This document shows, one piece after another, positions 1 through 32,663 of a stretch of 32,663 nucleotides of DNA (positions are counted from its first letter, which is position 1; each line of letters opens with the position of its first letter). The notes below the pieces were generated by a model. That model saw only the letters and a program-made list of their open reading frames with translations. It searched no databases and was not told the DNA's origin. Position numbers and translations under genes: made by a program. The stretch is taken from contig JAFUDS010000033.1 of assembly GCA_017464305.1 (NCBI GenBank), forward strand, positions 1 through 32,663, read 5' to 3'. Source of the stretch: Clostridia bacterium. GTDB lineage: Bacteria > Bacillota > Clostridia > Christensenellales > Aristaeellaceae.

Positions 1-10
1 GATGACCTTT

Positions 11-163
11 TCAAAAAATCCCACGATTCCAATCATTCTGGTCATCGTGGGATTTCTTTTTTCGGTTGTAGACCTTCTTGCTGGCAAAGGCTTTTGTGGC
101 CGGTGGAATCGGCCATGTTCGCCGCTGCTGGCTGTCCAACGTTCTTCGGGATTTCTTGCCCAT
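11..163 (-). CDS. possible small basic protein (50 aa)
   Basis: A short minus-strand frame starts at an ATG preceded by a weak GAGAGA-type ribosome site and ends just inside the window. The product is very basic and hydrophilic. It contains a Trp-Pro-Ile-Pro-Pro-Ala-Thr stretch followed by a SKKVYNRKKK segment. I recall similar short Arg/Lys-rich proteins with a 'W-x-NP-x-T ... YNRKK' pattern as orphan genes in Clostridia, but I cannot name a family. The last 15 codons run through a strong terminator hairpin (16-55), which is unusual for a real gene. The frame stays open upstream to about 394, but that part looks unlike protein. It could be non-coding. Confidence 0.35.
   Translation of the reverse strand: MGKKSRRTLDSQQRRTWPIPPATKAFASKKVYNRKKKSHDDQNDWNRGIF
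16..60. terminator. rho-independent terminator hairpin, possibly bidirectional
   Basis: A 12-bp perfect stem (16-27 with 44-55) is flanked by A-rich sequence on the left and a T-run on the right. It would stop plus-strand transcription entering from outside the window and minus-strand transcription of the small gene. Confidence 0.75.
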
Positions 164-387
164 CTTTTCTCTCGAAACAAATCGATTCATCTGGTCGCTC
201 TCAGTCCTTTCATACACGGCCTCTTCCTTTCGGAGATCTGTTTCCACTCCTTTCGATCTCCGGGTTCCTTGCCTTTCAACGCGCATAGGATAGCGCGAAA
301 AAACCAGCTTGTCATTAAACCTGTGGTTGAACTTTTGCAGCGGAGCAATTTCCAGCCCTAAATAGATCCAAACGCTATTTTTCTGGA

Positions 388-417
388 TTGACAAGAGGCG
401 GTTATCGCATGTATAAT
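388..417 (+). promoter_or_regulatory. sigma-A-type promoter for the XRE gene
   Basis: A consensus TTGACA (388-393) is separated by 18 bases from a consensus TATAAT (412-417), giving a predicted start near 424 and a leader of about 75 bases. The stretch 164-387 before it holds no convincing gene. It contains only short inverted repeats: CGGAGATC at 231-238 with 255-262, and AAATAG/CTATTT at 360-380. Confidence 0.75.
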
Positions 418-498
418 TGCACCCGTTTCACCACTGCCGTTTCTTCCTATGAACATGATGTACGATGTTGTTTTCAGTCAGCAGAAGAGGAGAATGGT

Positions 499-870
499 AT
501 GATGTATGAGCAAACTGCATATCCGGTCATTGATCTGGCTGAAACTGGCCGCCGCATTGAGCGGCAGCGCCGCGAGGCTGGATTGACCGTGCGGGATCTG
601 CAAGCCTATTTCGGGTTTGAGTATCCTCAGGCCATTTACAAGTGGCAGCACGGCGAGTGCCTGCCCACGGTGGATAACCTGCTGGCCTTGTCCAGGCTCC
701 TGCGGGTGCCCATGGAGGACCTCCTGGTGTATGATGACCAGGAGGTTCCTCATTTTTATCACAGAATGGTTCCTTTGGTTTTAGAGGAAAGACGATGGAG
801 CCGGGAGGTTTTCTTACAGGATTTTCGACGGGTGGGGAGGGGCAAATGGAAAAGGCAGCGGAAAGATTAG
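499..870 (+). CDS. XRE-family helix-turn-helix regulator
   Basis: A 123-aa cytoplasmic DNA-binding protein. Residues about 14-75 form an XRE/Cro-type HTH: an IERQRREAGLTVRDL opening helix, a turn, then AIYKWQHGECLPTVDNLLAL, the typical recognition helix and following helix, and a last helix ending near EDLL. The tail is rich in Arg and aromatic residues and carries no recognisable effector domain. The start is the first of two adjacent ATGs because an AGAAGAGGAG ribosome site lies 5-10 bases upstream; earlier in-frame codons lie next to the promoter. The next gene overlaps its 3' end by 25 bases, so translation is probably coupled. Targets are unknown; autoregulation is plausible but no operator is evident. 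Confidence 0.85.
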   Translation: MMYEQTAYPVIDLAETGRRIERQRREAGLTVRDLQAYFGFEYPQAIYKWQHGECLPTVDNLLALSRLLRVPMEDLLVYDDQEVPHFYHRMVPLVLEERRWSREVFLQDFRRVGRGKWKRQRKD

Positions 871-1130
871 CGGATAGGATCAAGCACGCAGACATGACGG
901 ATCCGATTCTTCGGCATATGGACGCCGCGGAATTTCTGCGGAACAAAGGATTCGATATTTCCACCTTTGTGGGATGCAAAGGAGCCCTCGTTTGGCTGGA
1001 GGAGGCCAAAGTTGAGGATGCTTTCTGGGAAGCAGGAAAAATCGATAATGCCGCTGATTGGTATTTGGGGGAAGCGCGAATCGAGGCCATGAAGAAAATT
1101 GTACAGGATAGGCTTGAGGCGTGGATGTAA
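846..1130 (+). CDS. hypothetical protein overlapping the XRE gene
   Basis: A 94-aa, mostly helical, soluble protein without signal peptide or membrane segment. I do not recognise the family. The ATG at 846 follows a GGGGAGGGG ribosome site within the last codons of the upstream XRE gene. This makes a translationally coupled pair. HTH plus small overlapping partner gives a toxin-antitoxin-like layout, but no toxin motif is visible and the function is unknown. It ends 34 bases before the yesN-type gene, so all four genes from 499 to 3641 may share a transcript. Confidence 0.65.
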   Translation: MEKAAERLADRIKHADMTDPILRHMDAAEFLRNKGFDISTFVGCKGALVWLEEAKVEDAFWEAGKIDNAADWYLGEARIEAMKKIVQDRLEAWM

Positions 1131-1164
1131 AATAGTTTCATGATTCTGGAGGAGGGATGCAGGT

Positions 1165-1902
1165 ATGTATAAGCTCATTATTATCGATGATGAACCGAAA
1201 ATCGCGGATGGGATGGCGCAGTTGTTTCCTTGGAATAATATCGGCTTTGAGGTGGTTCGAGCCTTTACCTCCGCGACGGAGGCGCTCCGTTATATAGAGG
1301 AGAACCCAGTAGATGTGGTGCTTAGCGATATTCAGATGCCTGATATGACTGGATTAGAGTTGTGCCAGCGGCTCATCAATATGGAGCGTATACAGGTGGT
1401 GCTTTTCTCAAGTTATCAGAATTATGAATATTTCCGGTCTGCAATTCAGCTGGGAGTGGCGGATTACCTGCTGAAACCGTTGACATATCAAGCCCTGACG
1501 GAGACATTTACAAATCTGAAGGAAAAAATGGATGAAGCGGGGAATCAGGAGCCGGAAAGACCCGCTGGGTACTATGAAAATCTGATTTTGCAGGTGGATG
1601 AATACCTTCGGGGGCATTTGCAGGATGCGACTCTGACTCGCTGCGCGAAGAGAGTAGCCTTGAGCCCCTCCTATCTGTCCCGCATCTATAAGGAGCACAG
1701 TGGGAAAAACTTTATGGATCGATTGCTGGAGCTGCGAATGGAACGCGCCTGCGAATTGTTGAACAATCCGGACTATAGGGCCTATGATGTGGCGTATGAT
1801 GTAGGATACGACAGCCCGAATAATTTCAGCCGGGCTTTCAAAGCCTATACAGGCTGTACACCCAGTGAGTATCGACACCGCGAGGAGGAAAAGCGTAGAT
1901 GA
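1165..1902 (+). CDS. YesN-type response regulator (REC + AraC HTH)
   Basis: A 245-aa DNA-binding response regulator. The N-terminal receiver domain (about 1-120) has the acidic pair in IIIDDEP, the phospho-acceptor Asp55 in LSDIQMPD, and the conserved Lys104 in LLKPL. The C-terminal AraC-type double HTH (about 145-240) has the signatures ALSPSYLSRIYKEHSG and AYDVGYDSPNNFSRAFKAYTG. A GGAGG ribosome site precedes the ATG. Its stop overlaps the start of the sensor kinase by 4 bases (ATGA), typical of YesN/YesM pairs. In this family the regulator activates a nearby carbohydrate ABC importer, so the 3797-7041 genes are the probable target. The inducing sugar is not deducible. Confidence 0.95.
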   Translation: MYKLIIIDDEPKIADGMAQLFPWNNIGFEVVRAFTSATEALRYIEENPVDVVLSDIQMPDMTGLELCQRLINMERIQVVLFSSYQNYEYFRSAIQLGVADYLLKPLTYQALTETFTNLKEKMDEAGNQEPERPAGYYENLILQVDEYLRGHLQDATLTRCAKRVALSPSYLSRIYKEHSGKNFMDRLLELRMERACELLNNPDYRAYDVAYDVGYDSPNNFSRAFKAYTGCTPSEYRHREEEKRR

Positions 1903-3641
1903 AGAAGAGGTTCTTTTTCCGGCGGGCGGTGAAGTATTTTCTGATCATGGTGGCGCCTACGGTGCTGCTGTTTGCAGCGTTTATGGTCAATGCGATCTCC
2001 TCTCAGGAAAAACAGCTGCGCTATGATGGGCAAATGACGCTGGATGCGGCGGTGGAAAACTGTGATATGACCCTGAATGGGCTAACGGTGCAGAATGATT
2101 TATTGACTGGTTCCTCTCGAATGCGGATGGCGCTAAGCCGTATTCTGACCAATAAAGAAATCTCCTATACCGACAGCGTATTTTTGTATTCCTTGCGGAC
2201 GACGCTGAGCAGCATGGTGGATGGCAATCCGACACTGGAACGGATCGTGCTTTGGCTGGATGATGCTCCGCGAGCCCTGACATCAGATGGACCTGGAATT
2301 GAATTTCTTTCCACAATGACGGATTTTTCCTGGAAGGAAGCATACCAGATGATGGAACCGGAGCAGCGTATCGGAGTGCGGAAGGTGACAGACGGAAGCG
2401 GTTTAACGAGAGTTCTGATGATCCGCCGGATGCTCCAGACCCATGGTTGCGCGGTGACCTACATTAACTCGGACCGATGGATTCAGTCCCTGCATGCGCT
2501 GTTGCACCGACAAAATGAATACCTGATGGTGTTGAATTCAGAAGGAGAATTGCTGGTTTCGGTGACTAACGATGGCCGGCCTTTTCACTTTGATCAGACG
2601 GAGATCATGAAGTTGTTGACAGCTCAGGATGGAACATGGATTCAGGCGGCTGGGGAGCACTTTCTCTTTGATCGTTCCACGGGGGAAAACTTTATTCTGC
2701 TCAGCGGCATTCCCCGGCGAACCATGGCCGCGGCGGTGTCAGAGGTGTGGCGGACCTTTCTGTTGATCTTGCTGGTGGATCTGGCAGTGGTGATGACCCT
2801 GGCCTGGGTCACCACGCGGCGATTGACTGGACAAATGCATGATATTATTCAGATGTTTGATGATGCGATGCATGAGCGGCCTGTGAAGAAGCCGGATTTT
2901 CGGAAGCATCGAGATGAGTCGGATATCATCATGGATAATATCATCTATATGTACCTGAAGGATAATGCCTTGCGGGATAGGGTAGAGGAGGCAGTTCTGA
3001 GGAAGGAAAATGCGGAGCTGATGGCGCTTCAGCTGCAAATCAATCCTCACTTTCTCTATAATACCCTACAGACGATGGATTTTGCCATCCTAACTGGCAA
3101 GGCGGATAAGCAGGAGCTGTCGGATGTGTTTCACGATTTGTCCGGCATTTTGAAGTATGCCCTTTCCAGCCCCCAGGAGCCGGTGGTTCTGGCGGATGAG
3201 TTAGATTGCCTGAAGCGGTATGTGGATATTCAGCGATATCGCTTCGGAGACCAGTTTGTATTGTACATTGAAATGGAGGAGAAATTGAAGCAGGCACAGG
3301 TCTTCCGGATGATGCTGCAGCCGTTGGTGGAAAACAGCATGATTCATGGCCTGAATGGTTTGAAAGAGCGGGGATATATCTGGGTGCGGGCAGCCCGGAA
3401 TGGGGATCGGCTGACCGTCTCGGTGACAGATAGCGGCGCTGGCATGACGGAAGAGGAGCGTATAAAGCTGTTGAAAACGATCAATGACGCTGGTTCCAGG
3501 TCCATCGGATTGACTAATCTGAATCGAAGATTGATTCTTTCCTATGGAAAAGAGAGTGCCTTACGTATTGATTCGGTTCCCTTTGAAGAAACCACTGTTA
3601 GCTTCGAGATCCCTTACAAAAGTATCATTTCTTGCGGATAA
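1899..3641 (+). CDS. YesM-type sensor histidine kinase
   Basis: A 580-aa membrane sensor kinase. A first membrane segment lies at about 13-33, an extracytoplasmic sensor region at about 35-280, and a second membrane segment at about 284-303. Then comes a HAMP-like linker and the His_kinase domain with phospho-acceptor His384 in QLQINPHFLYNTLQ. The HATPase domain shows the N-box Asn479 (QPLVENSMIHG) and the G1 box DSGAG at 511-515. Length and order are normal for the LytS/YesM class. It is translationally coupled to the regulator at 1165. The large outer domain suggests direct sensing of a saccharide or of a binding protein; this is inference from family knowledge. Confidence 0.95.
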   Translation: MKKRFFFRRAVKYFLIMVAPTVLLFAAFMVNAISSQEKQLRYDGQMTLDAAVENCDMTLNGLTVQNDLLTGSSRMRMALSRILTNKEISYTDSVFLYSLRTTLSSMVDGNPTLERIVLWLDDAPRALTSDGPGIEFLSTMTDFSWKEAYQMMEPEQRIGVRKVTDGSGLTRVLMIRRMLQTHGCAVTYINSDRWIQSLHALLHRQNEYLMVLNSEGELLVSVTNDGRPFHFDQTEIMKLLTAQDGTWIQAAGEHFLFDRSTGENFILLSGIPRRTMAAAVSEVWRTFLLILLVDLAVVMTLAWVTTRRLTGQMHDIIQMFDDAMHERPVKKPDFRKHRDESDIIMDNIIYMYLKDNALRDRVEEAVLRKENAELMALQLQINPHFLYNTLQTMDFAILTGKADKQELSDVFHDLSGILKYALSSPQEPVVLADELDCLKRYVDIQRYRFGDQFVLYIEMEEKLKQAQVFRMMLQPLVENSMIHGLNGLKERGYIWVRAARNGDRLTVSVTDSGAGMTEEERIKLLKTINDAGSRSIGLTNLNRRLILSYGKESALRIDSVPFEETTVSFEIPYKSIISCG

Positions 3642-3702
3642 AGCAAAAAATGATATGAAAGGGAAAGGATAATTCGTAAAAGGTGCGCAGTTCTTCACAA
3701 AT

Positions 3703-3714
3703 TGGAATATTCCA
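3703..3714. promoter_or_regulatory. perfect 12-bp palindrome upstream of the sugar-binding gene
   Basis: TGGAATATTCCA is a perfect dyad in the 155-base gap between the sensor kinase and the binding-protein gene. It is a candidate operator. No well-spaced -35/-10 pair is evident; the sequence TAAGAT at 3733-3738 could serve as a -10. Confidence 0.3.
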
Positions 3715-3796
3715 GCAGGGACCGAATTCTGGTAAGATGCAAACAACTAATCCCGGAATAAACACCCGGGGGAAAAGCAAAAGGAGGAAATCCCAA

Positions 3797-5080
3797 ATGA
3801 AAAAGTGTTTAGCCCTGATGCTGGCCCTGTGCCTGGCGCTGCCCATGGTGGCGCTGGCGGAGGACAACGTGACCTTGCGGTTTTCCTGGTGGGGCGGCGA
3901 TGAGCGCCATGCGGCGACGATCGCGGTCATCGAGCAGTACGAAGCGGCCCATCCCAATGTGAAGATCGAGCCTGAGTATGGTTCCTCTGATGGTTACAAC
4001 GACAAACTGGCCACCCAACTGTCCGGCGGAACTGCTCCGGATATTATCCAGATCGATCCAGCTTTCCTGCCTTCCTACGCTCTGAGCGACGCGGGATATT
4101 TGGTGGATCTGAACACCACCGCTTTCGATTTCAGTCTGAGCGATCCCGCTTATTACACTCTGCCTATGAATGGCGGCTTCGACGGCAAGCAGTACGGCAT
4201 GCCTTCCGGTATCTCCGGCGCAGCCATCCTGGTGAACAACGAAATGGCGGAGAAGTATGGAATCGATTTCCATACGCAGTATACCTGGGATGATGTATTC
4301 GCCTGGGCGAAGCAGGTTCATGAGGCGGATCCGGAAGTGTATCTGTTCGAGGCCAACAAGACCATGATCGCAGCTTGCGGCGCGGCCATCTGGGCGAAGC
4401 AGAATTACGAAGGAAAGACTTTCTTTGATCCTGAAACCAAGACCGTAAACTACACGGTGGAAGAGCTGGCCGGCGTTTACACCTTTGTGAAGCGTCTGTT
4501 TGACGAAGGTGTGGTAGCGCCTGTGTCCTACATGGCGGCCTATGAAGGCGACAACATGCAGAATGACCCCAACTGGGTGTCCGGTGACAAGTATGTGGCT
4601 GCGTTGAGCTACACTTCCACCTGTGAGACCATGGCGGCCGCGGCGCCGAACAATACCTTCTCCGCAGGCCTGTTCCCCCTGACTGCCGGCTCTGACATTC
4701 CGGCCTGGAATTCCAACTGCCCCCAGGTGTTTTCTATCAACTCCAAGAGTGCTAATATTGAAGCGGCGGTGGACTTCCTGAACTATTTCTACAATGACGA
4801 GACCGCTATGGCGACCCTGGGCTCCGTTCGCTCCGTGCCTCCGACTGCCCGGGCTCGTGAAATCTGTGCTGAAAACGGACTGATCAGCCCGCTGCTGGCT
4901 CAGGCTTGCGATATCTGCGGTTCCTACTCCGGCATCCCGGATGACTCCCTGTACAATGGCTCCGAAGCCAAGCAGATCATGTGGGACGCCATTGAGGAGA
5001 TCGGCTATGGCGCTGCGACGCCTGAGCAGGAAGCCCAGAACGTATATGACCTGTGGACGGACTACGCTGCCAGCAAGTAA
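3797..5080 (+). CDS. sugar ABC transporter substrate-binding protein
   Basis: A 427-aa extracellular solute-binding protein of family 1, which captures an oligosaccharide for the two permeases downstream. A signal peptide occupies about residues 1-21 and probably ends at VALA before Glu-Asp. The mature part opens with the family-typical VTLRFSWWGGDERH and continues with YEAAHPNVKIEPEY. The ATG at 3797 is chosen because AAGGAGGAAA lies 7 bases upstream and the signal peptide begins there. There is no lipobox Cys at the cleavage site, so it looks secreted rather than lipid-anchored. Substrate is unknown; the neighbouring GH43 suggests arabino- or xylo-oligosaccharides. Confidence 0.93.
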   Translation: MKKCLALMLALCLALPMVALAEDNVTLRFSWWGGDERHAATIAVIEQYEAAHPNVKIEPEYGSSDGYNDKLATQLSGGTAPDIIQIDPAFLPSYALSDAGYLVDLNTTAFDFSLSDPAYYTLPMNGGFDGKQYGMPSGISGAAILVNNEMAEKYGIDFHTQYTWDDVFAWAKQVHEADPEVYLFEANKTMIAACGAAIWAKQNYEGKTFFDPETKTVNYTVEELAGVYTFVKRLFDEGVVAPVSYMAAYEGDNMQNDPNWVSGDKYVAALSYTSTCETMAAAAPNNTFSAGLFPLTAGSDIPAWNSNCPQVFSINSKSANIEAAVDFLNYFYNDETAMATLGSVRSVPPTARAREICAENGLISPLLAQACDICGSYSGIPDDSLYNGSEAKQIMWDAIEEIGYGAATPEQEAQNVYDLWTDYAASK

Positions 5081-5142
5081 TGAAGTTCAGCGAAACGGTT
5101 CTCGTGACCGTGAGTTTGAATGCGGTGTATCAGTCAAACCTG

Positions 5143-5180
5143 GGGAGAGTCTCTCTTTGAACAGGGGCTCTCCCTTTTCT
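5143..5180 (+). terminator. hairpin between binding-protein and permease genes
   Basis: GGGAGAG (5143-5149) pairs with CTCTCCC (5168-5174) and is followed by TTTTCT. In ABC operons such partial terminators or 3'-protecting hairpins raise binding-protein mRNA over permease mRNA. That role is inferred. Confidence 0.5.
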
Positions 5181-5202
5181 TACGCATAGGGAGGGAAAAC
5201 CC

Positions 5203-6114
5203 ATGACCAATACCGTCGCTCAACGAAAAATCAAAAGACGGAAATATTCCCGCCGGGATTATCAGGCATTTTTATATCTGGCTCCCTGGTTGATCGGGTT
5301 TCTGGTTCTCCAGTTGTACCCATTCATCATGTCGCTGATTTACTCCTTCTGTAATTATCAGCTGGGTACCACCCCGGTGTTCAACGGGCTGGAGAATTAT
5401 ATTCGCCTGTTTAATCGGGATGCGGATTTCATGAAGTCTCTGCGGGCAACGGGAATTTTTACCATCGTCGTGGTTCCGGGGAAACTGATTCTATCCTTGG
5501 CGGTAGCTATGTTTCTCAATCGGGACATGAAGGGGATCAACTTTGCCAGGACGGTATATTATATTCCCTCCCTTTTCGGCGGCAGCGTAGCGGTATCCGT
5601 GCTGTGGAAGATTCTGTTTCAAGATAATGGCATCGTTAATGCCTGGATCAACGCCTTGGGAGGGCGGACGATCCAGTTCTGGGGGGATCCTCGTTATGCC
5701 CTGGGGACCATCTGCTCCCTGGAGATCTGGCAGTTTGGCTCCTCCATGGTCATGTTCCTGGCTTCCCTGAAGCAGGTCCCCAAATCCCTGTACGAGGCGG
5801 CTGCAATCGATGGGGCGAATAGCTGGCATCAGTTCTGGCATGTGACGATCCCCCAGATTAGTCCGATCCTGTTCTTTAACATGATTATGCAGACCATTCA
5901 GGCGTTGCAGAACTTTACTTCCTCCTCTGTGATTACCAATGGGGGACCGTTGAAGAGCACCTATGTCATGGGCTTAAAGCTGTACAAAGAGGCCTTCACC
6001 AATTTCAAGATGGGCTATGCCAGCGCGATTTCATGGGTCATGTTCCTGATCATTATGATAGTAACGCTGTTGCTGTTCCGCTTTTCCTCTGCATGGGTCA
6101 GCTATGACGATTAA
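5203..6114 (+). CDS. sugar ABC transporter permease (LacF/UgpA-type)
   Basis: A 303-aa inner-membrane permease with six predicted membrane segments, the first in LYLAPWLIGFLVLQLYPF. The ATPase-docking EAA loop reads EAAAIDGANSWHQFWHVTIPQISP (about 199-222). The basic N-terminus (KRRKYSRR) fits the positive-inside rule. The start follows an AGGGAGGG ribosome site. It pairs with the MalG-type permease 15 bases downstream. No ATPase gene lies nearby, so a shared MsmX-like ATPase elsewhere in the genome probably energises the importer, as is common for CUT1 systems in Gram-positives. Confidence 0.95.
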   Translation: MTNTVAQRKIKRRKYSRRDYQAFLYLAPWLIGFLVLQLYPFIMSLIYSFCNYQLGTTPVFNGLENYIRLFNRDADFMKSLRATGIFTIVVVPGKLILSLAVAMFLNRDMKGINFARTVYYIPSLFGGSVAVSVLWKILFQDNGIVNAWINALGGRTIQFWGDPRYALGTICSLEIWQFGSSMVMFLASLKQVPKSLYEAAAIDGANSWHQFWHVTIPQISPILFFNMIMQTIQALQNFTSSSVITNGGPLKSTYVMGLKLYKEAFTNFKMGYASAISWVMFLIIMIVTLLLFRFSSAWVSYDD

Positions 6115-6129
6115 AGGGGTGCAAATGCG

Positions 6130-7041
6130 ATGAAGAAAAAAACGCTGGGGAACAAATTATTTTCCTATTTCTTGATTATTCTGATTGGTGTGATTCTGAT
6201 CTTCCCCATTGTGTGGATGTTTTGCGCCGCTTTCAAGACAAATGAGGAAATATTCGGCAGCACTGGCCTGCTGCCAAAGGCGTGGACATCCGCCGGGCTT
6301 CAGGCCTGGATGGCGGAGAACGAGGGTGGATCCTTCGGTCAGTACTTCGTGCATCTGTTTCATAATTTCGCAGAAAGCTGGTTGGGTACGGGACGAAATT
6401 CTTATGCTACCTTTTTCTGGAACAGCTTTAAGTTGGTGATTCCGACGGTGATTCTGACGCTGGTTTCCTCTACGCTGGTGGCTTATGGCTTTGCCAGGTT
6501 CAACTTTCCAGGGAAAAAGCTTCTCTTCGGTATTTTGATTGGCACCCTGATGTTGCCCAACGCGGTGGTGATCATTCCTCGTTATGCTATGTATGCGAAT
6601 TGGGGATGGGTGGATACTTACATGCCCTTTTATGTCCCTGCAGCGCTGGCGGCAGCTCCCTTCTTCGTATATATGCTGATTCAGTTCATGCGGGGACTGC
6701 CCAGAGATCTGGATGAATCGGCGTATATTGATGGCTGCTCCACCCTTCGCACCCTGGTGCAGATTCTGCTGCCCCTGATGGTGCCGGCCCTTTTTTCCGC
6801 GGGGCTATTCCAGTTTATGTGGACCTACAATGACTATTTTAACTCCCTGGTGTTTATCAATTCTGCTACGAAGTACACCGTTTCCTTGGGCCTGCGCCTG
6901 TCGCTGGACGGAGAAAGCGTGGTCAATTGGGGAAAGATGATGGCAGCTTCCTGCATAGCTGTGCTGCCCCTGATCATTTTGTTCTTTGCTGCTCAGAAGT
7001 ATTTTGTCGAAGGCATTGCGACAACAGGAATGAAGGGGTAA
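6130..7041 (+). CDS. sugar ABC transporter permease (MalG/LacG-type)
   Basis: The 303-aa second permease subunit of the CUT1 importer. It has the opening membrane helix FSYFLIILIGVILIFPIVWMF and the EAA loop DESAYIDGCSTLRTLVQILLPLMVPAL (about 194-220). It has the usual C-terminal helix and ends in GIATTGMKG, typical of this family. An extended outer loop (about 52-90) between the first two helices is usual for MalG-like subunits. It starts 15 bases after the partner permease, behind a GGGGTG-type ribosome site, so both are co-translated. Confidence 0.95.
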   Translation: MKKKTLGNKLFSYFLIILIGVILIFPIVWMFCAAFKTNEEIFGSTGLLPKAWTSAGLQAWMAENEGGSFGQYFVHLFHNFAESWLGTGRNSYATFFWNSFKLVIPTVILTLVSSTLVAYGFARFNFPGKKLLFGILIGTLMLPNAVVIIPRYAMYANWGWVDTYMPFYVPAALAAAPFFVYMLIQFMRGLPRDLDESAYIDGCSTLRTLVQILLPLMVPALFSAGLFQFMWTYNDYFNSLVFINSATKYTVSLGLRLSLDGESVVNWGKMMAASCIAVLPLIILFFAAQKYFVEGIATTGMKG

Positions 7042-7059
7042 AGTATACCTGGTGGATTT

Positions 7060-7090
7060 AGACGCCTGCGCGGTTTGAACGCAGGCGTCT
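7060..7090 (+). other. strong intergenic hairpin without T-run
   Basis: An 11-bp perfect stem (AGACGCCTGCG with CGCAGGCGTCT, 9-base loop) lies between the second permease and the GH43 gene. No T-tract follows, so it is more likely a processing or mRNA-stability element than a full terminator. Confidence 0.6.
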
Positions 7091-7174
7091 GTCCGTGAAA
7101 GGAGAAAGCGGCATTCCCCTCCTGGCAGCGGGGAGAAAACAGTGCAACCTGAATGTGAATAAAGGAGATGTAAC

Positions 7175-8761
7175 ATGGACAAGCGATTTGCACAGAACCC
7201 GATTTTCGATGGCTGGTGTTCTGATCCCAGCATTCTTCGAGTAGGGGAGGATTATTATATCGCGGCTTCTACCTTTGAGTGGATGCCGGGGGTGAACATT
7301 TTTCATTCCCGGGATTTGAAGCATTGGGAGCAGCTGGAAAGCCCGCTGACCGATGAGTTTTTGAACCTGGAAGGGTTGGAGCCCTCCTGTGCCATTTGGG
7401 CGCCGAATCTGACCTGGAGCAGCGGACTGTTTTATCTGGCCTATACCATTGTGAATTCCAGCACCAGTCGATTCAAGGATACGGATAATTTCATTACCGC
7501 CGCACCGGATATCCGGGGACCCTGGAGCGCGCCAGTGTTTGTAAATCGAATCGGGTTTGATCCTTCTGTGTTCCATGATGAGGATGGCCGAAAGTACATC
7601 GTGAATCAGACCATGGATCGGCGGACCTCTCGAAAGCGCTTTCAGGGAGTTAGCGTGACCGAGCTGAATTCGAAAACCCTGCGGCCGATAGGAGCCCCGC
7701 GACTGGTTTTTCCGGGTACGGATCGGGGAACCACCGAAGGTCCGAACCTGATGAAGAAGGACGGATGGTATTATCTGACAGCGGCAGAAGGGGGCACTTC
7801 ATATGGGCATTGTGTCACCATTGCTCGCAGCCGGAACATCTGGGGCCCATATGATGTAGATCCGGACAATCCAATGCTGTCTTCCACGGGCACGGATTGC
7901 CGCTTGCAGCGGGCGGGCCACGGGCAGTTTGTGATGTCCCCGGAGGGAGAATGGTATATGGCCCATCTCTGCAGTCGCCCCCTGGATCATCAGTGGAGCG
8001 TTCTGGGCCGGGAATGCGCGATCCAGAATATTGTATGGACGAAGGAAGGCTGGCCCAGGGTGGCGGATGAGGAGGGAAATCCGATCTCCCATGCTCAGCC
8101 GAAGGATCTGTTTCGGATGCCTCAAGGGGAGGAGCACACCTTTCCTGGGGTCCCTTCACGAACCAATTTCGGTGAGGGGATTCCACCGCAATGGATGAGC
8201 TTACGCCAGGGGTGGCAGCGAAATGGTATGAGCCTGACGGAGCGGCCCGGCTGGCTGCGGATCCATGGCGGCCTGTCCCTCTGCAGTCATTTTCGTCAGC
8301 ATCTGCTTGCTCGGCGGGTAACAGGGCTGAACTTCCAGGCGGAGACGCGGATGGAATTCCGCCCCCTGTGCTACAATCATACCGCCGGACTGGTGGTGAT
8401 GTATAATTGTCTGAACTGGTATTACCTCTTTGTGTCTGCTGACGATGAGGGGATACCTCTGCTCTGTGTTTCTGCCTGCGAGAATGGAGTGCTGAAGGAT
8501 CTGGATGAGATTCCGATGGACGCCTCTTGCGGGGAATACCTCCTTTGCGCGGAAGGGGAGACGGGATCTCTGCGTTTCTTCTTCCAGCAGAAGGAGGAGC
8601 CAAGGCAGGCCATCGGTCCGGAATTGGATATGCGCATCCTCTCTGATGAGCATGTGGATGGCAATGGCTTCACCTCGGCCATGATAGGTGTTTGCTGCCA
8701 GGACCTGAGAGGGGATGGCACCTATGCGGACTTTGAATGGTTTGATTACAGAGATCGGTAG
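7175..8761 (+). CDS. GH43 beta-xylosidase / alpha-L-arabinofuranosidase-type
   Basis: A 528-aa glycoside hydrolase of family 43, without signal peptide and therefore cytoplasmic. It would trim imported oligosaccharides. The five-bladed propeller (about 1-320) has the three expected acidic residues: base Asp17 (CSDPS), pKa modulator Asp129 (GFDPSVFHDEDG) and acid Glu189 (GTTEGPNL). The FEWMPGVNIFHSRDLKHW stretch is close to the xylosidase/arabinofuranosidase subfamilies. The C-terminal part (about 340-528) is the beta-sandwich usually fused to them. An AAAGGAG ribosome site supports the ATG. It follows the importer by 133 bases and probably belongs to the same operon. Exact sugar specificity cannot be read from sequence. 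Confidence 0.92.
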   Translation: MDKRFAQNPIFDGWCSDPSILRVGEDYYIAASTFEWMPGVNIFHSRDLKHWEQLESPLTDEFLNLEGLEPSCAIWAPNLTWSSGLFYLAYTIVNSSTSRFKDTDNFITAAPDIRGPWSAPVFVNRIGFDPSVFHDEDGRKYIVNQTMDRRTSRKRFQGVSVTELNSKTLRPIGAPRLVFPGTDRGTTEGPNLMKKDGWYYLTAAEGGTSYGHCVTIARSRNIWGPYDVDPDNPMLSSTGTDCRLQRAGHGQFVMSPEGEWYMAHLCSRPLDHQWSVLGRECAIQNIVWTKEGWPRVADEEGNPISHAQPKDLFRMPQGEEHTFPGVPSRTNFGEGIPPQWMSLRQGWQRNGMSLTERPGWLRIHGGLSLCSHFRQHLLARRVTGLNFQAETRMEFRPLCYNHTAGLVVMYNCLNWYYLFVSADDEGIPLLCVSACENGVLKDLDEIPMDASCGEYLLCAEGETGSLRFFFQQKEEPRQAIGPELDMRILSDEHVDGNGFTSAMIGVCCQDLRGDGTYADFEWFDYRDR

Positions 8762-8777
8762 AAAGTATACCGCCCTC

Positions 8778-8805
8778 TTGAATTCTTCGGTGAGTGAGTT
8801 ATAAT
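8778..8805 (+). promoter_or_regulatory. candidate promoter
   Basis: TTGAAT (8778-8783), a 16-base gap and a perfect TATAAT (8800-8805) place a start at about 8812, at the base of the hairpin at 8810-8851. It could serve the DUF6796 gene at 8917 or make a very short RNA. Confidence 0.5.
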
Positions 8806-8809
8806 ATAA

Positions 8810-8860
8810 GCCGTGTTAGACGGCGCTAACAAGCTGCGCTTCTAACATGGCTTCTTTTCT
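8810..8860 (+). terminator. terminator-like hairpin after GH43
   Basis: An 11-bp stem with one G-T pair (8810-8820 with 8841-8851) is followed by TTCTTTTCT. A shorter alternative pairing, GTTAG/CTAAC, lies inside it. It probably ends the glycan operon but directly abuts a plausible promoter. Confidence 0.55.
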
Positions 8861-8916
8861 GGAATAGAGCCGATCAGAAGCCAGGAACATGGCAGGGAGA
8901 ATAGTGAAGGGGGAAA

Positions 8917-9615
8917 ATGAGGATGGAGTCGCTAGATTGGAAAAGGATTCGGCATCTGATGAAACTGGGGATTTTTGCTGCTTTGATGGTGCTTGCAGGG
9001 GATATGCTGCTGGGGTGGGGCGTCCATGATAGCAACATATCCGGCTTGGAGGGCTACCTGTCAGCCTATTTGAATCTGCCGGACAGCCGAATATTCTGGT
9101 CAGCCTTCCTGGGCTTTCTGGGTATTCCGCTGGAGGCCCTTTGTTATTTTGCGATCTATCGGCTGATTCAGCCCTATTCGGAAAAACAGGCGCATCTTTA
9201 TCGGAGCGGAATTATCGGCGTGCTGGCCTTCGCCGGCTGCGGGGTGCATGTGCCCTGCCTGGCCTGCGTGTTCTTCTATAAGTACATGATGGCCGCAAGC
9301 GCGGGAACAGCGCTGGAGGCTTCCCTCCGCTTTGGAATGTATTTCCTGCTTCCGGGGATGATTCTGTTCCTCATTTTCTGGGTGATTCTTCAGGTGGCGC
9401 ATATTGGGGCCTTTGCGAAGGGATTGACTCCCTATCCGAAGTGGTGCTGGATTTTCTGCCCCACGGTAGGCATGGCCCTGACCATGCTGTTGAAATTCCT
9501 GCCGGAAAGCGCTGTGCGGAATGCGATTACAGCCGCGTGGCTCAGCATAGGGAATCTTTGGATGTTCGGAGGTTTGCTGGCTATGTCCAGCAAGGCAGCG
9601 AAAGATCAACTATGA
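8917..9615 (+). CDS. DUF6796-like integral membrane protein
   Basis: A 232-aa polytopic membrane protein with about six or seven hydrophobic segments. The opening pattern is LDWKRIRHLMKLGIFAALMVLAGDMLLGWG, followed by SGLEGYLSAYLNL, which I associate with the uncharacterised DUF6796 family of Clostridia. No catalytic motif is visible. The function is unknown. The ATG follows GAAGGGGGAAA. A good terminator at 9743-9765 makes it a single-gene unit. Confidence 0.75.
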   Translation: MRMESLDWKRIRHLMKLGIFAALMVLAGDMLLGWGVHDSNISGLEGYLSAYLNLPDSRIFWSAFLGFLGIPLEALCYFAIYRLIQPYSEKQAHLYRSGIIGVLAFAGCGVHVPCLACVFFYKYMMAASAGTALEASLRFGMYFLLPGMILFLIFWVILQVAHIGAFAKGLTPYPKWCWIFCPTVGMALTMLLKFLPESAVRNAITAAWLSIGNLWMFGGLLAMSSKAAKDQL

Positions 9616-9742
9616 ACAGCGAAAGGGAAAATCAAGTAGTTCGCATCGGAATATTTTCCAATTTCTTCTAAGGAAACGCCGAATTATCTATAATCAGCGT
9701 AAAATCATTTTGCTTACTTCGTTGATTTACAAGAGCTTTCTC

Positions 9743-9768
9743 GCTCCCCCGTGACCCGGGGGAGCTTT
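9743..9768 (+). terminator. rho-independent terminator
   Basis: GCTCCCCC (9743-9750) pairs with GGGGGAGC (9758-9765) over a 7-base loop, then TTT. It closes the DUF6796 unit. The rest of 9616-9893 holds no gene; TTGACG at 9790-9795 may begin a promoter for the Spx-like gene. Confidence 0.7.
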
Positions 9769-9893
9769 AATCAGCATTTCTTTTTACGATTGACGCGCGC
9801 TCTTCGGTATGATAAAACTTTATCGGAACAGGTCAGACCGTAGAAAGGTGGTACAGGCCTGGCTTGTGAAAAGCGAAAGAAAGGGATGTTAAT

Positions 9894-10247
9894 ATGTTGA
9901 AGGTATATTGCTACAGCCGGTGCACAACCTGCAAAAAGGCACTGAAATGGTTGGATGATCATCGAATCGAATATGAATTAACAGACATTAAGACGGATCA
10001 TCCGGAGGAGGCAACCCTGCGGGAATTTTATGACAAGAGCGGTTTGCCCTTGAAGCGCTTCTGGAATACCAGCGGCATTCCCTATCGGGAGCTGGGCCTG
10101 GCAAAACGGCTGCCGGACATGAGTGAGGATGAACAGCTGGCGCTTCTGGCCACGGACGGAATGCTGGTGAAACGTCCTTTGATCGTGGGGGATGATTTTG
10201 TCCTGACAGGCTTCAAAGAGAGCGAATGGGCGGAGAAGCTGCTGTGA
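9894..10247 (+). CDS. Spx/MgsR/YffB-type (ArsC-family) protein
   Basis: A 117-aa thioredoxin-fold protein of the ArsC/Spx family. The redox motif Cys10-Thr-Thr-Cys13 follows the first strand. The segments FYDKSGLPLKRFWNTSG, YRELGLAKRLP and the ending MLVKRPLIVGDDFVLTGFKESEW are characteristic of the Spx/MgsR and YffB branch. Members act either as RNA-polymerase-binding redox regulators or as poorly understood reductase-like proteins; I cannot decide which. An AAAGGGATG-type ribosome site precedes the ATG. It stands alone, downstream of a terminator. Confidence 0.88.
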   Translation: MLKVYCYSRCTTCKKALKWLDDHRIEYELTDIKTDHPEEATLREFYDKSGLPLKRFWNTSGIPYRELGLAKRLPDMSEDEQLALLATDGMLVKRPLIVGDDFVLTGFKESEWAEKLL

Positions 10248-10272
10248 AGGGGAAGGTACGGCGCCTGTAGCC

Positions 10273-10312
10273 ATGAGGAGGACTGCCCTATAGATTTGGG
10301 TACTCTGGTTTC
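10273..10312 (+). pseudogene. relic of a second mscS 5' end
   Basis: These 40 bases match 12091-12130, the ribosome site and first codons of mscS, at 33 positions by hand alignment without gaps. They include the shared ATGAGGAGGACTG block. The start codon position reads ATA (10290-10292) instead of ATG. No further coding similarity follows before the FliB-type gene. I read it as the remaining head of a deleted mscS copy. Confidence 0.5.
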
Positions 10313-10367
10313 ATGATGAAAATCCTTGAGACATCCATGGAGTAGGCGCTGAGAGGGAGAATGAAGA

Positions 10368-11084
10368 ATGCCGCGGAAGATTTTCGCCCCGGATTATTAT
10401 CCCGCGTTTCATTGCATCGCGGACAAGTGCAGGCACACCTGCTGCGCGGGGTGGGAAATTGATATTGATGAGGATAGCCTGAAAAAGTACCAATCCATGG
10501 AGGATGAGCTGGGAGCCTTTCTCAGAGGGCATATCGATCTGAAGCCTGTGCCCCATTTTCGGCTGGCGAAGGGGGAACGCTGTCCGCTGCTTCGGTCGGA
10601 TCTTTTATGCGAACTGATATTGCAAAAGGGCGATTCTGCGCTTTGCCAGATTTGCAGGGATCATCCGCGGTTCCGGAATTATTGGTCGGATCGGGTAGAG
10701 ATAGGCCTCGGACTGGCTTGTGAAGAAGCAGCCCGCGTCATATTGAGTTCAAATCACCCTCTCCGGCTGATTGAAATCGGTACGGTGAAGGGAGAAGTGG
10801 CGGAACCTCTTTTGGAGGATGAATTATGGCTCATGGAGTATCGCGCCCAAATGCTGGCGCAAATCCAGGAGAAAGGCCCTGCAGCCAGGCTGCGGGAATA
10901 TTTTATCTATCGGCACTTGGCGGATGCGGTCTATGATGGCCAGTTGGAGAAACGATTGCAATTCATTGACGATGCCTGCAGGGCGCTTCTGCAGGGCTGG
11001 GATCGGGAGGATCTGTCAGCTCTGGTGGAAAGAGCCAGGGCTTTCTCCAATGAAGTGGAGTATGATGATGAACTCTGGAATTGA
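10368..11084 (+). CDS. fliB: FliB-like (flagellin lysine-N-methylase family) protein
   Basis: A 238-aa cysteine-rich protein matching the FliB family pattern. It has Cys16, Cys21, Cys25 and Cys26 (in HCIADKC and HTCCAGWEIDID), then Cys72, Cys81, Cys93 and Cys96 (LCQICRDHPRF), and Cys118 in GLGLACEEAAR. The cysteines suggest a metal or Fe-S centre. In enterobacteria FliB methylates flagellin lysines, but that protein is longer, and many Clostridial members occur without a nearby flagellin gene. No flagellar gene is in this window, so its substrate here is unknown. The ATG follows GAGAGGGAG. The phosphoesterase gene starts 17 bases after its stop. Confidence 0.8.
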   Translation: MPRKIFAPDYYPAFHCIADKCRHTCCAGWEIDIDEDSLKKYQSMEDELGAFLRGHIDLKPVPHFRLAKGERCPLLRSDLLCELILQKGDSALCQICRDHPRFRNYWSDRVEIGLGLACEEAARVILSSNHPLRLIEIGTVKGEVAEPLLEDELWLMEYRAQMLAQIQEKGPAARLREYFIYRHLADAVYDGQLEKRLQFIDDACRALLQGWDREDLSALVERARAFSNEVEYDDELWN

Positions 11085-11100
11085 GGATAGGGGAGGGAAA

Positions 11101-11598
11101 ATGATGGCTGACATGAACACCCGTGAGCGTGAAATACGGATCGCGGTGCTGTCGGATACCCATGGTTTGCTTCGGCGGGAGGTGGCCGCGGAGGTCCAGG
11201 ATTGTGAATGCATCCTTCACGCGGGGGATATTATCAAGGAGATGGACCTGGATGAGCTGCGCCAGTATGGATCGATCTATGCCGTGCGGGGGAATAATGA
11301 TGTTTGGATCGATGGGCTGCGAGATCTGGCCGGTATCCTGCGCTTTGAAATCGGCGGGGTCTCCTTCCTCATGACGCACGATCGGCGGGATGTGCCTCGG
11401 AACCTGGAGGGCGTGCAGGTAGTTGTCACGGGGCATACTCATCGATACAGTGAGGAATGGATTGATGGGCGCCTATGGTTGAATCCAGGTAGCTGTGGGC
11501 GGGCTCGCTTCGGAGGCGAGGTAACCATGGCGAAGGTGATCCTGCGGGGCGGGAAGGTTCAAAGCGTCCGGAAGATTGATCTGATGGACGCGGAATGA
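11101..11598 (+). CDS. YfcE/MJ0936-type metallophosphoesterase
   Basis: A 165-aa calcineurin-like phosphoesterase. The five metal-binding blocks are present: SDTHG (Asp19, His21), HAGD (Asp43), GNND (Asn66, Asp67), THDR and GHTHR, ending in LNPGS. The family hydrolyses phosphodiesters such as model or cyclic-nucleotide substrates; physiological substrates are rarely known. The ATG at 11101 is used because GGGGAGGG lies just upstream; Met at residues 2 and 5 are alternatives. It is cotranscribed with the FliB-type gene. The sequence near its 3' end recurs as a relic at 12968-13000. Confidence 0.92.
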   Translation: MMADMNTREREIRIAVLSDTHGLLRREVAAEVQDCECILHAGDIIKEMDLDELRQYGSIYAVRGNNDVWIDGLRDLAGILRFEIGGVSFLMTHDRRDVPRNLEGVQVVVTGHTHRYSEEWIDGRLWLNPGSCGRARFGGEVTMAKVILRGGKVQSVRKIDLMDAE

Positions 11599-11642
11599 TT
11601 GACAGAAGGAAATGACGGAGCTTGCTCTGTAGAGAATCAAAA

Positions 11643-11691
11643 TTATTCCAGACCAAATCGCCCAAAATAAAGGTGATTTGGTCTGGAATAA
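11643..11691. repeat. long palindrome containing CCAGACCAAATC (copy 1)
   Basis: A 17-bp perfect inverted repeat (11643-11659 with 11675-11691) has a 15-base loop. It could act as a terminator-like hairpin for the phosphoesterase gene, though no T-run follows. It shares its core AGACCAAATC with the palindrome at 11781-11815, so it may instead be an operator. Confidence 0.7.
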
Positions 11692-11751
11692 ATATTTCCT
11701 GCTTTATCCCAAAATGCTTCTATCCTATCGAATATTTGGCTTTTCTCCCGC

Positions 11752-11780
11752 TTGAAAAATATGCAATTGAATATTATAAT
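11752..11780 (+). promoter_or_regulatory. strong sigma-A-type promoter
   Basis: TTGAAA (11752-11757), exactly 17 bases, then TATAAT (11775-11780). It reads into the palindrome at 11781 and a GGAGGT ribosome site at 11822, but now leads only to a broken gene. Confidence 0.75.
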
Positions 11781-11815
11781 AGACCAAATCGATGGTTTTA
11801 TACGCGATTTGGTCT
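11781..11815. promoter_or_regulatory. operator-like palindrome AGACCAAATCG (copy 2)
   Basis: An 11-bp perfect inverted repeat (11781-11791 with 11805-11815) begins right after the -10 box, where a repressor would block transcription. With copy 1 it makes four occurrences of the AGACCAAATC core in 175 bases. Confidence 0.6.
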
Positions 11816-11833
11816 GGAATCGGAGGTGCGCAA

Positions 11834-12042
11834 ATGGAAAATACACACAAGGATTGTTTACAATTTCCAAGAAATTGGATGAATCGTTGCGCAGTAAATG
11901 TTCTGATTTCCGGCTGATGACGCAGACAAGAGACGCAATTCACATTACAATGGTAACTCCCTATGGCCTGACATGGAATAGCTACGCTGGTAATGTTCAA
12001 TCAGTCATTACAGCGGAAGATCTCTTCCGTAGCATGAATTGA
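11834..12042 (+). pseudogene. remnant of an AAA ATPase (DUF4143/ATPase_2-type), C-terminus only
   Basis: From about 11848 to the stop at 12042 one frame encodes an ending typical of bacterial DEXX-box/DUF4143-like ATPases: TISKKLDESLRSK, then LMTQTRDAIHITMVTPYGL, then N-x-YAGNVQSVITAEDLF. The ATG behind the ribosome site (11834) is in another frame and stops after 28 codons. No Walker A or B region remains. The promoter, palindrome and ribosome site upstream are well preserved. I interpret an internal deletion plus frameshift of a formerly complete gene. Confidence 0.6.
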
Positions 12043-12107
12043 CACAGCTTTCAGGTTTGTTGCTGAAAACCTTGCCTTTATTTGTTAGCGATGAGGAGGA
12101 CTGACCA

Positions 12108-12944
12108 ATGGATTTAGATAGCCTGGTTTCCACCCCCAGCGAGGAGACGGTGCAGGAATACGTAAACGTGATTCAAAACACGGATTTAAAAACAGGCTTG
12201 ATCGCGCTGTGGCTCCTCATCATAGGGCTGCTGGCGGTAAAGCTGATTCTAAGGGCGGTCAATCAGGGCCTGCAGCGGTCCCGAATCCCCAAAACGCTGC
12301 ATACCATGATTCGGACGCTGCTCCGTATTTTGTTGGTGTTTGTCGTGTTTCTGACGGTGGCAAATTATCTCGATCTGCCGATTACGCCATTTATTACGTT
12401 GTTAGGCCTTGTCGGATTGGCCCTGTCCTTGGCGTTGCAAGGCATGTTGAGCAATCTGGCGGGAGGTTTTCTCATTCTGGCGAGCCATCCCTTCGAGGTG
12501 GGGCACTATATAGAACAGGACGGGATTTCTGGCACGGTGCAGGAGATCCGTTTGCAGCACACCCGGTTAGAAACACCGGATGGAAAGATTATCTATATAC
12601 CCAATAGCAGCATTTCCTCCAGCAGGGTCATTAATTACACGGAAACGGGAAAACGAAGGGTTGAAATCAATGTCTCCGCTTCCTATGACAATTCTCCTGC
12701 GCAGGTCCGTGCTGCGGTGATGGCTGCAGCGCAAAAAGTGGAGGGAATCCTGTCCGAGCCCGCTCCAATTTTGTTCGTGGATAACTATGGAGATTCCGCC
12801 ATAGAATATGTCATTCAAGCCTGGGTGTCTAACCCGGATTTCATTACAGTCAAACGGGGATTGATGGAGGAACTGTATTCCACCTTCCAGCAAACTCAGG
12901 TGGAGATGACTTATCCGCATATGAATGTTCACATCTCTGAGTAG
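12108..12944 (+). CDS. mscS: small-conductance mechanosensitive channel MscS
   Basis: A 278-aa inner-membrane channel that releases solutes on osmotic downshock. Hydrophobic helices lie at about 30-48, 66-84 and 89-115. The third is the pore helix with the Gly/Ala-rich pattern GLALSLALQGMLSNLAGGFLIL. The conserved beta domain follows (HPFEVGHYIEQDGISGTVQEIRLQHTRLETPDGKIIYIPNSSI), then the alpha/beta C-terminal domain ending near 277. A GAGGAGG ribosome site fixes the ATG. It is convergent with hppA across a shared terminator at 13031-13061. Confidence 0.96.
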   Translation: MDLDSLVSTPSEETVQEYVNVIQNTDLKTGLIALWLLIIGLLAVKLILRAVNQGLQRSRIPKTLHTMIRTLLRILLVFVVFLTVANYLDLPITPFITLLGLVGLALSLALQGMLSNLAGGFLILASHPFEVGHYIEQDGISGTVQEIRLQHTRLETPDGKIIYIPNSSISSSRVINYTETGKRRVEINVSASYDNSPAQVRAAVMAAAQKVEGILSEPAPILFVDNYGDSAIEYVIQAWVSNPDFITVKRGLMEELYSTFQQTQVEMTYPHMNVHISE

Positions 12945-12967
12945 ACATCGGATGATATACTAATCCT

Positions 12968-13000
12968 GACGAAGGTGATCCTGCGCAGCGGGAAGGTCCA
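12968..13000 (+). pseudogene. relic of a metallophosphoesterase 3' end
   Basis: These 33 bases match 11529-11561 of the phosphoesterase gene at 29 positions by hand alignment without gaps. They still read TKVILRSGKVQ, against AKVILRGGKVQ in the intact gene. Similarity stops on both sides. It lies just after mscS, so it fits the tail of a deleted downstream phosphoesterase copy. Confidence 0.5.
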
Positions 13001-13030
13001 GATAATCTACTTGTCACTCACATTGCAAAA

Positions 13031-13061
13031 CAGAGCAGCCCGTCTGCACCAGGCTGCTCTG
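13031..13061. terminator. bidirectional terminator between mscS and hppA
   Basis: CAGAGCAGCC (13031-13040) pairs with GGCTGCTCTG (13052-13061). AAAA lies on the left and TTTTG on the right, so it can stop both convergent genes. Confidence 0.75.
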
Positions 13062-13101
13062 CTCATTTTGATGCGGTTAATTACACAAGTAGTATTCAGG
13101 A

Positions 13102-15252
13102 TTAGCGAATCAAAGTAAAATTCCTAAATACGCTCACCAAAGTATTGGCAACAGTAGACATGGTCTTGATGAAAATGTCCAAAGCCACCCCTACCACGTC
13201 CTTGCGTGTATCGCCCACAGTGTCGCCGGTAACGGCGGCTTTATGAGCCGCGGTGCCCTTGCCGTAGCCCTTGAGCGCGCCAGATTCGATGTACTTTTTC
13301 GCGTTGTCAAACGCGCCGCCGGAGTTGCCCATGAACAAAGCGCGGGGAATGGCCACGATGGTTGCGCCGATCAACAAACCACCCACAAAGTCCACACCGA
13401 ATACAAAGCCACCAATCACTGGAATAATCATTGCCAGGACGGAAGGAACCAGCATTTTTTTCAGCGCCTGCTTGGCTGCCAGGGAGATCATGCGGTTGTA
13501 ATCCGGGGTCTTTTTACCTGCCAATACTTCCGGGGTCAGCTGCTTGTCGCCTTCATCAGCCATCAGTTTAGCGGATTCGATGGTGTTGTCAGTCAGCATG
13601 GCGGAGAAGTATTCGACCAGCGCACCGCCAATGATCGCTCCGGCCACCACCACAAAAGAAGCAATGTTCAGCATCATTTCGGAGGAATAATTACCCACAT
13701 AGGACACAATGAGCGAAACCGTGGCAAACGCGGCGGAGCCAATGGCAAAGCCTTTGCCCACGGCTGCGGTGGTATTGCCCACGGCATCTAATTTATCCGT
13801 GATCACACGCACATTGGCATCCAGATGGCAGCTTTCCGCCAGGCCGCCTGCGTTGTCGGCGATGGGGCCGAAAGCGTCGATGGATACGGTCGTGCCAACA
13901 AACGCCAGCATGCCCAGGGAAGCGAGCGCAACACCATAGGTGCCCGCCAGCTTGCCGGAAACGAACAGCGCAATGCCAATCACGACGACGGGCAGTAGGC
14001 AGGATCGAGAGCCGATTGCGTCGCCCTTGGTGACTACGAAAGCTTCCCCCTCCGGCGCCATCTCTGCCAAAGCGCGGGTAGGCTTATAGTCGGTGGAGGT
14101 ATAATACTCAGTAATGGAACCGATAGCTACGCCGCTGCCAATGCCCAGCACAGCGCAGATCCAGGGCGAAGTCCATCCGGCGGTCCATCCATAGGTTTCC
14201 CGCAAAATAGCGGCATCCACGTTCATGAAGCAAACCGCTGCGGCGCCTAAGCCAAGGATCACGGTCAGCCCGGCTGAAATCCAGGTGGCCAGGTTCAGCT
14301 CGCGGGAAGGGTTGTCGCCCATTTTCTTCTTTGCCGCGTAGAACAATCCCAGCAGGCAGCTGAGCAGGCCTACGCCGGCCAGGAGAACCGGATAAGCGAT
14401 GGTGCCGTTGAATACGCCTTCCAGCGCGGCCTTTGCTTCCGCAAGCTTCCCCTCATACTGCTGGAATAGGATCACAGCGATCATGAGGGTGGCGGAAATC
14501 GTCGCGACGAAGGATTCCAAAAGGTCCGAGCAGTTGCCCGCGATATCATTTACGTTGTCGCCAATGAAGTCCGCGATTACATTCGGCACGCGGCTGTCGT
14601 CTTCCGGCAGATCATTCCTGACCTTGGCCAGAATATCGGCTGAGATGTCGGCAGCTTTGGTGTAATTACCACCCGCCACCCGGTTGAACATAGCCACCAG
14701 GGAGCAGCCCAGCGAATAGGTAGATACCCGCATGATGGTGGGATTCACGCCCTCCAGGGTAGTCAGGATACCGCCGCCCAGCACATCATGGCGCACATTG
14801 CCGAAGATCAGCAGCACAGCTACCAAACCCAGCAGGCCGAATGCTTGTACGCCCAGTCCGGAGATGGATCCGCCGCACAGGGCAACCTTCACCGTTTCCC
14901 CGATAGAAAGACTTTCCCGCGCCTTATTGGCTGTGCGCACATTGGCGTATGTTGCGGAACGCATACCGATCACGCAAGCGCAGGAAGACATAAGCGCGCC
15001 AAAGAGAAATGTAATGCCGCTGCTCTTTTCCACGAACAGGCTGAACACAGCGGCCAGCAGAATGACCACAATCACAATCGTGCGATATTCCGTTTTCATA
15101 AAGGTGTTCGCGCCGGAGCGGATGATTCCGGCCATTTCTACCATTTCCTTCGTGCCTTCCGGCATTTTCCGGATGCGAAAGAAATTATAGGCCACGTATC
15201 CGATCGTAGCGGCGATAATAGCAAATACAACGATGTACCATGCGATGGACAT
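13102..15252 (-). CDS. hppA: membrane-bound cation-pumping pyrophosphatase
   Basis: A 716-aa polytopic membrane protein of the HppA/V-PPase family. It hydrolyses cytosolic pyrophosphate and exports Na+ and/or H+. Landmarks are TKAADISADILAKV (about 198-211), LPEDDSRVPNVIADFIGDNVNDIAGN (215-240), FGPIADNAGGLAE (461-473) and GNTTAAVGKGFAIGSAA (492-508). The Ala and Gly in GNTTA-A-V-G are the residues associated with K+-dependent enzymes, in contrast to Lys/Thr in K+-independent ones. The first active-site loop departs from the canonical DVGADLVGKVE and NVGDNVGD forms, marking a divergent branch. The start follows AGGAGG. It lies 30 bases after the small membrane protein gene, in one operon. Whether it pumps Na+ or H+ cannot be decided here. 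Confidence 0.94.
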   Translation of the reverse strand: MSIAWYIVVFAIIAATIGYVAYNFFRIRKMPEGTKEMVEMAGIIRSGANTFMKTEYRTIVIVVILLAAVFSLFVEKSSGITFLFGALMSSCACVIGMRSATYANVRTANKARESLSIGETVKVALCGGSISGLGVQAFGLLGLVAVLLIFGNVRHDVLGGGILTTLEGVNPTIMRVSTYSLGCSLVAMFNRVAGGNYTKAADISADILAKVRNDLPEDDSRVPNVIADFIGDNVNDIAGNCSDLLESFVATISATLMIAVILFQQYEGKLAEAKAALEGVFNGTIAYPVLLAGVGLLSCLLGLFYAAKKKMGDNPSRELNLATWISAGLTVILGLGAAAVCFMNVDAAILRETYGWTAGWTSPWICAVLGIGSGVAIGSITEYYTSTDYKPTRALAEMAPEGEAFVVTKGDAIGSRSCLLPVVVIGIALFVSGKLAGTYGVALASLGMLAFVGTTVSIDAFGPIADNAGGLAESCHLDANVRVITDKLDAVGNTTAAVGKGFAIGSAAFATVSLIVSYVGNYSSEMMLNIASFVVVAGAIIGGALVEYFSAMLTDNTIESAKLMADEGDKQLTPEVLAGKKTPDYNRMISLAAKQALKKMLVPSVLAMIIPVIGGFVFGVDFVGGLLIGATIVAIPRALFMGNSGGAFDNAKKYIESGALKGYGKGTAAHKAAVTGDTVGDTRKDVVGVALDIFIKTMSTVANTLVSVFRNFTLIR

Positions 15253-15282
15253 TGCACTATCCTCCTATTGATTCTTCTGATT

Positions 15283-15462
15283 TTACGCCGCGGGAGAAGT
15301 CTTTTCACCCGCTTGTTGAGCAAGCGCTTTCGCCTTCTCCTCCTTCATGATGGGCCACCATTCCTTGTAAGCGTTATAAAACGGGACGCCGAACCCAACG
15401 ATCCCCCACACAAGGCAATTTATGAACTCCTTTTTCGCTTGCTCATACCTTTCGCTATACAT
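15283..15462 (-). CDS. small single-span membrane protein upstream of hppA
   Basis: A 59-aa protein with a charged N-terminus (MYSERYEQAKKEF), one hydrophobic stretch (about 14-30), a Trp-Trp pair and a Lys/Ala-rich tail. The AAGGGAGGTGA ribosome site seven bases upstream is nearly perfect, which is the main reason to accept it. It is the first gene of the hppA operon. It could be a small accessory or regulatory subunit of the pyrophosphatase; that is inference from position only. I do not recognise a family. Confidence 0.75.
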   Translation of the reverse strand: MYSERYEQAKKEFINCLVWGIVGFGVPFYNAYKEWWPIMKEEKAKALAQQAGEKTSPAA

Positions 15463-15493
15463 GCGATTCACCTCCCTTCCCAAACCTTTTCCA

Positions 15494-15571
15494 ATCATAT
15501 CAGAACTGCGCGCTAATTTTCCGGAAAGATTTTCTGGCCGCAAGAAAAGAACAGCTTGCTCATGATATAAT
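15494..15571. promoter_or_regulatory. divergent extended -10 promoters for hppA operon and KdpDE-like pair
   Basis: On the minus strand, TG-A-TATGAT (-10 at 15494-15499) faces the small protein/hppA operon. On the plus strand, TG-A-TATAAT (15563-15571) precedes the sensor kinase. Neither has a convincing -35 box, as expected for extended -10 promoters or activator-dependent ones. Confidence 0.5.
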
Positions 15572-15608
15572 TATGCCGGTTCAGAATACTCAGAGGAGGA
15601 TGATCTGC

Positions 15609-16676
15609 ATGGAAAAAAGGCCCATCAAGAAGCAAATATCAAGTTTTCTCCTCTTCCTGCTGATCATTTGCTTCGCGTTGGGCGTTTCCTTTTTGTTAGC
15701 GCGTGTGGATAATGACAATAATCCATTTGCCATGGCTATATTCATGCTGGCTGTAGCCCTCATCGCCCGCGTCACAGAGGGATACCTTTGGGGAATTGCC
15801 GCTTCTGTGATGGGCACGCTGTGCGTGAATTATTTTTTCTCCTATCCATTCTATTCCTTCGATATTACCTATCCCGGATATCCCTTAACCGTGTCAGTCA
15901 TGCTGATCGTGTCGATTCTGATCAGCGCGTTGACTACTCAAATCAAAAAGCAGGAGCAACTACGATTCGAAATAGAGCGGGAGAAGATGCACGCTAATCT
16001 TCTCCGGGCCATTGCTCATGATATTCGCACGCCGCTTGCTTCTATTTTAGGCGCCAGCTCGGCCCTGCAGGAACAAAAGCTGTCATCTGAGGATCAGGAG
16101 TCATTGATCGAAAGCATCCATCGAGACGCACAATGGCTGGTGCGAGTGACGGAAAATCTGTTATCCGTCACCCGATTCAGCGGAAGTGATGTCGCGATAA
16201 AAAAAGAGGATGAAGTGCTGGAAGAAATTATCGGCAGCGCGATCCTGAAATACCATCAAATGCCCTTATCCTTGCCAGTCAAGGTTGAATCGCCAGAAGA
16301 AATCATTTTGGTTCCCGCGGATGGCGTCCTGCTGGAGCAGGTGCTTATCAATCTGTTTGATAATGTGAGCGCCCACGCGGAGGGAGCGACACAAATTTGG
16401 TTATCTGCGATGTCCGCCGAGAATCGCGTCATGATTTCTGTGGAGGATGATGGCCCAGGAATCCCGGATGCAATGCTGCCCCACATCCTGGATGAAACCA
16501 TCCAGCATACAAATCGTCTGCGTTCAGACGACCGACGAAGCATGGGCATCGGCCTGTCTGTCTGCCGATCTATCATTCGAGCTCATGGCGGCGAATTGAA
16601 TGCAGGGGAAAGCCCTCACGGAGGTGCCGCCTTCCGCTTTTATCTTCCCCGCAAGGAGGAAAACAATGCAACCTAA
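15609..16676 (+). CDS. KdpD-like sensor histidine kinase, short form
   Basis: A 355-aa membrane kinase. Residues about 11-110 form the DUF4118 four-helix region typical of KdpD (ending LTVSVMLIVSILISALTTQIKKQEQ). HisKA follows with His137 in AIAHDIRTPLASILG, then a HATPase domain with the DNVSAHA N-box and DDGPGIPD. It lacks the KdpD N-terminal nucleotide-sensing and USP domains, so it is about 40% of full length. This short architecture is common in Clostridia. The ATG at 15609 has GAGGAGG nine bases upstream; the ATG at 15600 touches the ribosome site. It overlaps the regulator gene by 11 bases. No kdpFABC, ktr or trk genes are visible nearby. Confidence 0.88.
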   Translation: MEKRPIKKQISSFLLFLLIICFALGVSFLLARVDNDNNPFAMAIFMLAVALIARVTEGYLWGIAASVMGTLCVNYFFSYPFYSFDITYPGYPLTVSVMLIVSILISALTTQIKKQEQLRFEIEREKMHANLLRAIAHDIRTPLASILGASSALQEQKLSSEDQESLIESIHRDAQWLVRVTENLLSVTRFSGSDVAIKKEDEVLEEIIGSAILKYHQMPLSLPVKVESPEEIILVPADGVLLEQVLINLFDNVSAHAEGATQIWLSAMSAENRVMISVEDDGPGIPDAMLPHILDETIQHTNRLRSDDRRSMGIGLSVCRSIIRAHGGELNAGESPHGGAAFRFYLPRKEENNAT

Positions 16677-17388
16677 TCAGCACTGTAAAATCTTGATTAT
16701 CGAAGATGATCCGGGAATTTCTAATTTCATAAAGACAGCTGTGAACGCCGCTGGATATATGGCGATTGTGGCGGAAAGCGGAAAAACCGCGCTGCAAATG
16801 ATTTCTTCCCATTGCCCTGATTGCATCTTGCTGGACCTGGGGTTGCCGGATATGGACGGAAGGGAAATCATCCGCAGTGTGCGCTCCTGGACACAGACCC
16901 CCATCATCGTCATTTCAGCCCGCAGCATGGAGGAGGACAAAGCCGCCGCTCTGGATGATGGTGCGGATGATTATGTGACCAAGCCCTTCGGCACCGTAGA
17001 ATTGCTGGCTCGCATCCGTACTGCCCTGCGCCACACCAGAACCACCGCAGAAAGCAATGAAATTGGACTAATTGGTACTTACCATGTGGGTGGGTTAGAA
17101 ATAGATTATAAAAAGATGCGCGTTCTGCTGGATGGCAGTGAGGTGCATCTGACCCCGAATGAGTTTAGGATTGTGGCGCTGTTGGGCAAGCACGCAGGCC
17201 GGGTGATGACCTATAAGGCTATGCTGCAGGAGCTGTGGGGCCCTTCTGCCAGTATGGATAACAAAATTCTGCGAGTACACATGGCCAGCATCCGCAGGAA
17301 AATCGAACCTGATCCCAACGAACCACGCTATATCTTTACAGAGGTGGGTGTGGGTTATCGGATGGCGGAAAACGAAGAAAAGTCTTGA
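16666..17388 (+). CDS. KdpE-like OmpR-family response regulator
   Basis: A 240-aa regulator. The receiver domain (about 7-120) has the acidic pair IIEDDP, phospho-acceptor Asp57 in LLDLGLPD and Lys in YVTKPFG. The winged-helix DNA-binding domain (about 140-238) has HLTPNEFRIVALLGKHAGRVMT and ends VGVGYRM. AAGGAGG lies upstream of the ATG within the kinase 3' end, so the pair is translationally coupled. Its targets are likely to include genes for ion balance, perhaps the divergent hppA operon; this is inference. Confidence 0.92.
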   Translation: MQPNQHCKILIIEDDPGISNFIKTAVNAAGYMAIVAESGKTALQMISSHCPDCILLDLGLPDMDGREIIRSVRSWTQTPIIVISARSMEEDKAAALDDGADDYVTKPFGTVELLARIRTALRHTRTTAESNEIGLIGTYHVGGLEIDYKKMRVLLDGSEVHLTPNEFRIVALLGKHAGRVMTYKAMLQELWGPSASMDNKILRVHMASIRRKIEPDPNEPRYIFTEVGVGYRMAENEEKS

Positions 17389-17487
17389 TCATACAAAGGA
17401 GAAATGAGTTTAGGTCAAACGAAGTATTTCAGGAGCATTGGAGCTGGACGGCCTGGTGGGAAGCCTGCTATCATTCTCCATCTACGG

Positions 17488-19236
17488 TTACAATTGATAT
17501 TTTTTCTGGAAATCACGCCGGTCATTTTCGTAGTTCGGCGCGTGAGCCCTTCGAATGGATCCGAGATACTCATGCACCTCCAGGGAGCCGCTTCCCAGTT
17601 CGATCATGGCCACCGCTATATTGGAGCAGTGCGCGCCGATTCGCTGGAAATTTGTGATCAAGTCATTGAGGATGAATCCATGAGCAATGGTGCATTTGCC
17701 TTCCTGCAGCCGCTCTACATGCCGCAATTTCATCTGTTCGCATAATTCGTCGATCACCTCCTGCAAGGGCTCGACTTTACCGGCCATGGCCTCATCTTCA
17801 TGAATCAGCGCGCCGACCGCCAGGTGCATGATTTCCTGGATGGCTTGGTTCATGACGGATAATTCGGCGGCGGCGTCATCGGAGAAGGAGAGCTGTTTCT
17901 CGTGCATTTCGTCTGCGCTTCGGGCGATATTCAAGGCATGGTCTGTGATCCTTTCGAAGTCTGAAATGGTGTGCAGGGAAAGAGAAACCAATTGCGTTTG
18001 CCGTTCGGTCAATTCCTGTCCTGTCATTTTGACCAGGTAGGTCCCCAAAGCATCCTCAAAGGAATCCCCTTCATTTTCTAATTCTTTTACATGTTGATAG
18101 CCTTCATCGGTATAATGTGTCAGTAATCCGATGGCATCCCGCACCGCTTCATCGGCGTGGGCGGCCATGTCATTCATGGTTAATCTGCTTTGCTCCACGG
18201 CCAGGGCGGGGTGGGAGAGGAATCTTTCCTCCAGCCTTACCCCGGGCTGAGATGAACTTGCCTTGGAGGGGATGAGCAGCGCGGCCGTCGCCTCCAGCAC
18301 ATCGGTAAAGGGGCACAGCACGCATAGGATGGCCAGTCTCAGGATGGTATTAATCGCCGCGATGGAAAATGGATTCATGCTCTGGCACAGAAAATCGAAG
18401 TGAAACATGGCGTGGGCGATATAGAACAGGGCGGCGCAGACCATGACGCCCGCAAAGGAGGCCACCAGATAGCTGAGCGCTGTTCGTTTTCCTTCCGTGT
18501 TAGCCCCCAGCGCGGAAAGCAGCACTGGCAAGGACGCGCCGATGCAGATGCCCATCAAGAGGGGCAGTGCGGCTTGCATGGTCATGACCCCCGTGATGGA
18601 TAAGGCCTGCAGAATGCCTACCGCGGCGGATGCGGATTGCAGCATGGCCGAGAAAACAAATCCGAACAGGATACCCATGGCGGGATGGGTAAGGGTGGCG
18701 ATCAGGCCAGTGAACCAGGGCTGGGACCCCAGATTGCCGACGGAATCACTCATCTGGCTCATGCCTACCATGAGCACGGCGAAGCCCATGAGAATGTCCC
18801 CTAACTGGTGGTGGACCTGTTGCTTGCTGAAAACGCGCAGCAGGATGCCTGCGACGGCGATCACCCCCGTCAAAGTTGCGGTGGAGAGCAGAGAAATCCA
18901 TCCCGCTGCGCTGTCCAGATAGCTTAGACAGATGATCCACCCCGTGATGCTGGTGCCTAAAATGGCGCCCAGGATCACGGAAATGGCCTGCCGGGGCTTC
19001 ATCATGCCGGAGTTGACGAAGCCCACCACCATGACGGATGTGGCGGAAGAGGACTGGATCACCGCCGTCACGCCCGTCCCCAGCAAAATTCCCTTCCATT
19101 GTGTGCCGGATAGGCGAAACAGCACCGGACCCAGCCGATTGCCGGAAATCCTTTTGAGGCCATCTCCCATCAGCGTCATCCCGAAAAGAAAGAGGGAGAT
19201 GCCGCAGCACAGCGCGATCAAACTTGAAATACTCAT
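17488..19236 (-). CDS. Na+/phosphate cotransporter (NptA/PhoU-domain type)
   Basis: A 582-aa membrane protein of the Na/Pi-cotransport II family. Two inverted repeats carry the signature motifs GVTAVIQSSSATSVMVVGF (about 55-73) and FVFSAMLQSASAAVGIL (about 194-210), which build the substrate site. About ten hydrophobic segments end near residue 325. The C-terminal third (about 340-575) is a soluble PhoU-like helical bundle, as in bacterial relatives. It probably uses a Na+ gradient to import phosphate. It is transcribed divergently from phoPR, with GTTAAATC repeats between them, which argues for Pho control. The start follows GGAGGAAACGAAGG. Confidence 0.93.
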   Translation of the reverse strand: MSISSLIALCCGISLFLFGMTLMGDGLKRISGNRLGPVLFRLSGTQWKGILLGTGVTAVIQSSSATSVMVVGFVNSGMMKPRQAISVILGAILGTSITGWIICLSYLDSAAGWISLLSTATLTGVIAVAGILLRVFSKQQVHHQLGDILMGFAVLMVGMSQMSDSVGNLGSQPWFTGLIATLTHPAMGILFGFVFSAMLQSASAAVGILQALSITGVMTMQAALPLLMGICIGASLPVLLSALGANTEGKRTALSYLVASFAGVMVCAALFYIAHAMFHFDFLCQSMNPFSIAAINTILRLAILCVLCPFTDVLEATAALLIPSKASSSQPGVRLEERFLSHPALAVEQSRLTMNDMAAHADEAVRDAIGLLTHYTDEGYQHVKELENEGDSFEDALGTYLVKMTGQELTERQTQLVSLSLHTISDFERITDHALNIARSADEMHEKQLSFSDDAAAELSVMNQAIQEIMHLAVGALIHEDEAMAGKVEPLQEVIDELCEQMKLRHVERLQEGKCTIAHGFILNDLITNFQRIGAHCSNIAVAMIELGSGSLEVHEYLGSIRRAHAPNYENDRRDFQKKYQL

Positions 19237-19256
19237 CCTTCGTTTCCTCCGGATTT

Positions 19257-19330
19257 ATCCTACCCCCGCCATGTTAAATCTGTGGTCCCCTCCCTGTTAA
19301 ATCCAGGTTAAATCTTCGAAAAACTATATC
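19257..19330. promoter_or_regulatory. shared PhoP-box-like region with divergent -10 elements
   Basis: Three direct copies of GTTAAATC lie at 19273-19280, 19296-19303 and 19307-19314. Their starts are 23 and 11 bases apart, close to the 11-bp phasing of PhoP/PhoB binding sites. Candidate -10 boxes lie about 10 bases beyond each end of the repeats: TAGGAT on the minus strand (19257-19262) and TATATC on the plus strand (19325-19330). This arrangement suits phosphate-starvation control of both the cotransporter and phoPR. Confidence 0.6.
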
Positions 19331-19380
19331 TCATTGCGCCAGTTCATGGTAAGATGCGAAGGGGAGGAGGGGAAATCAGG

Positions 19381-20055
19381 ATGATTTATTTGCTGGAGGA
19401 TGACGATAGTATTCGGAAATTGGTGATTTACGCGCTGGAATCCCAAGGGTTTGAGGCGAGGGGCTTTGAAACGCCGCGAGAATTTAGCGCTGCCATGGCC
19501 CGGCAGCTTCCCCGGCTGATTCTGCTGGACATCATGCTGCCGGACGAGGATGGCCTCTCGATCCTGAAGAGCTTGCGGAAACAGCCGGAGACTGCGCGTC
19601 TCCCGGTGATTATGCTCACCGCGAAGAACGCGGAGTATGATCGGGTGGAGGGCCTGGATGCCGGTGCGGATGATTATATCTCCAAACCCTTTGGTATGAT
19701 GGAGTTGATGGCCCGGATTCGCGCCGTGCTGAGGCGGACGGAGGAAACGCCTGTGGAGATTCTGCAGGTGGGAGATCTGCGTATGGATCCGGATCGCCAT
19801 GAGGTTTGGGTGGGAGAAGAGCAGGTGCAGTTAACCTATAAAGAATTCCTGCTGCTGCGGTTGCTTCTGGAAAACAAGGAGCGGGTTTTGACCCGGGAGG
19901 TTCTGCTGGAGAGAATTTGGGGGCTTGGCTCCGAGCGGGAGAATCGAACGCTGGATGTGCATATTCGTACCCTGCGCGCCAAATTAGGCGAAGCCGGAAT
20001 CTATGTCCAGACTGTGCGGGGCGTGGGGTATCGTTTTTCGGAGGGAAGCCTATGA
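19381..20055 (+). CDS. phoP: PhoP/PhoB-type response regulator
   Basis: A 224-aa OmpR-family regulator. The receiver domain has LLEDDDSI, phospho-acceptor Asp50 in LLDIMLPDEDG, and Lys in YISKPFG. The winged helix (about 125-222) has QLTYKEFLLLRLLLENKERVLTREVLL and ends VRGVGYRF. The ATG at 19381 has GGGGAGGAGGGG upstream. It overlaps the kinase start by 4 bases (ATGA). Assignment to phosphate control rests on the adjacent Na+/Pi cotransporter and the repeats between them; by itself the protein could be another PhoB-like regulator. Confidence 0.88.
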   Translation: MIYLLEDDDSIRKLVIYALESQGFEARGFETPREFSAAMARQLPRLILLDIMLPDEDGLSILKSLRKQPETARLPVIMLTAKNAEYDRVEGLDAGADDYISKPFGMMELMARIRAVLRRTEETPVEILQVGDLRMDPDRHEVWVGEEQVQLTYKEFLLLRLLLENKERVLTREVLLERIWGLGSERENRTLDVHIRTLRAKLGEAGIYVQTVRGVGYRFSEGSL

Positions 20056-21422
20056 CGAGAACCATTTTCCGGAATACATTCCTGGTGGGCGTTTCTGTGC
20101 TGGTATTATGCGCCGGCTTGTTCTTCGGCATGCAGTATACTCAGATTCAGGATGAAACCTATGCCGCCCTGCAGCAGGAGGCGGTTTATGCCGAGCAGGG
20201 GCTGCTGATGGGGGGCATCCCTTATTTGCGGGCGCTGAATAATGAGAATCGAATTACCTGGATCGATGCGGCGGGGACGGTTTTGTATGATAATGATTTT
20301 CCTCTCCCGATGCCGTCTCAAAATGAGATGCCGGAGGTGAGGCAGGCGCTGACCTCTGGGGAGGGGAAGGGAATTCGGCGGTCGGAGAGCAGCGGGGAAG
20401 TCACCATGTATTACTCCCTCCGGTGCGAGGATGGCTCCGTGCTGCGGCTGGGCCGATCCTTGCGGGCGGTGCAGGACGCGTTACTGGCGGTCAGCCCAGT
20501 GCTATGGGTGCTGATGCTGGTCTTGATCATTTCCGGCGTGCTGGCTTTCCGGGTGGCCAATCAGATTGTACGCCCAATCAATGAGATGGATCTGGAGCAC
20601 CCGGAGATCACGCCTTATCCCGAATTATCCCCCTTGGTGGATAAAATTCAGGAACAGAAGCTGACCATCCTGGAGGAGGCGGAGCAGCGGGAAGCTATTC
20701 GCCGGGAATTCTCCGCCAATGTTTCCCATGAATTGAAAACGCCTTTAACATCGATCTCCGGGTTTGCGGAGCTGATGGCGGAAGGGGTTGTTCAGGGAGA
20801 TAAGGTGCAGGAGTTCGGGCGGGATATCTATCAGGAGTCCCAGCGCCTGATAGCGCTGATTAATGACATTATTCGGTTGTCTCAGCTGGATGAGCAGAAT
20901 GTGGAACCCCTCTGGGAATCTTTGGACCTGTATGAGCTGGCAGGCTCCGTCCTGGATAGCCTGCGCCCCGCGGCGGATAGGCGAAATATCGTGCTGAATT
21001 TGGCGGGAGCGCCGGCGATCATTTCCGGCGTATATCCCCTGGTCAGTGAAATGGTTTACAATTTATGTGATAACGCCATAAAATACAATCACCCTGGCGG
21101 TTTGGTCACCGTGACGGTCTCTCAGCAGGAGGGGAGGGTGGTGCTGGCGGTAGCGGATACAGGAATTGGCATCTCCCCGGAGCATCAAAAAAGAGTCTTT
21201 GAACGGTTTTATCGCGTGGATAAGAGCCATTCCCGGGAGGTAGGGGGCACGGGCCTGGGCCTTTCCATCGTGAAGCACGGTGCTCAGTTTCATGGTGCTG
21301 TGGTTCAGCTGGAAAGCGTTCTGGAAAAGGGAACTACCGTTATGCTCAAATTTCCAGCCTCCTCAGAAGTAACGGATATTCTGATGGCGGTGGATGATCA
21401 GCAGGTGAAAGAAAATGTATGA
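20052..21422 (+). CDS. phoR: PhoR-type sensor histidine kinase
   Basis: A 456-aa kinase. The N-terminal membrane helix lies at about 9-28, an outer domain at about 30-142, and a second helix at about 148-168. A linker follows, then HisKA with His226 in FSANVSHELKTPLTSISG. The HATPase domain has the N-box NLCDNAIKYNHPGG, the G1 box ADTGIGI and the F/G2 region FERFYRVDKSHSREVGGTGLGLSIVKH. The order and length fit PhoR kinases that lack a PAS domain. It is coupled to the regulator gene. Confidence 0.9.
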   Translation: MTRTIFRNTFLVGVSVLVLCAGLFFGMQYTQIQDETYAALQQEAVYAEQGLLMGGIPYLRALNNENRITWIDAAGTVLYDNDFPLPMPSQNEMPEVRQALTSGEGKGIRRSESSGEVTMYYSLRCEDGSVLRLGRSLRAVQDALLAVSPVLWVLMLVLIISGVLAFRVANQIVRPINEMDLEHPEITPYPELSPLVDKIQEQKLTILEEAEQREAIRREFSANVSHELKTPLTSISGFAELMAEGVVQGDKVQEFGRDIYQESQRLIALINDIIRLSQLDEQNVEPLWESLDLYELAGSVLDSLRPAADRRNIVLNLAGAPAIISGVYPLVSEMVYNLCDNAIKYNHPGGLVTVTVSQQEGRVVLAVADTGIGISPEHQKRVFERFYRVDKSHSREVGGTGLGLSIVKHGAQFHGAVVQLESVLEKGTTVMLKFPASSEVTDILMAVDDQQVKENV

Positions 21423-21436
21423 TGAAAGCCCAGCTA

Positions 21437-21496
21437 TTGACCGTCGTAAGATAATATGATATTATCAATGTAACATTCATTTTTGAATGTTACATT
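21437..21496 (+). promoter_or_regulatory. hxlR promoter with overlapping operator palindrome
   Basis: TTGACC (21437-21442), 17 bases, TATTAT (21460-21465). From 21467 a perfect 13-bp inverted repeat (21467-21479 with 21484-21496, loop TTTT) carries GTAAC and GTTAC cores. Its place at the transcription start suggests autorepression by the HxlR protein. Confidence 0.7.
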
Positions 21497-21516
21497 CAAA
21501 AACGGAGGCGTTGATC

Positions 21517-21849
21517 ATGCTGACAAAAGAAGAACTGCCGGATTGCCCGGTTGCCACCACAGTACAGCTGATCGGGAACAAATGGAAGCTGCTGATCCTG
21601 CGCAATTTGCTGGCCCGGCCCTGGCGCTTCAATGAGATGCTGCGCTCCATTCCCGGCATCAGTCAGAAGGTGCTGACGGACAATCTGCGTGCCCTGGAGG
21701 CTGACGGGATCATCCACCGCACGGTTTATCCTGAGGTGCCGCCCAGGGTAGAGTATTCCTTGAGCGAGCTGGGGGATTCCATGCGGCCCATCATCAAGGC
21801 CATGGAAGCCTGGGGTCAGAGATATCAGCAGATGGCACGGGAAGCGTAA
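21517..21849 (+). CDS. HxlR-family winged-helix regulator
   Basis: A 110-aa transcription factor of the HxlR family. It shows the early CPVATTVQLIGNKWKLLILRNLL block with its Cys at residue 8, the recognition region RFNEMLRSIPGISQKVLTDNLRALEADGII, and the wing HRTVYPEVPPRVEYSLSELG. Members often sense quinones, aldehydes or disulfide stress through that N-terminal Cys and control nearby oxidoreductase genes. GGAGGC precedes the ATG at 21517. It is convergent with the ACGX/redox operon and is its most likely local regulator; this is inference. Confidence 0.93.
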   Translation: MLTKEELPDCPVATTVQLIGNKWKLLILRNLLARPWRFNEMLRSIPGISQKVLTDNLRALEADGIIHRTVYPEVPPRVEYSLSELGDSMRPIIKAMEAWGQRYQQMAREA

Positions 21850-21855
21850 ATGGCA

Positions 21856-21899
21856 AAAGGAAAGAGGACGCTGACATTTTGCGGCGTCCTCTTTCCTTT
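21856..21899. terminator. bidirectional terminator between hxlR and the redox operon
   Basis: A 16-bp perfect stem (21856-21871 with 21884-21899) has A-rich left and T-rich right arms. It ends hxlR and overlaps the stop codon of the last gene of the minus-strand operon. Confidence 0.8.
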
Positions 21900-22440
21900 A
21901 CTGATCGTATTTGTTTGTCAGTTGATAGGTTCTGCTCCGCAATTCGCTGGAGAAGGAAGAAAACTCCGCCCAGGCTTCCGTAAGATAATAGCCAATCACC
22001 ACATCCCTGCTGCTTCCAAACTGGCTGGTCAGCACAGGGCTCTCGTCAAAGCAGCGGTCAATGATCGCCTGATCGGTGGTAAAGTTCACCTTGCCGCCCA
22101 GCCGAACATAGGTCATGGTTTCCTGGTCGCAGACGCAAAGCTGAATGTACGGATGCGCCAGCATTTCCCTGTAGGATGTATAGAACGTCACCGTATCAAA
22201 ATACAGCACGCCGTCCTCTTCAAACTTGAATTCGATGGGGCGGATCTGCGGATTGCCGTCCAATCCCAGGGTAGTGGCGTATTGCAGCGGAAAGCGATGG
22301 AACACATCCACTACCACGCTGATGCCGTCCTCAAAGTTCAAGGATTTGAAGAAATCCAGGGTGGTTTCTTCTGCGTGGGCTGTCATGGTCATTCCTCCCA
22401 AGGCGATGATGCAGAGCAGGATAGCAAGCATTCTTTTCAT
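21898..22440 (-). CDS. exported pyridoxamine-5'-phosphate-oxidase-fold protein
   Basis: A 180-aa protein. Residues 1-23 form a signal peptide (MKRMLAILLCIIALGG then AHA before Glu-Glu). The rest resembles the split-barrel flavin-binding PNPOx family: LGLDGNPQIRPIEFKFEEDGVLYFDT, then REMLAHPYIQLCVCDQETMTYVRLGGKVNF. Proteins with this fold are normally cytoplasmic FMN, F420 or haem binders, so an exported one is unusual. The start at 22440 has GAGGT nine bases upstream; the in-frame ATG at 22455 would overlap the preceding gene and has a poorer site. It is the last gene of the operon starting at 25494. Ligand and role are unknown. Confidence 0.82.
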   Translation of the reverse strand: MKRMLAILLCIIALGGMTMTAHAEETTLDFFKSLNFEDGISVVVDVFHRFPLQYATTLGLDGNPQIRPIEFKFEEDGVLYFDTVTFYTSYREMLAHPYIQLCVCDQETMTYVRLGGKVNFTTDQAIIDRCFDESPVLTSQFGSSRDVVIGYYLTEAWAEFSSFSSELRSRTYQLTNKYDQ

Positions 22441-22451
22441 AAGCTTATACC

Positions 22452-23402
22452 TCATTCCATGGTCACGACGATTTTGCCGTTTATTTTGTGACTGTCCAAG
22501 GCGATACAGGCGTCCTTCACTTGGTCAAAGGTGAAATGCGCGCCGTAGGCGGGGACGATGTGATGGGCATTCAGGAAAGCGAAAATATCGTCCATCACCT
22601 GTTGGGTGGGATAGTTACTGAAAAAGCCTGTCAGATACACACCGTTAGGGATGTCCTTGATGGGATCAAAATTATTCAGCGTAAATACACCGCCCAGGAT
22701 GCCCGTGTTGCAGACGATCCCTCCATGTTCCACGGCCTGCAGGGTGTCGCCCAAAGTCTTGGGGCCGATCAGCTCCAGGGCTTTGGTCGCGCCATGGATT
22801 TTTCCGGTCAGCTGCCTATCGTCCAGGATGGCTTCATCAGCATCCTTCAAAAGCGGTAATTTGCTTTCCCGGTGTGTGGTGGCGATGACTTTGCAGCCCA
22901 AGCCCTTGGCAATCTGGATGGCCGCATAGCCCAAGGCACAGGTGGCCCCGCGAATCAGCAGCGTATCTTCTTGCTTTAATTGCAGGCATTCAAACAGGCT
23001 TCCCCAAGCTGTGAAGAAGGTTTCCGGCACGGCGGCCAGAGCATCCCAGGACAGATCGGTTTCCACGACAAACACATGATGGGCGGGCAGCAGGGCGTAT
23101 TCGGCATAGCCACCATTGAAGCTGCGACCCATGCCTCCCATGAGAGCCACCACTTTCTGGCCCTTAACAAAGCCGGTATCAGATGGATCGGCGATCTCAC
23201 CCACGCACTCGATGCCGGGCACCACGGGCTTCTGAATATACGGCGCTTCGATTTCTGACAAACGCAGAATCTGTTCGGAATGATTCATACCAAAGCCGTG
23301 CACCTTTACCAACACCCAGTCAGCCTTCACCTGGGGCATGGGAAGGTCGGACAGCACAACGTCTTCTGCAGGGGTAACCTTTTCAATCTGTACGGCTTTC
23401 AT
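22452..23402 (-). CDS. MDR-family quinone oxidoreductase / zinc-free alcohol dehydrogenase
   Basis: A 316-aa NAD(P)H-dependent oxidoreductase of the medium-chain dehydrogenase family. The N-terminal GroES-like domain includes HGFGMNHSEQILRLSE and VPGIECVGEIADP. The Rossmann domain has LIRGATCALGYAAIQIAKGLGCKVIATT. Catalytic and structural zinc-binding Cys patterns are absent, pointing to the quinone-oxidoreductase branch. It starts 13 bases after the PNPOx-ferredoxin gene behind AAGGAGGAATC, so it is in the ACGX operon. HxlR-type regulators commonly control such enzymes. Substrate unknown. Confidence 0.9.
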   Translation of the reverse strand: MKAVQIEKVTPAEDVVLSDLPMPQVKADWVLVKVHGFGMNHSEQILRLSEIEAPYIQKPVVPGIECVGEIADPSDTGFVKGQKVVALMGGMGRSFNGGYAEYALLPAHHVFVVETDLSWDALAAVPETFFTAWGSLFECLQLKQEDTLLIRGATCALGYAAIQIAKGLGCKVIATTHRESKLPLLKDADEAILDDRQLTGKIHGATKALELIGPKTLGDTLQAVEHGGIVCNTGILGGVFTLNNFDPIKDIPNGVYLTGFFSNYPTQQVMDDIFAFLNAHHIVPAYGAHFTFDQVKDACIALDSHKINGKIVVTME

Positions 23403-23415
23403 GGGTGATTCCTCC

Positions 23416-24027
23416 TTACAGTCGTTCAATGGCCTGCACGGGGCAATTCTCCGCGCAGTTGCCGCATTGCAAGCAGTGGTTTGCGTCAATCTCGTAGGGA
23501 CTTCCTTCTGTAATGACATCCTGCGGACACACGCCCTGGCAGGTGCCGCAGCCGATGCAGGCGTCCGTGATACGATAGCCCTTGGGCTTAATCTGCGCGT
23601 TGCCCACGGCGAAGTATTCCCGGGCGATGGGCCGCGTGGACAGGCAGAAGTATTCGATGGTGTAATCCCGGATGACGAACATGGTGTCAATGTTTTTCGT
23701 CTCGCCGGGATACACGTTTTCCAGGTAGGGCTGCTCCTGGTAGAGTATGTCCCGCCATTTTTTCTGCTCGTTTTCAGGCACTTCCACGGCCCTGCCGGAC
23801 AGACGGATGGTTTCTTTATATTTCGTATAGCCCAGGATCTGCACCCTTCCGTCCCGCTTGAGCTGGCTGGAAAAATATTTACCTCTGGCAGTCAGGAAAT
23901 AAATGTCCGTTCCCTCAAAATGAATGGCGCTGATATTGCGCACCTGCGGAGCGCCCTCCTCATCCACCGTGGCAAAGTCCAGTACACCCACATAGCCCAG
24001 CTTTTTCAGGCACGTCATCGCATCCAT
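23416..24027 (-). CDS. PNPOx-fold flavin-type protein fused to 2[4Fe-4S] ferredoxin
   Basis: A 203-aa two-domain protein. Residues about 1-145 form a PNPOx-like split barrel (GVLDFATVDEEGAPQVRNISAIHFEGTDIYFLTARG), probably binding FMN. Residues about 158-203 hold two ferredoxin motifs, CIGCGTCQGVCP and CLQCGNCAENCP. It is likely an electron-transfer protein. Its ATG directly abuts the stop of the radical SAM gene, so the two are tightly co-translated. It may supply electrons to the radical SAM enzyme's clusters or act on the modified peptide; both are inference. Confidence 0.92.
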   Translation of the reverse strand: MDAMTCLKKLGYVGVLDFATVDEEGAPQVRNISAIHFEGTDIYFLTARGKYFSSQLKRDGRVQILGYTKYKETIRLSGRAVEVPENEQKKWRDILYQEQPYLENVYPGETKNIDTMFVIRDYTIEYFCLSTRPIAREYFAVGNAQIKPKGYRITDACIGCGTCQGVCPQDVITEGSPYEIDANHCLQCGNCAENCPVQAIERL

Positions 24028-25083
24028 TTACAATTCCTCCCCGGTCATGTCATTCTTGGTTTTCCAGCATTGCGGATCAGGGGCGTAGAAATCGCCGTTT
24101 GCGCCGCTGGCTACTGCCGGGCAGCCCCGGCACCAGGCTTTCAGCTCGCACTTGGCGCACTTCTTGAATTTATCGTATTCCCGGTATTGCTCCATTTCGC
24201 AGACCCACAGGTCTGCCAACCGATCTTCAAAAACATTTCCGACTTTGCTGTTCTGCACCCGGCGGCAGGCGTACACATCGCCGGTGGGCAGGATGGTCAG
24301 ATGGCAGTTGCCGCAGTTGCAGCCGCCATAAATCATCTCAGGATCGGCGTTTTCGGGCAGCTTGAATTCTCCCGTTTCGTACTGGTACAGCGTCCACAGG
24401 TGATCCTTGCGGTTGAAGTAAGTATCATACCCGGCGGCTTCGTATGCTTTGAACTTGGCGTCGCAGATTTCCAACAGGTACCGATATTCCTGGGGCGTCA
24501 TACCGGTATCCTTTTCCTCGCTGGTGGGACAGTAGCGCCCGAAGGCAAACACATTGGCTCCGGCCTTCACCACCTCGTCGATGATGCCGGGCACCTCGTG
24601 GATGTTCGTTCCGCTGACGGTGGTCATCACCACCGAGCGAATCCCGGCCCGGTTGATGGTCTGAATCTTCTCCAGCGTGGTCTGATAGCTGCCCGGCTTT
24701 CGGAACCAATCGTGGGTCTGCTCCAGGCCGTCGATGGACAGCTGATACTTTTCGCAGCCCAGCAGCTTCATCCGCTGGCAGACTTCGTCCGTCAGGTGGA
24801 AGGGGTTTCCCATCAGGGTGAAGGGGATTCTCTTAACGGCCAGCAGCTCCAGCAGGGGCCAAAAATCGGGATGCAGGATGGGATCGCCGCCGGTAATATA
24901 GAAATAAGGCAGGCGATCATACATTTCGCAGAAATCTTCACAATTGGCCACCACTTCCTGCATCTGCTCCCAGGTCATGCTGTCCAGCTTCTTGCAGGTG
25001 TTTTCCGCAAAGATATAGCAATGCTTGCACCGCTGGTCGCAGTCATCGGTGATATGCCATTGGAAGGCAAAATACTGTTTCAT
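24028..25083 (-). CDS. radical SAM/SPASM-type enzyme of the ACGX peptide system
   Basis: A 351-aa radical SAM protein. The cluster motif is Cys15-x3-Cys19-x2-Cys22 (DDCDQRCKHCYIF), followed by the YITGGDPILHPDF SAM-binding segment. The C-terminal part (about 255-345) has many cysteines in SPASM-like order: CGNCHLTILPTGDVYACRR, then KKCAKCELKAWCRGCPA, then DPQCW. SPASM/twitch-type clusters are typical of RiPP maturases. It is encoded 186 bases after an ACGA-repeat precursor, matching the family I know as the radical SAM enzyme of the 'ACGX' system. The chemistry is not established to my knowledge; thioether or other Cys-linked crosslinks are plausible. Confidence 0.92.
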   Translation of the reverse strand: MKQYFAFQWHITDDCDQRCKHCYIFAENTCKKLDSMTWEQMQEVVANCEDFCEMYDRLPYFYITGGDPILHPDFWPLLELLAVKRIPFTLMGNPFHLTDEVCQRMKLLGCEKYQLSIDGLEQTHDWFRKPGSYQTTLEKIQTINRAGIRSVVMTTVSGTNIHEVPGIIDEVVKAGANVFAFGRYCPTSEEKDTGMTPQEYRYLLEICDAKFKAYEAAGYDTYFNRKDHLWTLYQYETGEFKLPENADPEMIYGGCNCGNCHLTILPTGDVYACRRVQNSKVGNVFEDRLADLWVCEMEQYREYDKFKKCAKCELKAWCRGCPAVASGANGDFYAPDPQCWKTKNDMTGEEL

Positions 25084-25269
25084 GATCGGATGCCTCGCTT
25101 GAATTTGGAGTTTGCCCCGGCAGCCGCAGCCGCCAGGGCGAGGGTAGAATGGGAATTACTTGTCGCCAGCCCCTCAGTTCGGCATTGTCGCTCCGTTTCG
25201 CTATCGCTCACGGTGCTCTGTGCCTCACTGGGCTTTCAGCTCGCTGCATCCCGCACTGCGGGCGCTCGC
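25084..25269 (-). other. structured spacer between precursor and radical SAM genes
   Basis: This 186-base gap has no credible gene. Read on the minus strand it is a run of GAGC/GAG-type words (for example GTGAGCGATAGCGAAACGGAGC) with short hairpins, including CCCGCAGTGCGGG just after the precursor and a GC-rich fold at 25115-25138. Such a spacer could protect precursor mRNA or lower enzyme expression relative to peptide. Confidence 0.45.
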
Positions 25270-25494
25270 TTACGCCCCACAGGCAGCGCCGCACGCAGCG
25301 GGCTTTTCCTCGGCAGGCTTGTCGGCAGCGCCGCATGCGGCAGGCTGCTCAGCGGGCTTGTCAGCAGCACCACAGGCGGCACCACAGGCAGCCGGCTTCT
25401 TCTCTTCCGCGGGCTTGTCAGCAGCGCCGCAAGCGGCACCGCAGGCGGCAGGAGCCATCTGCACGTTCCAGGAAGCCAGATTCTTCAGGGCCAT
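25270..25494 (-). CDS. ACGX-repeat RiPP precursor peptide
   Basis: A 74-aa peptide with a short leader (MALKNLASWNVQMAP) and a repetitive core. The core is four units of P-A plus one or two ACGA motifs, each of the first three followed by ADKPAE and a short Glu/Gln/Lys linker. The seven cysteines are at 18, 22, 37, 41, 54, 68 and 72. The third unit has only one ACGA, the others two. The AAGGAGGATGAATCC ribosome site is near perfect. It is the first gene of the operon, next to a radical SAM/SPASM-type enzyme. This matches the ACGX-repeat peptides catalogued as radical SAM targets; mature product and function are unknown. Confidence 0.88.
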   Translation of the reverse strand: MALKNLASWNVQMAPAACGAACGAADKPAEEKKPAACGAACGAADKPAEQPAACGAADKPAEEKPAACGAACGA

Positions 25495-25536
25495 GGATTC
25501 ATCCTCCTTTTCAGATTCGGGATACCCCGTATGCAT

Positions 25537-25607
25537 AGATTAAATGAAAAAGGCACACGGCACAAGTACGCACCTTTTTGTAACTACCCCAGTTACTAAA
25601 AAGTAAC
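25537..25607 (-). promoter_or_regulatory. ACGX operon promoter region with GTAAC/GTTAC half-sites
   Basis: On the minus strand TTGTGC (25560-25565), 17 bases, TAATCT (25537-25542) is a modest promoter. Just upstream are three half-sites: GTAAC (25580), GTTAC (25592) and GTAAC (25603). The first two form the perfect dyad GTAACT-ACCCC-AGTTAC. HxlR-type operators use related cores, and the hxlR promoter palindrome also contains GTAAC/GTTAC, though with wider spacing. Confidence 0.5.
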
Positions 25608-25633
25608 CACGTAATAAAAGGTCAAGGTTCTCA

Positions 25634-25665
25634 TTGCCGTCTCGAAGTGTAAGTCCAGACGGCAA
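25634..25665. other. 9-bp inverted repeat
   Basis: TTGCCGTCT (25634-25642) pairs with AGACGGCAA (25657-25665) over a 14-base loop. It may be an old terminator or an operator; no clear T-run follows on either strand. Confidence 0.35.
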
Positions 25666-25706
25666 TCTTCTCATAGTTAAAAAAGTACGTGCTTGTGAGG
25701 TGCTTA

Positions 25707-25808
25707 ACGCCGCTGGCTCCGCATGCGCAGGAAATGCTGAACATCCCCAAAGATCATTATACCGGCATGATCGTAGGCTTTGGATATCCTGCAATAATTC
25801 TGTTGTAA
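25707..25808 (+). pseudogene. probable nitroreductase C-terminal relic
   Basis: One plus-strand frame reads EMLNIPKDHYTGMIVGFGYP and stops at 25806-25808. This resembles the 'L-G-I-P ... G-Y-P' ending of nitroreductase-family flavoproteins. Nothing upstream continues the domain. Similarity was judged by eye over about 20 residues, so this is tentative. Confidence 0.4.
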
Positions 25809-25943
25809 ATCTAAAATTACCCTTGGATGATGATTTTTTTCCCTTGATGTATGCTCTGTTAGCAAAGTCCGCAAATCGTATCAGATAGTCAATTTCTCCA
25901 ATTACCGGAACCTGACAAACACCTTCGGGCGCGCCAATGAATG

Positions 25944-26040
25944 CATCGAATGCGGTCAATGTGAAGGGGTCTGCCCTCAGCATTTGCCGATTATCGACCT
26001 GCTGAAGAAGGTATCCGCTCATTTTGATCACTGAGCAGAT
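25944..26040 (+). pseudogene. Fe-S C-terminal relic, copy A of a 97-bp inverted duplication
   Basis: The frame encodes [17 protein letters not shown] then [11 protein letters not shown] and stop, the [4Fe-4S] C-terminal tail typical of Fe-S aldo/keto reductases. No upstream part of such an enzyme exists here. It matches 30270-30366 on the opposite strand at 87 of 97 positions without gaps (hand count), continuing past the stop codon to GAGCAGAT. The stretch 25809-25943 between this and the nitroreductase relic shows nothing recognisable. Confidence 0.65.
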
Positions 26041-26046
26041 GGTATG

Positions 26047-27738
26047 TTATGCCCGCACTATCCTGCACGTGTGATGCTTATACAACGGATCATCATTTCG
26101 GGTTTCTCTGTTATAGTTGATCCCCACCAACAAGATGTTCCCTTGATAATGAATCAGCCGATCTGGATACTCCTGACGAAGAATCTGGTTTAATGCGGTA
26201 TCCGCTTCTTGATTATATTTCAGTTCCACCAGCAAAGCAGGCATATGTACTCCTGGCCGGGGAAGATATACTACATCCGCATATCCTTTCCCGGAATCCA
26301 GCTCCAGAATGGAGGTATAATACTTCTGCGCGGCATAATACGCCAATTGCACCCCATAACTCAATGCTGATTCGTCGTTGTACGTTTTATTTGCGGCCTG
26401 ATTATGCGCCTTCTCGATCAATTCCGCCACGCGATTTTCATCCTCATTCAATGTGGCCTGCAACAATTCTTGAGAAGTGCGAAATTGCTCAAATGTACCG
26501 ATCCACTCATCTGATTCAGTCGATGTCTTGAATTCTTCCAATATTTCCCGATTCGGGATGAAAATTTCCCCCTGTTCGGAATCTATTCTTCCTTCACTTT
26601 CGTCCCCTTCGAAGCCAAGATACCCCAGATGAATTAACAGCGCAAGAATATCATTCCTGTTACGGAAAGAGGTCATATCATTCTGGTATCCCTTTAGATT
26701 AACCCTGACCCTCGCGCCGTCCATCAGCAAGGCGATGGTATCTTTTAACCCGTCATAATCCAGCTTGATAAAATCGGCTAATGCCTCATAATTCTCTGTC
26801 TTATTCCAATAATTATCCACGATTCCATTCCGCATGGCGCTTACCACGGACAAAGGGCTATAGATCGATAGTTTATGGTCTGAATACGCGCCGCGCCTGA
26901 AGTCTGAACGTTTATTCACCGGAATATAGTCCGTTACCCGATAACCATCATACCAGTCTGAAATCTTTTGATAATCCATTTTATACTCATCGCACAGATC
27001 TTTGACCTCTTTTTCCGTAAACCCCGTATATTCCGCCAACCGCATGGGCTGCGTCATGGAGTATTCATCAAACATGTTCAGCGCAGAGTGCTCTCCATAT
27101 TTTTTAATGGGGAGAATCCCTGTCATGTAAGCCAAAGCAATATGTGTGTTATCCTTCAGCAAATCCCGCAGAAAATCCAGGTATTCCGTTTGTCCCTTCT
27201 TGTCATTTTGCCGGGTTCGGAAGACAGCGTCCCATTCGTCGATCACAATCACTACCTGCAAGCCATTGGAGGAATACACATCTTCGATCGCCTGCAGCAA
27301 GTCGGTCTCGTCAAAAAACTCCACATCCGGATATTTCTTTTTGAGGTCGCGAATGATCAAGATCTGCATATTCGCCAAGGATTTATCTACTGAAACTCCC
27401 TTTTTGAAAAATCTGGTCATTACGACGCGAATCACATCAAATTTCCCTAAATAGGCATCCCATTCAATCCTACCATTTTCCATAGGAACGGGCGCTGTTT
27501 TTGCCAGCAGGCGATCGCGGAACAAGCACTGGCTGTTCGCCTCTCTATCGTAATAAGCGCAAATCATATCCGCCGCCATCGTTTTCCCAAACCGACGCGG
27601 TCGTGAAACACTGACGTACTTCTGTTTCGTCTTCACGACAGAGTTCAGATACTGCAGCATTTCTGATTTATCAATGAAAATTTCTGAATGCACAGCCTCT
27701 TCATAAGCTGCTTTGCCTGGATTTAAATACGCACCCAT
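26047..27738 (-). CDS. AAA-ATPase-like / PD-(D/E)XK nuclease-like protein
   Basis: A 563-aa protein of the AAA-ATPase-like plus PDDEXK_9 (DUF1703) family that is expanded in gut bacteria. The opening MGAYLNPGKAAYEEAVHSEIFIDKS is typical. The P-loop-like motif is VSRPRRFGKT (about 44-53) and Walker B is VVIVIDEWD. Near the C-terminus the nuclease-like core shows Asp488 and Glu505-Leu-Lys507 (ALLVELKYN). A GAGGAG ribosome site lies upstream of the ATG. Biological role is unresolved for the family. It stops 6 bases from the Fe-S relic, in opposite orientation, suggesting an insertion or rearrangement boundary. Confidence 0.9.
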   Translation of the reverse strand: MGAYLNPGKAAYEEAVHSEIFIDKSEMLQYLNSVVKTKQKYVSVSRPRRFGKTMAADMICAYYDREANSQCLFRDRLLAKTAPVPMENGRIEWDAYLGKFDVIRVVMTRFFKKGVSVDKSLANMQILIIRDLKKKYPDVEFFDETDLLQAIEDVYSSNGLQVVIVIDEWDAVFRTRQNDKKGQTEYLDFLRDLLKDNTHIALAYMTGILPIKKYGEHSALNMFDEYSMTQPMRLAEYTGFTEKEVKDLCDEYKMDYQKISDWYDGYRVTDYIPVNKRSDFRRGAYSDHKLSIYSPLSVVSAMRNGIVDNYWNKTENYEALADFIKLDYDGLKDTIALLMDGARVRVNLKGYQNDMTSFRNRNDILALLIHLGYLGFEGDESEGRIDSEQGEIFIPNREILEEFKTSTESDEWIGTFEQFRTSQELLQATLNEDENRVAELIEKAHNQAANKTYNDESALSYGVQLAYYAAQKYYTSILELDSGKGYADVVYLPRPGVHMPALLVELKYNQEADTALNQILRQEYPDRLIHYQGNILLVGINYNRETRNDDPLYKHHTCRIVRA

Positions 27739-27777
27739 TCCAATCTCCTCGATTCCTGTTTGCTGCTACCGCTAACG

Positions 27778-27822
27778 GCCCAGGAAACGCTGTTTTTAAA
27801 AACAGCGTTTCCTGGGCTTTTT
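27778..27822 (+). terminator. perfect 40-bp palindrome with T-run
   Basis: A 20-bp perfect inverted repeat (27778-27797 with 27798-27817) has no spacer and is followed by TTTTT. Read on the plus strand it is a textbook terminator, but no plus-strand gene precedes it. On the minus strand it lies in the leader of the AAA-ATPase gene. The region 27823-27988 has small hairpins (TCCGG/CCGGA, GGCCG/CGGCC) and no gene. Confidence 0.7.
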
Positions 27823-27906
27823 GTCCTCTGTCGGTGGCGGACACTCATCTTTCTTGTTCCGGTCTTTCCGGACAAAAGTCGTCACTCACGGCCGGTGTAC
27901 GGCCTT

Positions 27907-27935
27907 ATTCTACAGCAGATCAACCACGTTCGCAA
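27907..27935 (-). promoter_or_regulatory. candidate promoter for the AAA-ATPase gene
   Basis: On the minus strand TTGCGA (27930-27935), 17 bases, TAGAAT (27907-27912). Transcription would cross the 40-bp palindrome before reaching the gene. Confidence 0.4.
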
Positions 27936-27988
27936 GTTTATGTCAATAGGAGATATCAGCATACGGGCCATTGGCCACGCGATATATG

Positions 27989-28870
27989 TTAATTGACTCC
28001 GCGAAAACCTTTGCCAATGATCTCGGTACTGGTGGTAATAATCAGGAAGGCCGAGGGATCGCTCTGGTGAATGAAGTTACGCAGCTGTACGGCCTGGTGA
28101 CGGGATACGACTGTCAACAGCACTTCCTTCCCATCATGCGTATATACCCCTTCGCCATGCAGCCGCGTAGCGCCCCTGTGCAGCGTCTGGGTGATGAATT
28201 CCTCTACCGGTTCCGGATGGGAGGTAATGATATGGAAGCATTTCTGAATCCGCAGATTGTCCGTCACCACGTCGATGAAGAGGGATTTGATAATCAACCC
28301 CAGGATGGAAAACAATCCGGTCTCCATACCGAAAGCGAAACAGGCGGCCACGGTAATGACAATATCGCTGCAGATCAGCGCGATGCCGATGTTCAGGGAA
28401 GTAAACTTTTTCAGAATCATGGCGACGATGTCCGTTCCGCCGCTGGAGGCATCCAGATTGAAAAGCAGCGCAGAACCCACCGCGGGCAGCCCTACCGCGA
28501 ACATCAGCTCCAGCAGCGGCTGGGAGGTCATGGGCTTTTCCAGAGGAATCACAACCTCCAGAACCTGCAGGAGGCCGGACATGAGCAGGGAGGCATATAC
28601 CGTCCGCATGCCAAAGGTTCGGCCGAAAACCAGGAAACCTACAATCAGCAGGAATACGTTGATCAGGCTGACAAAGGTCGCGGGAGTCATCCGCGGGAAA
28701 TAATGCCCTAACACCACGGCGATGCCCGTAACGCCGCCCGTGGAGAAATGATTGGGAAACTTAAAGAAATAGATCCCGATGGTCATGATCGCAATGCCCA
28801 GCGTGATTAATCCCCATTCCTTGATGGCCTGGCTCCTGTTCTGTTCCCGTGATTCTTGGACCGATTTCAT
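27989..28870 (-). CDS. YitT-family membrane protein with DUF2179 domain
   Basis: A 293-aa protein. Five or six membrane helices occupy about residues 20-205, with the family motifs FFKFPNHFSTGGVTGIAVVL and FNLDASSGGTDIVAMIL. The cytosolic DUF2179 domain (about 215-285) is typical: HIITSHPEPVEEFITQTLHRGATRLHGEGVYT, then LLTVVSRHQAVQLRNFI. Some relatives have been linked to transport, but the function is not established. The start follows GAGGTAG. Confidence 0.93.
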   Translation of the reverse strand: MKSVQESREQNRSQAIKEWGLITLGIAIMTIGIYFFKFPNHFSTGGVTGIAVVLGHYFPRMTPATFVSLINVFLLIVGFLVFGRTFGMRTVYASLLMSGLLQVLEVVIPLEKPMTSQPLLELMFAVGLPAVGSALLFNLDASSGGTDIVAMILKKFTSLNIGIALICSDIVITVAACFAFGMETGLFSILGLIIKSLFIDVVTDNLRIQKCFHIITSHPEPVEEFITQTLHRGATRLHGEGVYTHDGKEVLLTVVSRHQAVQLRNFIHQSDPSAFLIITTSTEIIGKGFRGVN

Positions 28871-28922
28871 CCAGCGCTACCTCGCAATCTTTTCTATTCG
28901 GAAAAAGCTGATTCTTTCATTA

Positions 28923-29189
28923 TCAGCATAAAAGCATTCCGCTTCCTTCATCCATCTGCAAGTCATCCGCGGCTTTTTGCGAAAGGATATCGGAATACCC
29001 AATTCGGTTGGCCCACCAGCAAAGACTGGTTCCCCAGCCTTCAAACACGCCGCCGTTGACAGGGGAAACCCGGCCCGGATCCACCTCGATGATTAGGTCC
29101 GCTTCGGACTCGCCCCTGGAAATCCCCGGCCCGGCCACCATCAGCAGGGACAGCAGCAGACTGATGCATCTCTTCGCGGAATGATTCAT
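28923..29189 (-). pseudogene. truncated GH30-type glycoside hydrolase
   Basis: An 88-aa remnant. It has a good GGAGGT ribosome site and a signal peptide (about 1-26). The mature N-terminus has VNGGVFEGWGTSLCWWANRIGYSD, a hallmark of GH30-type (endo-beta-1,6-galactanase-like) enzymes. After SQKAADDL the sequence leaves the family and stops. Essentially the whole catalytic barrel, including both Glu residues, is missing; the YitT gene begins 52 bases on. A deletion removed the rest. It shows that the lineage once exported another plant-glycan hydrolase. Confidence 0.7.
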
Positions 29190-29314
29190 TTCATTTACCT
29201 CCTGCACAGGCTCAATTCGATCATTCAGTGTATTTCCCATATTATATCCGGTCGCTGGATCGTTTTCAACGTCTTCTCCTCGTTTTTCAGCTATGAAAAA
29301 ACGGAATCCCATTG

Positions 29315-29320
29315 TATAAT
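29315..29320 (+). promoter_or_regulatory. -10 element of the nudC promoter
   Basis: A consensus TATAAT places the transcript start near 29327. A weak TATGAA lies 17 bases upstream. Because the ATG at 29322 would fall before the transcript start, the GTG at 29379 is the better start for nudC. Confidence 0.5.
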
Positions 29321-29378
29321 GGCGGGGCGCGGAACGCAGATCGGAAGATTGAGCAGAAAAGAAAGGAAAGAGACAGCA

Positions 29379-30206
29379 GTGATACAGGACATTGAGCCCT
29401 ACCGGCTGGACAATGGGTATCTGGATATTGGCCCGGAAGAGCAGGATCGAATCCTATGCTTCCACGGGGATCGAATCGTGGCGCGGTTGAACGCTGGAAG
29501 GCTTCTTTGTCCCAGCGGGAAGGACATGGGGGCCCAGTGCCCGCGGATGGTATACGCGTTTCAGGCCGCAGGGCAGCGTTATTTTCTATGTCTGGTGGAG
29601 CCGGAAATCCCCGCGGATTACAGCGCCTTTTCTCTCCGGGAGCTGCGTACCATCGGGCTGCAGGGCAATCTGGATATTTTTATCGTCTATACTGCTTATC
29701 ACCTTTGGAAATGGTACGACACCAGCCGCTTCTGCGGCCGCTGCGGCGGGAGGACGGAAACCGCTCATGATGAGCGGGCGATGATCTGCCCCGCGTGCGG
29801 GAATCGGATTTATCCCAGGATCAATCCCGCCGTCATTGTCGGGGTGAAGAATCATGATCGCCTGCTGATCACCAGGTATAAGGGCAATCACGCGATGAAC
29901 GCGCTGGTAGCCGGTTTTACGGAGATTGGAGAAACGGCGGAGCAGACGGTTTCTCGCGAGGTCATGGAGGAAGTCGGGCTTCGCGTGAAGAACATTCGAT
30001 ATTACAAATCTCAGCCCTGGGGGATCGCCGCGGATCTGCTGACAGGATTTTATTGCGAGGTGGACGGAGATGACACGATCCATCTGGATTCCCGCGAGCT
30101 CGGCTACGCGGAATGGGTTCCGCGGAAGGAGATTGTCCTCCAGCCATCCGATCATAGTCTGACCAATGAGATGATGAAAATGTTTCGAGATGGGAAGGAG
30201 CTTTGA
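29379..30206 (+). CDS. nudC: NADH pyrophosphatase / NAD-capped RNA hydrolase NudC
   Basis: A 275-aa Nudix hydrolase that cleaves NAD(H) to NMN(H) and AMP and, in characterised relatives, removes NAD caps from RNA. A zinc ribbon has Cys119, Cys122, Cys137 and Cys140 (FCGRCGG and ICPACGN). The Nudix box is at 179-200 (GFTEIGETAEQTVSREVMEEVG). The NudC marker SQPW is at 211-214, but the following residues are GIA instead of the common PFP. The GTG start has AAAGGAAAGAGA upstream and agrees with the promoter position. It is a single-gene unit. Confidence 0.9.
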   Translation: MIQDIEPYRLDNGYLDIGPEEQDRILCFHGDRIVARLNAGRLLCPSGKDMGAQCPRMVYAFQAAGQRYFLCLVEPEIPADYSAFSLRELRTIGLQGNLDIFIVYTAYHLWKWYDTSRFCGRCGGRTETAHDERAMICPACGNRIYPRINPAVIVGVKNHDRLLITRYKGNHAMNALVAGFTEIGETAEQTVSREVMEEVGLRVKNIRYYKSQPWGIAADLLTGFYCEVDGDDTIHLDSRELGYAEWVPRKEIVLQPSDHSLTNEMMKMFRDGKEL

Positions 30207-30269
30207 TAGTTCATCGCCTATAAGCGGTGCTATAAACGTAAGTACAGAAAACAAGATTATCAATCAATG

Positions 30270-30366
30270 ATCTGCTCAGTGATCAAAATGAGCGGATAAT
30301 TGATTGAGCAGGTTGATAATTGGCAAATGCTGGGGGCAGACGCCTTCGCATTGACCGCATTCGATG
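30270..30366 (-). pseudogene. Fe-S C-terminal relic, copy B of the inverted duplication
   Basis: On the minus strand it encodes [16 protein letters not shown] then NLLNQLSAHFDH and stop. This is the partner of 25944-26040, with ten mismatches in 97 bases and no gaps. The upstream frame (YRIASYD) does not continue as an aldo/keto reductase, and the first Cys of the motif is lost. It lies directly downstream of the YczE-type gene. Confidence 0.65.
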
Positions 30367-30424
30367 TCGTAGCTTGCAATTCTGTATCGATGCTGGAAAA
30401 TCGGGCCATCTCCGTCCGACTCTT

Positions 30425-31087
30425 TTACGCGGCAGATTGATTCAGGAAGGGCCGGGCGATCTTTACGTTGAATAGCTCGATGAGCGGTCCCATGAAGAAC
30501 GCGGTGATGATGGTGCCGATATTGACTTCCCCGAGGACTTGGCTCCAGTTGAACCCAGCGGCCAGGCACAGGACGATGCCCCCGGCCACACAGCATAGAT
30601 CCGCGATGATGCGGCAGACGGGGAAGGGGATTTTCTTTTGCTTTTCCGACCAGATCAGCGCCACCGCGTCATAGGTGGAAACGCCCAGATTCGCCGTAAA
30701 ATAGAAGGCGGAGGCCAGGCACATGATCACAATGGCCACGACCAGGATGATCAGCCGAAGGGGCAAGCTGGGGTTAGGAAAAAGGGACTCCATGCACCGC
30801 TGAGAGAATTCGGCGATGTATCCCAGCAGGAAAAGATTGATCAGGGTGGCCAGACCGATCTTGCTGCGGTCCAGCAGCAGGGAGAAAAGCAGCAGCACCA
30901 GATTCACGATCACGTACAGCGTGCCAAAGTGAATCGGGATGACCGCGTCCAGCCCGCTCATCAGGGCTTGAAAGGGATCCACGCCCAAGGCTACATGCTT
31001 GAACATACCTACGCTGATGCCGCAGATGATGACACCCAGGGCGCTCATGAGAATTCTTTTGGTCAACTGTTTTTTTCCGGTTTGCAT
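30425..31087 (-). CDS. YczE/YitT-superfamily membrane protein
   Basis: A 220-aa polytopic membrane protein with five hydrophobic segments. The first reads RILMSALGVIICGISVGMFKHVALGVDPF, and a later motif is FTANLGVSTYDAVALIW, both as in YczE/YyaS proteins. Unlike the YitT gene at 27989 it lacks a DUF2179 domain. The ATG at 31087 has GGGAGGTTACAG upstream; the longer form from 31141 adds basic residues without a ribosome site. Function unknown. Confidence 0.85.
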   Translation of the reverse strand: MQTGKKQLTKRILMSALGVIICGISVGMFKHVALGVDPFQALMSGLDAVIPIHFGTLYVIVNLVLLLFSLLLDRSKIGLATLINLFLLGYIAEFSQRCMESLFPNPSLPLRLIILVVAIVIMCLASAFYFTANLGVSTYDAVALIWSEKQKKIPFPVCRIIADLCCVAGGIVLCLAAGFNWSQVLGEVNIGTIITAFFMGPLIELFNVKIARPFLNQSAA

Positions 31088-31227
31088 ACCTGTAACCTCC
31101 CGCAGCAATGATCTGCGAATAAAATCATTTCGCCTGGGCATTCTATCATAGAATATTCATCTGTCCAATATAAAATATAGATTTTCTATTTTCACTTCAG
31201 CAGGGCATAACCAGTATAAAGCGAATC

Positions 31228-31256
31228 TTGACTTTCCAGAGGGCATCCTTTAGAAT
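31228..31256 (+). promoter_or_regulatory. sigma-A-type promoter for the GH105 gene
   Basis: TTGACT (31228-31233), exactly 17 bases, TAGAAT (31251-31256). Predicted start about 31263, leaving a leader of roughly 140 bases. Confidence 0.7.
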
Positions 31257-31284
31257 GGTCGCCAGATTTGGTGGATCAGAGGAA

Positions 31285-31352
31285 ACGCTGATGATAGCTC
31301 CCCGTGGAGCGGGTGAGCGAGAAAACCCGTGCTGATCAGCATCCATCAGCGT
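31285..31352 (+). other. foldable 5' leader of the GH105 mRNA
   Basis: An outer 9-bp stem (ACGCTGATG at 31285-31293 with CATCAGCGT at 31344-31352) encloses a GCTCC/GGAGC hairpin (31297-31310), a GGG/CCC pairing and the perfect DNA palindrome TGCTGATCAGCA (31330-31341). The palindrome could instead be a LacI-type operator. No known riboswitch class is recognised. Confidence 0.45.
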
Positions 31353-31404
31353 ATCCAAAGAAAACAAAGCAGCGCAATGCAGAGAGAAAGGAGAAAACAG
31401 ATTG

Positions 31405-32523
31405 ATGGAAAGAGAAATTTTGCTGGCAACCATCGAGAAGGTCAAGGATCGCCTGCTGAACCTGGGCGGCGCCAATTATGAGGAGGATAAGAACATCAGC
31501 CAGGCGGAGGCGGTGCGCACGGGCAATGTGGCCCGGGATGCGGGCATCGAAGAGTGGGATTGGCCTCAGGGTGTGGGCCTGTATGGGCTGAAGCTGCTGC
31601 AGGATGCCTATGGGGATGATCGATTCCTGGATTTCTTTGCAGCCTGGTATCGTCGGAACGTGGAGCAGGGTCTGCCCTCCCGCAATGTGAATACCACCGC
31701 CCCCTATCTGACGCTGGTGCAGCTGCTGGATCGCCTGCCGGAGAAAGCGGAATATGAATCCCTGTGTCGGGAGCGGGCGGAATGGCTGATGGATGGCCTG
31801 CCAAAGACGGAGGATGGCGGCTTCCAGCATGTGACCACCGCCATTGGGGATCGGAATGGTGTGATTCTGAACGAGGGCCAGCTGTGGGCGGATACGCTGT
31901 TCATGGCGGTGCTGTTTTTGCAAAAGGCGGGCCGGGTTTTTGACCGGCAGGATTGGCGGGAGGAAGCGCTGCATCAGGTGCTGGTGCATATAAAGTATCT
32001 GTTTGATAAAAACACGGGGCTTTTGTACCATGGGTATAGTTTTCCCCGCCAGGATAATTTTGGCGGTATCTTCTGGTGCCGAGGGGATTCCTGGTTTACT
32101 TTGGGGCTGACCCTGTATCTGGAGGAGGCGGAGGAGCTGTCGCCAGGGGTTCGGCAGTATCTGATCGATACCTTCCGGGCCCATGCGGAAGGCCTGCGGA
32201 AAAATCAGGCCCCCTCTGGTCTGTTCCATACGGTGGTGAATGATCCCAGCAGCTATGAGGAGGTTTCCGGATCGGCCGCTATCGCCGCGGGGATCATCCG
32301 GGGAATTCGCGCCGGATTCCTGGGGGAGGAGTATCGCCCCTGCGCGGAGAAAGCGATTTCAGCCATCATTGCCAACGTGGCGGAGGATGGCACGGTGCAG
32401 CATGTTTCCGCCGGAACGGCCATGGGCATGGATGTGGAGCATTACAAGGGGATCGCCTGCCGTCCCATGGCCTATGGACAGGCCTTGACGTTGATTGCAC
32501 TGTGTGAAGCGCTGGCGCTGTGA
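31405..32523 (+). CDS. GH105 unsaturated rhamnogalacturonyl/glucuronyl hydrolase
   Basis: A 372-aa (alpha/alpha)6-barrel enzyme that removes the unsaturated uronic acid left by polysaccharide lyases from pectin or related oligosaccharides. The family landmarks are EWDWPQGVGLYGL (50-62) and LNEGQLWADTLFMAVLFL (155-172) with catalytic Asp163, followed by the RGDSWFTLGL helix and the closing VEHYKGIACRPMAYGQALTLIALCE. No signal peptide, so cytoplasmic. AAAGGAG suits either the ATG at 31405 or the TTG one codon earlier. It has its own promoter. Confidence 0.93.
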   Translation: MEREILLATIEKVKDRLLNLGGANYEEDKNISQAEAVRTGNVARDAGIEEWDWPQGVGLYGLKLLQDAYGDDRFLDFFAAWYRRNVEQGLPSRNVNTTAPYLTLVQLLDRLPEKAEYESLCRERAEWLMDGLPKTEDGGFQHVTTAIGDRNGVILNEGQLWADTLFMAVLFLQKAGRVFDRQDWREEALHQVLVHIKYLFDKNTGLLYHGYSFPRQDNFGGIFWCRGDSWFTLGLTLYLEEAEELSPGVRQYLIDTFRAHAEGLRKNQAPSGLFHTVVNDPSSYEEVSGSAAIAAGIIRGIRAGFLGEEYRPCAEKAISAIIANVAEDGTVQHVSAGTAMGMDVEHYKGIACRPMAYGQALTLIALCEALAL

Positions 32524-32535
32524 AGGAGACCAGCT

Positions 32536-32598
32536 ATGAAAAGTCAAGGGGGTAAGCGAAAAAAATTTCTTTTTTACCACCGCGGGAAAGATGGGTGA
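32536..32598 (+). CDS. very short open frame after GH105, perhaps a broken gene start
   Basis: An ATG 7 bases after AAGGAG opens a 20-codon frame rich in Lys, Gly and Phe, then stops. The good ribosome site overlapping the GH105 stop suggests the beginning of a former next gene. It is too short to assign. Confidence 0.25.
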   Translation: MKSQGGKRKKFLFYHRGKDG

Positions 32599-32651
32599 CC
32601 TGAATAGACCCAACCGAATGGGCGTTTTTTTCGGAATTACTCAGGTAACCC
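32593..32651. other. inverted repeat near the window end
   Basis: GGGTGACCTGA (32593-32603) and TCAGGTAACCC (32641-32651) pair with one mismatch. Between them are a CCCA/TGGG hairpin and a T7 run (32624-32630). It is probably the terminator region of the GH105 unit. Confidence 0.45.
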
Positions 32652-32663
32652 GATCAGTGATCA

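Follow-up and report, generated by a model that had tools for sequence, protein, structure and literature searches.

An ACGX-repeat peptide locus in a Clostridia bacterium: conserved partners, a shared promoter element and a possible tie to reversible ADP-ribosylation

What does an ACGX-repeat peptide do, and which genes does it work with? Such peptides and their radical SAM partners are catalogued in NCBIfam (TIGR04341, ACGX-repeat peptide; TIGR04340, rSAM_ACGX) in models that give neither function nor partners. The preliminary description of this locus knew of no product, in agreement with our own search, as the ACGX names were not found in the literature searched. Herein, we analyse a window of 32,663 nucleotides, the whole stretch of DNA under study, which comes from a gut-type bacterium and holds one such precursor. 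The five genes reported on one strand and the convergent HxlR gene were all confirmed when coordinates, profile matches and junctions were rechecked:

25270-25494, minus strand: ACGX-repeat precursor of 74 amino acids with seven ACGA (TIGR04341, 52 bits, cut-off 28; ribosome site and reading frame)
25152-25275 (approximate), minus strand: insertion of about 105 bp at the precursor 3' end (alignment)
24028-25083, minus strand: radical SAM/SPASM maturase (TIGR04340, 598.8 bits, cut-off 400; PF04055, PF13186)
23416-24027, minus strand: PNPFer, a PNPOx-fold flavoprotein fused to a 2[4Fe-4S] ferredoxin (PF01243, Fer4)
22452-23402, minus strand: MDR-family quinone oxidoreductase-like protein (PF08240, PF00107; 13-base gap from PNPFer)
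21898-22440, minus strand: exported PNPOx-fold protein (PF01243; signal peptide judged by eye)
21856-21899: hairpin common to both convergent transcripts (18 pairs, -31.5 kcal/mol, z -7.3)
21487-21849, plus strand: HxlR/DUF24 regulator with an N-terminal CPVA (PF01638, 118.7 bits)

The comparison with NCBIfam that had been proposed as a check placed both members of the pair above their cut-offs and next to each other, as in the catalogued system. By its profile matches the pair is thus the already known ACGX system, and what is new is its genomic context. The precursor frame starts MALKNL, with AAAGGAGG 5' of the start, and all seven of its cysteines sit in ACGA; the maturase has CxxxCxxC at residues 15-22, plus the SPASM cysteines. 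The insertion, which like the zinc macrodomain/SirTM pair of relatives lay outside the preliminary description, is common to the window and one relative (L036) and absent in three others (L035, L037, L041), and according to the alignment it costs the window precursor its last residues, which in relatives read GDK or SDK. It was considered as a repeat, and no second copy was found in 21 genomes searched. A script rule left 9/77 loci without a precursor; six of these do show one (L053, L072, L091, L097, L109, L174), and in L051, L092 and L105 none was found even on a second look. Some relatives of the enzyme over the TIGR04340 cut-off lack the ACGX peptide (L110, L112, L113, L114). No peptide with at least two ACG was found beside these or beside L178, and all five distant loci were excluded from the core counts; L178, at 308 bits, is below the TIGR04340 cut-off, and its genome (G277) has no zinc macrodomain over the cut-off.

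Across the precursor family, 432/449 cysteines fall within regular ACGX repeats, 161 CGxACG pairs occur, and the spacers are acidic and Lys-rich. This regularity would suit a metallothionein-like peptide that binds or stores metal, with the radical SAM step shaping the ligands. Yet the recurrent neighbours of the family are redox and ADP-ribosylation genes, and neither a metal transporter nor a metal-type regulator is among the recurrent clusters listed, so that we regard a metal-binding peptide as very unlikely.

The gene run downstream of the precursor is operon-like, as had been proposed: all genes are on one strand, the radical SAM gene meets PNPFer at a zero-base junction (TAA directly followed by ATG), and the gap between MDR and the exported PNPOx is 11 bases, given a start at MKRML. 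An alternative in-frame ATG at 22455 would overlap the MDR gene; homologues in L037, L039, L040 and L106 start near MKRML with a matching N-terminus. The eight ferredoxin cysteines of PNPFer are invariant across 13 homologues, and the nearest PDB folds to its AlphaFold2 model (pLDDT 90.8) are of the NimC/NimA type and PNPOx/PhzG. The nearest solved relative of the MDR protein is the quinone oxidoreductase 4dup (84.5 bits).

The HxlR gene and the precursor operon converge on the terminator-like hairpin of 18 pairs, and the proposed redox type of the regulator accords with its fold and its N-terminal cysteine, which is present in 64/64 HxlR proteins of the core loci. Its nearest solved relative is YybR (4a5m, 98.4 bits), which we take to be HypR; an assignment to RrpB (NF047364) reached 119.8 bits, under the cut-off of 175. 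HxlR also belongs to the system in relatives, being present in 41/45 core loci whose flanks are long enough on either side. Where found, it is divergent and upstream of the precursor in 55/64 core loci, and convergent and downstream in 7/64, the window among these. In Bacillus subtilis, HypR, YodB and CatR sense HOCl, quinones and diamide via an N-terminal cysteine and control hypO, azoR1, yodC and catDE (PMC6943732, in excerpt). These thiol-stress regulons likewise set a DUF24/HxlR protein with an N-terminal cysteine over nitro-/azoreductases, but the regulon here takes in a RiPP and, via a shared operator, SirTM (compared with PMC6943732, in excerpt).

The usual locus in relatives reads HxlR, then precursor, radical SAM, nitroreductase, PNPOx-ferredoxin, zinc macrodomain and SirTM, and the whole gene set occurs in the cultured Frisingicoccus caecimuris DSM 28559 (L049). 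The pair does not stand among unrelated neighbours throughout, the outcome that had been named as counting against a common pathway. The exact five-gene order of the window, however, did not hold up as a conserved unit: reductases are swapped, the exported PNPOx is rare (5/93 tabulated loci), and the zinc macrodomain and SirTM are common partners. Among 81 loci, the reductase slot holds only a nitroreductase in 62, only MDR in 18, both in none and neither in one. At least six changes between the two fall on the tree, from which 8/93 rows are omitted (L178 and the fragmentary or odd L092, L100, L101, L103, L104, L105 and L170). PNPFer is found in 53/67 ACGX loci and missing in 14/67, several of which still carry both the macrodomain and SirTM (L102, L106, L172, L173, L175).

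Sactipeptide and ranthipeptide loci usually place a precursor next to a SPASM radical SAM enzyme. The window has this layout, and several maturase families of these two types match its enzyme, although only well below their cut-offs. An exported antimicrobial or signalling RiPP would, however, be expected to fit its neighbourhood poorly here: no recurrent transporter, exporter or protease cluster was found near the core loci, the ABC genes of 12 loci lie at scattered positions, and the redox and ADP-ribosylation partners are conserved across many families, as are the promoter elements. We consider an exported product of this kind highly improbable.

The partners that recur downstream could be identified as a zinc macrodomain (NF003163, 364.5 bits, cut-off 272; PDB 8rsi) and SirTM (match to 5a3a; QG replaces HG, the motif being that of PMC4518038, in excerpt). 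One or both occur in 42/57 core loci that extend 5 kb or more downstream (15/22 after dereplication at 85% identity), and they are unlinked in the other 15/57. The window cluster itself lacks both, and elsewhere in its genome (G000) SirTM is followed by a zinc macrodomain (G000:C51), with a GTTACN6GTAAC element. In a class sample, the zinc macrodomain was present in 16/16 genomes with TIGR04340 over its cut-off vs. 55/375 others (Fisher p 3e-13, in a test that counts related genomes as independent). Counted per genus, the figures were 10/10 vs. 38/213, and inside one family 10/11 vs. 4/27.

These counts also bear on whether the peptide is the precursor of a redox cofactor, its ACGX repeats being converted by the radical SAM enzyme to a redox group for the reductase (MDR or nitroreductase) and for the PNPOx-ferredoxin, with SirTM and the zinc macrodomain merely co-regulated stress genes. 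Mycofactocin and PQQ are peptide-derived redox cofactors. A single slot that two unrelated families of NAD(P)H reductases have filled repeatedly but never together, the flavin/Fe-S partner in most loci and the unlinked macrodomain and SirTM genes would all agree with such a role. It agrees less well with a zinc macrodomain in every ACGX genome of the class sample, unlinked cases included, with many cysteines in repeats whose number varies (2 to 10 ACG per precursor), which is scaffold-like more than typical of a cofactor precursor, and with the lack of any peptidase recurring near the loci. A cofactor is in our estimate quite unlikely.

Next, we compared the promoters. In the window, GTAAC/GTTAC dyads precede both HxlR and the precursor:

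25592-25607, minus strand: GTTACTTTTTAGTAAC, 5' of the precursor; the same dyad stands 5' of SirTM at G000:C51:80148-80163
25580-25596: GTAAC-N7-GTTAC dyad overlapping the GTTACTTTTTAGTAAC site (pattern search)
25564-25574, minus strand: GGTGCGTACTT, second conserved promoter element (upstream-motif comparison across loci)
21470-21497: dyad 5' of HxlR, GTAACATTCA-TTTT-TGAATGTTAC, running on to ACATTC (motif search)

The element GTTACNNNNNNGTAAC (GTTAC-N6-GTAAC) occurs in exactly two places in the window genome, one before the precursor and the other 97 bp ahead of SirTM, a count made after the SirTM site had already been seen; the SirTM-side copy is then followed by AAAAAAGTGCGTACTT. Across loci, GTTACN6GT[AG][AC] lies upstream of the precursor in 60/68 (about 100-fold over the rest of the loci) and AAGTGCGTACTT, with at most one mismatch, in 57/68 (about 139-fold), enrichments that are descriptive as both patterns were chosen from the same upstream sequences. 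SirTM diverges from the very promoter region of the precursor in L038 and L039. Five further ACGX genomes have the pair unlinked or at a distance (G037, G010, G390, G410, G426), and in none of them was the element found near SirTM. A first pattern, GTAACN{4,16}GTTAC, was rejected: it fits the window, is upstream in just 11/82 loci that have 500 bp or more on that side, and has seven matches elsewhere in 1.08 Mb; its three further places in the window genome, beyond the locus and a duplicate contig, are not evidently redox-gene promoters.

In four genus mates that lack ACGX (G001, G002, G006, G036), the same element stands ahead of another small gene and SirTM, and HxlR and PNPFer stand beside the macrodomain and SirTM with no ACGX peptide in 5/32 ACGX-free loci (L135, L140, L203, L204, L205). 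Since the latter loci exist, and since 55/375 ACGX-free genomes have a zinc macrodomain, the pair does not need the peptide; it likewise became unlikely that PNPFer donates electrons to the radical SAM enzyme alone. The real unit could accordingly be HxlR, PNPFer, the zinc macrodomain and SirTM; SirTM would act on PNPFer or on its flavin partner, and peptide, maturase and reductase would be an independent addition driven by the same promoter. But the peptide is tied to the macrodomain pair in all ACGX genomes of the class sample, and the loci that keep the macrodomain and SirTM while lacking PNPFer speak against PNPFer as the centre. We judge this alternative unlikely.

The explanation that we favour, and hold to be somewhat more probable than its negation, is a thiol/electrophile-stress regulon run by HxlR, in which a cytoplasmic, modified cysteine peptide stands beside reversible ADP-ribosylation and is perhaps the SirTM target. 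Its genomic linkage and shared operator are results read from sequence; its chemistry, sensing and target are inferred. The window would hold the peptide arm of this regulon. Judging by its family, HxlR would sense stress through its N-terminal cysteine, and the conserved DNA suggests that it acts at GTTAC-N6-GTAAC/GTGCGTACTT promoters, placed before the ACGX precursor operon and, elsewhere in the genome, before SirTM (the writer) followed by the zinc macrodomain (the eraser). The radical SAM enzyme would modify the ACGX cysteines, and the product may be a multi-thiol scaffold handling redox equivalents or electrophiles, presumably intracellular, given that neither an exporter nor a protease gene recurs. 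The exchangeable NAD(P)H reductase, MDR in the window and a nitroreductase in other loci, probably serves the peptide, and the PNPOx-ferredoxin may serve the wider module. SirTM and the macrodomain would act as the switch, possibly through ADP-ribosylation of the peptide, which is the least certain step.

This regulon resembles the SirTM extended operon of Lactobacillales and Staphylococcaceae, where SirTM and the zinc macrodomain likewise stand beside flavin/NAD(P)H oxidoreductases with a link to stress, and where a small, operon-encoded carrier candidate of the thiol type is also present (PMC4518038, PMC11490716, both in excerpt). There the carrier is lipoylated GcvH-L, with LplA2, OYE and LLM (same excerpts); here the role would fall to a ribosomal peptide of Cys repeats, accompanied by a radical SAM maturase, a nitroreductase or MDR, and a PNPOx-ferredoxin. 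The terms radical SAM, nitroreductase and HxlR have no occurrences in the main texts of those two papers, as far as these were available. SirTM ADP-ribosylates lipoylated GcvH-L in staphylococci and streptococci. According to PMC11490716 (in excerpt), GcvH-L is the only known SirTM target, and those of other SirTM/zinc macrodomain systems are unknown. The window genome, 68.6% complete, gave no PF01597 match for a GcvH-L carrier at E 0.001; this absence as an argument for the peptide as SirTM target was weakened by its control. The more specific proposal, that in anaerobic gut bacteria the modified ACGX peptide is both carrier and target of SirTM and the zinc macrodomain, an ADP-ribosylation-gated redox scavenger replacing lipoylated GcvH-L, with nitroreductase or MDR replacing OYE, is a tentative one that we think doubtful.

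If true, this would be the first RiPP under reversible ADP-ribosylation, none having been found earlier in the literature searched. The catalogued ACGX pair is here placed with HxlR, nitroreductase or MDR, PNPOx-ferredoxin, the zinc macrodomain and SirTM. Two unknowns, the function of ACGX peptides and the further targets of SirTM, are brought together by the co-occurrence, the promoter element in common and the reductase swap. Thus, a peptide family without a function would gain a testable role, and F. caecimuris would allow both questions to be addressed.

The ACGX cluster of the window, a Cys-repeat RiPP precursor with its radical SAM/SPASM maturase ("the enzyme"), was found as the preliminary description had claimed: all five minus-strand genes and the HxlR gene facing them were located where placed, and precursor and enzyme both exceeded the cut-offs of the NCBIfam ACGX families.

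Genes of the ACGX locus in the window
25270-25494, minus strand: ACGX precursor (TIGR04341, 52 bits; cut-off 28)
24028-25083, minus strand: radical SAM/SPASM enzyme (TIGR04340, 598.8 bits; cut-off 400)
23416-24027, minus strand: PNPOx-2[4Fe-4S] ferredoxin fusion (PNPFer)
22452-23402, minus strand: MDR (quinone oxidoreductase-like reductase)
21898-22440, minus strand: exported PNPOx-fold protein
21487-21849, facing the minus-strand cluster: HxlR

Folding placed a hairpin of -31.5 kcal/mol (z -7.3) between the HxlR and PNPOx genes. The AlphaFold2 model of PNPFer had a pLDDT of 90.8, its best PDB folds were a NimC/NimA family protein (2ig6) and PNPOx/PhzG-type flavoproteins, and its eight ferredoxin cysteines were invariant across 13 homologues. 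Beside the precursor, a short plus-strand frame (25888-26035) resembles an aldo/keto reductase's Fe-S tail, lacks the rest of its gene and is probably a decayed gene. The genome (G000; 2.53 Mb, 51 contigs, listed completeness 68.6%) holds the window on contig C6; on contig C34 (L115), the initial 20 kb matches window 4115-24114 in reverse complement at 99.995% identity, probably an assembly duplication that doubles most of the ACGX cluster.

Compared loci came from a genome-contig scan (71 loci), 100 relatives and a 391-genome class sample; 93 were tabulated (duplicates removed, window included), with a core of 88. The commonest layout was a divergent HxlR, precursor, radical SAM, a nitroreductase of ~192 aa (PF00881), PNPFer, a zinc macrodomain eraser (Zn-Macro; NF003163, 364.5 bits against a cut-off of 272; closest PDB 8rsi) and the ADP-ribosyl writer SirTM (closest PDB 5a3a). 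Of the genes in the preliminary description, HxlR recurred in 41/45 core loci whose flanks reach 1.3 kb or more upstream and 5 kb or more downstream, and PNPFer in 53/67 with at least 2.5 kb downstream; the reductase was usually a nitroreductase and not an MDR, and Zn-Macro and/or SirTM were common partners. In an interval running from 3.5 kb before to 6 kb after, Macro and/or SirTM occurred in 42 of the 57 core loci whose downstream flank is 5 kb or longer; dereplication of these at 85% identity left 15/22.

Among the 15 of 57 that lack the pair are the window's own locus and, from its tree clade, L035, L037, L040, L041, L042, L051 and L091. In the same clade, the precursor of L036, L038 and L039 still has SirTM on its upstream side, and in L038 and L039 SirTM diverges from the promoter region of the precursor; the Macro of L039 comprises the first half only (query residues 1-147), adjoining HxlR, and that of L038 is truncated by the contig end. 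This retention suggests that the window's lineage may have lost a once-linked pair. Near the position where these three loci have SirTM, the window carries an AAA-ATPase_like/PDDEXK_9 gene (26047-27738, minus strand) upstream of the precursor.

A downstream flank of 800 bp or more was available in 81 core loci: 62 had only the nitroreductase, 18 only the MDR, none had both and one (L092) had neither. On the 85-row enzyme tree, the MDR label requires nine changes, with at least six forced by well-supported branches; both states occurred within the window's 12-row clade (support 84/87) and among three Bacteroidota loci (L097-L099). Since one slot has repeatedly been filled by two unrelated NAD(P)H reductases, a shared task is suggested. 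Quinone reductases and ene reductases occur in both families.

The association with Zn-Macro extended beyond linkage. In the class sample of 391 genomes, the window's own included, 16 had TIGR04340 over cut-off and 71 had Zn-Macro. Zn-Macro was present in 16/16 TIGR04340 genomes versus 55/375 others (Fisher p 3e-13, a certainty that is overstated because related genomes were counted as independent); counted by genus, the figures were 10/10 versus 38/213, and in the family of G203 10/11 versus 4/27, the single miss (G486) being listed as 74% complete. The two genes lay within ~4 kb in 12/16 genomes, and on separate contigs in G000, G390, G410 and G426. Among 100 relatives, TIGR04340 was over cut-off in 10 and Zn-Macro in 40; of the ten, the six with an ACGX peptide (G000, G010, G034, G037, G046, G081) all had Zn-Macro over cut-off, as did two of the four in which no such peptide adjoins the enzyme (G003, G021, G044, G057).

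A candidate operator recurred at these loci. GTAACN{4,16}GTTAC occurred twice in the window versus 0.02 expected, and GTTACNNNNNNGTAAC had exactly two sites in the window's genome.

Operator-like sites in the window's genome
21470: GTAACN{4,16}GTTAC, before HxlR
25580: GTAACN{4,16}GTTAC, before the precursor
C6:25592-25607: GTTACNNNNNNGTAAC, before the precursor
C51:80148-80163: GTTACNNNNNNGTAAC, 97 bp before the SirTM start, then AAAAAAGTGCGTACTT

The restriction of GTTACNNNNNNGTAAC to precursor and SirTM makes it likely, on sequence grounds, that the peptide operon and the unlinked SirTM/Macro pair share one control signal. The 1.1 kb preceding the enzyme was scanned in the 68 loci that have a precursor and an upstream flank of 600 bp or more. 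GTTACN6GT[AG][AC] was found in 60 (~100-fold enriched relative to the remainder of the loci), AAGTGCGTACTT in 57 (139-fold) and GAATGTTACATTC in 25 (~100-fold), the latter two with at most one mismatch. Near SirTM, the element was found in none of five further ACGX genomes whose pair is unlinked or distant (G010, G037, G390, G410, G426). In four genomes of the window's genus that lack ACGX (G001, G002, G006, G036), it lies in the interval from Macro to SirTM, ahead of a small gene; G006 has a shorter frame there and a mismatch in one motif. The element would thus mark an HxlR-SirTM regulon rather than the peptide alone. GTGCGTACTT (at most one mismatch) lay near the pair in 7/32 Zn-Macro loci of ACGX-free genomes. 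In genus mates without ACGX (L131, L132, L136, partly L129), the gene of a small protein with an NWAYGV...GVGTI(F/Y)Y...SHADPL module separates SirTM from the operator-like element; beside its precursor, L036 (889-1617) has an exported version with two NWAYGV...SHADPL modules.

The regulator itself is a putative redox-type sensor. Its N-terminal cysteine was present in all 64 loci with HxlR (CPVA 62, CPIA 1, CDVA 1), and the closest solved structure to the window's HxlR was YybR. According to PMC6943732, the N-terminal cysteine of HypR, YodB and CatR senses HOCl, quinones and diamide, and their regulons include hypO, azoR1, yodC and catDE.

In 73 precursors from related loci, 432/449 cysteines lay within ACG; X was Ala in 295, Ser in 83, Thr in 52 and Val in 2, with an Asp at most three residues later in 241/432 repeats. 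The tails GDK, SDK, ADK and DKK together ended 56/73. The window's precursor ends in ACGA and lacks such a tail because of a ~105-bp insertion at its 3' end, found also in L036, not in L035, L037 or L041. Either the tail is dispensable or the window's lineage is losing function. The radical SAM gene of L036 (2220-3341) has ~22 extra in-frame codons relative to the window, and G359 has two ACGX loci with differing precursors, on C6 and C26 (L175, L176).

Some TIGR04340 enzymes lie beside other proteins. L110, L112 and L113, from the window's genus or family, score 491-501 bits; in place of an ACGX peptide, their neighbour is a TPM-domain-type protein with a Cys/Ser-rich end (SSCSSCSSC...SSF), a possible second substrate type of this enzyme family. 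PF04536 scores 36.6 bits for L113, but 20.4 for L110, where it is below cut-off. At L114 (G003:C86; 436.8 bits), where an ACGX peptide was looked for and none found, two large genes of ABC-transporter type lie some kb away from the enzyme, one with a start that by eye is like that of a C39-peptidase transporter.

Could the modified peptide be a carrier or target of SirTM and Zn-Macro, in place of GcvH-L? PMC11490716 names GcvH-L as the sole SirTM target known. GCV_H was over cut-off in 3/20 ACGX genomes (strongly in G390, 149 bits; weakly in G349, 29.1, and G201, 22.2). As a control, 30 of the 55 class-sample genomes with Zn-Macro but no ACGX were searched, and 9 were over cut-off: G395 strongly (140.8 bits), the other eight at no more than 26.1. 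Strong GcvH is rare in both groups alike, and therefore SirTM must have targets other than GcvH in the class generally; the ACGX peptide can be a candidate only in genomes that have it. HxlR and PNPFer adjoin Macro-SirTM without the peptide in 5/32 loci, so the peptide cannot be the sole business of the pair. The GcvH control and the ACGX-free loci weigh against exclusivity and make it slightly less likely that the modified peptide is a target of the pair; we regard this reading as rather unlikely.

The ACGX peptide-maturase pair was already known. ACGX names were absent from the literature searched, which covered few subscription papers and few bioRxiv preprints, and none of the matches listed joined SirTM, macrodomain or sirtuin with radical SAM, nitroreductase or RiPP by title or abstract. 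What is new is the proposed regulon, which would couple an ACGX RiPP to a redox-type sensor and a reversible ADP-ribosylation pair.
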